Below, piece after piece: positions 1 through 62,146 of a stretch of 62,146 nucleotides of DNA. The translations under genes were made by a program, and so were the position numbers. The DNA is from a virus. Below the pieces are notes generated by a model. It worked only from the letters and a program-made list of their open reading frames with translations, did not search any database and was not told the DNA's origin. The DNA lies in the IMG/VR virus record IMGVR_UViG_3300033183_000484, positions 1-62,146 of that record, one strand, 5' to 3'. Each line of letters begins with the position of its first letter. The first letter of the stretch is position 1.

Positions 1-228
1 AATGCCATCGCTGCTCCAATTGCCTTGGATTGTGATGCCTTCGTGCAGAACGGAGCGACGTTTGTCGGTGACGCTGCCTTCCCGATAGGGCGGCACGAAG
101 GGTTTGCCTGGGGCTTTGGGGAGATCGTCAAAGGCCTCGACGGGTGATGGTGTCAGGGTGGCTTTGGGCGCAGGCATGGGGGTGTCCGGCTCAGTGCTGG
201 ATAGTTTCGATTTGAACTTTGACAGCAT
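1..228 (-). CDS. Bactofilin (polymer-forming cytoskeletal protein), N-terminal part
   Basis: The reading frame is open from the ATG at 228 to the window edge and gives 76 residues, so the C-terminal part is missing. A Pro/Lys-rich tail of about 55 residues leads into RRSVLHEGITIQGNWSSDG, which resembles the start of the beta-helical bactofilin domain. Bactofilins polymerise without nucleotide at the inner membrane and help position wall and shape factors. The gene is probably core host sequence, which would make it the left flank of the phage tail cluster that begins about 100 bp away on the opposite strand. The family assignment rests on the domain entry only, since the repeat core lies outside the window. 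Confidence 0.65.
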   Translation of the reverse strand, partial: MLSKFKSKLSSTEPDTPMPAPKATLTPSPVEAFDDLPKAPGKPFVPPYREGSVTDKRRSVLHEGITIQGNWSSDGI

Positions 229-274
229 GGGATGCGCCCTTTTCTAAAACCATATGGGGCAGATGGGCGAGGAA

Positions 275-288
275 TGACCGTTCGGTCA
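275..288. promoter_or_regulatory. Palindrome upstream of the tail cluster, candidate operator
   Basis: The sequence TGACCG-TT-CGGTCA is a perfect 6-bp inverted repeat between the divergent bactofilin gene and the first tail gene. ACCG/CGGT half-sites of this form are typical of TetR-family operators. No repressor gene is present nearby, so its role as control point of the tail cluster is inference. Confidence 0.35.
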
Positions 289-330
289 AGAGCATCGCAG
301 GCCTTCATATCCTTTTGATGGAGAGAAAAC

Positions 331-1272
331 ATGGCACGAGCCCAAGGGGCGCGGGCGCAAATGGCGCTGGCCTTTGAGACGACCTATGGGGTTCCACCGA
401 TGAGTGGGTATACGCAAATCCCCTTCACGAGCACCACGCTGGGGTCTGAGCAACCGCTGCAGACCTCGGAGGTCTTGGGCTATGGGCGTGATCCGCAAGC
501 GCCTGTGAAAGATGCGGTCACGGCGGATGGCACGATCGTTGTGCCCATTGATGTGGAGAGCTTTGGGTTTTGGTTGACGGCGGCCTTTGGGGTGCCTGTC
601 ACGAGCGGCGATCAGGCGCCTTTTACCCATGAGTTCCGCTCAGGGTCTTGGGCTTTGCCATCGTTTACGGTGGAGACGGCGATGCCGGAGGTGCCACGCT
701 ATGCGCTCTATGCCGGCTGCAAGGTCGATAGCGTGTCGTGGCAGATGGCGCGGTCGGGGCTTTTGACGGCGACGGTCAGTGTGATTGCCCAAGGCGAAGA
801 AGTCTCTGGGAGTTCGTCGGTCGGCACTGTCGAGACGATTGAGCTGAGGCGTTTTGGGCATTTTAACGGAACAATCACCCGCAATGGCCTGGCGATTGGC
901 AATGTCGTCTCTGTTGATCTGACCTATTCCAATACCCTCGATCGGATTGAGACCATTCGCTCGGATGGGAAAATTGATGGGATTGATCCCTCGATTGCGG
1001 CGCTGACCGGGAGCATCACGGTTCGCTTTGCAGATCAAACATTGGTCACCCAAGCGATCAATGGTGAGGCTTGCGCGTTGGAGTTCTCCTACGCGCTTCC
1101 CACCGGCGAAAGCCTGACCCTGACCGCGCACGCTGTCTACCTGCCGCGTCCCCGGATCGAGATCTCTGGCCCGCAAGGGGTACAGGCCAGTTTTGACTGG
1201 CAGGCTGCCAGTGATCCGGTGCTGGGCCGGATGTGCACTGTGACACTGACCAATGATCGCGAGGTATACTGA
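331..1272 (+). CDS. Phage tail tube (major tail) protein
   Basis: This 313-residue protein opens the tail cluster. Its position just before a gpG-type chaperone and the tape measure gene, its size and its beta-strand-rich, Thr/Val-rich composition fit a siphophage tail tube subunit that stacks as rings around the tape measure. The ATG at 331 follows a GGAGAG ribosome site. The C-terminal stretch (about 225-313) has the look of an extra beta-domain. A tail terminator and head-tail connector would normally precede this gene and are absent. The assignment comes from context and general features rather than from a diagnostic motif. Confidence 0.75.
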   Translation: MARAQGARAQMALAFETTYGVPPMSGYTQIPFTSTTLGSEQPLQTSEVLGYGRDPQAPVKDAVTADGTIVVPIDVESFGFWLTAAFGVPVTSGDQAPFTHEFRSGSWALPSFTVETAMPEVPRYALYAGCKVDSVSWQMARSGLLTATVSVIAQGEEVSGSSSVGTVETIELRRFGHFNGTITRNGLAIGNVVSVDLTYSNTLDRIETIRSDGKIDGIDPSIAALTGSITVRFADQTLVTQAINGEACALEFSYALPTGESLTLTAHAVYLPRPRIEISGPQGVQASFDWQAASDPVLGRMCTVTLTNDREVY

Positions 1273-1274
1273 CC

Positions 1275-1637
1275 ATGCTCCGTTTAAATCTCTCCATTGA
1301 GCCGCGTTGGCTTGATCTTGGCCATGGAGTCCGCCTGCTGGTGGAGCCCTTGACCACCGCCATCATGCTGGCTGCGCGCGGTGACCCGGCGATTGTTGCT
1401 GCAGCAGCGGAAGACGAGGCCGCCACGTCCAATGATGATCTCGCGCGGATTGTGGCCAAAGCCGTTGCCCGCATCGTTGTCAAAGATTGGGAGGGCGTCG
1501 GTGATGAGGAGGGCAAACCTCTCGAGGTGACGCCCGAGGGCATTGAGGCACTCTTAGAAATCTGGCCGATCTTTGAGGCCTTCCAGACCAAATACATCGC
1601 GGGTGCGCTGATACTGGATGCAGAAAAAAACGTCTGA
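1275..1637 (+). CDS. Tail assembly chaperone, gpG-like (short form)
   Basis: This acidic, helical 120-residue protein starts two bases after the tail tube stop. In lambda-like phages gpG and its frameshifted form gpGT coat the tape measure protein and recruit tube subunits before assembly. The same place, size and acidity are seen here, and the gene ends in the slippery run gaA-AAA-AAC just before its TGA. Normal termination gives this short form, while -1 slippage at 1625-1631 gives the long form described next. No enzymatic function is expected. Confidence 0.75.
   Translation: MLRLNLSIEPRWLDLGHGVRLLVEPLTTAIMLAARGDPAIVAAAAEDEAATSNDDLARIVAKAVARIVVKDWEGVGDEEGKPLEVTPEGIEALLEIWPIFEAFQTKYIAGALILDAEKNV
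1625..1631 (+). other. A_AAA_AAC slippery heptamer, programmed -1 frameshift site
   Basis: The heptamer is in the correct zero frame (GAA AAA AAC), two codons before the gpG-like stop. The -1 frame is open from 1631 to the TGA at 1967-1969. This is the standard X_XXY_YYZ arrangement of siphophage tail chaperone genes. Downstream GC-rich sequence may form a stimulatory structure, which was not modelled. Confidence 0.8.
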
Positions 1638-1969
1638 CCGCTCTTGCCGACTGGGAGTTCGGCGGGGGCGGCGGCTATTGCGCGGCCTGTTCCACGATCT
1701 GCCCGGACTGTCCGCGTAACCTCCATAAACCGCTGACCCTTGAGGGCTGGCAGGTCTGGGATCTGGTCCAACGTCTAGGAGGTCAGTTGCGCGTCGCAAG
1801 CGGGATGAGCGGCAGTGTTATCCTCGGCTGGGATATGACTGCGGCGCTTCAACTTGGCGCGGCTCTTGGGCTCTCACCCCTCATCCTCGCGGAACTTCTG
1901 TCGCCCATTGAGGCGGTGATGGTGCGTAAAATCAACGAAACGTCGCAGGCCGAAGCAGGCCTGATCTGA
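1631..1969 (+). CDS. Frameshift extension of the tail chaperone (gpT-like part)
   Basis: Reading on in the -1 frame after AAC gives about 112 further residues with no stop, so the gpGT-like fusion is about 231 residues. Early in the extension are two cysteine pairs, CAAC and CPDC, that could bind a metal. The end (GWDMTAALQLGAALGLSPLILAE begins here in part; see residues around 1840-1920) resembles DUF1799-type proteins found between tail chaperone and tape measure genes. An independent start at 1787 (TTG) is possible but would discard the conserved first half. The extension would tether tube subunits to the gpG-coated tape measure by analogy with lambda. Confidence 0.7.
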   Translation, partial: RLTALADWEFGGGGGYCAACSTICPDCPRNLHKPLTLEGWQVWDLVQRLGGQLRVASGMSGSVILGWDMTAALQLGAALGLSPLILAELLSPIEAVMVRKINETSQAEAGLI

Positions 1970-2017
1970 CCTCGTCTCTCTCTGGAGCGGGGTCTTATGC
2001 TTTGAGGACACTGAGTG

Positions 2018-4456
2018 ATGGCTGACAAACGTGTATCCGTTCGATTGTCTGCGACGGGCGGCCGCCAGGTGCGCTCTGAGTTGGAGGGGGTTGGCGCGTC
2101 GGGGGCAAAGGGCTTTGGGCGTCTGTCTCGAGAAATGGATCACGCCAATGCGCGGATAGCGGCTTTTGCCCGTCGTGCAAAACTAGCCGGTTGGGCGGCA
2201 GCAACGGCCCTGTCGGCGGCTGTGGTCTCGATGACCCGCTCGACGGTCTCTGCCGCCAATGAAATCTCACAACTCTCCCAAGTGGCCAATGCCAATCCTG
2301 AGGTCTTCCAGCGCTGGTCTGCTGCCTCCGCAACGGTTGGCATCGCGCAGGAAAAACTCGCCGATATTTTGAAGGATGTGAACGACCGGGTTGGGGACTT
2401 CCTGCAGACGGGTGGTGGCCCGATGGCAGACTTTTTTGAAAACATTGCCCCTCGGGTTGGGGTGACGGCGGATCAGTTTGCGCGTTTGTCCGGCCCGGAG
2501 GCTTTGCAGCTTTATGTGGATAGTCTGCAAAAGGCGGGTGTGAACAGCCAAGAGATGACCTTTTATCTTGAGGCCATGGCGTCGGACGCCACACGGCTCA
2601 TTCCGCTGTTGCAGAATGGCGGTGCAGAAATGACCCGCCTTGGGGCGCAAGCCGAGAGGCTTGGGGCGGTGCTTGATGCGGATGCTCTTGCAGCCTTGCG
2701 GCGCTCAGAACTGGCCTTGGTGAGTATTGGTCAGGTCTTCACAGGCCTGCGCAATAAGGTTGCCGTTGCACTCGCACCATCCCTTGAGGCTGTTGCCAAT
2801 GCTTTTGTGGCACTGGCCTCTGAGACCAGTCCGATTGCCAAGGCCTTTGACGCGGTGCTCGCCCATCTTGATCGGCTGGCCATTTATGCCGGCACCTTTG
2901 TTAGTTTTATGGCGGGGCGTTGGGTGGCGGGGATGGCTGCGGCGGCGCTCTCGGTACGGGGTCTGGCCACAACCTTGGTGGTACTCAAAGGGGCGCTCAT
3001 CCGTACAGGCATTGGGGCGCTGATCGTTGGGGCTGGGGAGTTGGTCTACTGGTTTACCCGGTTGTCCTCGGGCGCGGGTGGCTTTGGGGAGGCCATGGGG
3101 CTCTTACAGGATTTGGCCCTTGAGGTGTGGGACCGCCTCACTTTGGGAGCGTGCAGTGTCACTGCGCAGTGGGCTGCGATGTTTTTTGACATGACGCAGG
3201 GTGCGGCAGCGAGCCTGGCAGGAGCGATTGAGAGTGTTGTGGACTTTGGCAATGTCACGGCCAATACCTTTGAGGGGGCGCTCTTGGCCATAAAGGAGAT
3301 CTGGTCACGTTTGCCGGCGGTGATTGGGGATTTGGTCTATCGGGCAGCCAATCGCATGCTGCAGGGCATGGAAGCGATGCTCAATGGGGCCATTGGGCGC
3401 ATTGATGCCTTCACCGGTAAAATCCGAGAGGCATTGGCGGCAATTGGAGTTGAGACCACCTTCGGCACCATTGGAGAAATCTCTCTGGGCGATATTGCCA
3501 ACCCCTATGCGCAAGGGGCTGAGGAGGCGGGCCTTGCCGCCTCGGAGGCCTTCCGCAAAGCCTTTGAGGACAATCCCCTGGCGGTTCCGGACTTTGGTTT
3601 GGAGGGACTTGCTAGGGAGGCCCAAGCGGCGGCGGATCGATCGCGCGAGGCCGCGCAGGATTTGGCGCAGGGTGCGATGGCCCCTCTGACCTCTTGGCAG
3701 GCCTTGAAGGAGGCCGTGACAGGTGCTGGCGATGCGGGATCGTCGGCGCTGGATGAGGCGTCAAGCTCGGCCGATCGGCTCACCTCCGCATTGGGATCTG
3801 CTGCCAGCACAGCCGGATCCGCTGGGGCTCAGGTTCTGACCGGATGGCGTGCTGTTAGGGAGGCGCTCACCTCTTATGCCACGGAGGCGTTGAACTGGGG
3901 CAAGGGACTTGGCGAAACCCTAACAGGCGCCTTTGGTAGCGCGGAAAGCGCTTTCCGAAGCTTCGTCGAGACTGGCAAGTTCGACTTCAAGGGACTCGTG
4001 CGCTCGATTCTGGCCGACCTCGCGGTTCTGTCATTCAAACGCGCGGTCTTGGGCCCGATTGCCTCGGCGCTTTCCGGTGTCTTTGGCGGTGGGTCGGTTG
4101 CAGCGGCTGTTTCTCATGCGGGAGGTATCGTTGGGCTGTCTGGGCATAGTCGCTCTGTGCCTGCACTGGCCTTTGCTGCGGCACCTCGGATGCATGCGGG
4201 TGGTTGGGCAGGCCTTCGTCCCGACGAGGTGCCAACTATCCTGCAACGCGGAGAGAGGGTCTTATCGCGCAACGACATAGCCCGAGGGGTCGATGGGCCC
4301 GCTCCTGTCGCTGTTCACCTCAATGTTGATGCACGTGGCGCACAAATGGGGGTGGCCGAACAAATCACTGCGGTCATACGAAGCGCTCAGCCTGAATTTG
4401 AACGCATCGCAATCGCCGCGGTTGGCAATGCGATGCGCAGGGGGCGCATGGCATGA
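2018..4456 (+). CDS. Phage tail tape measure protein
   Basis: This 812-residue protein is rich in Ala, Gly and helices, with hydrophobic segments near residues 60-80 and 290-340. Several long helical stretches are typical of tape measure proteins, which fill the tail tube, set its length and help DNA or tip passage into the target cell. The start is the ATG at 2018, although a GTG lies three bases upstream. By the usual proportion of about 1.5 angstrom per residue the tail would be near 120 nm, which is an inference. The C-terminus overlaps the next gene by four bases (ATGA), as do most later tail genes. Confidence 0.9.
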   Translation: MADKRVSVRLSATGGRQVRSELEGVGASGAKGFGRLSREMDHANARIAAFARRAKLAGWAAATALSAAVVSMTRSTVSAANEISQLSQVANANPEVFQRWSAASATVGIAQEKLADILKDVNDRVGDFLQTGGGPMADFFENIAPRVGVTADQFARLSGPEALQLYVDSLQKAGVNSQEMTFYLEAMASDATRLIPLLQNGGAEMTRLGAQAERLGAVLDADALAALRRSELALVSIGQVFTGLRNKVAVALAPSLEAVANAFVALASETSPIAKAFDAVLAHLDRLAIYAGTFVSFMAGRWVAGMAAAALSVRGLATTLVVLKGALIRTGIGALIVGAGELVYWFTRLSSGAGGFGEAMGLLQDLALEVWDRLTLGACSVTAQWAAMFFDMTQGAAASLAGAIESVVDFGNVTANTFEGALLAIKEIWSRLPAVIGDLVYRAANRMLQGMEAMLNGAIGRIDAFTGKIREALAAIGVETTFGTIGEISLGDIANPYAQGAEEAGLAASEAFRKAFEDNPLAVPDFGLEGLAREAQAAADRSREAAQDLAQGAMAPLTSWQALKEAVTGAGDAGSSALDEASSSADRLTSALGSAASTAGSAGAQVLTGWRAVREALTSYATEALNWGKGLGETLTGAFGSAESAFRSFVETGKFDFKGLVRSILADLAVLSFKRAVLGPIASALSGVFGGGSVAAAVSHAGGIVGLSGHSRSVPALAFAAAPRMHAGGWAGLRPDEVPTILQRGERVLSRNDIARGVDGPAPVAVHLNVDARGAQMGVAEQITAVIRSAQPEFERIAIAAVGNAMRRGRMA

Positions 4457-5052
4457 GTACCATAATTGAACTGCCGCGCACTTGGATCACCGCACTCGAG
4501 CGCCGATTGGTTTCTGCAACCAGCCAAACGCAGTCTCCTTTCACCGGAACAACCGAGGTGCAAAATTGGGGAGGCGAATGGTGGGAATATGACATTGAAT
4601 TTGCAACCCAATCTGGCTCCGTAGCCCGCGCGGTCTCCGCAGCACTTACCGCCCTTGGCTCAGGTCAAAACCTACTGCTCCTCGCAGATCCAACCATTAT
4701 TCCTAAGAGCCTTACTTACACGATCACGCTTGCAGCGGAAGTGACCGGCAGCCACGTGATCCATACCCAAGGTTGGCCCCCTAACCTTCCCGCTATGGCC
4801 TCCGGCGATTTTTTCTCAGTCGGAGCCGCACGCGATACACGTTTGCACCAAATTACGTTTGATGCATCAGCAGACAGCAACGGCATTGCAACGTTAACAA
4901 TCTTTCCAGCCATTCGTGGATCCTTACCTGCAAACACACCCCTCGAAGTCAATCAGCCGCAGGTCCTTTTACGCCCAACCAATCCTGTCCCTACCCGAAT
5001 TGAGCGGGTCGCCCGCCACCGCTTCACTATGTCAGCTCGAGAGGCCCTATGA
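4453..5052 (+). CDS. Distal tail protein
   Basis: This 199-residue protein lies directly after the tape measure gene, where siphophages encode the first tip proteins. It is beta-rich and has a Trp-rich patch near residues 35-45 (NWGGEWWEYDIEF) that resembles phage distal tail or gpM-like proteins. It likely caps the tube end and links it to the next tip component. No catalytic motif is seen. It is translationally coupled on both sides through ATGA overlaps. Confidence 0.6.
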   Translation: MSTIIELPRTWITALERRLVSATSQTQSPFTGTTEVQNWGGEWWEYDIEFATQSGSVARAVSAALTALGSGQNLLLLADPTIIPKSLTYTITLAAEVTGSHVIHTQGWPPNLPAMASGDFFSVGAARDTRLHQITFDASADSNGIATLTIFPAIRGSLPANTPLEVNQPQVLLRPTNPVPTRIERVARHRFTMSAREAL

Positions 5053-5609
5053 GCCGAGACCTATCAGCAACTGTTGCCGAAGCATTAGGCAGCTCCGACC
5101 TACGCCCCGCACTCTTTTTTGAAGGAGTATTTCCATCTGGTGTCGTTCGGATTTGGACCGGGCTAGGCTCAATCGATTGGGACAGCAAAAAATGGACCGG
5201 TGTTGGCAGCCTCCTCAGCTTTGGGTCTTTAGAGGAAGCCTCTGACGTTGTGGCCTCTGGTACCTCAGTTTCGCTCTCAGGCGTGCCATTAGATCTCGTA
5301 GCGCTCGCAATTGAAGAAGCCCGTCAAGGCCAGGCGGGACGTATATGGCTCGCGTTTCTCGCTCAAGATCGCACCGTTCTTGCCGACCCTATGCAGGCGT
5401 TTTCGGGACGATTGGATGTCCCGGAACTGCAAGAGGATGGTCAAACGTGTCGGATTACGATCAGCTATGAAAACCGACTGATTGACCTCAGTGCTCCACG
5501 CAGTTGGCGTTATACCCATGAAAGTCAGCAAGTTCTTTTCCCAGGCGATCGCGGATTTGAACATGTCACAGCCATTCAAGATCAAGAAGTCACTTGGGGG
5601 CGTGGCTAA
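5049..5609 (+). CDS. DUF2163-like tail tip protein
   Basis: This 186-residue protein has the pattern LRPALFFEGVFPSGVVRIWTG near its start and a central region matching the N-terminal part of DUF2163 / BR0599-type phage proteins, which sit in the tip of alphaproteobacterial siphophages and gene transfer agents. In those particles the protein forms part of the baseplate hub upstream of a cell-wall peptidase. Order and spacing here are the same. Residues around 100-160 carry the NRLIDLSAPRSWRYT stretch expected in the family. The gene overlaps the next by one base (TAATG). Confidence 0.7.
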   Translation: MSRDLSATVAEALGSSDLRPALFFEGVFPSGVVRIWTGLGSIDWDSKKWTGVGSLLSFGSLEEASDVVASGTSVSLSGVPLDLVALAIEEARQGQAGRIWLAFLAQDRTVLADPMQAFSGRLDVPELQEDGQTCRITISYENRLIDLSAPRSWRYTHESQQVLFPGDRGFEHVTAIQDQEVTWGRG

Positions 5610-6022
5610 TGGAGCACCCGCGCGTTCCCCATTGGGAAGAGATCTTACAAACAGCTTTTTCTGCTGCAGGTGAACGTCCCTTTGTATGGGGCCACCATGA
5701 CTGCGCAACCTGGGCTTTTGATCTGCGCCGTGACCTCACACTTGGCCCAGACCATGCCGCCCTTTGGCGCGGTCGATACAGTACACCGATTGGGTCTCAG
5801 CGTATCTTGCGTAAGCTTGGGTGGCAAAATTTTGAGGATGGCGCTCGAGCATTGCTGGGAAAGCCGCTCGCAGATCCACGCTTCGCACGACGCGGCGACC
5901 TGGTCCTCGGAGGAACTCCCGAAGCCTTTGGTATCGTCTTCGGGGCAAAGGCTGCATTCTTAGCCCCCAAGGGTCTGGTGTACCTGCAGATTTCTGCCTG
6001 CCGCCTTGCGTGGAGGACCTGA
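5609..6022 (+). CDS. NlpC/P60- or DUF6950-like tail tip peptidase
   Basis: This 137-residue protein starts at an ATG that shares its first base with the previous stop. The segment FVWGHHDCATWAFD provides a Cys within the HDCxxW context typical of papain-like NlpC/P60 tail peptidases, and RRGDLVLG follows at the usual distance. A clear catalytic His after RGDLV is not obvious (GTPEAFGIVFG), so activity may be lost, as in the DUF6950 group. In gene transfer agents and lambda (gpK) this protein sits in the tip and helps cross the peptidoglycan. Confidence 0.7.
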   Translation: MEHPRVPHWEEILQTAFSAAGERPFVWGHHDCATWAFDLRRDLTLGPDHAALWRGRYSTPIGSQRILRKLGWQNFEDGARALLGKPLADPRFARRGDLVLGGTPEAFGIVFGAKAAFLAPKGLVYLQISACRLAWRT

Positions 6023-6025
6023 GAG

Positions 6026-8623
6026 ATGCCACCTGTCGTTCTTGGAGCTGTAGCACTCGGGGGCGCTGCCATCGCCGCAGGAGGTGTGGCAGCCGCCTTT
6101 GCCGCAACTGGGCTTGTTGGCTTTGCGGCCTCCTTTGGGGCCTCGATGCTTCTATCGGCTGCGGCTCAGGCGTTAATGCCGACACCCAGCCTCGGACAGA
6201 TGGAAATGAAGGCGCGCACCGTGACAGTCCGCGAGCCCGTAATGCCAAGAGAGCTCGTTTATGGCCGCGTGCGCAAAGGAGGCGTGATTGTTTTCCTGCA
6301 TGCTACAGGCACGAAGGATAAAGACCTACACCTTGTCATCGTCTTGGCGGCACATCAGATCAAATCGATTGGGGCGATCTATTTTGAAGGCGAAGAAGCC
6401 ATTGATGCATTGGGCACACCTCAAGGCAGATGGTCAAACAAACTCTCCGTCGAAAAACGCCTTGGCACCGATGATCAGACAGCCTTTACAGGGTTAATAG
6501 AGGCGGCGCCCGAATTTTGGACAGAACATCATCGCTTGGCTGGCTGCGCGGCATTGTATCTGCGCCTCACATATGATCCCGACGTTTTCCCAAGCGGCAT
6601 TCCAAACATCACCGTCGATGTAGAGGGCAAGGCCGATATCTTAGACCCAAGATCGAACACAGAAATCTACACCGATAATGCCGCGCTCTGTATCGCCGAT
6701 TACATGTCACATCCTCTCTACGGAATCGGCGCTGAAGTTGGACAAGACGATGGCCTTGATCTCGACAGCCTGATTGAGGCGGCAAACATTTGTGATGAGA
6801 CGATCTCTCTTGCAAAGGGAGGAACCGAGCCACGCTATACCTGTAACGGCGTCGTATCCCTATCAGAACCTCCAAAAACGATCATTGAGGCGATGCTCAC
6901 AGCGATGGCAGGTCGAAGCATATGGAGAGCCGGACAGTGGCATCTCCTTGCAGGCGCATATCGGGTTCCAGAGACGACACTGACAGCCGATGATGTCCGC
7001 GACGGCGGGATGACACTGACGACGCGGCAAAGTCGCATGTCAAATTTTAATGCTGTGCGTGGGCAATTTGTAAGCCCAGACAACAACTGGCAGCCAGATG
7101 ACTTTCCGGCCTACGCCAGCGAAGTTTACCGACTGGAGGACAATGGCGAGCAGGTCTGGCGAGATATCTCCCTGCCCTTCACGATTTCCCCATCGATGGC
7201 TCAGCGGCTTGCCAAAATTGAATTGGAACGTGCTCGACGGCAAATGACACTCAGGGTCTCTGGAAAATTGAAGGCCTGGCGTGTCGCTGCCGGCGAAACA
7301 ACCTTTGTCACCTATCCGCGCTGGGGCTTCGGAGGCGCAGAGGGATCACCCGGAAAGCCCTTTGAGATCGAAGGTGTAAGGCTCGACTTAAACCAGGTTG
7401 GTCATGGGCCACGCCTGGCACCTGAATTGATGCTGAGAGAAACTTCTCCACGCGTCTATGACTGGGATGCCTCAGAAGAACAGATTTATGAGGCAGCTCC
7501 ACGTACAACACTGCCTACAGCATTTGATATCGCCCCACCCGGCGCACCGCAAATGTCAGAAGAACTCTATGTGACGCGCGATGGCTCGGCCGTTAAAGTC
7601 TTACTTCGCATGACTTGGGAACCGGCGGCCTCAGGCTTTGTGGACACATATCAGGTCGAAACCCGTCAAAATGGCGGGAATTGGATAGATCGTGGCCGCA
7701 CGACTGGAACGATGATGGAGGTACGGGACATTGAGCCTGGCCAATGGGACGTTCGCATCAAGGCGTTGTCCGTTTTGGGTGTCTCTTCAGTTTGGCGCGA
7801 CGGCGCAATGGAGGTTATGGGCTTAACCGCTCCCCCGGAAGTTCTATTGGGACTGACGATCCAATCCGCTGGTGGGCTAGCTATCCTCAAATGGCAACGC
7901 TCAGTTGATGTGGATGTTCGAGTGGGCGGCAATATCATCATCCGCCACAGCAAAGAGGCCACAGCCAGCTGGGCCAATTCTACGCTTATGGACCGTGTCT
8001 CTGGCAGTGAAGCTATTGCGGTCGTGCCGTTAAAACCCGGAACTTATTTATTACGTGCAGAAGACAGTGAGGGCCGCATAGGCCCCGTGACCACGGTCAC
8101 AACCAAAGGGGTCCAAATTTTAAGCTTCGCACAGTTGAACACTTTGGTAGCGGAGCCTTCGTTTGAGGGATCGAAAACCAATCTCAAAACTGCCAGTGCA
8201 ACCTTGCAACTTACAAGCAGCCCCAATTCCAACGGGCGCCCAGAGGTGGAAGCTCTTGAAGGTCTCTACAATTTTGCAAGTCGTCTAGACTTTGGAGAAC
8301 TCAAACGTGTGCGATTGCGCTCAGATATTATGGTCGGAGCAGCCGCTCTGTCCGATTACATTGATGATCGCGTCACCCCTATCGACACTTGGGCAGACTT
8401 CGACGGATCTGAGGGAGCGGACATCGACGTTGTCCTTGAGGTGCGCGAAACCGACGACGATCCAACAACATCAAACCCATCTTGGGGGCCATGGGGTCGC
8501 ATCGACAATAGTGAAATCGAAGCGAGAGCGGTCGAAGCGCGGGCGTGGCTGCGCACGAATGACCCAGCCTTTACGCCAATTGTTTCGGAATTACGGCTGA
8601 TAGCAGATGAGGTTTCATCGTGA
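6026..8623 (+). CDS. Tail tip / host specificity protein (gpJ or TipJ-like)
   Basis: This is an 865-residue protein. Residues 1-60 form a hydrophobic Gly/Ala-rich lead typical of TipJ-family proteins, followed by a conserved domain with MPRELVYGRVRKGGVIVFL. The middle has phage-hub type beta domains, and a fibronectin type III-like stretch lies near 505-620. The C-terminal 200 residues are probably the receptor-facing part. In siphophages this protein forms the central hub or fibre that contacts the receptor. It is the largest tip gene in the cluster and is coupled to the next one by GTGA. Confidence 0.85.
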   Translation: MPPVVLGAVALGGAAIAAGGVAAAFAATGLVGFAASFGASMLLSAAAQALMPTPSLGQMEMKARTVTVREPVMPRELVYGRVRKGGVIVFLHATGTKDKDLHLVIVLAAHQIKSIGAIYFEGEEAIDALGTPQGRWSNKLSVEKRLGTDDQTAFTGLIEAAPEFWTEHHRLAGCAALYLRLTYDPDVFPSGIPNITVDVEGKADILDPRSNTEIYTDNAALCIADYMSHPLYGIGAEVGQDDGLDLDSLIEAANICDETISLAKGGTEPRYTCNGVVSLSEPPKTIIEAMLTAMAGRSIWRAGQWHLLAGAYRVPETTLTADDVRDGGMTLTTRQSRMSNFNAVRGQFVSPDNNWQPDDFPAYASEVYRLEDNGEQVWRDISLPFTISPSMAQRLAKIELERARRQMTLRVSGKLKAWRVAAGETTFVTYPRWGFGGAEGSPGKPFEIEGVRLDLNQVGHGPRLAPELMLRETSPRVYDWDASEEQIYEAAPRTTLPTAFDIAPPGAPQMSEELYVTRDGSAVKVLLRMTWEPAASGFVDTYQVETRQNGGNWIDRGRTTGTMMEVRDIEPGQWDVRIKALSVLGVSSVWRDGAMEVMGLTAPPEVLLGLTIQSAGGLAILKWQRSVDVDVRVGGNIIIRHSKEATASWANSTLMDRVSGSEAIAVVPLKPGTYLLRAEDSEGRIGPVTTVTTKGVQILSFAQLNTLVAEPSFEGSKTNLKTASATLQLTSSPNSNGRPEVEALEGLYNFASRLDFGELKRVRLRSDIMVGAAALSDYIDDRVTPIDTWADFDGSEGADIDVVLEVRETDDDPTTSNPSWGPWGRIDNSEIEARAVEARAWLRTNDPAFTPIVSELRLIADEVSS

Positions 8624-8850
8624 CCCAAATTCAAAGTTTCGTGATTATTAACGACAATGGAGCTGCCGTACGCGCTCAGATCAATCAGGTTCTGCTCGCG
8701 CTCAGATCGACCAATAGCGGTAGCCTTGAACCGACAGCCACCGCGCCTGGCATGCTCTGGTTGGACACCAGCACCACACCATCGACGCTCAAACTACGTG
8801 ATGTCACAGATAGCCTATTTGAACCGCTTCTCGACGGAGGTTCATATTGA
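8620..8850 (+). CDS. Small fibre-associated phage protein
   Basis: This 76-residue protein starts at a GTG that overlaps the tip gene stop. The pattern of VRAQINQVLLALRSTNSG followed by a WLDTS motif and LKLRD is common to N-terminal modules of alphaproteobacterial tail fibres and to short separate proteins near the tip. It probably binds the tip or a fibre. The exact role is unknown. Confidence 0.6.
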   Translation: MTQIQSFVIINDNGAAVRAQINQVLLALRSTNSGSLEPTATAPGMLWLDTSTTPSTLKLRDVTDSLFEPLLDGGSY

Positions 8851-9200
8851 TCGGCCCCTCAACTCGAATTCTGCAATGGGAGGCATCCATGCCGGAACCT
8901 GGCTTTTTAGAAACATTGAACAGCCTTTTTGGTGGCGCGCTAACCACGCTGATCGGCGCTTTTACCGGTCGGTTGATGTATCATTCCGGTGAGGTCAAAC
9001 TGGGTCGCCGACGTTTTTTTGGAAAAGAACTCTTGTGGGAAATCCCCGTCGCGATTGGGATGGCCATCATCGGGGAAGGCATTGCGCGGTATTTAGAGCT
9101 TGGCCAACCCGTGAGTACTGGCCTTGTGGCCACCCTCGCCTATCTGGGACCTCGAGGTGCAGAAGCCTTGATGACTTCTTGGTTCAGCCAAAAGAAATAA
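8847..9200 (+). CDS. Putative holin
   Basis: The protein is 117 residues if the TTG at 8847 is used, or 103 from the ATG at 8889; the TTG overlaps the preceding stop. It has two or three hydrophobic segments (roughly residues 26-42, 68-82 and 90-105) and a Lys/Arg-rich loop GRRRFFGKELLWE. Together with the nearby endolysin and spanin-like genes this fits a LydA-type holin that opens the inner membrane and times lysis. Its sequence alone is not diagnostic. Confidence 0.65.
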   Translation: MIGPSTRILQWEASMPEPGFLETLNSLFGGALTTLIGAFTGRLMYHSGEVKLGRRRFFGKELLWEIPVAIGMAIIGEGIARYLELGQPVSTGLVATLAYLGPRGAEALMTSWFSQKK

Positions 9201-9227
9201 ACTTCACATGATCGCCAGCGCCATTGC

Positions 9228-9281
9228 GAACCATAAGAACCATAAGAACCATAAGAACCATAAGAACCATAAGAACCATAC
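9228..9281 (+). repeat. Nine-bp tandem repeat, six copies
   Basis: The unit GAACCATAA is repeated five times exactly and once with a final C. It lies between the holin and the next small gene. A multiple-of-three unit would encode NHK repeats if translated from an upstream ATG at 9208, but the more plausible start of the next gene is downstream. Copy number is likely to vary between strains. Confidence 0.85.
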
Positions 9282-9321
9282 CCACTTCTCGGCAATGAGC
9301 CATCAAAACGAAAGATTGATC

Positions 9322-9546
9322 ATGACCGACATCGCGAGTGTTCTGTCACAAATTTCGCAAGCCTCAGATCCGGTCGAAGCACTTCGATCCGCGATCTTAG
9401 AGCAGGATGGAGCCTGGCCAAATGAGAACGCAACTGGCCTCTTCGAAATACAGCTGCATCGTGTCATTGGCCTCGGTCCCTCTCAGCAGGCCGCAGTCGA
9501 TGACTGGATCGTACAAGCTCGTATTCGGGCAAAAAGCACCCCATAA
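9322..9546 (+). CDS. Small protein in the lysis cassette, function unknown
   Basis: This 74-residue protein starts MTDIASVLSQISQ. Starts at 9295 or 9208 are also possible and would add the NHK repeats, but those repeats look non-coding. It is acidic and mostly helical, with no membrane segment or recognised motif. It lies between holin and endolysin and is followed by a terminator, so it belongs with the lysis genes by position only. Confidence 0.5.
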   Translation: MTDIASVLSQISQASDPVEALRSAILEQDGAWPNENATGLFEIQLHRVIGLGPSQQAAVDDWIVQARIRAKSTP

Positions 9547-9605
9547 ACCAGCGTTTATCGGCTGAAATCACAAATCCACCTCAAATCCTTTTGACATCCA
9601 ACACG

Positions 9606-9630
9606 GCCGCCCTTTCGGGGCGGCTTTTTT
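9606..9630 (+). terminator. Intrinsic terminator before the endolysin gene
   Basis: A 7-bp GC stem (GCCGCCC with GGGCGGC) and a five-base loop are followed by six T residues. The endolysin ATG is 15 bases further on, so partial termination here would set endolysin expression below the upstream tail genes. Confidence 0.75.
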
Positions 9631-9645
9631 GCATGGGAGACTATC

Positions 9646-10578
9646 ATGACACCCTTTGAGATTGCCCTTGGGTACCTCGGAACATCAGAAGCACCCGGCG
9701 ATGCCAACAACTCAGCTATCATGGCAATGTACCAGAGCGTTGGACAAGATTGGGTCGAACATGACTCCGTCGCCTGGTGCGCCGCCTTTGTCGGACACTG
9801 CCTGGAAAAAGCAGGGGTTCGATCGACGCGCAAACTGACCGCTCGGTCTTATCTCACATGGGGCATCTCGGTCGAACTCGCGAACGCACGCCAGGGTGAC
9901 ATTGGCGTCATTCCGCGCGGACGTTCGGCTTGGCAAGGCCACGTCTTTTTTATTGATCGGATCGAGGGCGCCTGGGTGTGGGGTTTGGGCGGAAATCAGT
10001 CGGATACCGTATCTATCAAACGGTATCCTGCCTCAAAGCTCTTAGGGATCAGACGAGCTGGCTCTCAGCGTGCGGCGGTATCATTGACGATCGAGGCTGC
10101 GCAAACAAAATTACGGGACCTCGGGTATCATGAAGTAGGTCAAATCGATGGAATACTGGGGACACGTACCCGTGCAGCGCTATTAGCGTTTCGAGATGAC
10201 CATGACTTACCACTCATTCCTATTATTGATACGGCGCTCGAAGAGGCCCTAGCGCTTGCGCGCCCACGCAAAATTGCCCCTTCACGAGCCGAAGGTATCC
10301 CTAAACGCAGCCGCATTTTGGCAGCAGCAAATAAGCAAATCGGATTGGGTGCCCTTGGGCTAATCGGATCGATTGGCACACAAATAGTTCCCGTTTTAAC
10401 CAAGGCGGAAGAGGCCAAAGAAACGGCTGATCGGCTCGTCTCACTCGCGGGCCTTGACGCCTCTCTCACTGGTGCACTTCCGTGGATTGGCGCCGCAGCG
10501 TTCGGTGTGATGATGATCCTGGCACTGAGAGCCCGTTCAGCGCGGATAGACGACCACCGATCGGGGCGCACTCCATGA
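9646..10578 (+). CDS. Endolysin: cysteine peptidase/amidase (TIGR02594-like) with peptidoglycan-binding domain and membrane tail
   Basis: This is a 310-residue protein. Residues 1-140 form a CHAP-like domain with the Cys in WCAAFVGHCLEKAG and the His in GHVFFIDRIEG, the usual TIGR02594 catalytic pair, followed by GLGGNQ. Residues about 150-200 match a PG_binding_1 repeat (TKLRDLGYHEVGQIDGILG). A hydrophobic segment near 280-298 would anchor the C-terminus in the membrane. The protein should cut peptidoglycan during lysis. It overlaps the next gene by four bases, as expected in a lysis cassette. Confidence 0.8.
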   Translation: MTPFEIALGYLGTSEAPGDANNSAIMAMYQSVGQDWVEHDSVAWCAAFVGHCLEKAGVRSTRKLTARSYLTWGISVELANARQGDIGVIPRGRSAWQGHVFFIDRIEGAWVWGLGGNQSDTVSIKRYPASKLLGIRRAGSQRAAVSLTIEAAQTKLRDLGYHEVGQIDGILGTRTRAALLAFRDDHDLPLIPIIDTALEEALALARPRKIAPSRAEGIPKRSRILAAANKQIGLGALGLIGSIGTQIVPVLTKAEEAKETADRLVSLAGLDASLTGALPWIGAAAFGVMMILALRARSARIDDHRSGRTP

Positions 10579-10832
10579 GTGGCCTATTTCGAAATCTATT
10601 AGTTCCGATTGGGCGACGTGCGGTGTTTTACGCCCTCGTCCTCTTAGCCGCCCTGACGGCACTTTGGACGGCCGCGCGCCATGGACGCCAAGCCGCAGAG
10701 GTTGCCCTGGCTTTACGGCAGGCCAACGCCCGTATCCGAATAATGAAACGCGCAAAGGACATTCGTCATGACACGCAATCTATTGACCGCGCTGACCTTG
10801 ACCGTCGGGCTGATCGCTGGATGCGGGATTGA
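10575..10832 (+). CDS. Inner-membrane spanin-like protein (Rz-like)
   Basis: This 85-residue protein starts at the ATG overlapping the endolysin stop. It has one membrane helix near residues 17-34 followed by a charged, predicted helical region with repeated Ala/Arg/Gln, the topology of an i-spanin. The next gene, a small lipoprotein, begins inside its 3' end in another frame, the arrangement seen for Rz/Rz1 pairs. Spanins fuse inner and outer membranes in the last step of lysis. Length is short for Rz, so the call is by topology and position. Confidence 0.55.
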   Translation: MSGLFRNLLVPIGRRAVFYALVLLAALTALWTAARHGRQAAEVALALRQANARIRIMKRAKDIRHDTQSIDRADLDRRADRWMRD

Positions 10833-10971
10833 TCCAAACCACCTCGGGACAGACTGTGCTTGGGCCGAGCCCATTCGGACATCGCGTCAAGATGTCATGA
10901 GCGACACCACCCTTTCACAAATCGTTGCACATAATGACCTCGGCGCGCAGCTCTGCGGATGGGAGCCATGA
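10768..10971 (+). CDS. Small lipoprotein, outer-membrane spanin candidate (Rz1-like)
   Basis: This 67-residue protein has a lipoprotein signal: MTRNLLTALTLTVGLIAGC with lipobox LIAGC, so the mature protein would begin at Cys19. It overlaps the 3' end of the i-spanin-like gene by 65 bases in the +1 frame. The mature part is short and not obviously proline-rich, unlike classical Rz1. Together the pair would span the periplasm. Alternative: an unrelated small lipoprotein. Confidence 0.5.
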   Translation: MTRNLLTALTLTVGLIAGCGIDPNHLGTDCAWAEPIRTSRQDVMSDTTLSQIVAHNDLGAQLCGWEP

Positions 10972-11321
10972 TGCCCACAACCACAACTGAAGGCCCTGCC
11001 CTTCTTATCGGTTATGGATGGCGACTGCAGATAGAAACGGATGCCGCCATGTTCACCGAAGGTGCACAATATATTGGTCAAATACGTGAACGCCCGAACG
11101 CTTCAGAAATATTAGCGACAATCGACAGTGCTACCGGTGGAGCCATAAGGATTAGCGATCAGATCCTCGAACTTTCGCTCCGCCCTGATCAAACAAATGC
11201 ACTCTCCCCTGGTCGCGTTGTTATGGATCTCGTCCGAATAGACATCGATCCTGATCTTCACCTTGGATTTGTACTGGAAATTCCGGTGGTCTTACCCATT
11301 ACCCGAGGACTTGGACCGTGA
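10968..11321 (+). CDS. Phage protein of the fibre region, function unknown
   Basis: This protein of 117 residues begins at the ATG overlapping the lipoprotein stop. It is beta-rich (for example RISDQILELSLRPDQTNAL), without signal or membrane segment. Proteins of this type near phage fibres are often baseplate or fibre-attachment modules, and the coupling to the collagen-like gene suggests the same here. I do not recognise the family. Confidence 0.55.
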   Translation: MMPTTTTEGPALLIGYGWRLQIETDAAMFTEGAQYIGQIRERPNASEILATIDSATGGAIRISDQILELSLRPDQTNALSPGRVVMDLVRIDIDPDLHLGFVLEIPVVLPITRGLGP

Positions 11322-11524
11322 CGACACTCACACCTCAAACAGGGCCAATCACTATCACCGCACCAATCAGGACCCGCGTGCTCACAGGGCCAGTGCGGAT
11401 CCACTTGGCCGGCCAACCAGGACCAGAGGGCATGGTCGGACCACAAGGCGAAAAAGGGGATCAGGGCGCTCCCGGCATCACGATTTTACCCACCGACACC
11501 CCAATTAATGGAGGCTTCTTCTGA
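11318..11524 (+). CDS. Small collagen-like fibre protein
   Basis: This 68-residue protein starts at a GTG (overlapping the previous stop). Its centre is a Gly-X-Y repeat, GQPGPEGMVGPQGEKGDQG, which would form a short collagen-like triple helix. Such segments occur in phage fibres as rigid connectors. It is coupled by TGATG to the long fibre gene, so the two probably assemble together. Confidence 0.65.
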   Translation: MTTLTPQTGPITITAPIRTRVLTGPVRIHLAGQPGPEGMVGPQGEKGDQGAPGITILPTDTPINGGFF

Positions 11525-12639
11525 TGGCTAACTCTATCCAATTCAAACGGCGCCAGGCGGGGGCCGCCGGCGCGCCTTCGACGCTGAAATCCGGTGAGGT
11601 CGCTCACAATGAAGTTGATGATACACTCTACATTGGCAAAGGCGACGACGGTGCGGGCAACGCTACGGGCATTATACCGCTGGCTGGGCGTGGTGCATTT
11701 ATCGATATTAATGGATCACAAACGATCGGAGGCACTAAAACCTTTGCTCTTGTTCCCAAGTCTGCCCAAGACGCAACGGGGGCAACAGAGCTCATCCGCA
11801 AATCGCAATTCGATCTCAGCCTTTCTCAGAAATCCAATGCCGGCCATGGCCATGCAGTGTCGGATGTCTCAGGGCTTGAAGAAGCTCTAGCGGGCAAGTC
11901 CGCAACAGGGCACGGGCACGCGATTGCAGAGGTGACGGGGCTTCAAGAAGAGCTGACCGCGAAAGCTCCGCTGGCGTCTCCAGCTTTAACCGGAACGCCG
12001 ACGGCGCCCACAGCGGCCGCAAATACAAATACAACGCAGCTTGCGACCACTGCTTTTGTTCAAACAGCGCTTGCGGGCTTTGGGGCGGGCGACATGCTGG
12101 CCGCCACCTATGATGCGGATGGAGACGGTAAGGTGGATGCGGCGGAGGTGGCAGATGCTGCGCCTTGGGCTGGCATTACCGGCAAGCCCACGACCTTCGC
12201 ACCTTCCGCTCACGGACATGGGATCTCTGAGATCACGGGGTTGGAGACCGCCTTAAATGCAAAAGCACCTCTCGCTTCTCCCGTGCTCACGGGGACACCA
12301 ACGGCTCCGACCGCAGCGCAGGGCACAAACAGCACCCAGCTTGCGACCACGGGCTTCGTGGCCGCCGCAATCGGCGCTTTGATTGATGCCGCACCTGGGG
12401 CTCTGAACACGCTCAATGAATTGGCTGCCGCCTTGGGTGATGATCCCAGTTTTGCCAGCACCGTGACCAATGGTTTGGCGTCCAAACTGCAAGCTTCGCT
12501 GAACTTGAGTGATCTCACCAATATAGCCACGGCACGCGGCAATTTGGGACTTGGGTCGATGGCCACGCAGGTTGCAACCGATGTGGCCATCACAGGGGGC
12601 ACGATCACAGGCATTGCGCTTGATGGCGGGACCTTCTGA
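11524..12639 (+). CDS. Tail fibre protein with GHGH and ATTAFV repeats
   Basis: This is a 371-residue protein. Three units of the form GHGH(A/G)(V/I)S(D/E)(V/I)xGLeeAL occur near residues 107, 129 and 230, and two near-identical units ending QLATTAFV or QLATTGFV occur near residues 150-180 and 255-285. These are typical fibre shaft modules that trimerise, often with metal bound by the His pairs. Between them DADGDGKVDAAE matches a calcium-binding EF-hand loop at every ligand position. The protein would contact the target cell surface. The C-terminus is a short Gly-rich end. Confidence 0.8.
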   Translation: MANSIQFKRRQAGAAGAPSTLKSGEVAHNEVDDTLYIGKGDDGAGNATGIIPLAGRGAFIDINGSQTIGGTKTFALVPKSAQDATGATELIRKSQFDLSLSQKSNAGHGHAVSDVSGLEEALAGKSATGHGHAIAEVTGLQEELTAKAPLASPALTGTPTAPTAAANTNTTQLATTAFVQTALAGFGAGDMLAATYDADGDGKVDAAEVADAAPWAGITGKPTTFAPSAHGHGISEITGLETALNAKAPLASPVLTGTPTAPTAAQGTNSTQLATTGFVAAAIGALIDAAPGALNTLNELAAALGDDPSFASTVTNGLASKLQASLNLSDLTNIATARGNLGLGSMATQVATDVAITGGTITGIALDGGTF

Positions 12640-12707
12640 GCCTGCAACGCGTCACGCTTCACAGTCACTTCCCACTCTTTAACTGACGGCAGCCAAGAGG
12701 AGGCCGC

Positions 12708-13454
12708 ATGGCCAGTACAATCACTCACAAGCGTTCCGCGATTGCAGGCAAAGTGCCCACTGTGGCGCAGCTTGCTCTCGGAGAAATCGCGATCAACACG
12801 CGCGATGGTAAAATCTACATCAAGCGCGATAATGGTACCGCCCAAGTCCTTGAGATCGGGGCAACGGGGCCGCAGGGTCCGGAAGGACCAGCCGGGCCAC
12901 AGGGCCCCATCGGTCCTACCCAATTCCCACTAGCGCAGCCCAGCGCCACCACGGGTGCTGTCTACTTCAATCCCAGTGATCAAAAGCTTTACGTCTACAA
13001 CGGCGACCATTGGGGTGGTGTCCGCTTTACCAACCCCTATCTCAATCTCGTCACAGGGTTAAATAATAACCTCTTCGCCAATGGTGCCGTCCACGGGGAT
13101 GTAGGGATCGGCTATACGGGCACCACCTATGTTCCGCCCTCGACGAGCGACAACCAAGTGGTGTCCTATCGTTTTACAAACTTACGGGCGACGGGGTCTG
13201 TCAACGTGATGGGGACTGTGAGCCCGACCAGCAGTACGGTTTCTGGCAATGACCGCGATATCACCATCACGAAGAATGGGGTCACCATTGCCAGCACAGG
13301 CGGTCCTTATGGCCCCTACACGACCGTCGTCGCCACCAGCATTGCTCCAAACGATGTCTTTGAGTGGAAAATCCGTGACGTCTACTGGCGCTACTCGGCC
13401 AGTGGCGCCCAAGCCGACAATTGCAAGATCACAACAGGGAGCAGTCTCACATGA
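12708..13454 (+). CDS. Tail fibre protein with collagen-like segment and C-terminal beta domain
   Basis: This 248-residue protein has an N-terminal module similar to that of the preceding fibre (KRSAIAGKVPTVAQLALGEIAIN), which likely attaches to the same place. A collagen-like run, GATGPQGPEGPAGPQGPIG, follows at about residues 50-70. The last 170 residues are beta-rich with many Thr and Ser and are likely the receptor-binding head. A GAGG-type ribosome site precedes the ATG. Similar N-termini suggest duplication or exchange of receptor-binding heads. Confidence 0.75.
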   Translation: MASTITHKRSAIAGKVPTVAQLALGEIAINTRDGKIYIKRDNGTAQVLEIGATGPQGPEGPAGPQGPIGPTQFPLAQPSATTGAVYFNPSDQKLYVYNGDHWGGVRFTNPYLNLVTGLNNNLFANGAVHGDVGIGYTGTTYVPPSTSDNQVVSYRFTNLRATGSVNVMGTVSPTSSTVSGNDRDITITKNGVTIASTGGPYGPYTTVVATSIAPNDVFEWKIRDVYWRYSASGAQADNCKITTGSSLT

Positions 13455-13789
13455 TGTATCACTGGACAGATGAAACCCATCGCGCTGTGCGGGTTATCGA
13501 CGACAGTGTCCCTCTCGACGATCAGGCGCCGCGTATCATAACGGATCGGGATCCAGGCTGGGCTAAGCTGCCTTTTGAGGAGGTGCAGCAGGCGCCGATC
13601 GACGACTACCTCCTCCTACAGCGAGTTCGGAAAAAACGCGATCTGCTGCTTCAGGAGAGTGATTGGACGCAGCTCATTGACGCACCTGTCGATCGCGAGG
13701 CTTGGGCAGACTACAGGCAGGCGCTTAGGGATCTGCCGCAGCAGGATGGGTTTCCGGGGGAGGTGGTGTGGCCTGAGGTGCCGAGTTAA
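13451..13789 (+). CDS. Fibre assembly chaperone (Phage_tail_APC-like)
   Basis: This 112-residue protein starts at the ATG that overlaps the fibre stop. The C-terminal half has the pattern of small phage tail assembly chaperones: VRKKRDLLLQESDWTQLID, then YRQALRDLP and a short Pro/Trp end. These proteins help fold the fibre encoded just upstream. It ends the tail cluster, and the strand and base composition change directly afterwards. Confidence 0.75.
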   Translation: MMYHWTDETHRAVRVIDDSVPLDDQAPRIITDRDPGWAKLPFEEVQQAPIDDYLLLQRVRKKRDLLLQESDWTQLIDAPVDREAWADYRQALRDLPQQDGFPGEVVWPEVPS

Positions 13790-13820
13790 TTGTCTCAATG
13801 CATGTGAAGTGAACACACCA

Positions 13821-13876
13821 TATAAAATTAAATTATTCACCTAACGCATTGATTTATAAAATTAATATATCCACCT
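13821..13876. repeat. Imperfect 22-bp direct repeat in AT-rich junction
   Basis: Two copies (13,821-13,842 and 13,855-13,876) match at 19 of 22 positions, both of the form TATAAAATTAA...CACCT. They lie exactly between the tail cluster and the minus-strand accessory genes, where GC content drops. They could be a junction scar or terminator-region repeats. No function is shown. Confidence 0.5.
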
Positions 13877-14367
13877 CACCCGATCAGAACTCGACGATAT
13901 GAAGAAGGTTCAATAACAAGATCTTCACCGGTCCACGTTGCCACCGCTGTCTCCGCTGCGATTTTTGTACCCCAAAATTCGGTAGCCAGAAGGTCCTCAA
14001 TGAGCTCAGGGATAAAGAATTTTTCTCCTATGCCAGCATCTTCTGGCAATATGTAAAAGCCCCAACTCGAAAGATGCGGTGACGGACGCGCATAGCCTTT
14101 AACTTCCTCTATAAGCAACCACTCGTCCTCTTCGTAGTAAGTAGGTGACTTATCGTATTGTTGAAATACCATTCGGTCAGGTACAGAGACGAATTGTCCA
14201 CTGATGCGATGTCGCAGAATGAGTTCATTAAACCGCAAATCTGGATTTTTCGCCCTCTTTTTGAAGAGGCAAATTAATCCAGCTTGGCTCGCAATATTGA
14301 CCCTTTTGATATCAAAGGATGTCTCCACATTCCTCAAATTGCCATGCTTACTATTATTATACGTCAT
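13876..14367 (-). CDS. Unrecognised 163-residue protein
   Basis: The protein has no signal peptide or membrane segment and is rich in aromatic and acidic residues (SPTYYEEDEWLLIEEVKGY). It overlaps the upstream gene by four bases, so the two form an operon. AT-rich composition contrasts with the tail genes and BREX on either side. A two-gene unit of this size at an island boundary could be a toxin-immunity or small defence pair, but no motif supports a particular function. Confidence 0.55.
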   Translation of the reverse strand: MTYNNSKHGNLRNVETSFDIKRVNIASQAGLICLFKKRAKNPDLRFNELILRHRISGQFVSVPDRMVFQQYDKSPTYYEEDEWLLIEEVKGYARPSPHLSSWGFYILPEDAGIGEKFFIPELIEDLLATEFWGTKIAAETAVATWTGEDLVIEPSSYRRVLIG

Positions 14368-14642
14368 TGATTATAAACTCGAAAAATCGGATTGGCCAAA
14401 TTGATGTAGAGGCAGGTATTGGGTCCAGCTCGAAGTAGGGAAACAATATCGTCTTCAGACAAGACGTCTGTGTTGACTACCTCCTCTGAGCAAAACCGAC
14501 ACTCAAAGTCATCACCGTGCCCAATGCTAAGATCAGAGGTCTCAGCTTTCCTAGGGCATTGAATGCGCTTCAAGGCGACGCCATCACGATCGTAAATAAC
14601 GTGATCCCTAATCGTTAACACTATACGATATGCCCCCTTCAC
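14364..14642 (-). CDS. Unrecognised 92-residue protein with zinc-ribbon-like cysteines
   Basis: The start is a GTG at 14,642. An ATG seven bases upstream is in another frame. Cysteines in IQCPR and ECRFCSEEV give a partial Cys...CxxC pattern that may bind zinc. It is co-transcribed with the 163-residue protein through a four-base overlap. I do not recognise the family. Confidence 0.5.
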   Translation of the reverse strand: MKGAYRIVLTIRDHVIYDRDGVALKRIQCPRKAETSDLSIGHGDDFECRFCSEEVVNTDVLSEDDIVSLLRAGPNTCLYINLANPIFRVYNQ

Positions 14643-14797
14643 CCTTCATTTGACCAACTAGAGCCCAAAACGCCCTTCAGTGATCATAAATTATTAAATC
14701 ACATCCCTAGTTTGCGGCCCAACAATTGAGATGGTGTATACAAAGTCCAGCAATCAATTTCTGAAGAAGTTGTGTCACTAGGCGACCATCATAGAAT

Positions 14798-16897
14798 TCA
14801 ATTTCTGATGTAGGTCACATAAAAGCCCTTAATGATGCGGTGCTCTTGCAACCGATCACTGAGCGAAAACCCGTCCTTCTTGATCGGCGCCTGGAAAATA
14901 TCGAGACCGCGGTCCAGCACGATCTTCCACCCAGTATCGGTGACTATGTCGCGCGCATGCGCTGTTCCTGTGCCATCGAACGCCCATGTGAATTCAACGC
15001 CCGAGCCGACACAGGCGTCGACGATCGAGTCCAGCAATTCGCGTTGCTTCCCGACATTGCCGTCATCTGGCCCTGTGACGAGGTGAACACTGACCTGGTC
15101 CTCGGGCGATTTCCGCCGAATTACCATTTCGACGAATTCCATCATGTTTCGGATTTGATAGAAGTATCGTACATAGGGGTCTGTCACGATGATCTTTGAC
15201 GCGCCTTCGATGTAAGGACCGAAGAGCCGATCGTAGCTGATACCCTTGCGATCCTCTGTGAAGACATGGTGGCCTTCTTCGAGAACGGGCTTCGCCTCTG
15301 CTTTGACGCGACGCGCCGCCTCCAAAGCAGGCCCAGACGTCGCTGCCCCTTCGTCACCTGCAGATGTGGACTCACCGGAACCGGTTGACGTCTCTGACTG
15401 TTCCTGCTCCTTGGGATCCAGCGCAGGCTTGAGGTGATAGAAGTGCGGGTATTCTTCCTCCTCGACCGTGGTCACACGGCGCTTGGATCCGTCCGTGCCA
15501 AGGTAGTGGAAATCAACCTCGGGATAGGTACTGTCGATGCGAGCCAGTTGATCCTTGACCCGCTTGCGGCTCTCCATTGCAAGGCGCAGCAGTTCTTCGA
15601 CATCCTCGGCCGTCTCGCCGCCATTCGGGAAGATCAGCTTCAGCAGGCCCGACATCGTCTTGTAGATCGCATCCCGATCCCGCGTCGAAATCTTCTCGCT
15701 AATCTTGAAATGCTGGTCCGGCCGGTGCGAGAAATCCTCCTGGCGCAGGTGGCGCAGGATCTCGGCGAGGTAGTCGACGATGAAGCCATATCCCTTGGTG
15801 AACATCTCGCCGCGGATCACGTCGATTTCCCAGCCGGGCAGATAGGCATGCAGACGATCGATGAAGGCCGAGTCATGGAACTGCGGCGGCAGAGCCTCGA
15901 AGAGGTCGCTGTTTTTCAGCATGAAGGGCACGTTGTGGTCGGTGTTGCCGACAAACGCAAAACTGGCCTCGGCCCCCATCGGGTTCACACCCCGAGAGAA
16001 GGTCTTGTTGGCCATATAGTTTTTCATGATGTCGACCAGCGCCTTGTTCGCTGTCTTTTCTCGACCAGCGAACTCATCAAAGGCCACGACATCCCAGTAG
16101 CCGACAAGGCCAATGCGCCCGTTCGAGTTGTTCACAAAGAGCTTCGGGATCGTCACCTCGCCACCTGAGATCAGCTGACCATGTGGCGAAAACTCCGAAT
16201 AGATGTGCGATTTACCGGTCCCTTTGGGCCCAAGCTCAATGATGTTGTAGTTGCGTTCCACGAAGGGGATCAGGCGCATCAACTGCAAGAGCTTCGCCCG
16301 ACGCCCGAAAGCCTCCGGGTTGAACCCGATGCTTTGCATCAGAAGATCGATCCAATCGTCCGTATTGAAACTGCCCCGCGCCTCCCGGTAACCCTCATAA
16401 TCGACCTTGGCGATCTGGATGGGCTTGATGGTCTCGAGGATCCACGGCGAAATGCGCGCATCTTCAGAAAACTCATATTGCACATCCGCGATGCACCAGA
16501 CGCCAGTCACAAGAAGCTTTGGGTGCGCCTTGATCGTGCCGCTGTCGACCGCGACCTTCTTGATCCCGAGGTTGTCGAAGGTCGCCTCGTAGCTGTCGGT
16601 CTTCTCGTTCAACGACACGCTGATCTGGTCAATGACCTTGTAGCGCCCCTTTTCCTTGATCGTTGACTGGATGAGCCCCGCTTCGCTGCGGTGGACATAA
16701 TGCTTGCGCAGGATTTCCTTAACGGTCTCGATGCCAGTCGCGATCGATGCCTCGTCGTCGGTGGCGCAGTACTGCCCCAGGAGATACTCGAGCACATAGG
16801 TCGGAACGATCGCGTTCCCCTTGACCGCCTTCACCAGGTCCTTGCGCACGACAAAGCCCGCGAAATGTTCATTGATCCTGGCGTCGAGATCACTCAT
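14798..16897 (-). CDS. brxL: BREX protein BrxL (AAA+), with MITD1-like C-terminal domain
   Basis: This 699-residue protein starts at the ATG at 16,897, which has a GAGGAG ribosome site; an upstream TTG would add five residues. The BrxL N-terminal domain covers about 1-150. The MCM-like AAA+ core follows with Walker A GPKGTGKS and Walker B VVAFDEFAG. A Ser/Thr/Glu-rich linker (about 500-545) leads to a C-terminal domain with SYDRLFGPYIEGA, VTDPYVRYFYQIRN and DRGLDIFQ, which match the MIT_C (PLD-fold) domain of MITD1 rather than a Lon-like protease. BrxL is needed for phage exclusion in type I BREX. It is the last gene of the operon. Confidence 0.9.
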   Translation of the reverse strand: MSDLDARINEHFAGFVVRKDLVKAVKGNAIVPTYVLEYLLGQYCATDDEASIATGIETVKEILRKHYVHRSEAGLIQSTIKEKGRYKVIDQISVSLNEKTDSYEATFDNLGIKKVAVDSGTIKAHPKLLVTGVWCIADVQYEFSEDARISPWILETIKPIQIAKVDYEGYREARGSFNTDDWIDLLMQSIGFNPEAFGRRAKLLQLMRLIPFVERNYNIIELGPKGTGKSHIYSEFSPHGQLISGGEVTIPKLFVNNSNGRIGLVGYWDVVAFDEFAGREKTANKALVDIMKNYMANKTFSRGVNPMGAEASFAFVGNTDHNVPFMLKNSDLFEALPPQFHDSAFIDRLHAYLPGWEIDVIRGEMFTKGYGFIVDYLAEILRHLRQEDFSHRPDQHFKISEKISTRDRDAIYKTMSGLLKLIFPNGGETAEDVEELLRLAMESRKRVKDQLARIDSTYPEVDFHYLGTDGSKRRVTTVEEEEYPHFYHLKPALDPKEQEQSETSTGSGESTSAGDEGAATSGPALEAARRVKAEAKPVLEEGHHVFTEDRKGISYDRLFGPYIEGASKIIVTDPYVRYFYQIRNMMEFVEMVIRRKSPEDQVSVHLVTGPDDGNVGKQRELLDSIVDACVGSGVEFTWAFDGTGTAHARDIVTDTGWKIVLDRGLDIFQAPIKKDGFSLSDRLQEHRIIKGFYVTYIRN

Positions 16898-16908
16898 GGG
16901 CCCGCTCC

Positions 16909-19410
16909 TCAAAAGTCAAAATCTGTTGTAATGCCACGTTTCAACTGGAAGCGATGGCTTGTGTAGTCCTGATAGTGACTTGTCTTGCCCACCCGCTCGC
17001 GCAGTTTCAGGAATACGTCTTGGTTGTTGAATTTGTCCGCCTCACGCGACAGCAGGAACTTCCGGGGCATTTCGCGCTCACGGGCGTTCTCAGAGGTGAA
17101 ATCAAACTGAAGGACATGCTCGTCTGAAATCAGCGTATCGTCGGCTGCATAGATACCCGCAACCAGCTCGCGCGCCTGCATCTTCTCGGAGACCGGTTGC
17201 GCTTGGTAGAAGATGACCGCCGTCTGCCCAGACGTGATCTGGCTGCGGCCAGATACGATGATCTGCACCTCAACCTGGTTCACATCCGCCTCGCGCTGTT
17301 TTCCGACGCGAATAACCGGGACCACGATTTCCTGCAGCGACGCACCGCCATGGACAAACCGGCTCCCTGACCCTTTGACCCGCAGGCGGTTGATCGAGTT
17401 CGGGATCAGGACATCGAGGTCGCCCGTGAGGCCCAGCTTGGCCGAGGTGAACTTCTTCATGCCCGCGGTTTCTTCGAGGCCGCGACCGATGACGAAGCGG
17501 CGATTGCGCAGCAGGATTTCTTCGCCCTTAGGATCAGCGACAGCGAAGTCGCTCTCATCAAGCGCTCGGTGCTGATAGAGGAAGCCATGGTCTGCCGTGA
17601 TCAGGATGTTCGAGAAGTTCGCCGACGTCAGTTTGCGGACAAGCTTGGTCAGTTCTTCGATTGCATCTTCCGCAGCCTTGGGCAGCTGGTCCTCGGTTTG
17701 CAGCTTGTCGCCGATCGCGTCGATAAGGTTGTGATAGATGTAAACCACGTCATTGTCACGGAAGAGCTCTTTGCCCTCATCGACCCGCATATCGAGCACA
17801 TCGCGTGCGGACAGAGCCTTCGCGCGGTCGCCTACACGTCCTGTTGCCAAAAGCTTCTCGCGCGCGGCAAGGCCCTGAGTGCTTTCGCCTCCCGAAAGTA
17901 CCGAGCCGCTGCCGTCAGATGCAAAAGACAGCTCCCTGTTCGGTAAAAGTGCCGCCATCCCGAGCTGTGTATAGCTGGGTAGCGCGCTGATCATGGGCTT
18001 CAGTTCCGCATCAAATCGGTTCAATGCTCGGATCCGGCGTAGGCATTCCTCGGCCACCTCGAAGCGCAGGGCATCCGAGATAATGACCACGACCTTCTGA
18101 TCTCGACGGCGGAACTCTGCAGCCTGTTCGACATAGAAAGCGCTCTGGCGTGCGTAGCCGGGGATTGTCCAATCGGTCAGTCCGGCAACCTGATCCTGCC
18201 AGGCGTCGTTCAGCTTCAAGAGGAAGCTATTGGTGTATCGGTTCTCGACCGCCTCGTAGAGTTCTGAAAGCAGCGAGGCATGGCCGCTCCGCTGCATATG
18301 GTAGATGAATTTGCGATAGAGCTGGTCGAGCTTGTACCAGCTGCTAACATACCGCTTCACCCCTTCCGCGGGGCTCGTCATCCCCAGGTTGGCCTCGGCC
18401 AGAGCCTGCTGGAATTCGGTGGCAAAGCCGATCGCCTGATAGATGTCCTCATAGGTGCCATACCAATGGCTTTGCCGGCGTTCGCGCACCCATTTCAGCA
18501 CCTCGGATGCGCTGACGGTTTGGGTCGACATCGCGTGCACCAACTGCCGGATGATGTGGCGGTCGATTTCCTCGAAATGGTCGACGGCCATCACCGCGCG
18601 GAAATCACGCTTGGACAAGTCTTCGGGGATCTTCAGCAAGCTCTGATAGCGCGCAGCCAGCGTCTCAAACGCTTCTTCCCAGTGGCGGTTGTTCTTCCAG
18701 CGCCGGAAAACCAGAAGCGCCTCGGCGTTCAGCTTACCATCCTCGCCCAGCGCTCGCAGATAGGCCGACTGGAAGAGCGCGATCGCGAAGTCTTCAAGAT
18801 CAGGCTGGTCCGGCTGATAACCATAAGCATTCCCAACCTGCTTCCAAAACACCTCAGTAAGGCCGGATCGCTCAATGAGCCGCATCGCATCTTCACGGCC
18901 CTCTGCTAATTCGCCCAAGAGCGCCTCGACAACCGTATCAAGCCCGCCCTCAGCACCAGCGCAAACCGCCAACATGCGCAGTCGAACCTGCGACTGGGTA
19001 TCTGCCGCATGCAAAAGCCGTTTCAGCTCCGCCACACGCGCCTTGGAGCGGTAGAACTCCATGTGATCACGCACGACGCTTTCGAACTGTGGCGGCAGGC
19101 CCAACTCACCCAGCCAGATGCCAGCTTGATCCGCCTTGAACACCGCCGTTGCCAATTGCAGGTCCAGAAGCCAGTTCGCCGCATTCCCGGGCTCTGGCCC
19201 ATCATGGAACACCAAAAACTTCGTTTTAGGCTCCTGCCGCAGCATCCGGTGCTTTAACCCGAACTGGTTGTTGGCGATCTCCACCTTGGTCACGCCCGAT
19301 AGCTCGACGTCGTCGAACTCCCCCCGCATGTCGCGCGCGGCGTCATACCAAAAGACGATGCGATGCTCGTCAAAAAGCCGTTCTAGACTGGCGGTGATCC
19401 GATCAGTCAT
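16909..19410 (-). CDS. pglZ: BREX protein PglZ (alkaline-phosphatase superfamily)
   Basis: This is an 833-residue protein. The PglZ domain is in the second half: VVVIISDALRFEVAEECLRR carries the metal-binding Asp, and ILITADHGFLYQHRALDE carries the DHG motif. The N-terminal half is the usual helical BREX extension. PglZ is essential for BREX, acting with PglX and BrxC; family members bind metal and can cleave nucleic acid or phosphodiester bonds in vitro. The gene overlaps pglX by eight bases and ends 12 bases before the brxL start, so translation is coupled. No damage is seen. Confidence 0.95.
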   Translation of the reverse strand: MTDRITASLERLFDEHRIVFWYDAARDMRGEFDDVELSGVTKVEIANNQFGLKHRMLRQEPKTKFLVFHDGPEPGNAANWLLDLQLATAVFKADQAGIWLGELGLPPQFESVVRDHMEFYRSKARVAELKRLLHAADTQSQVRLRMLAVCAGAEGGLDTVVEALLGELAEGREDAMRLIERSGLTEVFWKQVGNAYGYQPDQPDLEDFAIALFQSAYLRALGEDGKLNAEALLVFRRWKNNRHWEEAFETLAARYQSLLKIPEDLSKRDFRAVMAVDHFEEIDRHIIRQLVHAMSTQTVSASEVLKWVRERRQSHWYGTYEDIYQAIGFATEFQQALAEANLGMTSPAEGVKRYVSSWYKLDQLYRKFIYHMQRSGHASLLSELYEAVENRYTNSFLLKLNDAWQDQVAGLTDWTIPGYARQSAFYVEQAAEFRRRDQKVVVIISDALRFEVAEECLRRIRALNRFDAELKPMISALPSYTQLGMAALLPNRELSFASDGSGSVLSGGESTQGLAAREKLLATGRVGDRAKALSARDVLDMRVDEGKELFRDNDVVYIYHNLIDAIGDKLQTEDQLPKAAEDAIEELTKLVRKLTSANFSNILITADHGFLYQHRALDESDFAVADPKGEEILLRNRRFVIGRGLEETAGMKKFTSAKLGLTGDLDVLIPNSINRLRVKGSGSRFVHGGASLQEIVVPVIRVGKQREADVNQVEVQIIVSGRSQITSGQTAVIFYQAQPVSEKMQARELVAGIYAADDTLISDEHVLQFDFTSENAREREMPRKFLLSREADKFNNQDVFLKLRERVGKTSHYQDYTSHRFQLKRGITTDFDF

Positions 19411-22400
19411 CCTTTGCCTCCAGCCCGGGAATCTTCTTCAGTGCCTCGCCGAATTTCGGATAGTTCGCCTTCACGCCGTCATCGAGGTCGATCTCGATCT
19501 TGGCCTGCGCCAACGGGAAGACGACATCGAGCTCCCATTCGTTCAGCTCGTCGATCTGTTTGGCGATCACGGCCATGTCCTTCAGCGCCTTGGTGCGCTG
19601 GCCCTGGCTGGCGCTCGGATCGTCAGACAGCTTTTCAAGTCGGCCGCGCTCCGCTTCCAGCTTACTGATGAACTCGCGCAGGTAATCGTTGAGCAGCACG
19701 GACACCGTGTCGGGCCGATACCGGTGCATGTAAATGAGCGCGTTGAACGTCCCCTTGGGGCTCGAGAACATCCAGTAGATCGGGCGCTTCTTGTAGCGTT
19801 TGACGTGATCGGCGTAGAAATCCTTGGTGAACCACTTGCGGATGTCCTTGCCGAGCGCGTCCTCGATATAGCGCAAGTTCTCTTGGAAATGCGTCTCGCC
19901 GAAGGTCACGCGCAGGAACAGGCGGAAGCGTTCGGTGATGTCGTCAGGGAACCAATCGCCGTCAAGCACGGGAATGACGTTGTCCGCGTCCGGCATGAAG
20001 CTGGGCTCTGGGATGCGGGCAAGGTAATCTTCCAGCCGCTCGCCCTGATTGGCGAGGATCAGCCCCGGCGCGTCGAGGCTGTAGCGCCCGAACATGCAGC
20101 CCACGGCATAATGCAGGAACTCGGCCATGGTGTCGGCGCGCAGGCGGGTTTCGCGCTCACCTTCCGTGCCCTTCACGCCATAGCGATAGGCGGGGTTGCA
20201 GGTGAGGGTGATCTCTTCCAGCGGCACCTCGGGGGTCAGCTCGTCCTGCAGACCATAGGCGTCGATGAAGATGCGGTTGTTCTCTTCCTCAAGGGCCTGC
20301 ATCTCGTCTGTCATGGACTGCCAATGGGCGCGGAGCGTGGCATAGCTCTCCGCCAGCGTCTCGCCACGATGATCGGGCGAGAGCAGCGGGAGCGTGGTGA
20401 AATCCCAAGAGGTTTCATAGGCGTCCCAGTCGGATTTCGCCAATTCAACCAAATCAGAAACGGTGGCCCCGCCACTTGAAGGTTCAATAAACGGAAGTTT
20501 GGCTATTGTCCCAGAATTGTAGTCCAAGGTGGGCGCAAGGAAGGTGAGCAAGTGATTTGCGACCTTAGAATTTGTCATCGCGATAATGGATCGCCGAATC
20601 GCTTCATCTTCGTGAAAAATGCATTGCCCCTTAGTGTCGAATACAAAGCCTGGCTCATTCCACCTCATTGATATGCTGCCAATTGTAAGGGCTGACCAGG
20701 TCACAGACGGTTTGAAATAGTGTCTTATGTTCTTGATCGTGCGAGTTGGGCTGCCGTACAGTTCTGCAGCAAACTCCAGCAGTTCTTTGCCGTCGTTTTC
20801 CCAGTTTACAACGACAAAGTTGTTGCCGAACCAGCGTCGAAAAGGTCCACCCTTATTGTAAGGAAACCATTTCTTTTGTGACTGTCTGGCCGATACGTGG
20901 TTCTTGTGACCAAAGCCAATGCGGCATGACTGCACCTCATGCCAGTTTCGCAAGAAGCGATCGTTGTCGCTTGTCGCCAACCCTTGGCGAGGGGCGGATA
21001 CATCTCCGAGTTTCTCTCCCTTCTCGAATACCTCCTGGACGTTGCTAGAGGCCCAATAGGCAATCGGTTGACTGGGGATTTTCTCAAATTGCAGAGCAGA
21101 TGCGGTGTATTTATAAGTGCAGCCTTCGTTCTGAATTCCTTCTCTTAGCTTTATGGGCTGTGTCGATGCGCCCCAAAACTCTTGAAGATCAAAGTAAACT
21201 CCCGACGCAGATCGATCCGCAGTTTTTCGCAAGCAGAAGCAACAAATTGGCACTGCTGCTGACTCAAAAAATGAATGATACTGTGGGCGTACAAGAGAGG
21301 TAATTGAAAAGCGGCTCAGGATCTCAGTTCTAAGAGCCTCAAACGATGCAATGAACATCCAAACAAACGGTGTCATTAGCCCAACCAACGCCTTGTCTGT
21401 TGACAATTTATCGATCCTAAGCATGAAGCAGGAAAACAAGTCTCCTTTTGCGAGACCAAACTCCGATTTTGCAAAATCAGCTAGCCGACCATTCATCCCT
21501 TTCCCGCCCATATACGGCGGGTTGGCCACCACCACGTGATACTTCGGCGACAGCGCCTCGGCCATGCGCAGCACAGCCACGACGCGCGCCTGCACGTCCT
21601 TCAGCAGCAGGTCCGCGCCGAAATCCCGCGCCTCGACCACCCGTAGCGTCTCGGCAGGATCGCGGAGTTTCGGCACGATCAGCGAGCCGAAGTTCTTGGC
21701 CTGCTCGAACTGGCCCAGCGTCTCGCGCAGCTCATCGGTGAACAGATCCTTGCCCACCACTGCGGCCACGTCCTGCATCTCGGCAGGCGTAAAGCTCACA
21801 TCCTGCAACACGCAGATGTCAGGCTTTGCCTCCATCCGCAGAAACCGCCGCCGCCCCAGCTTCGCCGTCGCCTTCATCGCCAGCGCAAAGGCCGCCAGTG
21901 CCCCCGCGCGGTCGTCGATCTCGACCCCCGTCAGGTTGTGCGTCAGGATCAGCGCAGGGATCTCGGTCGCGTCATATCCCTCCTCCTCGTAGATGGCGTA
22001 GAGCAGGTCAAAGGCATAGGTCAGCATGTGCCCCGAGCCCGCCGCCGGATCGCAGATGCGGATCTCTTCGGGGCGGGTGATCTTCAGGAAGTCCGTCTCA
22101 GGCTCTTCCGGCGCGATGTAATAGTCCATACGCTCGGCCAGCTTCGACCCAGGACGGTTCAGCAGCCAGAGCCGCCCCAGCGAGTTCTCCACCAGGTAGC
22201 GGACGATCCAGTGAGGGGTGAAGAGCTGCGTCGCGGCGGGGATGTTCTCGGCCGTGATCTTCTGGTTCTTCTTCAGCCCCGCGAAGACCTGGTCTTTCTT
22301 CTCCGAGATGTAGAACTGGTAGAGCCAGCCGATGATCTCGACGTCCTGACATGCGTCCTCGGTCATAACCATGCGCAGTTCGGCCAAGATCGAAGTTTGC

Positions 22401-22906
22401 GACAGCAAATCTTCGGGCATCAGCAGTTCGGTGTAGTCATCCAGCTCCTCGAACAGGAAGGGCATCGGCCCGTGCCACTGGTTGCAAGCATGCACCAGAA
22501 GCTGTCGGTAAGCTTCCCCCTGCGGATCAGAGGACGGCGTGCGGCCATCAAGCAGCGCCGCGATGCTGCCGGGCGCGCCATCGGGCAGGTTACCCGCCAT
22601 CGCCTCGGCAAGAATTTCTGGCCGTGTTTGCCCTTCTGCTGGGGATACAACACCAACCGTCGTGTAGCCATTGGCATCCATGAAACGCAGTGCGGTGAAA
22701 CGGTTGAACCAGGTGTAGGCCACCTGCTCGATCATCTGCACCTTGCCATCCCGCGCGATCGCAGTATCAAGCTCTTTCATCGCCTGCGGATGCTCCCGCC
22801 GCGCGGGCGAGGCCGGATCAAGCACAAGATCAAGCTTGGAGCGGACCTGATCGATCAGCAGATTTCGGGCCGCTTGGGCAAACTTCTTCAGCGCGTTCGT
22901 GTCCAT
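19403..22906 (-). CDS. pglX: BREX adenine-specific DNA methyltransferase PglX
   Basis: This 1,167-residue protein shows motif I as CDPAAGSGHMLTYAFDLLY and motif IV as NPPYMGGKG, the N6-adenine class seen in type I BREX. The C-terminal half (about 600-1167) is the target recognition and BREX-specific part. PglX methylates the host BREX site and is needed for defence. A drop in GC content near 20,500-21,450, inside the target-recognition region, is consistent with domain exchange. The ATG overlaps the brxC stop (TGATG). The frame is intact throughout. Confidence 0.95.
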   Translation of the reverse strand: MDTNALKKFAQAARNLLIDQVRSKLDLVLDPASPARREHPQAMKELDTAIARDGKVQMIEQVAYTWFNRFTALRFMDANGYTTVGVVSPAEGQTRPEILAEAMAGNLPDGAPGSIAALLDGRTPSSDPQGEAYRQLLVHACNQWHGPMPFLFEELDDYTELLMPEDLLSQTSILAELRMVMTEDACQDVEIIGWLYQFYISEKKDQVFAGLKKNQKITAENIPAATQLFTPHWIVRYLVENSLGRLWLLNRPGSKLAERMDYYIAPEEPETDFLKITRPEEIRICDPAAGSGHMLTYAFDLLYAIYEEEGYDATEIPALILTHNLTGVEIDDRAGALAAFALAMKATAKLGRRRFLRMEAKPDICVLQDVSFTPAEMQDVAAVVGKDLFTDELRETLGQFEQAKNFGSLIVPKLRDPAETLRVVEARDFGADLLLKDVQARVVAVLRMAEALSPKYHVVVANPPYMGGKGMNGRLADFAKSEFGLAKGDLFSCFMLRIDKLSTDKALVGLMTPFVWMFIASFEALRTEILSRFSITSLVRPQYHSFFESAAVPICCFCLRKTADRSASGVYFDLQEFWGASTQPIKLREGIQNEGCTYKYTASALQFEKIPSQPIAYWASSNVQEVFEKGEKLGDVSAPRQGLATSDNDRFLRNWHEVQSCRIGFGHKNHVSARQSQKKWFPYNKGGPFRRWFGNNFVVVNWENDGKELLEFAAELYGSPTRTIKNIRHYFKPSVTWSALTIGSISMRWNEPGFVFDTKGQCIFHEDEAIRRSIIAMTNSKVANHLLTFLAPTLDYNSGTIAKLPFIEPSSGGATVSDLVELAKSDWDAYETSWDFTTLPLLSPDHRGETLAESYATLRAHWQSMTDEMQALEEENNRIFIDAYGLQDELTPEVPLEEITLTCNPAYRYGVKGTEGERETRLRADTMAEFLHYAVGCMFGRYSLDAPGLILANQGERLEDYLARIPEPSFMPDADNVIPVLDGDWFPDDITERFRLFLRVTFGETHFQENLRYIEDALGKDIRKWFTKDFYADHVKRYKKRPIYWMFSSPKGTFNALIYMHRYRPDTVSVLLNDYLREFISKLEAERGRLEKLSDDPSASQGQRTKALKDMAVIAKQIDELNEWELDVVFPLAQAKIEIDLDDGVKANYPKFGEALKKIPGLEAKDD

Positions 22907-23328
22907 CAGACAATCACCTTCTTGCCCGAACGGATCTGCTCCAGCAGGGTCTTTTTCATTTCTTGGACGTATTGTTCGACGTCAGCCTCTTCGGTCAGGT
23001 AAGGCTTGGTGAAACCCACCTTGATTTCGGAAGCGTTGACATAGGTCGGCTGCGGCGCGGGTGCCGGGTCTTCGCCCATTCCGGGGTTCGGTTGCGCCGG
23101 CGCTGCAGGCCGGCTGAGTCGCTCAACCTCTGCCAAAATGCGTGGCAACAGGTCGAGCTTTGCGCCATTCGCCCGATCGCGCAGGATCGGGATCATCTTG
23201 ACGCTGTCGAGCCCGGATTTGTGGCTGTCGATGTTACGCTTGATGTGGGCTTGGTCGTCTGCCGATAGCGCTTGAAACTCGGGCGTCTGTGTGACCTTGG
23301 CCGCGCAGTCCTCTACCGCCGCGATCAC
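22906..23328 (-). CDS. brxC: C-terminal remainder of BrxC after an in-frame amber codon
   Basis: This 140-residue frame (GTG start at 23,328) is not a separate gene by content: EIKVGFTKPYLTEEADVEQY near its end is the conserved C-terminus of BrxC. It is in the same frame as the upstream brxC part, and the 28 codons between them are open apart from the single TAG. Translation from the GTG could give a separate C-terminal fragment, but no good ribosome site is evident. Confidence 0.7.
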   Translation of the reverse strand: MIAAVEDCAAKVTQTPEFQALSADDQAHIKRNIDSHKSGLDSVKMIPILRDRANGAKLDLLPRILAEVERLSRPAAPAQPNPGMGEDPAPAPQPTYVNASEIKVGFTKPYLTEEADVEQYVQEMKKTLLEQIRSGKKVIV

Positions 23329-23412
23329 AGCTTTGCGTTCTTCAAGTACGGTCAGCTCTACGCGGTCTTTCAGCCCATAGAGATCGGATTTCAGGGACTG
23401 GATTGCCGTGCC

Positions 23413-26400
23413 CTAATAGCAAGCGGGATCCGCCAAGGCGCGGGCCAGCGCCTCTCCCGCCGCCGCATCCACATAGGAGATGTTCGCTTCCTGATCGCGC
23501 AGGAATTCGCGCGCATCGTCATAGATCTCGCGCTGGGCGCCGCCCATGAAACTGCGGATTTTGTCGAGGACTTCCTCCTTGGCGTCGAGCAGGTCATCTT
23601 CCTGTGCCGCAGGCTCGGTGATGTACCAAGTGGCGGGCTTACCCACCATTGCGACAATCTTTGTCGCCAAGGGTTCGAGCGCCACGACAAACGGATACTG
23701 CGCTTTCTGGGCCTGCATCTTACCCAGATCTTCTGACAGAGTCCGCGTGCTCTCCAACCATTCCGCGCCGATCGTCCGCGCGTCAGTCCCATCCGATGGC
23801 AAGTCAAACAGCTCCTTGTAGAGCTCTTTCGCCTTCCGGATCTGGGCAGAGGTGAACTCGGTCTGCGGGGTAAGCAGGATATTGGCCAGGGCATGGCTGT
23901 TGTTCAGCGCCTTGGCGAGTTCTGCACGCTCAAGCACAGTGCCGTCCGAGCGGGCTTCCAGCTTACCTTTGCCGGAGAGACTGGCAGCGAGGCACAAAAT
24001 AGCTGTCGTCGGCCAGCCATAGGGTTTGCCACCAAAGCGTTCAGTGAGATATTTGACCGAGACCTTCACGCCGTTGCGGGCCTGCGACTGGACGTAGTTC
24101 AGAACATCCTGCTCGGCCTCTGTCAGCCCTTCGCCATTATTGCCGAAAAGCCCGCTTTCGGGCGTTGCCGCCTTGAGGATGTCTGCCTCGGCATAGGTTA
24201 CGCCTCGCAGCATCGGCAAGTTGACATAGACCTTGTCAACAAGGCCCTGGAAGCCTTTCACGATCCGATCCTGGGGCTCCTCCCCACCAATGTCGAGCTC
24301 ATCGCCCCGCACGAACATCCGCGCCTCCGCCATGAGCTTACGCAGGCGCAATTCGAGGTCCTTGGAGCGCCGGCTGTTTTGATCCCCCTTTTCGGCCACG
24401 ATGCGATCACGGCCCGGCTGCTGGGAACCCGCACGCGCTTGGCGGATGAATTTGTCCGTCTGTTTGAAGAGCGTCAAATCGCGGATGAACCGCACATCCG
24501 GCTGCAACACCACCGCCAGTTCTTCACGGCTCATGTTCCGCATGCGGACAGCTTCAGGTGATGCCACATCATCGTTAAACGGACTGATCACGTTGATGGA
24601 GAGTTCGTACTCCCGGCCCAAAAGGTGGTCATCGAGCTTGCGGCTGAAGCTGTATTCGTTGCCAGTGGTCAGGTGCTTGATCTTGCGGTGACGCAGGATC
24701 GTATCGAACGCCAGCGTCTCCATTTCCTTGGAAAGCTCTGAGGGGTCGACATCCAGCGCCTTGATTTCCGCTTCGACGTCTTTTTCTTCGTTCGTCAGGA
24801 ACTCATAGACCTCGCCATTGCGCTGAATGAGCGTGTTGCGCTCAAGGAAGGACAGCGCCTCCTCGATCTTGCGCCGCTGCTTGACCTGATCGGTGTCGAA
24901 CTCGGAGAGCAGCAGCACGCTGATGTTGCGCACCGTCGGCTTGAACTCCTTGACGTATTTCACAAGGAAGAGGGCCTTAAGGACACGGACCGCGAAGGGG
25001 TCGATGTCCTGGATTTCCTTCTCGGCAATCTGGATTGACTGCTGGACGGCGGATTTCAGTGCCGTACGGATGCCCTCGAACATGAGATCAAAGGTGGCAA
25101 GACCACCCACAGGTTGGTCTGCCATCTTCTTGGCGACCTCTTGGAACACGCCCAGCATTGAGCGTTCGCCGACCGAGCTGTGCTTTCCCTCAAAGGCGTT
25201 GTGCTGCGAGAGCGACGTGATCGCCATCTGGAACAGCATGTATTGATACGGAGGGAACGGGTAGCTCGAGACGAAATGGGCACGCCCATCAAAGTTCTTC
25301 AGCTTGATCGACCCGTCCGTGAAATCAAACAGGGTCTTGAGGTTGTTCTCCTCGCGGTCGTGCAAGTTGCCAAGCCGCACCTGGCCTTCGTCTGTCTTCG
25401 ACAGAAGGCGGCGCTGGATGACCTCAGCCACATCAGCCGAGTTCAGCGGCATCTTCACACCGAAGCGTGCCATGATCTTCGAGAAGTCCTGCGACTGAAA
25501 CGCCTTCCCGTCCCCGATGATGGCTTCCATGTCCTGCTGTGAGGTCACGATGACCCAGGCCTGGCCTTTGCACTTCGTGTTCAGGCTTTCGGCAATCGTC
25601 TGCAGGTTCGTCATCAGCTTGACGTTTTCGGCTATGTACTGGCCTACCTCGTCCACGAAGAAGTTCAGCCGGAACTTCGGTGCCTGCTTATCTATCCAAG
25701 CCTTCACCTTGTTGGCAAAGTCCTCGATCGAAACGCGGGTGTCGGCGCGGTACTGGCCCAGAATGTCTGCGGCATCTGCCGGATCGCCGCCTGTCACGGA
25801 AGCAAAAGCCGTGGCGATATTTTTGCGCTCGAGCGCTGCCTGTTCACGGCCGCGCTCCCAAGGCTTACCGGCAGCGGCCGCATAGGCATCCTTAAACGCT
25901 GCCAGCTGGTCGCGATCATCAAGGTCGCGCTCAAACTGCGCGATATGGGGCAGCTTGCCGTAATAGCCGCAGGCCTCGTCAAAGACCTTTTGGAACACGG
26001 AAAGCAGTGCATCGACATCGGTCTTGGAGATAACATCCGCCTTCTGGTCGATGTTGAACAGGATCGACTTTGACGGCACGGAAACTGCCTTGCGCAACGC
26101 GCCCAAAAGCATGGGCTGATCGGTCAGCTTCTCTTCGAAAATGTCAAAGGCCCGCGTGCCGTCGACTTCCCGGTTTTCCATGAGAAGGGCGAGCATCTTC
26201 AGCAGGTGCGACTTACCCGAGCCAAAGAAACCAGAAATCCAGACCCCATTGGCGGTGTCATAATTGTTGTAGGCATCAAGGAAGGTCTCGAGGCGTTTAC
26301 CGATTTCATCGGTGATGACGTACTCGTCGAGCTCGATGCGCAGGCTCGCTTCATCGTCGGCCTTGATCACGCCATCAATTGGGCGGTCAACGGGCTTGGC

Positions 26401-26427
26401 GAAAATGTTTCTCAGAGCAGTGGTCAT
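23413..26427 (-). CDS. brxC: BREX ATPase BrxC, ends early at TAG (1,004 residues)
   Basis: BrxC (DUF6079 / PglY-like P-loop ATPase) carries Walker A at about residue 64-73 (GFFGSGKSH) and a following AAA-type core with NFFVDEVGQYIAE as a Walker B-type segment. Family members are usually near 1,200 residues. The frame here stops after LADPACY at a TAG (23,413-23,415). Reading through it gives a total of 1,173 residues, the expected length. The gene lies between brxB and pglX in normal type I order. As it stands, the last 168 residues are lost unless the amber codon is read through or is a sequencing error, so BREX may be inactive or reduced. Confidence 0.85.
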   Translation of the reverse strand: MTTALRNIFAKPVDRPIDGVIKADDEASLRIELDEYVITDEIGKRLETFLDAYNNYDTANGVWISGFFGSGKSHLLKMLALLMENREVDGTRAFDIFEEKLTDQPMLLGALRKAVSVPSKSILFNIDQKADVISKTDVDALLSVFQKVFDEACGYYGKLPHIAQFERDLDDRDQLAAFKDAYAAAAGKPWERGREQAALERKNIATAFASVTGGDPADAADILGQYRADTRVSIEDFANKVKAWIDKQAPKFRLNFFVDEVGQYIAENVKLMTNLQTIAESLNTKCKGQAWVIVTSQQDMEAIIGDGKAFQSQDFSKIMARFGVKMPLNSADVAEVIQRRLLSKTDEGQVRLGNLHDREENNLKTLFDFTDGSIKLKNFDGRAHFVSSYPFPPYQYMLFQMAITSLSQHNAFEGKHSSVGERSMLGVFQEVAKKMADQPVGGLATFDLMFEGIRTALKSAVQQSIQIAEKEIQDIDPFAVRVLKALFLVKYVKEFKPTVRNISVLLLSEFDTDQVKQRRKIEEALSFLERNTLIQRNGEVYEFLTNEEKDVEAEIKALDVDPSELSKEMETLAFDTILRHRKIKHLTTGNEYSFSRKLDDHLLGREYELSINVISPFNDDVASPEAVRMRNMSREELAVVLQPDVRFIRDLTLFKQTDKFIRQARAGSQQPGRDRIVAEKGDQNSRRSKDLELRLRKLMAEARMFVRGDELDIGGEEPQDRIVKGFQGLVDKVYVNLPMLRGVTYAEADILKAATPESGLFGNNGEGLTEAEQDVLNYVQSQARNGVKVSVKYLTERFGGKPYGWPTTAILCLAASLSGKGKLEARSDGTVLERAELAKALNNSHALANILLTPQTEFTSAQIRKAKELYKELFDLPSDGTDARTIGAEWLESTRTLSEDLGKMQAQKAQYPFVVALEPLATKIVAMVGKPATWYITEPAAQEDDLLDAKEEVLDKIRSFMGGAQREIYDDAREFLRDQEANISYVDAAAGEALARALADPACY

Positions 26428-26431
26428 CGGG

Positions 26432-27034
26432 TCAGACCTCGTAGTTCAGAATGTTAAAAGCGCGGTAATATTTGTCGTCATGCAGCAGCCCAAAGAGATC
26501 GAGGGATCCCCCCGTCGCTGTAGAGTGGGTGTAGCTGCCGGGAAAGAACAGGACCGTCGGCTTGTCCTTGGCGGTGCTCTGCAGGTTGTTGAGCACATTG
26601 TGCGAGCGGATGTACGGGTAGACCTCGCCCACGCCAGATAGGAAAATCACGTCATGCGGCTGGGCGGCGATCGCTTCCGCAATTTTCGGGATTAGGTGCT
26701 CATGGACATCGAGAACACCCTGCAGCAGCTCGCGCAGTTCTGACTTTTCCATGTCAGGCTCTGCAGCCAGGACATCCTCTAGGATGCCCCGCTCTTCCAG
26801 GAGCCCGAGCGAAATGTCGTATAGGTTGAGATCGAGCGCGGTCACGCCCGCATGCGCCATCCGCTCAATCAGGTCGAGCCGGTCCTCGATCATCGTCAGG
26901 CCTTCTTCGGCCGGAAACGGGCAGATGAAAAACGGCACTTCATTGCCCAGTCCCTGTTTCGTCAGGAAGCGCTCGCTGGTAATGACCCGATACAGGTGCT
27001 CGGCGCGTTCTTTGCGCGTCAATTGCAGGCTCAC
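26432..27034 (-). CDS. brxB: BREX protein BrxB (DUF1788)
   Basis: This 200-residue protein starts at a GTG that overlaps the brxA stop. It has the DUF1788 pattern, including VPFFICPFPAEEGLTMIEDRLD, DLNLYDISLGLLEERG and the end LFFPGSYTHS...ALNILNYEV-like segment. BrxB is a conserved core component of type I BREX with no known enzymatic activity. It lies in the usual place between brxA and brxC, four bases before the brxC start. Confidence 0.95.
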   Translation of the reverse strand: MSLQLTRKERAEHLYRVITSERFLTKQGLGNEVPFFICPFPAEEGLTMIEDRLDLIERMAHAGVTALDLNLYDISLGLLEERGILEDVLAAEPDMEKSELRELLQGVLDVHEHLIPKIAEAIAAQPHDVIFLSGVGEVYPYIRSHNVLNNLQSTAKDKPTVLFFPGSYTHSTATGGSLDLFGLLHDDKYYRAFNILNYEV

Positions 27035-27672
27035 GACGGACCTCCTTCGATCACAACACCCGGGAATACGGCCAGATCAGCTGGGTTGGTCGCTTCAATC
27101 AGCCCGCGCAGCTGTGGCGAGAGGTAACTCGACTGGATCCGGTTTTCTTCCGAGATAATTCCAACGTCTCGCATGGTCTTGAACACGACCTGCCGGAGGC
27201 GAACGCGTGTGGAGGCAGAGGTTGAGGCCAACGTGTCATCCCACTCGGCTTTATGCTCGAAGAACAAATCGAAACTGTCGGTCGACAAATCCAGTTGATA
27301 GGCGAGATACCGGTCTTGCACGATTTCAAATGTGAACTCGCGCACCAACCGGTAGGCACGGCAAAAGGAAAGCCAAATGAGCAGCGCTTGATCTTGCCGA
27401 TCGGCACGCTCAACCAGGAAACGCACCTCGTCCTCGGTCAGCGTTTCGAGACGATTGACCAGTTCCCGGAGTATTCGACGCTTTGACTTCTGCTTGGGCG
27501 ATGATGTGAGGCCATCAGCCTGCAACTGGGAGATCGTGACATCCCAGTCGCGGGTTTCCAGATAGCTCGCTGCAAGATCGATGCATTCGTTCAAGAAAAG
27601 TCCCCCGGAGGTGAAGGACATCTTGTAGGGCTGCTTTGCCACGAACTCTGCTTGCCGTGCCGCCATGGTCAT
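27031..27672 (-). CDS. brxA: BREX protein BrxA (DUF1819)
   Basis: This 213-residue protein fits DUF1819, the NusB-like helical BrxA family. The first residues show YKMSFTSGGLFLNECIDLA, the usual BrxA entry. BrxA binds DNA in studied systems and is a standard core gene. The ATG overlaps the brxR stop by four bases and a second ATG follows two codons later. The frame is intact. Confidence 0.95.
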   Translation of the reverse strand: MTMAARQAEFVAKQPYKMSFTSGGLFLNECIDLAASYLETRDWDVTISQLQADGLTSSPKQKSKRRILRELVNRLETLTEDEVRFLVERADRQDQALLIWLSFCRAYRLVREFTFEIVQDRYLAYQLDLSTDSFDLFFEHKAEWDDTLASTSASTRVRLRQVVFKTMRDVGIISEENRIQSSYLSPQLRGLIEATNPADLAVFPGVVIEGGPS

Positions 27673-28526
27673 CCAATGACCTCGTCACGGTTGAGAAGGA
27701 CAATCTGTTGGTCTTGAGGACGGCGCGCCGCCGGGTCAGTATCCAGTCCTAGCCGCTTCAGCGCATAAAACAGCAGTGCGCGGCGGACAGCGATCTGGGC
27801 CCTGCCCTCCTCCATGCCGTAGTCCATCTCGATGGCACGGCGCTGGTTTTCCGAGAGGTCTGGATGCGGGCCGATTTCTAGAACAACTTCTGTGTGCCAT
27901 GCTTGATCAGCGCTGGGCTCAGCGGTCACGGGCCCCTGCTCACCCACTTCGACGATCCGAGATAACAAGAAGTCCTTGAACACCTGATCGTTCTGACAGA
28001 ACGCCCGAGCATGCCAGCGGAACCCGTCAAAGGCCAGTGCATGTGGTTCAATCCAGCGCTCACTTGGCTCTGGCCTAGACATGGACTGATAAGTTACCAA
28101 AAGCGCTTTCTGTTCACGAATTGAAGCAAGGACGTCCCGAAGTATTTCGTGATCAACTCCTCGAGCAGGAATAGGTGTCGCCGCATAACCAGGAAAGAAG
28201 CTAATCCAGCTCTGTTCTTCAGCGACTAACCCATGTTCAACGGCTTGAAGTTGCGCGAAGTATTCCGCGGCGTCGGGTTGAAAATACCGAGGCTTGAAGT
28301 TCTTGCCTCGTAGATAGGTGCGAAGGCGCTTATCGTAGGTGAGATTACTTTTGCGGCCTTCGATGTAATTGGTCAGATCTTTGGACGCTTGCTGAATAGA
28401 GATGCCAAATGCCTCCATCAGATCGCTTCTGTTTATATTACCTTGCCAATACAATCTAAACTCAATGAACTCGTAACGTCGCTCAACGTTCCAATTCATT
28501 CCCTTTTTAATACTACGCCGACTCAT
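27669..28526 (-). CDS. brxR: WYL-domain transcriptional regulator BrxR
   Basis: The ATG at 28,526 with AGGGG upstream gives 285 residues; starts at 28,547 or a GTG at 28,583 are possible. The N-terminal winged helix (WNVERRYEFIEFRLYWQG) is typical of BrxR. The WYL domain follows with RWIEPHALAFDGFRWHARAFC, and the C-terminal part is the WCX-like end. BrxR is a dimeric repressor that controls many BREX and related islands, probably through a bound ligand. It is the first gene of the operon and faces an intergenic region shared with the divergent operon starting at 28,703. Confidence 0.9.
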   Translation of the reverse strand: MSRRSIKKGMNWNVERRYEFIEFRLYWQGNINRSDLMEAFGISIQQASKDLTNYIEGRKSNLTYDKRLRTYLRGKNFKPRYFQPDAAEYFAQLQAVEHGLVAEEQSWISFFPGYAATPIPARGVDHEILRDVLASIREQKALLVTYQSMSRPEPSERWIEPHALAFDGFRWHARAFCQNDQVFKDFLLSRIVEVGEQGPVTAEPSADQAWHTEVVLEIGPHPDLSENQRRAIEMDYGMEEGRAQIAVRRALLFYALKRLGLDTDPAARRPQDQQIVLLNRDEVIG

Positions 28527-28597
28527 GCCATCCCCTGCATGGTACATCGCCCCATTTAGTCCGTCTACTTTATAGATTGACACATTGGATGGACTGT

Positions 28598-28618
28598 CCC
28601 AACCTAGAGTCGCTTGGG
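28598..28618. promoter_or_regulatory. Candidate BrxR operator in the divergent promoter region
   Basis: CCCAA (28,598-28,602) and TTGGG (28,614-28,618) form an inverted repeat separated by 11 bases. It lies between brxR and the divergent operon. BrxR proteins bind inverted repeats upstream of their own genes. The arms are short, so this is a weak call. Confidence 0.3.
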
Positions 28619-28702
28619 TTCCATGCTAAGCTGTATCATCTACCCTGGCTAGTATTAGTTGCACCAGTTGAAGCCACATTTAGCTGGCGGTGAGGATTTC
28701 TC

Positions 28703-29371
28703 ATGAATGACGGCTTAGTTTTGATTCTTTTACTGTTTCTCGCTTTCGCGTTGCTTTGGTTTTTTGTTTGGGAACCAAAAGCCCGAGAAGAACGTTTAGA
28801 GCGAAATCGAAGAGCAAAGGTGGCTCGAATTGAACTTGAGCGCCAAGCTGCTGAAGCGAAGGTTGAACGTGAGCGTAGAGATGCAGAAGGACGCGCAAAA
28901 CGTGAAGCGGTACAAACTCGGCTAAAAGCTGAACGGGAAGAAATATTAACAAATGTTCGGACAGGCGTGCCGGACTTTATTTTGAAGGCTCGTCTAGAGT
29001 TCGAGCGCGAGTACCGATCCAAGGGCGGGGAGGGCTTGTTTGGGCAGGAGATGTCGCCCCTCGTATGCTTTGGATATCGTGTTGGGAAAACGGCTGGGAG
29101 GACAGAAAGTGAGCGTCACCGAATTCTCGAATACGCTATGGCTGCTGACTACAATGCCACGCTGCCCTTCTTACCAACCTCATATCGGAACGATTGGGGT
29201 GGTCCATTGAGCGTGATGCGCTTCAATCGAATTTATCAGCATCTAAACAACATGGCGGACCTCCGCGATGGACGGCGGAATTTCGAAGTGGCGGTATATC
29301 ATTGGCGCACGGATGCGTCGTGGCTCTATGAACAGCAGCGGCCCATTGTGGAGAAGTTTCGTGCGATTTAA
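28703..29371 (+). CDS. Membrane-anchored protein with charged helix, function unknown
   Basis: This 222-residue protein has a membrane helix at residues 4-23, a strongly charged helical region at about 28-90 (Arg/Glu/Ala-rich coiled coil), then a globular domain with YRVGKTAGRTESERHRILEYA and a Trp-containing end YHWRTDASWLYEQQ. Topology places the domain in the cytoplasm. It opens a five-gene operon divergent from BREX. I do not recognise the C-terminal domain. Related signatures elsewhere are not known to me, and a link to defence is only positional. Confidence 0.6.
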   Translation: MNDGLVLILLLFLAFALLWFFVWEPKAREERLERNRRAKVARIELERQAAEAKVERERRDAEGRAKREAVQTRLKAEREEILTNVRTGVPDFILKARLEFEREYRSKGGEGLFGQEMSPLVCFGYRVGKTAGRTESERHRILEYAMAADYNATLPFLPTSYRNDWGGPLSVMRFNRIYQHLNNMADLRDGRRNFEVAVYHWRTDASWLYEQQRPIVEKFRAI

Positions 29372-30536
29372 TCTTTTAGCGATTGGTATTTCTATCGGAC
29401 TGAGTGGCTCAGCTGTTGCTGAGGTTCCTTCGATGTTTGAGTATCAATTGGGTGATCATGTTATTGATTACCCGACCAATTTGCCAAATGTGATCGCTTC
29501 TGAACTGTACAGTCCGGATGGCCAGTCATTCATCAAAGTGGCGGCGCCTCAGGAAACAGAACTTGTCCTAACATTCACCCGTCCTGATCAAACCCTCAAG
29601 TACCTCGAACATGACTGGGTTAATCGCGATGTATCGGCTTCCACAGATCTAAAGATCCCGGGGGTTTCGGAGTTTGTATTCGGCAAAACTCGTGTTGTGG
29701 ATGTGCAGGCTGCGCTCGGACAGGAAGGATTTTATTACGACTGTCGTCAGCTGCAGTCGATTTCCGGTGGTGTTAATAGTCTCGTCTCGTTCGAAATTCC
29801 TTCGATCCCTGATGCAGTTTACACTTTTGCTTTCGAGTTTTCCCAAGATTTGGCTGATAGGGGGCTTGTCGATCTAGAAAAGCCTGATCTTTCTCAGGCT
29901 ATTCTCGTTGCTGCGATCGTATCTCGGCCAGAATATCCTGAAACTTTCTGGTGTTCAGAAACGAGCCCATACACCGCTCAGCCGACGTTGCCTGAGCTGC
30001 CCGAGGTAGAAGCATTCGACGATTTCCTACCTGACGGCGCGGGTTTGGAAGTTGAACCCTGGCAGGTTGTGACCGATCCCGTTCTGATGATTGCCAAGCC
30101 TGGCTCGATCACTTGGGGGGACCGGATGTTCATCATTCAAGATCCATCCGAATGCTCGTTGGTCGACATCTTTGTTTGGTCCCACACATTCGACGACCAA
30201 GAACTCCTTAGACTTGAAGGTCAGGATCTAGACGGGTCATTCAATATTCTGACCGTGGGCAGTCAACATGTACCAATCGAGTCTCCTGTAAATCTAAGTT
30301 TTACGATGTACGCCCCGGTTGTTGAGGGGTCCTGGCCTCCCTTCGCAATCGGTTCATTTGTCTTCCGAGGTTTTGATTTGGCACGGCTTGCCTCGATGGA
30401 AGCTGACCCGTCAGTTTTCGGATTTTCCTTGGAATTTGAAGGATCGCCTGCGGGACTGATGGACAATTATTGGTCTTTGGATGGGCTCGCGTCGGCTGGC
30501 CAAGAACTCATTAAACTTTGTGAGGGTGAACAATGA
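29361..30536 (+). CDS. Secreted protein, function unknown
   Basis: The GTG at 29,361, inside the previous gene, gives 391 residues with a signal peptide ending SGSAVA/EVPS; longer forms from upstream starts would place extra charged residues before it. The mature protein is beta-rich and acidic, with several Cys and Trp residues (CSETSPY, SECSLVDIFVW). It should be periplasmic or exported. No catalytic motif is seen. It overlaps the next gene by four bases, so the operon is tightly coupled. Confidence 0.6.
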   Translation: MRFNLLAIGISIGLSGSAVAEVPSMFEYQLGDHVIDYPTNLPNVIASELYSPDGQSFIKVAAPQETELVLTFTRPDQTLKYLEHDWVNRDVSASTDLKIPGVSEFVFGKTRVVDVQAALGQEGFYYDCRQLQSISGGVNSLVSFEIPSIPDAVYTFAFEFSQDLADRGLVDLEKPDLSQAILVAAIVSRPEYPETFWCSETSPYTAQPTLPELPEVEAFDDFLPDGAGLEVEPWQVVTDPVLMIAKPGSITWGDRMFIIQDPSECSLVDIFVWSHTFDDQELLRLEGQDLDGSFNILTVGSQHVPIESPVNLSFTMYAPVVEGSWPPFAIGSFVFRGFDLARLASMEADPSVFGFSLEFEGSPAGLMDNYWSLDGLASAGQELIKLCEGEQ

Positions 30537-31015
30537 AGTCGATTAAATTGGCCTTGATTTTAGTGTGCTCGAGTATGGGTGGAGTTGCCGTTCATGCGGA
30601 GCAAGCGTCCCCAAACAGTCCAGACAATATGGTTGCTATGTTTGCTGTATCGGGTCGTTGTGAGTTTTTAATGATCGCGGACGAGGAACGTCCCTGTAAG
30701 GGAAACGTCATCAACACCGAATATGATTTTGGCCGAACAGGTTTTTATTTTATCGAAAATGATCCCGACGGTATCATCGTGTCCTTTTCGGGAATGGGGC
30801 AGGACCAGATTTCTCCGTCAGAGAACATTCGACTGCAGCCGTTGGACTCTATTTTTATAGATGGGGCAGGGCTTGCCGCTGTGGGTTTTTGTACCTTTGA
30901 GAACCCATTTGTTGGACCCGCTCGCATCGAATGTTCAGCCTACTTAGAAAATGGAGAACTTTATTCTGGGTTTTTCGCATCTGACGGTTCTAAGCCGATG
31001 AATATGTTGGAGTAA
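30533..31015 (+). CDS. Small secreted protein, function unknown
   Basis: This 160-residue protein has a signal peptide of about 22 residues ending HA/EQASPN. The mature part has four cysteines (GRCEFLM, ERPCKG, GFCTFENP, RIECSA) that could form two disulfides, fitting a periplasmic fold. It is coupled to the secreted protein upstream. The family is unknown to me. Confidence 0.6.
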   Translation: MKSIKLALILVCSSMGGVAVHAEQASPNSPDNMVAMFAVSGRCEFLMIADEERPCKGNVINTEYDFGRTGFYFIENDPDGIIVSFSGMGQDQISPSENIRLQPLDSIFIDGAGLAAVGFCTFENPFVGPARIECSAYLENGELYSGFFASDGSKPMNMLE

Positions 31016-31021
31016 TTAACG

Positions 31022-31438
31022 ATGACTAATCCTATCGATCAATCAAAAATTGTCGTCGCTTACCCTGGCTCAATGAGTGAAGACGGGCTACCAAAAAACA
31101 TTTCCCGAAAAGCCTGCCGAATTTGCTCCTTGGCCTGGAGTTGGACGCCAGCCCATAGTCGCGCTGAAGACTATTGGCTACATTATGGGAAATCTGAATG
31201 GTTTGTTTGGCTGTCATATTTCAACGAATTCGAAAACAAAACGGATCGCTACGTTGTCGCACGCATGCCAAAGGAAAATATCGCCCCTGAAAATGCAATA
31301 TCGCACCTGCTAACTGCTTTCTGGACGTTCGACGAGAAACAGACTGAACCTGGGCGACCACATGAGTGGAATGCCATAGGCGTACCTAATGACTTATTAG
31401 TCGGGATAATAGACTCTGTATGGAGGACATCTAAGTGA
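31022..31438 (+). CDS. Unrecognised cytoplasmic protein
   Basis: This 138-residue protein has no signal or membrane segment. It is Trp-rich (ICSLAWSWTPAHS, EWFVWLSYFNEFEN, HEWNAIG). It starts six bases after the preceding stop and overlaps the next small gene by four bases. Its composition differs from its secreted neighbours; an immunity or regulatory role is possible but unsupported. Confidence 0.55.
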   Translation: MTNPIDQSKIVVAYPGSMSEDGLPKNISRKACRICSLAWSWTPAHSRAEDYWLHYGKSEWFVWLSYFNEFENKTDRYVVARMPKENIAPENAISHLLTAFWTFDEKQTEPGRPHEWNAIGVPNDLLVGIIDSVWRTSK

Positions 31439-31614
31439 GACGATTTCAGAGATTTTGGCGGAAGCTAATAGTTTTGTTTTTTGCCTTAGGTGGCGTATAT
31501 TGGCTCGTTGATGGCATTCCTCCTTCCGATCTTGATAGTTGGTGCGCAGAAAACACGACCTGTGAAGAAGGGGCCTGTTGTTTAGAAGCTTACAATCAAG
31601 AAAAAAGCCAATGA
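31435..31614 (+). CDS. 59-residue small membrane protein
   Basis: The GTG start overlaps the previous stop (GTGA), which is how the other genes of this operon are joined. A basic start (MRRFQRFWRK) leads to a membrane helix or signal anchor at about residues 11-26, followed by a short extracytoplasmic tail with four cysteines (SWCAENTTCEEGACC). This topology and the coupling make it likely to be real. Function unknown. Confidence 0.55.
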   Translation: MRRFQRFWRKLIVLFFALGGVYWLVDGIPPSDLDSWCAENTTCEEGACCLEAYNQEKSQ

Positions 31615-31864
31615 TACCTAAGTAATGGGCCTCATTATTTTGTGCTAGATTATTGAAAATATACCGCGATGGGTTGGGCAGCATCTCGTAGAGTTTGACC
31701 ACAATCAAGCCTTTGAGTAAATTGGTCTAGGCTTAAGTATCTTTAATGCCCCTGCCCCACGATAACTTGATCGAAACCTGTCGGTATAGAGTATGAATAT
31801 CGTGCCCGTTTCAAAGCAGACTAAGATCAAAATACGCCCGCCAATCGAAAATTTGAAAATTCTA

Positions 31865-33256
31865 CTAGAGCGACCCGCAACCCACCCGTGCCGCTAATTG
31901 ATCGAAAAATGTTGCGATAGCATCGATTTCAGCCCTATTCATATCACCCTTATTCCGAAGTTCTTCGATATCGAGCCGTGCCTTCGAAAAGGTTGTCCAT
32001 TGAGTCGCTGAAACATCAGAAGACTTCCATTTTGCTCGCAAATAATTTTCGAAAAGCGCCGCCTCCTCTATTGTCAGAAGTTCAGGGCTGTAAAACGCTA
32101 CCAACCGCCTACCGAGTTGACGCAGTCGAGCATCTGAAAGACTTGAGACGATTTCTTGGCGGCGTAACCAGGTTGCATGCTGAAACTCCTGCAAGAGTAT
32201 TTTGTCAGAGTTGGAGTAGAATTCCCCATAAATCTGTTGCTCAACCTTCTTTGGCGTAGCCTTGGTATCTTCGACGAAGCGTGCAGCCATTGCCGCGCCT
32301 ACACGCTGACGAAACTCAGGCGCGTTGGCAATAATCTCTGCCCGGCGCAAATGCTCTGAACTGGGCTCTCTGTGTTCTAGGAGAGCGGGCGCTTTGTTCG
32401 TGGGCACGCCTCGGATGATTTTCGGCGTGGCATCCACTGCGGCGAAGATCGCCTCATCCGAGGCCTCGAGGAACTCCGATGGGTCAGCAGCATCCAGATC
32501 AAAAAACGCCGCTTGTGCGATGTTGCCGTGGGAGTACCCGCAGAAACACCCCACGTAGGATCGCGGCTCACCGCCGCCAAAGCGCGTAAGTAGCTCGTAA
32601 GGCCGAAAGCTTTCAAGCTTTGCCTGCACACGCGCCTTATGGGCGCTGTCAATCAATTCAGACCACAGCGCTGGGCTACGTGTTGCGATCAGACGTGCGA
32701 TGTGAATGGTCGCCTCGACATCCCCCAGCGCATCATGCGCGTTGTGGGCATTGAAGCCATTTGCAGGCGCTAGCCGGTCAAGCTTGAAACTCCGCCGTCC
32801 AGTGTCCTCGGTGGGCCAAACAAGCAGATCAGGCTGCCGGACATAGGACGCATAGACTGCCGGCAGAATGTCGAAGCGCGTGTTTCCGTTGAACTGCGTG
32901 GCGTAAATGTTTGGCGACAGGTTCTGATAAAAGGTCTGCCGCAGCACCTCCTCGTCGAACTTCATCGTGTTGTAGCCCACCCAAATCGCCGGCGCCCATT
33001 TCTCGGTGAACTCGGCCACCTGCTGTGAGAACTCAAAAAGCGATGGCAGGCTTGCATCTGTCAGCTGATCAGGCGTGACGCGGGTAACAACCATCGCCTG
33101 CGGTGAAGGCAGAATATGAGGCGCCAACCGACAGCGAATGTTGATCCTATCTTTTTCCACGAAATGCTCATCCGTCCAGATTGCAGCAAACTGCAGCGGC
33201 TGATCGAACTCAGGAGAGATCCCAGTGGTTTCAAGATCGTAGAAGACAAAGTCCAT
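31865..33256 (-). CDS. sbcB: Exonuclease I (SbcB-type, DEDDh)
   Basis: This 463-residue protein has the DEDDh exonuclease motifs: VFYDLETTGIS, VGYNTMKFDEEVLRQ and HNAHDALGDVEAT. The C-terminal half matches the ExoI SH3-like and helical domains. ExoI degrades single-stranded DNA 3' to 5' and binds the tip of SSB. Length is near that of E. coli SbcB. The ssb-like gene is divergent from it 207 bases away, and both lie between two defence operons, so this may be an accessory copy. Confidence 0.9.
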   Translation of the reverse strand: MDFVFYDLETTGISPEFDQPLQFAAIWTDEHFVEKDRINIRCRLAPHILPSPQAMVVTRVTPDQLTDASLPSLFEFSQQVAEFTEKWAPAIWVGYNTMKFDEEVLRQTFYQNLSPNIYATQFNGNTRFDILPAVYASYVRQPDLLVWPTEDTGRRSFKLDRLAPANGFNAHNAHDALGDVEATIHIARLIATRSPALWSELIDSAHKARVQAKLESFRPYELLTRFGGGEPRSYVGCFCGYSHGNIAQAAFFDLDAADPSEFLEASDEAIFAAVDATPKIIRGVPTNKAPALLEHREPSSEHLRRAEIIANAPEFRQRVGAAMAARFVEDTKATPKKVEQQIYGEFYSNSDKILLQEFQHATWLRRQEIVSSLSDARLRQLGRRLVAFYSPELLTIEEAALFENYLRAKWKSSDVSATQWTTFSKARLDIEELRNKGDMNRAEIDAIATFFDQLAARVGCGSL

Positions 33257-33463
33257 CGTTACAATATACTTGATTAAACTGAACTAATCTACAGAGGCCT
33301 AGCTGCAGAAACATTGAATTTCTCCACAGGAAACTCGAGCAGCATACTCATCAGTTAAATTTCAAGTAGCTAGCAGTATATAGGCCAGTTTATATTTGTG
33401 GTGTTACAATCGTAAGCGAGACCAAGTCAAAAAATATCATCATGCAGAGCAAAAAGGGATCGA

Positions 33464-33898
33464 ATGTCTGGAAGCGTAAATAAAGTGATATTGGTGGGCA
33501 ACCTCGGAGCGGACCCCGACATCCGCCCCCTAACAGGCGGACAATCTGTGGCTAACTTGCGCATCGCAACGAGCGAAAATTGGTCTGATAAGGTAACAGG
33601 AGAGCGTCGCGAACGTACGGAATGGCACAACGTCAGTGTATTTTCTCCCAACGCCGTGAATTACGCTCAATCATACCTGAAGAAAGGTTCTCCGGTATAC
33701 ATTGAGGGCCGTTTACAAACTCGCAAATGGCAAGATCCTTCAGGACAGGACCGGTACTCGACAGAAATAGTGGTAAATAACATTGGTGGGCAACTTATTG
33801 GCCTACCATCCAATCGGACCTCCCTCGAAACCGGACCGCTCCCCCAAACTACTCCCAATACACAACCCGGTTTTGACCCCGGCGACATCCCATTTTGA
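33464..33898 (+). CDS. ssb: Single-stranded DNA-binding protein
   Basis: This 144-residue protein has an OB-fold start [15 protein letters not shown] and the segment [23 protein letters not shown] typical of bacterial SSB. It ends in FDPGDIPF, an acidic tip of the kind that recruits ExoI and other repair enzymes. The linker is very short, as in phage or plasmid SSBs, so this is probably not the housekeeping copy. The ATG is at 33,464. Confidence 0.95.
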
Positions 33899-33927
33899 TT
33901 TCAATTAACATTTTGTCAAATCAAGGA

Positions 33928-33969
33928 GCGGGATTAAGTGTCTTAATCCTGCGGTAAATCTAGTTACCG
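33928..33969. terminator. Two hairpins between convergent ssb and CoCoNuT operons
   Basis: GCGGGATTAAG pairs with CTTAATCCTGC around a three-base loop (one G-T pair), and CGGTAA pairs with TTACCG directly after. They lie between converging genes. Neither is followed by a clear T run, so termination may be imperfect or Rho-assisted. Confidence 0.4.
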
Positions 33970-34079
33970 TGTTACCGCTCAGGCATAACTCAGCCAGTAT
34001 CCGTCCTTCCAAAGTTAATACGATCTCAGTGATTTACAACTCAACAATCAAATTAGAGTTCATCAAATTTTTGGCAACT

Positions 34080-36458
34080 TCACATGTTGTAAAGGTCAAC
34101 TAGAAGATTTGGATTACTAGTTTCCCCCATCAACTCATCAGACAAATTTTCCAACAATTGTGAGTACTTATCCGCTTTTATTTTTTCTTTCCACCCCTTC
34201 CTCGCAAGCCTCTGCAAGTCTTTTCTGGTTCTTGTGATGGCAATGGCTAATTGCTCTGCAACTGGATCAAATCCAATCGTAAGAGCATGACGATCTTTAA
34301 GACGTGTTCTAATTAACCCACCTAGTAGGAATGGAGCATAATTGAACTTAGTATAATTCCCACCAATTTCTGCGGAAAACTCCTGTATGATCCGTTCTGC
34401 CAACCGCTCAATATCTCTCTGAGATAGGTTCAAAGGGGCAGTATCTGAGCGGGATAATAAGAATGCCATAGCCGCAGTCTCATTTCGCCAATTCCAAGTA
34501 GACAAATTAGAAGACATCAAGACTTTGATTGCTCGCTCTTCATCGTCAAGCTTCAAACAAGTCCGTCCTAGTCCTTGATAAAAGAGCACCCAACTTGCGG
34601 CATGTGAAACAACAGGATGCTGACCAGATGCATTCCTCTCGCTTATGACTTCGATCAGCTTTGACGCAACACCTTCAGGCGCCCTTCTAAACTGCCAAGT
34701 CAGAAACTTTAAGGTACCGTTACTTTCGGCTGATCTCCCATCAAGCCGCTTATAAGCATGCTCCCAAGCTCTAATGGTAAGTTCATCCAAACCATCGCGG
34801 CTCTGACCTGTGATTTCATTTGGGATCTCACCATCGCTTGAAACGCAATATGCACCTTCAAATCGGGAGCTTAATTGTTTCGTGAGCAATTCCCAATCTG
34901 GCTGATGACGCGATTTTTCCTGTGAGATCAGCTCTGTGAGGCCAGGAGTGCCATCCTGACCATCCCACAGTGATTTCGTACACGGCAATATCAATCTCTT
35001 AGGTATGGACGGGTTCCCTTGAGACAAATCGCTGATTAGCTCATCCCACGACTTATCCAGCTCTTCCGCACCTTCCCAATCCACCAAGAATTGCCGAGCT
35101 AACATTGGCGCATAAATAAATATCTTTGCTCGTCCTGCCGATGGAGCTTGCTCCACACTTAACTCCACCGGAAAGCGGTCTTGAACTTTATTCCCAAGTG
35201 AAACATTGGCCTTCCGTGCAGAAGGCATCATCTCTTTCTTAAGATATATGGAAATTTCACTTTGCCCGGGCTGAACTGCAAATTTAGCCGGTTCAGGAGA
35301 GCGGTAAATTCGACCTGCTTGCAAGATTTCATCTGGCCTAACTAGATCAAACGACTTAGCACCTTCATCACCAAGAACTATTGTCGAAATAGCTGGTAAA
35401 AAATCGAAGTACACAGGCTCTCCTTTTGCGTATCTTCGTGCAGCTTCTAGCGCCCCCCTTGCGATGATATCCTCATCTGCAACCGTCAACTTGGAACCAA
35501 AAATTTTAGCCAAGCGCTGCGCCAATGCTAATTTGATAGGTCCCGCAGAAAGCGTTTCAAATACAACACAGTCGCAATCTATCAGAGCACTTCCTAAATC
35601 ACTAAAATCGTCCCTCTTGAATTCTAATAATAATTTTTTTTCTTTAATGAAATTAAAATTACCTCGAGCATTTCTACTTAAGGCCTCAGAAGAAATACCA
35701 TTCAACGCCAACTCGTAAATAGCGCGGCGCAAAACTGTATCAACACCTTGGCTATGCTCAATATCACTGAGAAAATTTACTTTTGCATTCGAAATTAAAT
35801 TATCGTAGCCAAAACTTGTTTGAATTATCTTTGCAGCCTGCTGTCTTTCAGGCGCATAAATTTTGCCTGATTCAGTTTGGTACGACCTAATTTCGAGCTT
35901 CTGCACGGTTATGCCAGAACGGGCATGCGTTAACACACCTACAGTTTGTTTATCCACAAAGGTAAATTCTTTGTTTTGGTTTGTAAGAAGCCCCAATATT
36001 ACTAAAACTGATCGCCAAACTAAGAGTGATCGTCCTAATTTTTCTTTTGAAATAGCGGCTATAAGACGATCCTGGAGATCTTCAGTAAATGAGTGATCTT
36101 CATCCAAAGAGACCGCACAAAATTTAGCCCCAGAAGTATGCCCAGATAATGCAGCGCCAAGACATTCTCGCTCAGATGCTTCTTTGTGGAGCAACTCGAG
36201 CACAGGAATACGTCGTTCTACTGCTCCAACAACGCCCCATCCTCCTCCTCTTCCATGCGGTGCTAGTTGAGCTTGAGAGCCTCCAATCCACTTGCTTCGC
36301 CCACCTATTCCAACCCTTACCACATCCGGCGCGATAATAGATCCAGTAACCGATACATCACCGATCACTTCTTCTCCTTGAGCAGAATAATGCCAATTCT
36401 TCGCCGCACAATCTCTAATGCCATTTAAATCATAACCGCAAATCTTGGGTTTCTTCAT
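34080..36458 (-). CDS. Degenerate Hsp70-like (ASKHA) protein of the CoCoNuT operon
   Basis: This 792-residue protein has an Hsp70-like N-terminal half: GYDLNGI in place of the GIDLGTT phosphate-1 loop, and DEDIIARGALEAARRYAKGE (residues 328-347), which matches the helix following the Hsp70 adenosine motif (ARGAAIQA type). The phosphate-2 and adenosine loops are changed (SGITVQ, ETLSAGP), so ATP hydrolysis is doubtful. The C-terminal 400 residues are unlike the Hsp70 substrate domain. Hsp70 homologs thought to bind RNA are described in CoCoNuT systems. It is the last gene, joined to the McrC-like gene by TAATG. Confidence 0.65.
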   Translation of the reverse strand: MKKPKICGYDLNGIRDCAAKNWHYSAQGEEVIGDVSVTGSIIAPDVVRVGIGGRSKWIGGSQAQLAPHGRGGGWGVVGAVERRIPVLELLHKEASERECLGAALSGHTSGAKFCAVSLDEDHSFTEDLQDRLIAAISKEKLGRSLLVWRSVLVILGLLTNQNKEFTFVDKQTVGVLTHARSGITVQKLEIRSYQTESGKIYAPERQQAAKIIQTSFGYDNLISNAKVNFLSDIEHSQGVDTVLRRAIYELALNGISSEALSRNARGNFNFIKEKKLLLEFKRDDFSDLGSALIDCDCVVFETLSAGPIKLALAQRLAKIFGSKLTVADEDIIARGALEAARRYAKGEPVYFDFLPAISTIVLGDEGAKSFDLVRPDEILQAGRIYRSPEPAKFAVQPGQSEISIYLKKEMMPSARKANVSLGNKVQDRFPVELSVEQAPSAGRAKIFIYAPMLARQFLVDWEGAEELDKSWDELISDLSQGNPSIPKRLILPCTKSLWDGQDGTPGLTELISQEKSRHQPDWELLTKQLSSRFEGAYCVSSDGEIPNEITGQSRDGLDELTIRAWEHAYKRLDGRSAESNGTLKFLTWQFRRAPEGVASKLIEVISERNASGQHPVVSHAASWVLFYQGLGRTCLKLDDEERAIKVLMSSNLSTWNWRNETAAMAFLLSRSDTAPLNLSQRDIERLAERIIQEFSAEIGGNYTKFNYAPFLLGGLIRTRLKDRHALTIGFDPVAEQLAIAITRTRKDLQRLARKGWKEKIKADKYSQLLENLSDELMGETSNPNLLVDLYNM

Positions 36459-37954
36459 TACGCGCCCCAAATATTCTTGGATAAAAATTCAGCGATAGCC
36501 TTACGCCCAAAGCCGAGAGAGGCTCCTGCGCCGTCGAATGTGACCGCATCCACGAGCAAACCAGCTTTCTCGAGCACCTCATGACCGGGCTCGTGATGAC
36601 CTGGTGTCAAAATCAAGCCGTGCCTAATACGTTCAAAGGCATTTGGGATCTGTTGCAGACCAATCAGGCGTTCCAATGCTTCATTGCATGCTAAATTGGG
36701 ATCAATTTTGCTCAATGCATGAGGCGTCCACACTGCAACTCGGTGCGGGTAACCACTGTCGTCCATCGGGTTGGAAATCTTCAATGCAACGTGAGCACGA
36801 GAAGCAAACTGTAAAGTTCCAGGCTCTTCGGGTCGGGCCATTACTTCAACCACTCGGCCGATGTCTTTCAACCAAAAAACTGCTATTGGCCTCTCTTGGT
36901 CGAACCAAATTCCATTCACAGCCTCATTTCTAAATATGATCGGCGACTGTGCCATCAAATGAGCATCTGGCATCTCATGAATGGCTAAGACTAGACACAG
37001 GACGGCAAATTCTGTCCATGTTTCGGCCTGCCAAGCCCACAGTTCGTCTTTAGCTTTTTCTCGTTGCAGAAGCTTCTCCCAAGCCTCCCTAACCGCACGA
37101 TATCCCTTATCCTCCATCAGTACGTAATTGGGTGTGATATCTGCTAGTGCGACTCCAATCCCAAGGCCGCGCAAATCGGCGGCCATCCCTTTGCATAATT
37201 TATTATAACTCTCGACAGCTACGTACCTTTGGCTCCCCTGCGCTTTTGCATGTTCGCGCAACCATTCTTGGCATACATCCGACGCAAGTCTGCAATAGGC
37301 ATGCATTACGCGATTTTCCAAAGTGTCGAAATTTTCTTTTCGAATGACAGCCATAATACGCTGTTCACTTCCTGCACGTTCCGCAACTGTCGATCCAGGT
37401 TGACGGGATAACCAAACCATCGAACCACGATCCATTTCTTGCACTCGATCTAATGGTATTAACTCACGTTCGCGACGAAGGACTCTGCGAATACGTGATC
37501 TTAACTCCTTTAAAATAATAGCTAACTCTCGTGCTTGCTTAACAATCTCCGCCATTCGTGGTTCTTCTTCACGTTCAGCTGCATCCCAAGACAGTTTTAG
37601 ATTGGACCAAAGGTGACTTGGATCATCAAGTGCCTCCTCCAGTTCCTGAACGCGTGCTACAACTTCATTCATGCGCGCTAGCGCTCGCACAGCATCGTCC
37701 GGAGCTTCCAATTCTTTTCCGGTTTTTGGGCGAATTAGAAAGTTGTCGCGTAGCGGAGCGTCTTCTTGCGTTTTTTTCGGATACGGATGTTGGACAAGTA
37801 AGCGCTCAACTCCATTCACTTTGCTCCTCATAAGAACAGAGTGACGCCCGGGCTGTTCCCCAGCACTTACTTCGGAAATCAAACAATCGCGCACGGAAAA
37901 CGGCTCGCCTTCATCTAGCCCTTTTCCCAACCATGGCCGCGAAAGACGGATCAT
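36458..37954 (-). CDS. McrC-like DUF2357 protein of the CoCoNuT operon
   Basis: This 498-residue protein has a helical region at about 85-165 and the DUF2357 signature ENFDTLENRVMHAYCRLA (residues 207-224), comparable to the 'TPENR' motif of McrC-type proteins. McrC homologs bind the McrB-type ring and carry a PD-(D/E)xK nuclease; here I cannot point to a convincing D...(D/E)xK set in the C-terminal 200 residues, so the nuclease may be lost or very divergent. It overlaps the McrB-like gene by TAATG, the standard McrBC order. Confidence 0.65.
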   Translation of the reverse strand: MIRLSRPWLGKGLDEGEPFSVRDCLISEVSAGEQPGRHSVLMRSKVNGVERLLVQHPYPKKTQEDAPLRDNFLIRPKTGKELEAPDDAVRALARMNEVVARVQELEEALDDPSHLWSNLKLSWDAAEREEEPRMAEIVKQARELAIILKELRSRIRRVLRRERELIPLDRVQEMDRGSMVWLSRQPGSTVAERAGSEQRIMAVIRKENFDTLENRVMHAYCRLASDVCQEWLREHAKAQGSQRYVAVESYNKLCKGMAADLRGLGIGVALADITPNYVLMEDKGYRAVREAWEKLLQREKAKDELWAWQAETWTEFAVLCLVLAIHEMPDAHLMAQSPIIFRNEAVNGIWFDQERPIAVFWLKDIGRVVEVMARPEEPGTLQFASRAHVALKISNPMDDSGYPHRVAVWTPHALSKIDPNLACNEALERLIGLQQIPNAFERIRHGLILTPGHHEPGHEVLEKAGLLVDAVTFDGAGASLGFGRKAIAEFLSKNIWGA

Positions 37955-39924
37955 TAACGGATGACCCCTCTCCAGACAAATTGCCCGGTAGTTTCTGCGG
38001 CCTCAACAGACTGCTTTATTGCCTCAGCTAGCGGGTCATCTCCAAACTTGGTCGCTAGCTTTTCGAGTTTTTCAAATTCAGCGCTGCATTCTTCGACGTC
38101 AACACCACGCAATTTGGGAAGAAGTCGCATTTCTATTTGATCTGCCAATGCCAAGCCAATACGATCTCCTACCCCGTCGCCATCAGGGTAAACAGTTGCA
38201 TAAGCTTTGATTGCACGTCCAAGACGATGACCGAACGGCTTTCCAAAATTCTGCATGAGCCCCAACATTTCTTGGATAGCACCATCAACTCGGGTCAAAT
38301 CAGATCCAGTGAGCGGGAGATTACACCACGTGTCCCAAACGGCTCGGCTCAATGCACGAATAGGAACGGCTTCATTGGATTGTCGAACTTGAGCAATCGA
38401 ACGAGGCGCGCCAAAACGCATGACATTCGCACGGTCTACCACCTTGTCAGACAGCGACTGTGTGCTCTCATCTTCATTCATCGTACCTGCAAAAAGGAGA
38501 TTGTAGCCGGGGAAAATACGCGTGACTGCGTTAGGTATTTCAAGCTCGATCTCTGCATCCTTCCTGAGGTTAACGTCCCCGACCGCATCTCGTGCAGGTC
38601 TACTTTCAAGACGACTTAAGAAGTCTGAGAAATAGTACTCAACACGAGCAAGGTTCATCTCATCGAGAAGAACCATCATCATCCTATCTCTGAGGGCACC
38701 CTCTTCATTATTCTGCTCGTCCATTGCGTAAAGCGCGCGAGCCATATCCGTTGGCCGGAAACGCCCCTCAATGTAATTGTAGAACCCCATTAAATCCTGG
38801 GGACTATCCCACCTGGGTTGAACAGGCACTTGAAGAAAACCAATTCCCATACCCGCAGCATATTGACGAGGGAGTTGGCTCTTACCTGTACCCGAAATAC
38901 CCGCCAAAACCGTCATCTGCGTGGTGTCATTCACTTTCATCGAAGTATGGAAGGCTCGCAAGGTTCGTTCTGGGTACGATAAGCCAAAAGCGTCAAAACG
39001 CTTTTTGACGCTCTTTAGAGCATCGTCTTCATTTTCAGGCTGCGGCTTATCCCAAGAGAGCATATTAGCAATTACTTGAGGTTGCTCTTTGAGCTCACGC
39101 ATGGGGTCTTCGTTGCTTGACTTTCTCCCATCTGGCGATGGCAACAACTTTATTTGTTCTTCCAAATAAACCTTGCGTGCTTCCAATGAAGAAACTGTAG
39201 CATCAAGATCTAGCTGTGATTGTTTTTTTGCAGCGTAATCTGATGTCAAAGCATCCAAATCGACATGCACAGACTGGAGCTGTTCTCTAGACACTTGAAG
39301 CTCGTGATCCAGGCTTTCAACCCGAGATGATTTTTCAAAAATTAGACCGTCAATATTTGAATGTTCCCGCCGCAACTTATCGAGTTGTTTTTCAGCATCC
39401 TCAAGTTCAGCAGCTTTACTGTATAGTTCTGACACTTTCTGAGATAGATCTCTTTCTCTGCCCTCGAGTGAAGCTATCTGTCCAACCAACGTTTCAGCAC
39501 GCTCTAGGCGTTCTTTGACAACGTCATAATCAGCCGTCGCGTTTGCAAGTTGTGCTTCCAATTCAACTTTGGAAATTTGAGCTTTTTCAATTTCGTCTCG
39601 AACAGAATTAACTTCCTTTCGCCGCTCTGCGCTTTGTTCCCATTCTCGGAGAAGTTCGTCTCGTTGGCGAACTAACGCATCAACCTCAGCCTGAATTTCC
39701 GCGATATGTGCCAACGCCTTCCGACGAGCCTCAAGATCATTTTCAAGATCAAGTAACGTCGCTCGCTTTTCTTCAATACGAGCAGAAACAGCGCGCTCCT
39801 CCTCTAAAGGACCGGCTAAAGCAACTGCCTTATCGTGCCAAACTGCCTTAATGAGAGTCAGCAAAATGAGCGCGATGACCGCGACACATAGCGCGATAAA
39901 AATGTAAAGATTTGCATCAAGCAT
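37954..39924 (-). CDS. Membrane-anchored coiled-coil McrB-like AAA+ protein (CnuB-like)
   Basis: This 656-residue protein has a membrane helix at residues 5-27, a long coiled coil at about 40-260, and an McrB-family AAA+ domain. Walker A is GISGTGKS (342-349), Walker B is LLDEMNLARVEYY (419-431), and the sensor segment FAGTMNEDES (478-487) is the McrB-type MNxxD region. McrB-type motors use GTP or ATP to drive an McrC partner, encoded directly downstream. A coiled coil in place of the DNA-binding head is the hallmark of the CoCoNuT branch. Membrane anchoring suggests action at the inner membrane. Confidence 0.8.
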   Translation of the reverse strand: MLDANLYIFIALCVAVIALILLTLIKAVWHDKAVALAGPLEEERAVSARIEEKRATLLDLENDLEARRKALAHIAEIQAEVDALVRQRDELLREWEQSAERRKEVNSVRDEIEKAQISKVELEAQLANATADYDVVKERLERAETLVGQIASLEGRERDLSQKVSELYSKAAELEDAEKQLDKLRREHSNIDGLIFEKSSRVESLDHELQVSREQLQSVHVDLDALTSDYAAKKQSQLDLDATVSSLEARKVYLEEQIKLLPSPDGRKSSNEDPMRELKEQPQVIANMLSWDKPQPENEDDALKSVKKRFDAFGLSYPERTLRAFHTSMKVNDTTQMTVLAGISGTGKSQLPRQYAAGMGIGFLQVPVQPRWDSPQDLMGFYNYIEGRFRPTDMARALYAMDEQNNEEGALRDRMMMVLLDEMNLARVEYYFSDFLSRLESRPARDAVGDVNLRKDAEIELEIPNAVTRIFPGYNLLFAGTMNEDESTQSLSDKVVDRANVMRFGAPRSIAQVRQSNEAVPIRALSRAVWDTWCNLPLTGSDLTRVDGAIQEMLGLMQNFGKPFGHRLGRAIKAYATVYPDGDGVGDRIGLALADQIEMRLLPKLRGVDVEECSAEFEKLEKLATKFGDDPLAEAIKQSVEAAETTGQFVWRGVIR

Positions 39925-39935
39925 TTACCCGTCCT

Positions 39936-41411
39936 CTATTGGTTCGGCATCTGGGAAGCTGCATTAGAAATTGCATCCAATTGCATCCTGTAAACTTCGA
40001 CTTCCGATGCAAATTTGGCAGAGTTCTGACGCAGCTCATCCACAATGGGTGTCAATGCATCTCGCGTTGCCTCAAGTACCGTAATCTCAGCATCTATTTG
40101 ATTTTTCCGGTCTTCTAATGCTTGTATCTGCGCCCGAGCATCGTCTCTCTGGATAATAAATTGTCGGGCTTCAGAAACATCTGCCTGTAAATCTCTCAAG
40201 GTTTGATCGAGTGACGCTTGTTCCGCTCTCTTCACTGAAAGAACTTCCTCTGCCCGAGCAACTTCCTGACTTATAATATCAATGCGGGCCACCTGCTCTT
40301 CAACTAAGGCAACTCTTTCCTGATAATTGGCGATACGCGTTCTCAAATCATCAAGACTTTGCTGTTGAGTTGAAATTTGTCCATTTACAGACTCAAGCTC
40401 GATAATGAGTGCCGCACGATCAGAGAGTAACTGTTGCTTCTGCTGATTGAGCCCATCGACAGTGCCGTTAAGGTCAGCGATTTCCTCATCTAGTCCGTCG
40501 CGCTTGAGTAAATCGTCCGCCAAGAAGGCGACATCTGCTTTCAACATATCACGTTGATCGCTCAAATTCTGAAATTCTGTTGTGACATCAGCAATCTTTT
40601 GTTGAACGTCATCAAGTGCTTTCTCTTGAGCCAACACTGCAGTCTGATTTGCCTCTAGGTCACGCTTGGTAGTTTCTAAATCATTAATTGCAATGGTGAG
40701 AGCTCGTTGCGTTTCCGCCAGTGAATCGTTGGCTTCCGAGATATTTGTTTCCACCGACCTCAATTCTTCAGCCCTTAGCAACAAAGAATCTACATTTCTC
40801 TGCAATCTATTAAACTCATTGAGTAAAGCTGACTTATCGGTTTCTAGCTGTGCATTGGACTGCTGCAGCTCATCTCTCTCCCTTCTAAGCACAACTATTT
40901 GATCACCTAGAGCCGAGTGATTTGAAGTTAAATTTGCAATAGCGTCTTCGAGCAAGGCTTTATCTTGTTGCAGACTAACAATATTGTTTTGAACCTCTCT
41001 TTCTTGTTGCTGAAATTCACCTAGGGTGACGGCTGCAGATGAAGCCTGATCTAACGTTTTCTGGGCCTCCGGAATTCTTGGCAACAAACGATCCAAGTCT
41101 TCTCGGGCTGCGCGTATATCAGAATTTAGACCTTCCAGTTCAGCAGTGATCTGTATTTTTTGGGCTCTCAAATTGCTATTTTCCGATGTAGCTTGGGCGA
41201 TATCATTCAAGAGTTGCCCATGCTCTCCCAAAAGCCCTTCACGCTGGCTTTGATAATAATCAATATCACTTGCAATCATTCCATACTTCTGGCTCAAACC
41301 ATTGACTTGAATCCCCAAGTAAATCACCGCCCCTAACGAAACGGTTGCAAGGATCGCAGCCAGCGAAGTATGCGTTCGCGAGTTACGATAAGTCTTGTTC
41401 GATGATGTCAA
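39936..41411 (-). CDS. Membrane-anchored long coiled-coil protein
   Basis: This 491-residue protein starts at a TTG with GGAGG six bases upstream; no ATG lies before the membrane helix (residues 15-35), which supports the TTG. The remainder is almost entirely coiled coil, rich in Gln, Leu, Glu and Asp. It has no enzyme motif. Its N-terminal anchor and length parallel the McrB-like protein, so the two may pair along their coils. Large coiled-coil proteins of this kind accompany CoCoNuT loci. It overlaps the helicase gene by 29 bases. Confidence 0.7.
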   Translation of the reverse strand: MTSSNKTYRNSRTHTSLAAILATVSLGAVIYLGIQVNGLSQKYGMIASDIDYYQSQREGLLGEHGQLLNDIAQATSENSNLRAQKIQITAELEGLNSDIRAAREDLDRLLPRIPEAQKTLDQASSAAVTLGEFQQQEREVQNNIVSLQQDKALLEDAIANLTSNHSALGDQIVVLRRERDELQQSNAQLETDKSALLNEFNRLQRNVDSLLLRAEELRSVETNISEANDSLAETQRALTIAINDLETTKRDLEANQTAVLAQEKALDDVQQKIADVTTEFQNLSDQRDMLKADVAFLADDLLKRDGLDEEIADLNGTVDGLNQQKQQLLSDRAALIIELESVNGQISTQQQSLDDLRTRIANYQERVALVEEQVARIDIISQEVARAEEVLSVKRAEQASLDQTLRDLQADVSEARQFIIQRDDARAQIQALEDRKNQIDAEITVLEATRDALTPIVDELRQNSAKFASEVEVYRMQLDAISNAASQMPNQ

Positions 41412-44400
41412 GGCATGCCTCCATATTGTTGGCTAATTCATCAACCCAAAAACGGCGCACACGCCACCCCAAGGATTTTAATTGGTGATCGCGCCAATAA
41501 TCCGAAATCTTGCGCGATCCGTCTGTGTTCTGGTGCCAACGCCGACCGTCGACCTCGAGGTCAAGTTTGATTCCGTTTGCCCCAAAAAGCGCAAAATCTA
41601 GACGGCGGCCGGCTATTTCATACTGAGGCTCTGGTTTAAGACCACGCTCAATAAGTGCATAGTAGACTCTACGCTCCCAACCACTGTCAAATATGCCCTC
41701 ACCTGGACGCGTTGGTGGTTCAGTGGCAGCAGCAGCAAGAGATGCCAATGAGCGTAATTTACCCGATCTGGCAAAAGATAAATCACCAAATATATGAGCC
41801 ACAGCTCGAGCACGCGAAATTGCAACATTCAATCGGCGGGTGTCCTTTTGAACGAACGCTATAGCCGATGAGCGGCTCGCTCCACCAAGCGTAGGCGAAA
41901 ACAGAATGACGTCACGCTCTTGTCCCTGAAAACCATCTACGGTAGCGACCCGGAATTCAGCACCCTCAAGTTTTTGGTCGGGGATACGCGCCCTAACAGC
42001 ACGTTCAATAGCCGCAACTTGCCCTCTAAAGGGGGAAACAACGCCAATAGTACCTTCATAAGCTTCTGCAATGAGCAGTTTTTCAAGGTGAGTTACAATT
42101 GCTTCAATTTCCGAGTCATTGGTATTATTTTGGCCCTGAACTAAAGGAGCAGGAACATCTGTCCATGCAAGCCCTGGCTTTTGAGACGCTGGCGCTCGAA
42201 TTGTTTTTGGATCGTACGCAGTTTTTAGTTCACCGCCGTAAAAGTTTGAGCTGATATAATCAACGATAGGCCCAACCGAACGATATTGCTGTTTCAGCAA
42301 GATTTTTTCAGCACCGTTTGTTCGTCGAGCAAAATCAAATAAAGCCTGTTTGCTTTGAGCATACCTACTCATTTTTTGTACGGGGAGACCCTGTGCCTGC
42401 ATCAAATTTCGATCCTGAGCCTGACCGATTTGAGCAATAAAATTGAGTTGTCGATTATCCCCGACAACGACCGCACGCCGGGCGCGCGCCAACAAAGGAA
42501 GGGCAGATCCAATATCACATTGACTTGCTTCATCGAAAATCACCAAATCAAAAAGTCCTGGCTCCAATGGAATACGTTTTGGAGTACCTAAGATTGAAGC
42601 TAACCAAAGAGGCCTATGCTGCACGACGGATTGCGCCAAGCCCGAGGGCACATGGCCACTAGCACCTGAGAAATCAAAGTCAGCCTTCTGGTGTTCTATA
42701 ATATCCAATTCTTCCAATGTCACAGAGGTCCTATCTTTCAATATGATAGGCAAAACTCTTCGGGTTGTTTCTGCAAGAACTTGAGTTTGAGACACGACGT
42801 CGGGAGGTGTGCCCAACTTGTCGCGGTCTGACCGCAGTCTTGCCAAACGTTTGTCCAATGTCTCCGATACTTTTAGCGGAACAAATCTGCCACCCACTCC
42901 AAAACTCATTATCTTCGACAGAAACCTAATTAACCTTTCAATCAGGCTCGGTTGATATTGTTCAGTTTCCGAATGCTTCGCGAGAGTGTTATCCAGTTGA
43001 GCCTGTGCCTCGAGTTGCTCAATGACGTCTGCAATTTCACACTCTAATCGGGTCCGCTCTGAAATATTCAGAAGAGCACTCTTCCGCTCAGACGCAAGCT
43101 GCATGAGCGCATTAACAGTTTGACTTTCAAGATAATTACCTTGTTCGGCAGGTAGGGTAACCAGCTCATCAAGTACCTTGCCAAAAGACACGTCAAGATT
43201 TCGCGACGGATCCAAAGTTCGAACGAGAAACGGCAAATCTTCTGCTATTGATCCCAAACGGTCTTGCACCGCGTCAAGTGCTTGGTGGTTTTTTGAAGCT
43301 ACCAAAACGGAGCCACCAGCGGCGAGAACTGATGCAGCCATAGATACGATTGCTTGAGACTTTCCCGTACCAGGTGGACCCGTCACAACAGTCAAATGCT
43401 CTATTGCGGCCTTTTGAACAGCTTCTATTTGTTCAGCATTGAGCGGCCCGACATTTAACGGGTAAACATCTGAAGGGGGGATCTTACTTTCAAGGCCTAA
43501 GAATGGAGCAAGCGCCGTTCTTTGCAATTGCTCTGTTTTCCAAGTCGCAATGGTATCAAGATCTTTAATCGAACCCGCTGTAAAACTGCTTTCATCAGGT
43601 AGGAACAAACCCGCCATGTTAAAAATGCCAGTTTGATCAAGCGCTAACGTACGACCCAGGTCCTTCGATTGAAGATCATCTCTGATAAGAGTCGCTGCGG
43701 CCTCAGACAAACGGAACCTAAATTCGTCCTTTTCAAGACCTATTCCGGCATCCCCTTCAAAAACAGCCGCCAAGGCATCCCGACGCCATACCGTAACGTT
43801 TGAAGCACCTCTTACCCAATGTGGATTTACTAAAATATCGTTAGATTCAACAGATATATGAAGTTCACCAGCTACACGCTCCCAAGTCGCCGCAATTAAG
43901 CCGACAGGCCATACAACCGGCACGCCAGACTTCCGACCAACACATATCGGCCAGCCAATCGCGAGAGCGTTTTCATTGGCTTCACGTTGTAGTAAGGCCG
44001 TACGAAAATTAGGGGCAAGACTATCCAACTGTATGCGGATTTTTTGAATACCACTATCTGTTGGCAAGAACTTATTGGGACCACTGATCAAGTGCCAAGC
44101 ACGTCCATACCTATCAACATTTTCTTCAAGAGCCCCCCTCGGGTCTGATCGAAGTGCCGACCGATAATATCGCAGCAGAGCTGACGGATCCAATGCGGCA
44201 TGATCATCTGTATCGATAAACTCAATTTCTTCGGCTTGTACCGTCTGGAGAACAAATGGCGCGGCATACAAGTGTTCCGCTGTCATTTCTGAATTTGAAG
44301 AGCTCTCCTTGGACACTCCATTAACGGATGCCGCTAAAGATTTATTGATAGGAACCCACTTTCCTGATGACAGACGCCTTACTTGCCCCGCCTTCACGAG

Positions 44401-44526
44401 ATCTTCAAGCTCAGCAACCATGGCCATTCTTTCGTTCGCGTCGAACGAACAACCAATGAGAGCCTGAAGCTCCTGCAATGTTCGCCCTCTAGGAAACGAA
44501 CGAATTGTGTTCATTAAGAGAGACAT
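41383..44526 (-). CDS. SF1 (UPF1/DNA2-like) helicase with C-terminal Vsr/DUF559-like nuclease (CnuH-like)
   Basis: This is a 1,047-residue protein. Residues 1-60 look like a winged helix. The SF1 core has Walker A GPPGTGKS (383-390), DEAS (665-668), QQYRSVGPI, VDGFQGQERDVI and NVAISRARA. The last 110 residues form a PD-(D/E)xK fold nuclease of the DUF559/Vsr type: FDSGWERRVYYAL, RLDFALF and LEVDGRRWH, then SLGWRVRRFWVDEL. UPF1-like helicases are reported in CoCoNuT systems and are suggested to act on RNA. It is the first gene of the operon. Confidence 0.8.
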   Translation of the reverse strand: MSLLMNTIRSFPRGRTLQELQALIGCSFDANERMAMVAELEDLVKAGQVRRLSSGKWVPINKSLAASVNGVSKESSSNSEMTAEHLYAAPFVLQTVQAEEIEFIDTDDHAALDPSALLRYYRSALRSDPRGALEENVDRYGRAWHLISGPNKFLPTDSGIQKIRIQLDSLAPNFRTALLQREANENALAIGWPICVGRKSGVPVVWPVGLIAATWERVAGELHISVESNDILVNPHWVRGASNVTVWRRDALAAVFEGDAGIGLEKDEFRFRLSEAAATLIRDDLQSKDLGRTLALDQTGIFNMAGLFLPDESSFTAGSIKDLDTIATWKTEQLQRTALAPFLGLESKIPPSDVYPLNVGPLNAEQIEAVQKAAIEHLTVVTGPPGTGKSQAIVSMAASVLAAGGSVLVASKNHQALDAVQDRLGSIAEDLPFLVRTLDPSRNLDVSFGKVLDELVTLPAEQGNYLESQTVNALMQLASERKSALLNISERTRLECEIADVIEQLEAQAQLDNTLAKHSETEQYQPSLIERLIRFLSKIMSFGVGGRFVPLKVSETLDKRLARLRSDRDKLGTPPDVVSQTQVLAETTRRVLPIILKDRTSVTLEELDIIEHQKADFDFSGASGHVPSGLAQSVVQHRPLWLASILGTPKRIPLEPGLFDLVIFDEASQCDIGSALPLLARARRAVVVGDNRQLNFIAQIGQAQDRNLMQAQGLPVQKMSRYAQSKQALFDFARRTNGAEKILLKQQYRSVGPIVDYISSNFYGGELKTAYDPKTIRAPASQKPGLAWTDVPAPLVQGQNNTNDSEIEAIVTHLEKLLIAEAYEGTIGVVSPFRGQVAAIERAVRARIPDQKLEGAEFRVATVDGFQGQERDVILFSPTLGGASRSSAIAFVQKDTRRLNVAISRARAVAHIFGDLSFARSGKLRSLASLAAAATEPPTRPGEGIFDSGWERRVYYALIERGLKPEPQYEIAGRRLDFALFGANGIKLDLEVDGRRWHQNTDGSRKISDYWRDHQLKSLGWRVRRFWVDELANNMEACLDIIEQDLS

Positions 44527-44990
44527 GAACCTTACGGAATCTAAAATTGTCTAAGAGCATTTCACCCCTCAACAGAACCCGATGAAGCGAGCAGCGTCCA
44601 TAAGAAAAAGTCTAACTCTGACACTTTTTCAACCAACAAGTAAAATAGTACAGTACTGCCCTGCAATTACGCTTCGTGGTGTACAGAAATCCCAGTGTCA
44701 CTATCATGGCCAAATCTCGATAGAACTTTGGAGCCTCCAACGATTTAAAAAATGCTTTGATTGTAATCGGAAACGTTCCCACAGATCAGTGAGAACCCAA
44801 GAGTAGCAATCGATTTAATGAAAAACACCAAGAATACTGCCACATATGATTGGAGACAGCTGATTATCAATGATTACGGCTTTTCTGGGGGGGGGACGGC
44901 TCACCAAACGTTGACATGGCGTTGACATGAAACGCAGCAATAATTCCCCAGTATTTTACTCGGAAACTAAGTTTTTGATTTATTTAGGTA
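44527..44990. other. Gene-free stretch upstream of the CoCoNuT operon
   Basis: No convincing gene is present. The stretch should hold the promoter of the minus-strand operon. It also contains a run of nine G residues (44,887-44,895) and two copies of CGTTGACATG (44,909-44,918 and 44,920-44,929) at an 11-bp period, about 75 bases outside the left attachment site. A 74-codon plus-strand frame at 44,582-44,806 has no supporting features. Confidence 0.5.
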
Positions 44991-45038
44991 TTTTGGTTGC
45001 GGGGGTAGGATTTGAACCTACGACCTTCAGGTTATGAG
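44991..45038 (-). repeat. Left attachment site: 3' half of an initiator tRNA gene
   Basis: The stretch matches the 3' half of the tRNA at 61,979-62,055, from the anticodon loop to the CCA. The last 18 bases (45,021-45,038) are identical in both copies. The T-arm differs by a compensated base pair. This is the remnant left by integration into the tRNA, with the intact gene restored at the right end. Confidence 0.9.
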
Positions 45039-45179
45039 GCGCTCCAGTGCGGGCACAATACCTTCGCAATATCAGTGGCTTAGACAGATTTTCACGACGC
45101 AACGTCATTCACGTGTCGCACGGAAACGCCGTAAGCCGTTGGGAAAAAACGGGAATCCGGTCACGGGATTCACCAGCGC

Positions 45180-45473
45180 CTAAGGTCGCAGTTCATTGCA
45201 GCGCTGCCGGGCGTAGGCCCAGGCCGAGAATGGTGGGGTGTCGGGCCCGGGGGATGGCCCCTTGATCCACGGGTCTTCACCGAACGACGTGTATTGATCG
45301 TAGAGTTCGTCGGCGGTTTTGGCGGGATTGTCCTGCAGAAATTCATCCACGATCTTCTGGCAAGCGGCCACGGCCGCGTCGAGGCTGTCGAAGGTTCCGA
45401 GGCAATACCGCTCGTCTTCGTCCATGTAATGGAAGTTGTCATCGACGTAGACAGTCCAGTCGCCCCCTGCCAT
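45180..45473 (-). CDS. Small conserved-looking protein next to integrase
   Basis: The ATG at 45,473 with GGAGGAGG upstream gives 97 acidic residues starting MAGGDWTVYVDDNFHYMDE. It contains an AAVAACQKIVDEFL helix and a Pro-rich stretch near its end. No known motif. It lies between the left attachment site and the integrase on the same strand, a common place for accessory genes of integrated elements. Confidence 0.6.
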   Translation of the reverse strand: MAGGDWTVYVDDNFHYMDEDERYCLGTFDSLDAAVAACQKIVDEFLQDNPAKTADELYDQYTSFGEDPWIKGPSPGPDTPPFSAWAYARQRCNELRP

Positions 45474-45553
45474 CGCCTCCTCCAAACAGTGCAACCCAAT
45501 GCCTCGACTGTATTGTGCCGCGTCATGGCGATCAAGGCCGCGACGGGCCCCTG

Positions 45554-46657
45554 TCACCCCAGCAGCTTCGCCTCGACCTCGGCCATAGCGTTCTGGTGGT
45601 CTGGCGATGGGAACAGGTGGCCGTAACGCTCCATGGTCATCTGTATCGAGGAATGGCCCGCGAAGGTCATGACCTCCTTGATCGAGAAGCCCTGCTCGAT
45701 CCACAGCGACACCGCGAAGTGGCGCAGGTCGTGCCAGCGGACCTTCACATCGGCGCCTGCGCAGAGCTTGCGGAACCTCGCCTGCGTGTTGGTGTGTTGC
45801 AGAATGCCACCGCGCGGGGCCGGGAACACCAACGCCAGTTCACTCTTGGGGCAACGCAGTTTCCAGCGGCGCAGCGCGTTCAGCACCATCGGCCCTGCCG
45901 GAATGTCACGATAGCCTGCCCGTGATTTCGGCTCGCCCATCTGGTTATATGCGTCAGCGCGCTGCCGCACGTAGATGAACCCTTTCTCGAAATCCACATC
46001 CTGCCAGCGGAGCCCACGCATCTCCGAGGCGCGCAGGCCGGTCAGCGCAGAGACGATCAGGTGGGGTTTGAAATCTTCGTCGGCCGCCTCGATCAGCGCG
46101 CGGATCGTCTCCTTCGACGGCACGGGCGCCTTGTAGTCGATGCGGCTGGACTTAATCACCCGCACGCCCTGCGCGGCATTGGTGAACAACTGGCCGTTGT
46201 CGATGGCATGGTCGAGGAGCAGCTTCAGCGTGGACAGCGCACGGCGGGTCAGGTGTTCAGATCGGCCGTTGATGAGCATCCGGTCGCGCCATTCGTTCAC
46301 ATGGCGCCGGGTCAGCTGAGTGATCAGCTTATCGCCGATTCCGATGTCGGGGGCGGTGATATGCAGGCGCACATAGTCGCTGTAGCCGCGCAGGGTGGAC
46401 CGCTCCATCCGCCGCCCTGTCTTACAGCGCACTTCGCAATGGTCGAGCCACGCCTTTGCCGCGTCCGCCACGGTGACGCTTTCGCTATCCGCGAGATAGG
46501 TGTTGTTGGCGACGAGCGAACGAACCTTCACGAGGTAGACGTCAGCATCCTTGCGGCGCGGGAACAGCTTGGACCGGCGTTTGCCCGCCTGGTCGGTAAA
46601 ATCCACCTGCCAGCGGACTAGGCCCGAGGGCAGCGTGCGTTTGCGAATTGTGGCCAT
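45554..46657 (-). CDS. Tyrosine-type site-specific integrase
   Basis: This 367-residue protein has the N-terminal core-binding region and the catalytic domain with LTGLRASEMRGLRW (Arg), HDLRHFAVSLW (HxxR), GHSSIQMTMERYGHL (His and Tyr nucleophile). It should recombine the tRNA attachment sites to insert and excise the element. It is the only recombinase seen and is close to the left repeat, as expected. The ATG is at 46,657; the plus-strand genes of the element start divergently 130 bases away. Confidence 0.95.
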   Translation of the reverse strand: MATIRKRTLPSGLVRWQVDFTDQAGKRRSKLFPRRKDADVYLVKVRSLVANNTYLADSESVTVADAAKAWLDHCEVRCKTGRRMERSTLRGYSDYVRLHITAPDIGIGDKLITQLTRRHVNEWRDRMLINGRSEHLTRRALSTLKLLLDHAIDNGQLFTNAAQGVRVIKSSRIDYKAPVPSKETIRALIEAADEDFKPHLIVSALTGLRASEMRGLRWQDVDFEKGFIYVRQRADAYNQMGEPKSRAGYRDIPAGPMVLNALRRWKLRCPKSELALVFPAPRGGILQHTNTQARFRKLCAGADVKVRWHDLRHFAVSLWIEQGFSIKEVMTFAGHSSIQMTMERYGHLFPSPDHQNAMAEVEAKLLG

Positions 46658-46790
46658 GTTTTCCCTCCGGCGCGCAAGAAACAGGAACAGTTGTCAAACT
46701 CTGTTAATTGGTGATATGAACCGTATCAATAGCACTTGCAATGTATTGTTGCGCGTGTAAACCCATAGTTTATGAACGGAGCCCCAAACA

Positions 46791-47570
46791 ATGACAGCCA
46801 ACGAACGGAACGGTGCGCAAGCCCCCGAACCGCTTCTCTATGGCGATGCGGAAGCAGCGGAAGCGTCAGGAATGCCGGTGCCGAGTTTGCGCGTCCTGAG
46901 CACAGCCGGAGCCCTGCAGGCACAGAAAACCCCCAAGGAGCATGGCGGCTTCAAACGCATGTGGCGCGAGGAAGATGTGCTGATTGCCTCAATTGGGGCC
47001 GCGATGAGCGAACACTTCGCCTGGAACATCAGAATCGTGGCCGAGGCGATGGCCAAGACACGGCCGGGGACATGGAGCGCTCTGACAGCGTCAATTGCTG
47101 GCACCATCTCTGCAGAGGCGGACACGTTTATACGAAGGGAAAAAGAGGACTGGTATCTCGATCTGATCGACAGAAAGTTCCTGTTCCTGCGGGTTCCTCC
47201 CATCGCCACCGCAATCTTTCCGGATACGGCCCTCGGGAAAACAGACCTGATCTTGGGATGGGCGACCTCGAAAGACACCTTCCAAATGTTGCCATGGCTG
47301 CTCGGCCACCCTGAAGGAAAAGAGACGCTTCGGAGCGTGTTCACGGCGAAGCAAATTCAAAGCCTCGCGCAATACTACAAATTTTCCATGGTGGCGCACA
47401 GAAACGCGCTGAGTACCGCCAGCATCAATATCAGCATGCAGGTCCGCGCCGCCTGGCGCCGTCTCCACGGACTTGAAACCCACTTCCTCCAAGAAATCCT
47501 GCCCCAGAAAGGAACCCCCAATGACCCAGAACCCCGGCCCCATTCAAGCGACCGAAAAGACAGCGACTGA
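46791..47570 (+). CDS. MerR-like HTH-containing satellite regulator candidate
   Basis: This 259-residue protein has a MerR-like helix-turn-helix near its start (YGDAEAAEASGMPVPSLRVL followed by a basic GGFKRMWREEDV segment). The rest is helical without recognised domains. It is the first gene of the plus-strand block and divergent from the integrase, the position of control genes in satellites and phages. A master regulator or repressor role is plausible but not shown. Confidence 0.5.
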   Translation: MTANERNGAQAPEPLLYGDAEAAEASGMPVPSLRVLSTAGALQAQKTPKEHGGFKRMWREEDVLIASIGAAMSEHFAWNIRIVAEAMAKTRPGTWSALTASIAGTISAEADTFIRREKEDWYLDLIDRKFLFLRVPPIATAIFPDTALGKTDLILGWATSKDTFQMLPWLLGHPEGKETLRSVFTAKQIQSLAQYYKFSMVAHRNALSTASINISMQVRAAWRRLHGLETHFLQEILPQKGTPNDPEPRPHSSDRKDSD

Positions 47571-47784
47571 GGCGCCACTTTCCGAAGACCTACTTCGCGG
47601 CGCCGAAGAAATCGCGATCTTCATGTTTGGCGACGTGAAACACCGCCGTAAGGTTTACTACCTCACCGGCGAAGCGCCGCGCGGGCTACCGCACTTCAAA
47701 ATGGGCTCTGTGATCTGTGCGCGCAAAAGCACGATCCGAAACTGGATCAAGGAACAGGAGGGGCGTTTCAAGACGGTGGCATAA
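47521..47784 (+). CDS. Small HTH / AlpA-like DNA-binding protein
   Basis: The ATG at 47,521 lies inside the 3' end of the previous gene in another frame and gives 87 residues. The segment PHFKMGSVICARKSTIRNWIKEQE is the recognition-helix end of an AlpA- or excisionase-like winged helix. Such proteins activate integrase or excise satellite elements. The gene overlaps by 50 bases, which supports coupled expression. Confidence 0.6.
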   Translation: MTQNPGPIQATEKTATEAPLSEDLLRGAEEIAIFMFGDVKHRRKVYYLTGEAPRGLPHFKMGSVICARKSTIRNWIKEQEGRFKTVA

Positions 47785-47865
47785 GGCCACTCCCGAAAGA
47801 GTTCTGCAGCCCGCGATGCATGCGCGGGCTGCTATTTCCCCAGATGCACAGAGAACGCTTTCAGA

Positions 47866-50307
47866 ATGACGCTTCAAGACAATCCCCTAGATTTCAACAG
47901 CAAGCCGCCCCGCGCCAAGGGCAAAAATGGCGCCCGCATGCCCATCGCAAAACTGGCCGAATTGCTGAACGACCGCGTTGCCGACTTGGCACAGGAACTG
48001 ATGGGGCCACCCAACCGCGAACTTTCCAGTCAGCAACAACTGCGCTTTGGCACCAAAGGCAGCCTGGCCGTCGAGATTGCCGGCAAAGACAAGGGGCGCT
48101 GGTATGACCATGAAGCAAGCACCGGCGGCGCTGGGCTGGAGTTGATCCAGCACTGCCTCGGAATTGAAGGTAAATCCGCATGGGATTGGGCGCGAAATTG
48201 GCTGGGCGAGATGCCCAACTCCGCGCTGTCACGCCCCCCCGCCACGCCCAAAGCGGCCCCTGCAAGCACATCCCCTGCCCCGACAACGGAAGAGCGCAGC
48301 GAGAAATTCGCTCAAATCTTGCGGCGTTGCGAAAGCCTCGCCTCCACCCCCGTGCTGCCCTATCTGCGCCGACGCGGCATCACCGCCACCCCGCCGGACT
48401 GCATCAAATATCGGCAATATGCGTATGGCAAGTTTGGCGCCATGGTCGCGCTTGCAACCGATGAGGCTGGCGACGTTCTGGCTCTGCAGCAGGTATACCT
48501 CACCGCCCAAGGCGAAAAGGCGCCGCTCGAGGTCAAGAAACGCACAAACAAGGCAGTTGATGGGTGGGGCGAGCGCTCCGCAGTCCGCCTCCCGGGTAAC
48601 GAACCCTTGGTCCTCTGCGAAGGCGTCGAAACCGCCCTCTCAGTCTGGCAAGCAACAGGACAGGAAACATGGGCCTGCCTCGGGGTCTCAAACTTTGGCA
48701 ACGCCCCGGTACCCGCAAACTCTACGGTCATCATTGCACGCGACGGCGATGCCCCAGGCAGCAAAGCCGAGCGCCAAATCAATCGCGCAGCCCGCAGCCT
48801 CGGCACACGTGGCCGCAACGTCTTGATCGCGATGCCACCCGAGGGGCAGGACTTCAACGATGTGCTTGTGCAAGAAGGGGATGCGGCGGTTCGCAATTAC
48901 ATCGCCAACGCCGAGCCAGCGGCCTTCACATCGGTTGACGACCGCCGCAAGGACTTGTTCGTCGGCTCCGACATCGAGATTGCAAAACGCGTGCGCGAGG
49001 ACCTCACCGAACGCCATGGACGGATCGTCTATGCCGAGGGTGCGTTCTGGCATTATGACGAAACGGAATGGAAACCCATCCCGGATCACACGATCAGGCT
49101 GCCCGTCCATGTTTACGATGGCGCGACATTCATGACCGCGTCGGGTGAGCCATCAAACGTCAAGCTGAACAAGTCACGGGTGGACTCCGTGCTCAATGAA
49201 TGTGCCGCGCTTTGCGCAGATCCCGAGTTCTTCCAAAACCCGCCTGCAGGTATCAACTGCGCCTCAGGCTTTATCCGCTTCGACGATGCAGGCAGTCCCC
49301 AACTCGAGCGCCATCACCGCAGTCACCGGTGCCGCCACACTCTACCAGGTCAATGGAAAGCTGACGCATCCGGCACACCGCCCGAGGGCTCACTTCTCCA
49401 CCGCCTCTTGTCTGGCAGTTTCAAAGGTGATCGGGATGCACAGGCGAAATGTGATCTGCTGGCCGAGGTTTGCGGCTCGGCCGCGTTGGGATATGCCACG
49501 CGCCTTCTGCAGCCTCGCGCGGTCATTCTCCACGGCAAGACCGCTGAAAACGGCAAGAGCCAGATCCTAGAGCTGGCGCGCGGCCTGCTGCCCGAGAGCG
49601 CGAAATGCTCGCTCACCGCCTCAAGCATGTCGGACGAGCGGCATATCATCGGCCTTGTGGGCAAACTCCTGAATGCCTCCGATGAATTGTCACCCGAAGC
49701 CATCGCCTCGGACACCTTCAAATCCGTGGTGACCGGCGAACCCGTTCACGGGCGCGATGTCTACAAGAGCAGGGTGGAGTTCCGCTCGGTCGCGCAGAAC
49801 CTCTTTGCCGCCAACCAGCTACCCGGCTTCAGCGGCGGTGTGGATCGTGGAGTGCAGCGCCGCCTTTTGGTGATCCCCTTCACGCGAACAATCCCCCTCG
49901 AGGAGAGGATTGCCGACATCGGAAAGCGGATCGCCCTAGAGGAAGCAGACCTGCTCCTCGCTTGGGCTGTCGAAGGCGCTTCCCGATTGATCCGCCAACG
50001 CAATTTCAATACCCCGAAGACTTGCCAAGATGCGCTTCTCGACTGGCTGCTGAGTGAAGACCCCGTGTTGGATTGGATCAATACCAGCGTGCGCACCGCA
50101 CCCATCGTCAATGGCGAGCCGAGGCTTGCAACACGCGACGCCTACCTGCGGTTTACCAACTGGGCGCAGGCCGAAGGCTACAAGTCGGACAAGATCCCCG
50201 CGATCAACGGCTTCGTCCAACGCGTTCAGGCGCAAGTTCCGGGGCTTCAGCACAAGCGTACGAGTGCTGGGCGGTTCTTTGTCGGCATGACAGTGACGCA
50301 GTGGTGA
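47866..50307 (+). CDS. Primase-helicase (Toprim plus SF3 helicase) for satellite replication
   Basis: This is an 813-residue protein. The N-terminal part has the YDHE-type primase motif (GRWYDHEASTGGAG). The Toprim domain carries LVLCEGVETALS and IIARDGD. The C-terminal SF3 helicase has Walker A HGKTAENGKSQ and the segments LLNASDEL and NLFAANQLPG. Enzymes with this layout start replication of P4-like and PICI elements by unwinding an adjacent origin. An iteron origin begins inside its last codons, which fits that role. Confidence 0.9.
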   Translation: MTLQDNPLDFNSKPPRAKGKNGARMPIAKLAELLNDRVADLAQELMGPPNRELSSQQQLRFGTKGSLAVEIAGKDKGRWYDHEASTGGAGLELIQHCLGIEGKSAWDWARNWLGEMPNSALSRPPATPKAAPASTSPAPTTEERSEKFAQILRRCESLASTPVLPYLRRRGITATPPDCIKYRQYAYGKFGAMVALATDEAGDVLALQQVYLTAQGEKAPLEVKKRTNKAVDGWGERSAVRLPGNEPLVLCEGVETALSVWQATGQETWACLGVSNFGNAPVPANSTVIIARDGDAPGSKAERQINRAARSLGTRGRNVLIAMPPEGQDFNDVLVQEGDAAVRNYIANAEPAAFTSVDDRRKDLFVGSDIEIAKRVREDLTERHGRIVYAEGAFWHYDETEWKPIPDHTIRLPVHVYDGATFMTASGEPSNVKLNKSRVDSVLNECAALCADPEFFQNPPAGINCASGFIRFDDAGSPQLERHHRSHRCRHTLPGQWKADASGTPPEGSLLHRLLSGSFKGDRDAQAKCDLLAEVCGSAALGYATRLLQPRAVILHGKTAENGKSQILELARGLLPESAKCSLTASSMSDERHIIGLVGKLLNASDELSPEAIASDTFKSVVTGEPVHGRDVYKSRVEFRSVAQNLFAANQLPGFSGGVDRGVQRRLLVIPFTRTIPLEERIADIGKRIALEEADLLLAWAVEGASRLIRQRNFNTPKTCQDALLDWLLSEDPVLDWINTSVRTAPIVNGEPRLATRDAYLRFTNWAQAEGYKSDKIPAINGFVQRVQAQVPGLQHKRTSAGRFFVGMTVTQW

Positions 50308-50496
50308 CGCACCAATGACGCACTATAGCCTGCAACCCATTGAAAGTGTTGAGATGACGCACCTAGAGCCAAACATTTTATATAGCGGGAAATCAATTTC
50401 CCCTCATAGGAAAAGGTTGAGCAAAAGTGCGTCATCTCAACACTTTCAAGGACTTACAGAGGAAAGTGCGTCATTCATGCGTCACGGGTGCGTCAT
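50294..50496. other. Candidate replication origin: 4 + 4 inverted iterons around an AT-rich centre
   Basis: TGACGCA occurs at 50,294, 50,305, 50,316 and 50,355 on the plus strand, and its inverse TGCGTCA at 50,428, 50,467, 50,478 and 50,489. The innermost copies lie in a perfect 23-bp inverted repeat (50,340-50,362 and 50,427-50,449). The 64-bp centre is AT-rich and contains the hairpin GGGAAAT/ATTTCCC. Iterons flanking an AT-rich core beside a replication gene is the layout of PICI origins. Confidence 0.8.
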
Positions 50497-50624
50497 TCCA
50501 TCAGGGCAATCACTCTGCCCCAGTAGCAATGATTGGGAAGGAACAGAAACGTGGCGGTTCCTCCTGGAGAGATTTGTATGCGGGGGGGCGCAGCGCATAA
50601 GCCCGCCAGCGTCAGGGGGCCGAA

Positions 50625-51143
50625 TTGACTAAACTCAACAGCTCGGAATCCAAGACTGACTTCGCCACCCGCGTCGGCCTGACCAAAGGGCGCATCTCGC
50701 AGCTGATCACCAACGGCCTGCCCGTGCGGCCGGATGGACAGATCGACGTGGCCGAGGGGCTGGCCTGGATCGAGGCCAATCTCGATCCCTCGCGGCGCAA
50801 CAAGGGCGGTGCGGCGGCCTCGTTCAGCGCGTCACGGGCCGGTACCACCCTGGCCGATGCCAAGCGGCTGCATGAGATCGTGAAAGTGCAACGCGCCAAG
50901 CTCGCCTTTGAAAAGGAGCAAGGGCTGCTGATCGACACGGCCGCCGCGACGCGCACCGTGTTTGCGCGCGCCCGTGCTGAACGCGACGCGCATATGGCCT
51001 GGGTGCAGCGCAGCGCGCCCTTGTTGGCAGCGGAGCTGGGGGCTGACCCTCGGGCGACCTTCGCCGCGCTCGACCGCATGATGCGCGAGCATCTCGAACA
51101 TTTGGCCGACATGCCGCTGGGGAGTTTTGACGATGGTGCCTGA
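50625..51143 (+). CDS. Terminase small subunit (Nu1-like)
   Basis: This 172-residue protein starts at a TTG. The N-terminal winged helix reads VGLTKGRISQLITNGLPVRPDG, as in Nu1-type small terminases, followed by a long helix (about 78-110) for oligomerisation. Small terminases select the packaging site and dock the large subunit. The gene overlaps the large subunit gene by 11 bases. Confidence 0.8.
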   Translation: MTKLNSSESKTDFATRVGLTKGRISQLITNGLPVRPDGQIDVAEGLAWIEANLDPSRRNKGGAAASFSASRAGTTLADAKRLHEIVKVQRAKLAFEKEQGLLIDTAAATRTVFARARAERDAHMAWVQRSAPLLAAELGADPRATFAALDRMMREHLEHLADMPLGSFDDGA

Positions 51144-52935
51144 TATTGATCTTGCCTGGCGGCGCGGCATCCGGCCGGAACCGCTAATCCCGGTCTCGGA
51201 CTGGGCTGACCGCAACCGCATCCTGCCACCCACCTCGGCCGAGCCGGGCCGCTGGCGCACGGATCGGACGCCCTATCTGCGCGCGGTGATGGATGCCCTG
51301 TCCACCTCCAGCCCCTACGAACGGGTGGTGCTGATGAAGGGCGCGCAAACCGGCGGCTCCGAGGCAGGGCTGAACTGGCTTGGCTATATCATTCAGAATG
51401 CCCCTGGCATTGCCATGCTGGTCATGCCCTCGCTTGACATGGTGCGGCGCAACACCAGCGTGCGCATCGACCCTCTGATCGAGGCAACTCCGGCCCTGCG
51501 CGATCTGGTGGCATCGCCGCGCTCGCGGGATGCCGGGAACAGCCTCTTTCGCAAATCCTTCCCCGGCGGGCAGCTGGTCATGACCGGCGCCAACTCTGCG
51601 GTGGGCCTGCGCTCGACGCCGGTGCGTTATCTCTTCATGGACGAGGTGGATGGCTATCCGGGCGATGCGGATGGCGAAGGCGACCCAGTTGATCTCGCCA
51701 TTCAGCGCACCGCCACCTTCCGAGGGCGGCGCAAGATTTACATGGTCTCAACGCCCACCCTGAAAGGCTATTCCCGCATCGAGGCGGCGTTCGCCCAGAG
51801 TGACCAGCGGTATTTCCACGTGCCATGTCTGCATTGCGGTGACATGGCCCCGATCACCTGGGCGCGCATTCGCTGGCCGGAGGGGCTACGCGATGCGGCC
51901 TATCTGGTCTGCGAGGCCTGTGGTGGCGTGCATTATGAGCATGAAAAGCCCCGCCTGCTGGCGGCAGGGGAATGGCGCGCGACAGCACCAGGTGATGGCC
52001 GCACGGCTGGGTTTCATTTGTCTGCGCTTTATTCGCCTTGGGAAACTTGGGCGGAAATCGCCACCGAGCATGGCAGAGTAAAAAAGGACCCTGCCCGCCT
52101 GCAGGTCTGGGTGAACACGAAACTGGGCGAGTCCTGGGAGGATCAGGCAGGCGATACCGTCCCCGCCGATCCACTGATGGACCGCCGTGAAATCTGGGGT
52201 GCGGAGCTTCCTGCGGGCGTGGCTGTTTTGACTGCTGGCGTCGATGTGCAAGGCGACCGGCTGGAACTGCAGGTTATCGGCTGGGGCCGCGATGAGGAGG
52301 CTTGGGTCATTGATTACCGCGTGATCTGGGGCGATCCATCCGGGCCACGTGTCTGGGCCGATCTCGATCTGGCGCTGCAGGCGACCTACGTCCACGGTCA
52401 TAGCCGCGCCGAATTGCCGATCCGCGCGACAGCCATCGACACTGGCGGGCACCACACCAAAGCGGCCTACGAGTTCTGCCGAACGCGGCTTGCGCGCCGC
52501 ATCTGGGCGATCAAGGGTCGAGGTGGACCGGGCATACCAGTTTGGCCGCGCAGACCAACCCGCACCAACAAGGGCAAAATCCCGCTGTTCATCGTGGGTG
52601 TCGATGCCGTGAAAGATGCGGTCTATGCGCGCCTCAAGCTCACCGATCCAGGGCCGGGATTTGTGCATTTCGGGCGCAATCTCGATGCGGATTATTTCCG
52701 GCAGTTGACAGCCGAGCGTGTCGTGACCCGATTTGAGCGCGGGCGGCCGATACGGTCATGGCAGCCAAAGCGGGATGGCGAGCGCAACGAGGCGCTGGAT
52801 ACCTTGGTCTACGCGCAGGCGGCATTGCATGGGCTTATCAGCATGGGGCTGAGGTTGAATGAGGAAGTCGCTCGCTCTCCTACGGCTCCGGGCCGCCGTG
52901 TGCAAACGCCGATCCGTTCTGCATGGATGGGATGA
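51133..52935 (+). CDS. Terminase large subunit (GpA family)
   Basis: This 600-residue protein starts at the ATG at 51,133; a TTG six bases upstream is possible. The packaging ATPase has a Walker A-type segment LMKGAQTGGSEAGLNWLGY and Walker B-type LFMDEVDGYP. The nuclease domain follows with GVDVQGDRLELQVIGWG and AIDTGGHHTKAAYEF, the metal-binding Asp residues. A CLHC...CEAC zinc pattern occurs near 235-265. The protein cuts and pumps DNA into procapsids. It is the GpA type used by lambda-like phages. Confidence 0.95.
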   Translation: MVPDIDLAWRRGIRPEPLIPVSDWADRNRILPPTSAEPGRWRTDRTPYLRAVMDALSTSSPYERVVLMKGAQTGGSEAGLNWLGYIIQNAPGIAMLVMPSLDMVRRNTSVRIDPLIEATPALRDLVASPRSRDAGNSLFRKSFPGGQLVMTGANSAVGLRSTPVRYLFMDEVDGYPGDADGEGDPVDLAIQRTATFRGRRKIYMVSTPTLKGYSRIEAAFAQSDQRYFHVPCLHCGDMAPITWARIRWPEGLRDAAYLVCEACGGVHYEHEKPRLLAAGEWRATAPGDGRTAGFHLSALYSPWETWAEIATEHGRVKKDPARLQVWVNTKLGESWEDQAGDTVPADPLMDRREIWGAELPAGVAVLTAGVDVQGDRLELQVIGWGRDEEAWVIDYRVIWGDPSGPRVWADLDLALQATYVHGHSRAELPIRATAIDTGGHHTKAAYEFCRTRLARRIWAIKGRGGPGIPVWPRRPTRTNKGKIPLFIVGVDAVKDAVYARLKLTDPGPGFVHFGRNLDADYFRQLTAERVVTRFERGRPIRSWQPKRDGERNEALDTLVYAQAALHGLISMGLRLNEEVARSPTAPGRRVQTPIRSAWMG

Positions 52936-52967
52936 CAGCGGATTGACCCACAGTAAAATTGTGATCA

Positions 52968-52979
52968 TTGTGACCACAA
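52968..52979. promoter_or_regulatory. Candidate Phd operator
   Basis: TTGTG-AC-CACAA is a perfect inverted repeat just upstream of the antitoxin gene, and TTGTGA is also repeated directly nine bases before it. Phd-family proteins bind palindromes that overlap their own promoter, so autorepression is plausible. Confidence 0.4.
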
Positions 52980-52994
52980 AATACGGAGGGCCGG

Positions 52995-53183
52995 ATGAAG
53001 GCCATGTCTGCCCGCGCGGCCAAACACCATTTTGGCCAGTTGATCGACGCCGCATTGGCCGCACCGGTGGTGGTCGAAAAACATGGCCGCCCGGTGGTAG
53101 TGGTGCTGTCGGTCGAAGAATTTCAGCGGCTGACAGGGCAATCGGTGGCACCCTCTGACAAACATGACAAGGACGCGCCGTAA
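52995..53183 (+). CDS. Phd/YefM-type antitoxin-like protein
   Basis: This 62-residue protein has the Phd fold signature: MSARAAKHHFGQLIDAAL, VVVEKHGRPVVVVLS, VEEFQRL. A GGAGG site precedes the ATG. No toxin gene accompanies it; the next gene, three bases later, is the type III methyltransferase. It may act as a local repressor of the restriction-modification operon. Its family normally neutralises Doc or YoeB toxins and represses its own operon. Confidence 0.85.
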   Translation: MKAMSARAAKHHFGQLIDAALAAPVVVEKHGRPVVVVLSVEEFQRLTGQSVAPSDKHDKDAP

Positions 53184-53186
53184 CTA

Positions 53187-54737
53187 ATGCCCATTCTGAA
53201 CTGGCTGACCCGAGACGAGGATACCCGTAGCGCCGCCCGCGTGCCTTACCGTCTACTGGAAGAGGTGCCCGAGCTTTCGGCGGGTGACGGCGCCACGGAA
53301 AATATGCTGATCCAGGGCGACAATCTGGAGGCGCTGAAGGCGCTGCTGCCGTTTTATGCTGGTCGGGTGAAATGCATCTACATCGACCCGCCTTACAACA
53401 CTGGGTCAGCTTTCGAGCACTATGACGATAATCTGGAGCACAGCCAATGGCTGGCTATGATGTGGCCCCGGCTGGAATTGCTGCGCGAGTTGCTGGCCGA
53501 GGATGGCTCCATTTGGGTGAGCATTGATGATGATGAAGCCCACTACATGAAGGTGATGCTTGATGAAATTTTTGGGAGAAAGAACTTCATAGTCAACGCA
53601 CTTTGGCAGAAGCGCACGTCACCCGATGGCAGAATCCACATGGGGGATGCCCACGATCACATCTTGGTCTACGGCTCACAAACTTCCAGAATTAAATTCA
53701 ATGAACTTAGTCTGAACGAGGATCAGGCAAAGGCATACAAAAACCCCGATGACGATCCCAAAGGCCCATGGGTATCGACGGATTTCACGGCGCAGGGTTA
53801 TCGACCCAACCAAATGTATACGATCGTCACTCCCGGCGGTGCCGAATATTCACCGCCAGAGGGACGCTGCTGGGGCAATATTGAGGACAATTTTAAACGC
53901 TTTCTCGCTGAGGGACGTATGTGGTTCGGCAAAGATGGGAAGGCTCGACCGAGGATCAAAAACTATCTTTCGGAAGCTAATGGCGTGAAATCATGGAGTT
54001 GGTGGACGAACAAAGATGTAGGTCACAATCAAGAGGCCAAGAAAGAGATTAATGCGATCTTTGGAGCCACCAATGCTTTCGACACGCCAAAACCTGAGCG
54101 TTTGATTGAAAGGATTTTGACCATCGCCACCAACCCCGGCGACCTCGTCCTCGACAGCTTCCTCGGTTCTGGCACCACGGCGGCAGTGGCGCAGAAGATG
54201 GGTCGTCGCTGGATCGGCATCGAGATGGGCGACCATGCCGTCACACATTGCGCGCCGCGCCTGCAAAAGGTGATCGACGGCGAACAGGGCGGCATTTCAA
54301 AGGCCGTCAATTGGCAGGGCGGCGGCGGCTTCCGCTTCTATCGCCTTGGCCCGCCGGTCTTTGATGAACAGGGCCATATTCGGGCCGATATCCGTTTCCC
54401 CGTGCTGGCGGCGCATGTGTGGTTTTCTGAGGTTGGCCGCCCCTGGATCGGGACCTCTGGCACGCCGATATTGGGGATCCATGACGGCCGCGCTATCGCG
54501 CTTTTGTATAACGGCATCCTCGGCGACAAACGGCCAGCAGGCGGCAATGTGCTGACCCGCACCACGCTCAAACTGATCCGCGAGACTGTCGCCACGCTGG
54601 ACCCCGAGTTTGTGACGACCAATCCCGAGTATCCGCTGACCGTCTATGGCGAGCAATCCCGCCTGCAGCCCACCGCACTCGACAACGAGCGTATCAGTTT
54701 CAAACAGACGCCCTACGACATCAAAGCGCGCAAGTAA
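53187..54737 (+). CDS. Type III restriction-modification methyltransferase (Mod)
   Basis: This 516-residue protein carries motif IV as IYIDPPYNTGSAFEHYDD and motif I as VLDSFLGSGTTAAVAQKMGR, in the order IV...I of beta-class adenine methyltransferases. The region between them, at about 130-290, is the target recognition domain, and its lower GC content suggests exchange. The first 80 residues fit Mod proteins of type III systems. It methylates one strand of an asymmetric site and is needed by the Res subunit encoded next. Confidence 0.9.
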   Translation: MPILNWLTRDEDTRSAARVPYRLLEEVPELSAGDGATENMLIQGDNLEALKALLPFYAGRVKCIYIDPPYNTGSAFEHYDDNLEHSQWLAMMWPRLELLRELLAEDGSIWVSIDDDEAHYMKVMLDEIFGRKNFIVNALWQKRTSPDGRIHMGDAHDHILVYGSQTSRIKFNELSLNEDQAKAYKNPDDDPKGPWVSTDFTAQGYRPNQMYTIVTPGGAEYSPPEGRCWGNIEDNFKRFLAEGRMWFGKDGKARPRIKNYLSEANGVKSWSWWTNKDVGHNQEAKKEINAIFGATNAFDTPKPERLIERILTIATNPGDLVLDSFLGSGTTAAVAQKMGRRWIGIEMGDHAVTHCAPRLQKVIDGEQGGISKAVNWQGGGGFRFYRLGPPVFDEQGHIRADIRFPVLAAHVWFSEVGRPWIGTSGTPILGIHDGRAIALLYNGILGDKRPAGGNVLTRTTLKLIRETVATLDPEFVTTNPEYPLTVYGEQSRLQPTALDNERISFKQTPYDIKARK

Positions 54738-54749
54738 TAGGGGCCTCAG

Positions 54750-57380
54750 ATGAAGCTTAAAAAATACCAAAGCGATACTCTGTCCACGCTACGGCGTTTC
54801 CTGCAGGACGCCCGCGTTGCAGGGGCCAAAGGCGCCTATGAAGCGATCACCAAGGAGCCGGATCAAGCCAAGCGGCTGGGCCGCTACGGCGGCAGCTATA
54901 CGCCGCTGGTGGAACTGCCAAGCGTTCCCTATGTCTGCCTGCGTCTGCCTACCGGGGGCGGCAAAACGATCCTTGGCGCGCATTCCATCGGCATTGCCCG
55001 CGATGCCTGGGTGGAAAAGGACTATCCGATGGTGCTCTGGCTGGTGCCGTCGAACACCATCCGACTGCAGACGGCCGATGCGCTGAAGAACCCGCGCCAC
55101 CCCTATCGGCAGGCTTTGGACGAGGCGTTTGACGGCCGGGTTCGGGTTTTCGACATCGCCGACTTCACGCAGATCCGCCCGCATGACATCCGTGACAATT
55201 GCTGCATCGTGGTAGGCACGATCCAGACACTGCGAGTGTCGAACACCGAAGGGCGCAAGGTCTATGCCCACAACGAGAATATGGAGCCGCACTTCACGGC
55301 ACTGCCGACGACTCTGCCCGGACTGGAAACGATGGACGGCGGCGGGGTGAAGTTCTCCTTCGCCAATCTGATGCACATTCACCGCCCGCTGATGATCGTG
55401 GACGAGGCGCATAACGCCGTAACCGGCCTGACGCGCGAGATGCAAGGCCGGGTGAACCCCTGTGCCATCATCGAGTTCACGGCGACGCCGCGGCTGAATT
55501 CCAACATCCTGCACAGCGTGACAGCGCAGGAGCTGAAGCAGGAAGAGATGATCAAGCTGCCGATCATGCTGTCGGAACATGACACCTGGCAGAATGCGGT
55601 GAACGGTGCCATCGCGTCTCGGGCATCGCTGGCGGAGGAAGCCGAGAAGGACCCAGACTACATCCGTCCTATCGTTTTGTTCCAGGCGCAGCCGAAGAAC
55701 CAGGAAGTGACGGTCGAGGTGCTGAAGCAGCACCTGATGGAGGTGGAAAACGTCGAGGAGCACAAGATTGCCATTGCGACCGGCGATCAGCGCGAATTGG
55801 ATGGGGTCAACCTTTTCGATCCGAAATGCCCCATCGAATACGTCATCACCGTCGAGGCGCTGAAAGAAGGGTGGGATTGTTCCTTCGCCTATGCGTTCTG
55901 CTCGGTTTCACGGATACAGAGTGCGGTAGACGTGGAGCAGTTGCTCGGCCGCGTCCTGCGGATGCCTTATGCCAAGCGCCGCAAAGCCGAAGATCTGAAT
56001 CGCGCATATGCCTTCCTGTCAGAGCCGTCCTTTGGCGAAGCGGCGCGTTCATTGGCTGACAAGCTGGTGGCGATGGGCTTCGAGGAAGACGAGGCTGTCG
56101 CCAATATCGAACCGGCACAAACGTTGCTCGATATGGATACCGGGCTGTTTGGCCCCCGTGACAAGCCGAAACCGACCTTCACGCATACCGTGACGGCGAC
56201 ACCGGAAGTGGTGGCAGAACTTAAGAAGCGTGAAGGGGTGACCGTTCGCGAAACGGAGGATGGAAAAGTCGAGATCGCGGTGACCGGCCGCGTCGATGGC
56301 GGCCTTGAACAGGCGATCATCCAGGCGCTGCCCGAAACAGAACGGACCGGATTTTCAGCAGCCGTCACCAAGTATCGCGTCGAGGCGAAGGATCAGCTTT
56401 CGCCTGCCGAACAGGGCGAGGCATTCAGGGTTCCGCGCTTGGTGTCGGAAATACAGGGCGAGTTCGAATTTGCCGACACCGACGTATTCATGGAGCTTCA
56501 CGACTGGTCGCTGTTGAACCATTCGTCCAAACTTGGCGACGCCGAGTTTGCGATCCGCGAAACTGCCCGTAGCTTCGAGATCGACCTCGACGGTAACCGC
56601 ATCACCTATCAATTCGCCGATGAGGCCGAGCAACTGGCGCTGGATGTCGATGTCGATGGCTGGACACCGGAAGCATTGGTGCTGTGGCTCGACCGTCAGG
56701 TGCGCCAGCAGGATATTCACCAAAGCGAACTGCTGCGGTGGCTGCGCGACTTGGTCGGCCATCTGATCACGGCTCGCGGCATGCACATCGCTGCGTTGAT
56801 GCGCTGCAAGTTCATCCTCGCCCGCAAAATCCGAGAGAAGATTGCCACCATCCGTCAGCAAGAACGCAACGGCGTCTACCAGCGCTACTTGTTCGCACCA
56901 CAGGCAAAGGTCGACGTGTCTTTCGACCAAGAGTTCGCGTTCAAGGACGGTATGTATTGGGACCAGCGTCGCTATCGCGGGCGGTGGAAACCACGTCGAC
57001 ATTTCCTTGGCCCCGATCAGGTTCCTGCCTTCGACGGCGCAGAGAACGGTGAGGAATTCCAGTGCGCGCAGGCTATCGACAGCCTGCCGGGCGTGAAGTT
57101 CTGGATCCGCAATATAGCCAGGCATCCGAATTCATTCTGGCTGCCGACGGCAACCGACAAGTTCTATCCCGACTTCGTCGCGCAGATGAATGACGGCCGC
57201 CTGCTCATCGTGGAATACAAAGGTGCCCATATCGCCGACGGAGCTGATACGGCCGAGAAGCGGACCATTGGTCAACTATGGGAAAGCAAGAGCGGCGGCA
57301 AAGGGCTGTTCGTCGTGGTTGAGAAGTTAATCGATGGAAAAGATATGCGAACACAGATGACCGCAAAAATCGGTGCCTGA
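54750..57380 (+). CDS. Type III restriction endonuclease subunit (Res)
   Basis: This 876-residue protein begins with an SF2 translocase: Walker A LPTGGGKTILGAHS, DEAH box MIVDEAHNAV, EFTATPRLNS, and GRVLRMP near 400. The C-terminal nuclease has FYPDFVAQM...LLIVEYKGAH, the D...ExK active site of type III Res proteins. The first 60 residues are the usual N-terminal part. It starts 12 bases after the Mod stop. Together they form a complete type III restriction system carried by the satellite. Confidence 0.9.
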   Translation: MKLKKYQSDTLSTLRRFLQDARVAGAKGAYEAITKEPDQAKRLGRYGGSYTPLVELPSVPYVCLRLPTGGGKTILGAHSIGIARDAWVEKDYPMVLWLVPSNTIRLQTADALKNPRHPYRQALDEAFDGRVRVFDIADFTQIRPHDIRDNCCIVVGTIQTLRVSNTEGRKVYAHNENMEPHFTALPTTLPGLETMDGGGVKFSFANLMHIHRPLMIVDEAHNAVTGLTREMQGRVNPCAIIEFTATPRLNSNILHSVTAQELKQEEMIKLPIMLSEHDTWQNAVNGAIASRASLAEEAEKDPDYIRPIVLFQAQPKNQEVTVEVLKQHLMEVENVEEHKIAIATGDQRELDGVNLFDPKCPIEYVITVEALKEGWDCSFAYAFCSVSRIQSAVDVEQLLGRVLRMPYAKRRKAEDLNRAYAFLSEPSFGEAARSLADKLVAMGFEEDEAVANIEPAQTLLDMDTGLFGPRDKPKPTFTHTVTATPEVVAELKKREGVTVRETEDGKVEIAVTGRVDGGLEQAIIQALPETERTGFSAAVTKYRVEAKDQLSPAEQGEAFRVPRLVSEIQGEFEFADTDVFMELHDWSLLNHSSKLGDAEFAIRETARSFEIDLDGNRITYQFADEAEQLALDVDVDGWTPEALVLWLDRQVRQQDIHQSELLRWLRDLVGHLITARGMHIAALMRCKFILARKIREKIATIRQQERNGVYQRYLFAPQAKVDVSFDQEFAFKDGMYWDQRRYRGRWKPRRHFLGPDQVPAFDGAENGEEFQCAQAIDSLPGVKFWIRNIARHPNSFWLPTATDKFYPDFVAQMNDGRLLIVEYKGAHIADGADTAEKRTIGQLWESKSGGKGLFVVVEKLIDGKDMRTQMTAKIGA

Positions 57381-57470
57381 CAGCGCGCAGGTCGTTTCGA
57401 CACCAACCTTTCCCAATCTTTCCCACCCGCTCTGATACCCTTGAATCTGCTGATATGAGAGTCTCCGCTT

Positions 57471-58883
57471 ATGCGGACACTCTTTCAAAAACTTCTGGGC
57501 CGGAGCGCAACCCGGTCCTTTGACGCGGCGGGCCAAGGGCGTCGCTGGGACCAGCCACGCACGCTTGACAGCCTGAACACGGCAATCCTTGCGGGGGCCA
57601 CGCCTGCCGCACGACGAGCGGGCTGGTATGCGCGCAACAACCCGTGGGTCGCTGCGGCGGTAGATAGCCTCGTCGGCAATGTCGTCGGCGCCGGGATTAA
57701 GCCCCAGTCTACCCACCCCGACCGCGCGGTGCGCGAACTACTGCAGGCGCTCTGGTTGCGCTGGACCGATCAGGCTACCCCGGATGGCCTTGCCGATTTC
57801 TACGGCCTGCAATCGATGGCGGTGCGGGCCATGGTGGAAAGCGGCGAAAGCTTCGCCCGCTTGCGTATCAACGACACCGCCGATGGCATCCCTCTTCACA
57901 TTGAACTTCTGGATCGCGAGCAGGTCCCCACGGATTTGCATCGTGATATCGGTGGCGGGGCGCGGATACGCGCTGGCATCGAGTTTGACTCTGCCGGGCG
58001 CCGGATCGCCTATCGGGTTTCAACCGCCCGTCCCGGCGATCCCCTCGGGTCTTTCCGCATGGACCCGATCCGCGTCCCCGCCGCCGATTGCCTTCACCTA
58101 TTCAAACCTCTGGCCGCAGGGCAGTTGCGCGGCATCACCTGGCTCGCACCGGTCCTGCTCCGCCTCCATGAACTCGACCAATTCGAGGATGCGACGCTGG
58201 TCAAAGCCAAGGTGGCGGCGCTGTTCACAGGCTTCATCACCGACCCTGATGGCACGGTAGGCGGCCTCTCCGGCGACAATCGCTCTGGCGTGCTGACCGT
58301 GGGCATGGAACCGGGCAGCCTCATCCCCCTGCCCCCTGGCGCAGACATCCGGTTCTCCAACCCGACCGAGCACGATGCTTATGCGCCCTTCGTGAAGAAC
58401 CACCTTCGCGCCGTCGCAGCAGGGCTTGGCCTGCCTTACGAACTGGTTTCCGGCGACCTCGAGGGGGTGACCTATTCCTCGATCCGCGCTGGGCTCGTGG
58501 AATTTCGCCGTAGGGTCGAACAATTGCAGCATAACGTCGTCGTGCATCTCTTTTGTCGCCCCGTCTGGGAACGCTTCGTGCGCCTCGCGGTCCTAACCGG
58601 TGATCTGCCTGCCCGCGATTTCGACGCCGATCCCGCAGCCTATCTGGGATGCAGCTGGCTGCCGCCGAAGTTCGATTACGTCGATCCGATGAAGGATGTG
58701 CAGGCCGAGATCCTCGCCATCGAAGCTGGCCTCAAATCCCGCAGCCAGGCGATTTCCGAGCGTGGCTACGATGCCGAACAGGTCGACGCCGAGATAGCGG
58801 CCGACAAAGAGCGCGCCGACGGGATGGGGCTCGGGTTCGATCAAAATGTTGCCACGCAGCAGAAGGACATTCCCAATGGCTGA
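57471..58883 (+). CDS. Phage portal protein (lambda family)
   Basis: This 470-residue protein has the lambda-family portal pattern: ARNNPWVAAAVDSLVGNVVG near its start, the wing region with ELLDREQVP, and RGITWLAPVLLRLHELDQFEDATLVKAK, the conserved helical clip entry. Portals form the dodecameric ring at one capsid vertex through which DNA enters. It overlaps the capsid gene by eight bases. The frame is intact. Confidence 0.9.
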   Translation: MRTLFQKLLGRSATRSFDAAGQGRRWDQPRTLDSLNTAILAGATPAARRAGWYARNNPWVAAAVDSLVGNVVGAGIKPQSTHPDRAVRELLQALWLRWTDQATPDGLADFYGLQSMAVRAMVESGESFARLRINDTADGIPLHIELLDREQVPTDLHRDIGGGARIRAGIEFDSAGRRIAYRVSTARPGDPLGSFRMDPIRVPAADCLHLFKPLAAGQLRGITWLAPVLLRLHELDQFEDATLVKAKVAALFTGFITDPDGTVGGLSGDNRSGVLTVGMEPGSLIPLPPGADIRFSNPTEHDAYAPFVKNHLRAVAAGLGLPYELVSGDLEGVTYSSIRAGLVEFRRRVEQLQHNVVVHLFCRPVWERFVRLAVLTGDLPARDFDADPAAYLGCSWLPPKFDYVDPMKDVQAEILAIEAGLKSRSQAISERGYDAEQVDAEIAADKERADGMGLGFDQNVATQQKDIPNG

Positions 58884-60780
58884 TAGAGCAACCCAGCATA
58901 CGGGCCTCATGCCCCCACCCCAGGCACAGCAATCCGTTGTAAACGACAACGGTTTCCTGCTGACCCGCCGCGCCGACCTGGCCCCGGCCAGCGCCGACAT
59001 CGATGCCCGCACAGTCGAGGTGATTTGGTCCACCGGCGCGGCCGTCCGCCGCCGCGACATGGGCGGCCCCTATGTCGAGCGCCTGAGCCTCGATCCCGGT
59101 GCGGTGGACCTCTCCCGCCTCGAGGGGGCCAGCGTTCTCGATGCCCACCGCCAATCCGCAGTGCGCGATGTCCTCGGCACCGTGCGTAGCGCCACCGTTG
59201 ATGGCCAGCAGGGAACGGCCATCTTGCAGTTTTCTGCGCGGCCGGAGGTGGAGCCCATCTGGCAAGATGTCGTGGCAGGCATCCTGCGCCACGTCTCGGT
59301 TGGCTACTCGGTCGAGCGCTGGTCTGAGAGCACCGAGAACGGAGCGCGCGTGCTGACCGCCGTGCGCTGGACCCCTCACGAGATTTCCCTTGTTCCAACA
59401 CCTGCCGATCCCGGCGCCCATATTCGCATGGAGACAGATATGACTGACACCACGCACCTCGTTTCCAATGAGAACGAGGTTGACCCTAAGCGCACCGTTC
59501 CCAACGGAAACGATGCACAAACTCGCGCCGCCGCAAATGCCGAGATCCGCTCCATCGGCAAGATCGCTGGCCTCGATCAGACCTGGGTCGACACCCAGAT
59601 TGACGCAAACGCCGATCCCGACATGGCTCGCCGTGCCGCTTTCGAGGCGCTGGCACGCCGCAGTTCGCCCGCCATCCGCACCGAACAGGTCCGGGTCGAG
59701 ATGGGGGAGAGCCACGACGACCCAAGCCTGCGCGCGCGGCAGATGGGCGAAGCGCTCTACGCCCGGATCAATCCGCGCCACCAACTGAGCGAGCCCGCGC
59801 GCCGCTACGCCTATGCGACCCCCGTGGACATGGCCAAAGACCTGCTGAGCCTGCGCGGCGAAAGCACCATGGGCCTTTCCCCTGCCAGCCTCGTTACACG
59901 CGCCCTGCACACGACCTCGGACTTTCCGATCATCCTGGGCGATACGGTCGGCCGCGTGCTGCGAGACAGCTACCAGGCTGCACCCTCTGGCATTCGCCAA
60001 CTTGGCCGCCAAACCAGCGCACGAGATTTCCGCTCGGTTAACAAGATCATGCTGGGCGAAGCGCCGCTCCTTGAGAAGCTGAACGAACACGGTGAGATCA
60101 AGGCAGGCACCATGGCCGAAGCGCGCGAAGCCTATAAGGTCGAGACCTGGGCGCGGAAGATCGGCATCACCCGGCAGGTTCTGGTGAACGATGACCTTGG
60201 CGCCTTTTCGGACCTCGCCCGCCGGATGGGTCAAGCCGCCGCCGAGACCGAAGCCCGCATCCTTGTGAACCTGCTCGAGGCGAACTCTGGCAATGGGCCG
60301 AAGCTCTCGGACGGCAAGACGCTGTTTCACGCGGACCATGGCAACAAGGCGGGCACCGGAGCGGCGATTTCGGATGGCACGCTGTCGGCGGCACGGCTGG
60401 CGCTGCGCACCCAGAAGGGCATCGAAGACCGCACGATCCGTGTGACGCCGCGCTACCTGCTGGTGCCGCCAGCGCTTGAGACGGAAGCCGAGAAGTGGCT
60501 CGCCACCGTGTCCCCCGCGAAAGCGGCCGATGTGAACCCCTTTGCCGGGTCCCTCAGTCTCGTCGTGGAACCGCGCCTGACCTCGGCCGCGCGCTGGTAT
60601 GTCACCGCCGACCCCGGCGAGATCGATGGCCTGGAATTCGCCTATCTCTCCGGCAACGAGGGGCCGCAGGTCGAAAGCAAATCCGGCTGGGATGTCGATG
60701 GCGTCGAGATCAGGGTGATCCTGGATTTCGGGGCGGGGTTCCTCGACCACCGTGGCTGGTTCGTCAACGCGGGCGCATGA
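58876..60780 (+). CDS. Prohead protease / major capsid fusion protein
   Basis: This is a 634-residue protein. The N-terminal 190 residues form a prohead protease of the S78/U35-like type, with VLDAHRQSAVRDVLG and RHVSVGYSVE containing the His and Ser typical of the active site. A linker of low complexity follows at about 195-220. The C-terminal 350 residues match Mu-like or HK97-type major capsid proteins, including GLSPASLVTRALHTTSDFP and RVTPRYLLVPP. Such fused protease-capsid genes are known in prophages, where the protease domain also acts as scaffold and cleaves itself off. The ATG at 58,876 lies inside the portal stop region. Confidence 0.85.
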   Translation: MADRATQHTGLMPPPQAQQSVVNDNGFLLTRRADLAPASADIDARTVEVIWSTGAAVRRRDMGGPYVERLSLDPGAVDLSRLEGASVLDAHRQSAVRDVLGTVRSATVDGQQGTAILQFSARPEVEPIWQDVVAGILRHVSVGYSVERWSESTENGARVLTAVRWTPHEISLVPTPADPGAHIRMETDMTDTTHLVSNENEVDPKRTVPNGNDAQTRAAANAEIRSIGKIAGLDQTWVDTQIDANADPDMARRAAFEALARRSSPAIRTEQVRVEMGESHDDPSLRARQMGEALYARINPRHQLSEPARRYAYATPVDMAKDLLSLRGESTMGLSPASLVTRALHTTSDFPIILGDTVGRVLRDSYQAAPSGIRQLGRQTSARDFRSVNKIMLGEAPLLEKLNEHGEIKAGTMAEAREAYKVETWARKIGITRQVLVNDDLGAFSDLARRMGQAAAETEARILVNLLEANSGNGPKLSDGKTLFHADHGNKAGTGAAISDGTLSAARLALRTQKGIEDRTIRVTPRYLLVPPALETEAEKWLATVSPAKAADVNPFAGSLSLVVEPRLTSAARWYVTADPGEIDGLEFAYLSGNEGPQVESKSGWDVDGVEIRVILDFGAGFLDHRGWFVNAGA

Positions 60781-60995
60781 GCATGACGGATCTCGGTCAA
60801 CTGACTGAGTGGCGGGATGCCCTTCTGGCAGCCCGCTACAAGGGCGTGCGCACGGTCGAATATGACGGCAAACGCATCAGCTACGCCACAGACGGGGAGA
60901 TGGCTGCCGCCCTTGCCGATCTTGAAAGGCGCATCACTGGCCTCGGCCCCAAGCGGGTCTCGGTCGTTCGCATTCAATCCAGCAAAGGGGTGTGA
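60777..60995 (+). CDS. gpW-like head-tail joining protein
   Basis: This 72-residue protein, from the ATG overlapping the capsid stop (a second ATG lies at 60,783), has the gpW pattern: LLAARYKGVRTVEYDGKRISYATDGEMAAALADLERRI in part. gpW binds below the portal, closes the filled head and forms a site for tail attachment. It implies that the heads made by this element are prepared to accept tails. Confidence 0.8.
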   Translation: MSMTDLGQLTEWRDALLAARYKGVRTVEYDGKRISYATDGEMAAALADLERRITGLGPKRVSVVRIQSSKGV

Positions 60996-60998
60996 CCC

Positions 60999-61343
60999 AT
61001 GAAGACCTTTATCCAGAATGGTGACGTGATCACCGTCCCTGCCCCCACTGGCGGCATCACATCCGGCGATGGCATGCTGGTAGGCAACCTCTTTGGTGTG
61101 GCCGCCACCACCGCCGTAGAAGGCGAACCCGCCGAAGTGGCCACCACCGGCGTCTACTCGCTTCCAAAAGCCGCCAGCGCTGTCCTGACCCTTGGCGCAC
61201 GTGTCTCATGGGACAACACCGCGAAGGTGGTCACCACGCCGGGCACCGGCCGCTATCCTATCGGGATCGCCGTCGAGGATGCAGGCAATGGCGCGACAAC
61301 GGTTGCGGTGCGCCTCGACGGTATCGGGACTGTCGCCGCATGA
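60999..61343 (+). CDS. DUF2190 capsid decoration-like protein
   Basis: This 114-residue protein is beta-rich and matches DUF2190, with the features FIQNGDVITVPAPTGGITSGDG, an Ala/Thr-rich middle and GRYPIGIAVEDAGNG. DUF2190 proteins follow capsid genes in many siphophages and are thought to be decoration or stabilising proteins. It is coupled by overlapping ATGA to the next gene. Confidence 0.75.
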   Translation: MKTFIQNGDVITVPAPTGGITSGDGMLVGNLFGVAATTAVEGEPAEVATTGVYSLPKAASAVLTLGARVSWDNTAKVVTTPGTGRYPIGIAVEDAGNGATTVAVRLDGIGTVAA

Positions 61344-61681
61344 TGGAACGGGATGTTCACGCAACCCTAACCAGCCTGACCCTCTTGGTGGAGAGCACCA
61401 AGGGGGCGGACCCTCTCGCCCGCCTCCACAGCTATGCGGCGGTGATGGCACTTTGCGCCGACCTGCGCAAAGCAGCCACCGAATACAACGGCACCCGGAA
61501 CATCACGATGGTGATCGGCGAGGTGGAGAACCACATGGCGGCCCTTGCGGGGATATTCCCCACCTGGGATTTGCCGCCAGATCAGCACCGTGGGAGCGCA
61601 CGCGCGGCGATCATGAAGCTCGCCATGCCAACCTGCTTCGGCTTGCAGTCCACGAGCCCGGCCTTGCAGCGCAAATCGTAA
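61340..61681 (+). CDS. Last gene of the satellite, function unknown
   Basis: This 113-residue, mostly helical protein starts at the ATG overlapping the DUF2190 stop. It has no membrane segment or clear motif. By position it could be a head completion protein or a satellite-specific factor; it does not resemble gpU or gpFII by eye. Genes for neck, tail or lysis would be expected to follow in a phage, but a terminator and the attachment site come next. Confidence 0.55.
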   Translation: MMERDVHATLTSLTLLVESTKGADPLARLHSYAAVMALCADLRKAATEYNGTRNITMVIGEVENHMAALAGIFPTWDLPPDQHRGSARAAIMKLAMPTCFGLQSTSPALQRKS

Positions 61682-61740
61682 GGTTGACGCCTCCAACGTT
61701 ACGAGCGGCGGTGATGTTGCAAAGCACAACATCTCTCAGC

Positions 61741-61763
61741 ACACCCTCTTCGGAGGGTGTTTT
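61741..61763 (+). terminator. Intrinsic terminator of the head operon
   Basis: ACACCCTC pairs with GAGGGTGT around a TTCG loop, followed by a short T run. It closes the plus-strand satellite operon. Confidence 0.8.
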
Positions 61764-61932
61764 CGCCTGCAACACCCACCATTTCAGCGGGCCTGAGGTA
61801 GAACGTTCAGCGAACATCCGCGCCTCGCCACGTCGCATTGGTGTCGCACGGAATAAGCGCGAGGAGTTGTAAGCCTTTGGAATCTTTCGGAAACGTGTCG
61901 CACAGGTTTGCAACACCGCAAGACAGGACAAA

Positions 61933-61949
61933 GCCGCCCCGAAGGCGGC
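61933..61949 (-). terminator. Terminator downstream of the initiator tRNA gene
   Basis: On the minus strand GCCGCC-TTCGG-GGCGGC is followed by TTTGTCCTGTCTT. It lies 30 bases downstream of the tRNA. The terminator is inside the integrated element, so the element supplies the 3' end of the tRNA transcript. Confidence 0.65.
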
Positions 61950-61978
61950 CTAAGTCTTTGTAATTGCGAAGTTAATTT

Positions 61979-62055
<77 letters not shown>

Positions 62056-62146
62056 CCGGTTGTGACGGTGTTTTGTCACTGGTGCGTTGATCCAGCTATT
62101 GCGTATTTGTTTTGCTTTGCTGGAAGATATCGAAAGAGAGAAAGTA

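Follow-up and report, generated by a model that had tools for sequence, protein, structure and literature searches.

A probable Type III-B CoCoNuT defence operon with N-terminal membrane helices in two coiled-coil proteins

In the 62,146 nucleotides of the IMG/VR record analysed here, hereafter the window, we found a complete operon of five genes on the minus strand, all of them intact and without internal stops (Table 1). The genes cnuH and cnuA overlap by 29 bp, the cnuB/cnuC and cnuC/cnuD junctions are both TAATG overlaps, and cnuA is separated from cnuB by 11 bp. A preliminary description of this DNA had the overlaps right, but gave the gap as 12 bp. The start of cnuA is a TTG codon (41409-41411), as in 35 of the 35 close relatives in which the start motif was found, and the overlap with cnuH may be its cause. 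For cnuD, the start is probably the ATG at 36458 and not the listed TTG at 36470, because the ATG lies inside the TAATG overlap and is aligned with the starts of the homologues. The GC content of the operon is 46.6%, against 56% in its surroundings, and scans for promoters and terminators returned only chance-level matches. Such an arrangement is not accidental, since Rhizobiaceae keep the gene order with proteins about 50% identical, and dozens of Rhodobacterales have it as well.

Table 1. Position of the operon and of the neighbouring features in the window
Feature	Position	Strand	Description	Length
Five-gene operon	34080..44526	minus	five intact ORFs	
cnuH	41383..44526	minus	UPF1-like SF1 helicase and C-terminal Vsr/MTES_1575-type PD-(D/E)xK nuclease	1047 aa
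cnuA	39936..41411	minus	separate coiled-coil protein, N-terminal hydrophobic helix, TTG start	491 aa
cnuB	37954..39924	minus	N-terminal hydrophobic helix, coiled coil, McrB-type AAA+ with NxD (NEDE)	656 aa
cnuC	36458..37954	minus	McrC-like, N-terminal beta strands, DUF2357, degenerate PD-(D/E)xK-like region	498 aa
cnuD	34080..36458	minus	Hsp70-like, C-terminal helical region	792 aa, counted from ATG 36458
Tail genes	331..13454		other phage or prophage	
ORF near tail genes	9208..9546		short tandem NHK repeat	
BREX	14798..27672		brxA, brxB, brxC, pglX, pglZ, brxL, WYL	
brxL	14798..16912		C-terminal phospholipase-D-like domain (MIT_C, PF16565)	
brxC	22906..26427		one in-frame stop	
SbcB-like exonuclease gene	31865..33256			
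SSB gene	33464..33898		divergent	
Satellite-like element	44990..62023		integrase, primase, terminase, portal, capsid	~17 kb
Near-copy of tRNA-Met 3' end	44990..45038		att copy	49 bp
Near-copy of tRNA-Met 3' end	61975..62023		att copy	49 bp
Terminase-portal interval	53187..57380		Type III restriction system	

CnuH matched the Pfam families AAA_11, AAA_12 and MTES_1575, and its sequence matches among proteins of known structure were SEN1, SMUBP-2 and UPF1. All 52 homologues keep the Walker residues of the helicase core, whose A and B motifs lie about 276 residues apart, as well as D977, E991, D993 and H998 of the nuclease; the Vsr likeness of this nuclease is assigned from its family (MTES_1575) and not from its fold. 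At the N-terminus of CnuH, where a wHTH is expected in Type III-B, the only Pfam match was to EutK_C (residues 5-54), under the cut-off of that family (E = 7.7e-4).

Sequence searches of the PDB returned chance matches only for CnuC and coiled-coil matches only for CnuB, so that a fold search was needed. CnuC has a Pfam match to DUF2357 under the curated cut-off (E = 2.8e-4). Its AlphaFold model, built with 54 sequences (pLDDT 91.3), has strands at the N-terminus, and its best PDB folds in Foldseek were those of McrC (6hz4_M and 6ut7_G, with 6ut6 also matched), with E-values of 8.9e-7 and 4.8e-5 for the McrC of E. coli and Thermococcus, respectively. TM-scores were low (0.2-0.3), and the likeness of the predicted structure to McrC is a match at the domain level. 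CnuC lacks the (D/E)xK lysine, the window having E370-V-M and the relatives mostly E-V-Q. CnuD has no Pfam match, and the best PDB folds for its AlphaFold model (52 sequences, pLDDT 89.8) were DnaK/Hsp70s (Foldseek E = 4.3e-13, probability 1.00). The models thus agree with the McrC-like and Hsp70-like identities first proposed from the sequence.

Heptad periodicity was 8.8 standard deviations above shuffled sequences in CnuA (z 8.8), for which Pfam and PADLOC gave coiled-coil matches only, and 6.7 standard deviations above them over 244 residues of CnuB (z 6.7). CnuB also has a match to AAA_5 under the Pfam cut-off, and its AAA+ motif AGTMNEDEST, that is, NxD followed by E, is found in the window and in nearly all relatives. 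The PADLOC match of CnuB, PDC-M26A, was dropped: it is named in no paper that we found, and no partner protein was matched.

The gene set, the NxD motif and the McrC and Hsp70 folds support the CoCoNuT identity claimed in the preliminary description, and the architecture now narrows the subtype, which had been left unfixed, to Type III-B of Bell et al. (2024). In the main text of that work (eLife, PMC11090510), Type III-B is mainly alphaproteobacterial and lacks TerY-P; its CnuH carries a Vsr-like nuclease as a fusion, CnuA and the Hsp70-like CnuD are proteins of their own, and CnuC is made up of a beta-sandwich, DUF2357 and an inactivated PD-(D/E)xK. CnuH is defined there with an N-terminal wHTH, an OB-fold and a helical insertion. 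We assign the operon to this type because it combines an NxD CnuB, a UPF1-like helicase fused to a nuclease, a separate CnuA, a McrC-like CnuC without the catalytic lysine and a separate Hsp70-like CnuD, with no TerY-P/HEPN gene and within the published alphaproteobacterial distribution of III-B. Among the scanned genes of the island, there was neither a TerY-P module nor a HEPN effector. Type III-A was ruled out by architecture. In the literature, we found no experimental test of Type III-B.

A profile scan of GTDB genomes, from which 79 loci were kept, revealed 61 non-redundant loci with at least CnuA-B-C-D. Most of them are from Rhodobacterales and Rhizobiales, and the deeper ones come from Gammaproteobacteria, Desulfobacterota and Planctomycetota. 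The operon is also present on three plasmids of Rhizobiaceae, where CnuB, CnuC and CnuH are about 50% and CnuD 40% identical to those of the window, cnuH being split by insertions in one of the plasmids; no near-identical copy of the operon was found on plasmids. No relatives were found in viral contigs, which were searched with both CnuC and CnuB, or in phage genomes, for which CnuC was the query.

The AAA+ tree was built from the five-gene loci found in this analysis and from Type III-C, Type III-A and non-CoCoNuT sequences. In this tree, the window groups with Marivivens as its sister (100/97) within an alphaproteobacterial clade of five-gene loci, and the cyanobacterial Type III-C sequences form a separate clade (100/100). 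Long branches make the positions of Type III-A and of the non-CoCoNuT sequences unsure. Two outcomes had been named beforehand as contrary to a CoCoNuT, an AAA+ domain outside the McrB/CnuB clades and homologous operons mainly in non-defence contexts. Instead, the domain groups with the five-gene loci, and many restriction genes flank the related loci, their 116 flank proteins including several Type I specificity and restriction subunits, GmrSD and Type III restriction proteins.

A BREX system is indeed present in the window, as the preliminary description stated, but its adjacency to the CoCoNuT is loose (5.5 kb) and not conserved: near other CoCoNuT loci, BREX was found only once, in Phaeobacter (L037), and in opposite orientation. 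A single in-frame stop cuts brxC short, far ahead of where the gene normally ends, and the piece downstream of the stop continues to match the C-terminus of BrxC. Judging from its sequence, the BREX of the window is probably damaged, and it may be inactive because of this stop. An SbcB-like exonuclease gene, the adjoining SSB gene and three small genes lie between BREX and the CoCoNuT. The best PADLOC match of the exonuclease was RTasSbcB (E = 7.9e-162), an exonuclease associated with defence reverse transcriptases; no reverse transcriptase to go with it was identified.

The CoCoNuT begins about 460 bp outside an element inserted in a tRNA-Met gene, which is bracketed by near-copies of the 3' end of the tRNA gene and in which no tail genes were found. 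This is a satellite-like element, separate from the CoCoNuT. Its integrase is present at 80-95% identity on about 50 IMG/VR contigs, and one relative (L173, 2910-19506) has both att copies, about 16.5 kb apart. The terminase-portal interval of this satellite family is a hotspot for cargo: the window has a Type III restriction system there, and dozens of relatives (L090-L223) have different methyltransferases and restriction genes. The tail genes at the other end of the window, from which the CoCoNuT is separated by BREX, belong to another phage or prophage. The window is therefore not one phage, and the IMG/VR virus call merges the satellite with a neighbouring island. A circularly permuted temperate phage carrying the CoCoNuT as defence cargo, at first suggested by the gene order and by the IMG/VR virus label, was rejected as stated, because the att duplication sets the satellite apart and the operon lies outside it.

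Both coiled-coil proteins begin with a hydrophobic helix, with a Kyte-Doolittle mean over 19 residues of 2.1 in CnuA (residues 16-34) and of 3.1 in CnuB (residues 7-25). Counting as an anchor any 19-residue stretch with a mean hydropathy of at least 1.5 within the first 110 residues, we found one in 57 of the 61 CnuA proteins (37/40 close and 20/21 distant) and also in 57 of the 61 CnuB proteins (38/40 and 19/21). At least some of the close loci without an anchor have genes truncated at a contig end or split in two. By the same measure at a stricter cut-off of 1.8, there was no such stretch for CnuC or CnuD and one case for CnuH. The helix is also present in six of seven Type III-C CnuB proteins and in none of four from Type III-A. 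The membrane anchors noted earlier are thus real features of the two proteins, but they do not distinguish this locus, being shared across the clade. In the main text of the eLife paper, of its preprint and of a later preprint on YprA, we found no mention of such helices for III-B. The subtype was already classified. The anchoring of two of its subunits, conserved across phyla, appears not to be discussed in these main texts; it narrows the site of action, with the cell envelope as the likely place, and suggests how Type III-B CoCoNuTs may sense infection.

The topology of the two proteins was predicted from hydropathy and the positive-inside rule. In 37 of 38 close and 19 of 19 distant cases, K/R residues are more numerous behind the CnuB helix than ahead of it, which places the ATPase in the cytosol, as expected. 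In CnuA, positive charge is higher before the helix in 37 of 37 close and 15 of 20 distant cases; a periplasmic coil is therefore predicted, with a mixed signal in the distant homologues. The two proteins would thus have opposite orientations, the ATPase of CnuB facing the cytosol and the coil of CnuA the periplasm. Given the overlap, the charge of the first cnuA codons may in part reflect the coding of CnuH. There is no cysteine in 19,515 residues of CnuA from close homologues, compared with nine in 10,363 residues of the CnuB coil. This is only suggestive of a periplasmic coil, given the relatedness of the sequences and the general scarcity of cysteine in coiled coils.

A continuous CnuA coil of about 450 residues would measure near 65 nm, which exceeds the width of the periplasm, so that a periplasmic CnuA would have to fold back. 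The cytosol accommodates very long coils more easily, and in the model published in the main text of PMC11090510 the CnuA coils pair with cytosolic coils of CnuB and CnuH. Together with the mixed charge signal of the distant CnuA proteins, this favours a membrane-bound Type III-B with both coils in the cytosol, the C-terminus of CnuA lying inside and the anchors merely concentrating the complex, with no periplasmic sensing. The charge asymmetry seen in 37 of 37 close CnuA cases and the complete lack of cysteine argue against such an arrangement, to which we give only just less than an even chance.

We are confident that the five genes represent a Type III-B CoCoNuT, an McrBC-derived putative defence system at the inner membrane, which would most likely act as follows. 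The computation shows the gene set, the domain folds, the conserved catalytic motifs and the conserved hydrophobic helices of the two proteins; the complex, its topology, its target, envelope sensing and an anti-phage activity are inferred. The N-terminal helix of CnuB would tether this protein to the inner membrane and leave the coiled coil and the AAA+ ring on the cytosolic side, and CnuC, by homology to McrBC, would dock on this ring as a McrC-like activator. The Hsp70-like CnuD would be the likely recognition subunit for the target, proposed to be RNA for the CoCoNuT family in the main text of PMC11090510. CnuH would translocate on the captured nucleic acid, RNA or DNA, and cut it with its fused Vsr/MTES_1575-type nuclease, the only one in the operon with intact catalytic residues. 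CnuA would be a second membrane protein of the putative complex; its coil, probably periplasmic, could report envelope disturbance at phage DNA entry.

More tentatively, and with a probability that we place somewhat below even, Type III-B and perhaps also Type III-C may be trans-envelope defence machines, in which the periplasmic CnuA coil reports phage attachment or DNA entry to the helicase-nuclease. If so, the nucleic acid would be met at the point of entry. The topology of CnuA bears on the choice between cytosolic RNA surveillance and envelope sensing, and the trans-envelope arrangement is a testable prediction.

The Hsp70-like and UPF1-like parts resemble RNA quality control, and a stress role is proposed in the main text of PMC11090510 for the Pseudo-Type I-B relatives, both of which would suit a membrane-linked quality-control or stress operon with no anti-phage role. 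We regard this as improbable, considering the deviating GC content of the operon, its relatives on plasmids, the restriction genes in the flanks and a patchy occurrence: with a Type III-A CnuB as the query, 6 of the 197 genomes searched from the order of Marivivens proved to have relatives. A CoCoPALM-type system instead of a CoCoNuT, that is, a GTPase joined to a transmembrane and coiled-coil region of the FtsB type, is very improbable: CnuB does have the same layout, in which a transmembrane helix is followed by a coiled coil and then by the NxD AAA+ domain, but the operon and its scanned neighbours contain no signal-peptidase or pilus gene, and the helicase-nuclease, the separate CnuA and the Hsp70-like CnuD are present in conserved order.

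Compared with known systems, the McrC fold of CnuC is shared with the canonical McrBC of E. coli K-12, which has no coiled coil, anchor or helicase and, according to the main text of PMC11090510, has an NxxD motif and an active McrC nuclease; the window has NxD instead, and its CnuC has lost the catalytic lysine. CoCoPALM resembles the operon in the membrane helix and coiled coil on an NxD GTPase, but it is tied to genes of the signal-peptidase family, and no helicase-nuclease or Hsp70-like gene is described for it. Type III-A CoCoNuTs have UPF1-like CnuH, CnuB, DUF2357 and Hsp70-like parts, and differ by the fusion of CnuC to CnuD, TerY-P, a separate CnuE and, in four CnuB proteins, the lack of the helix. 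The cyanobacterial Type III-C shares the NxD CnuB with its hydrophobic helix and, according to the main text of PMC11090510, a separate CnuD, while having a PLD-type effector and a clade of its own. With Type III-B of the same main text, the operon shares the gene set from the fused-nuclease CnuH to the separate CnuD, including the NxD motif of CnuB, the inactive nuclease of CnuC, the lack of TerY-P and the occurrence in Alphaproteobacteria, and it adds to that account the conserved N-terminal membrane helices of CnuA and CnuB.
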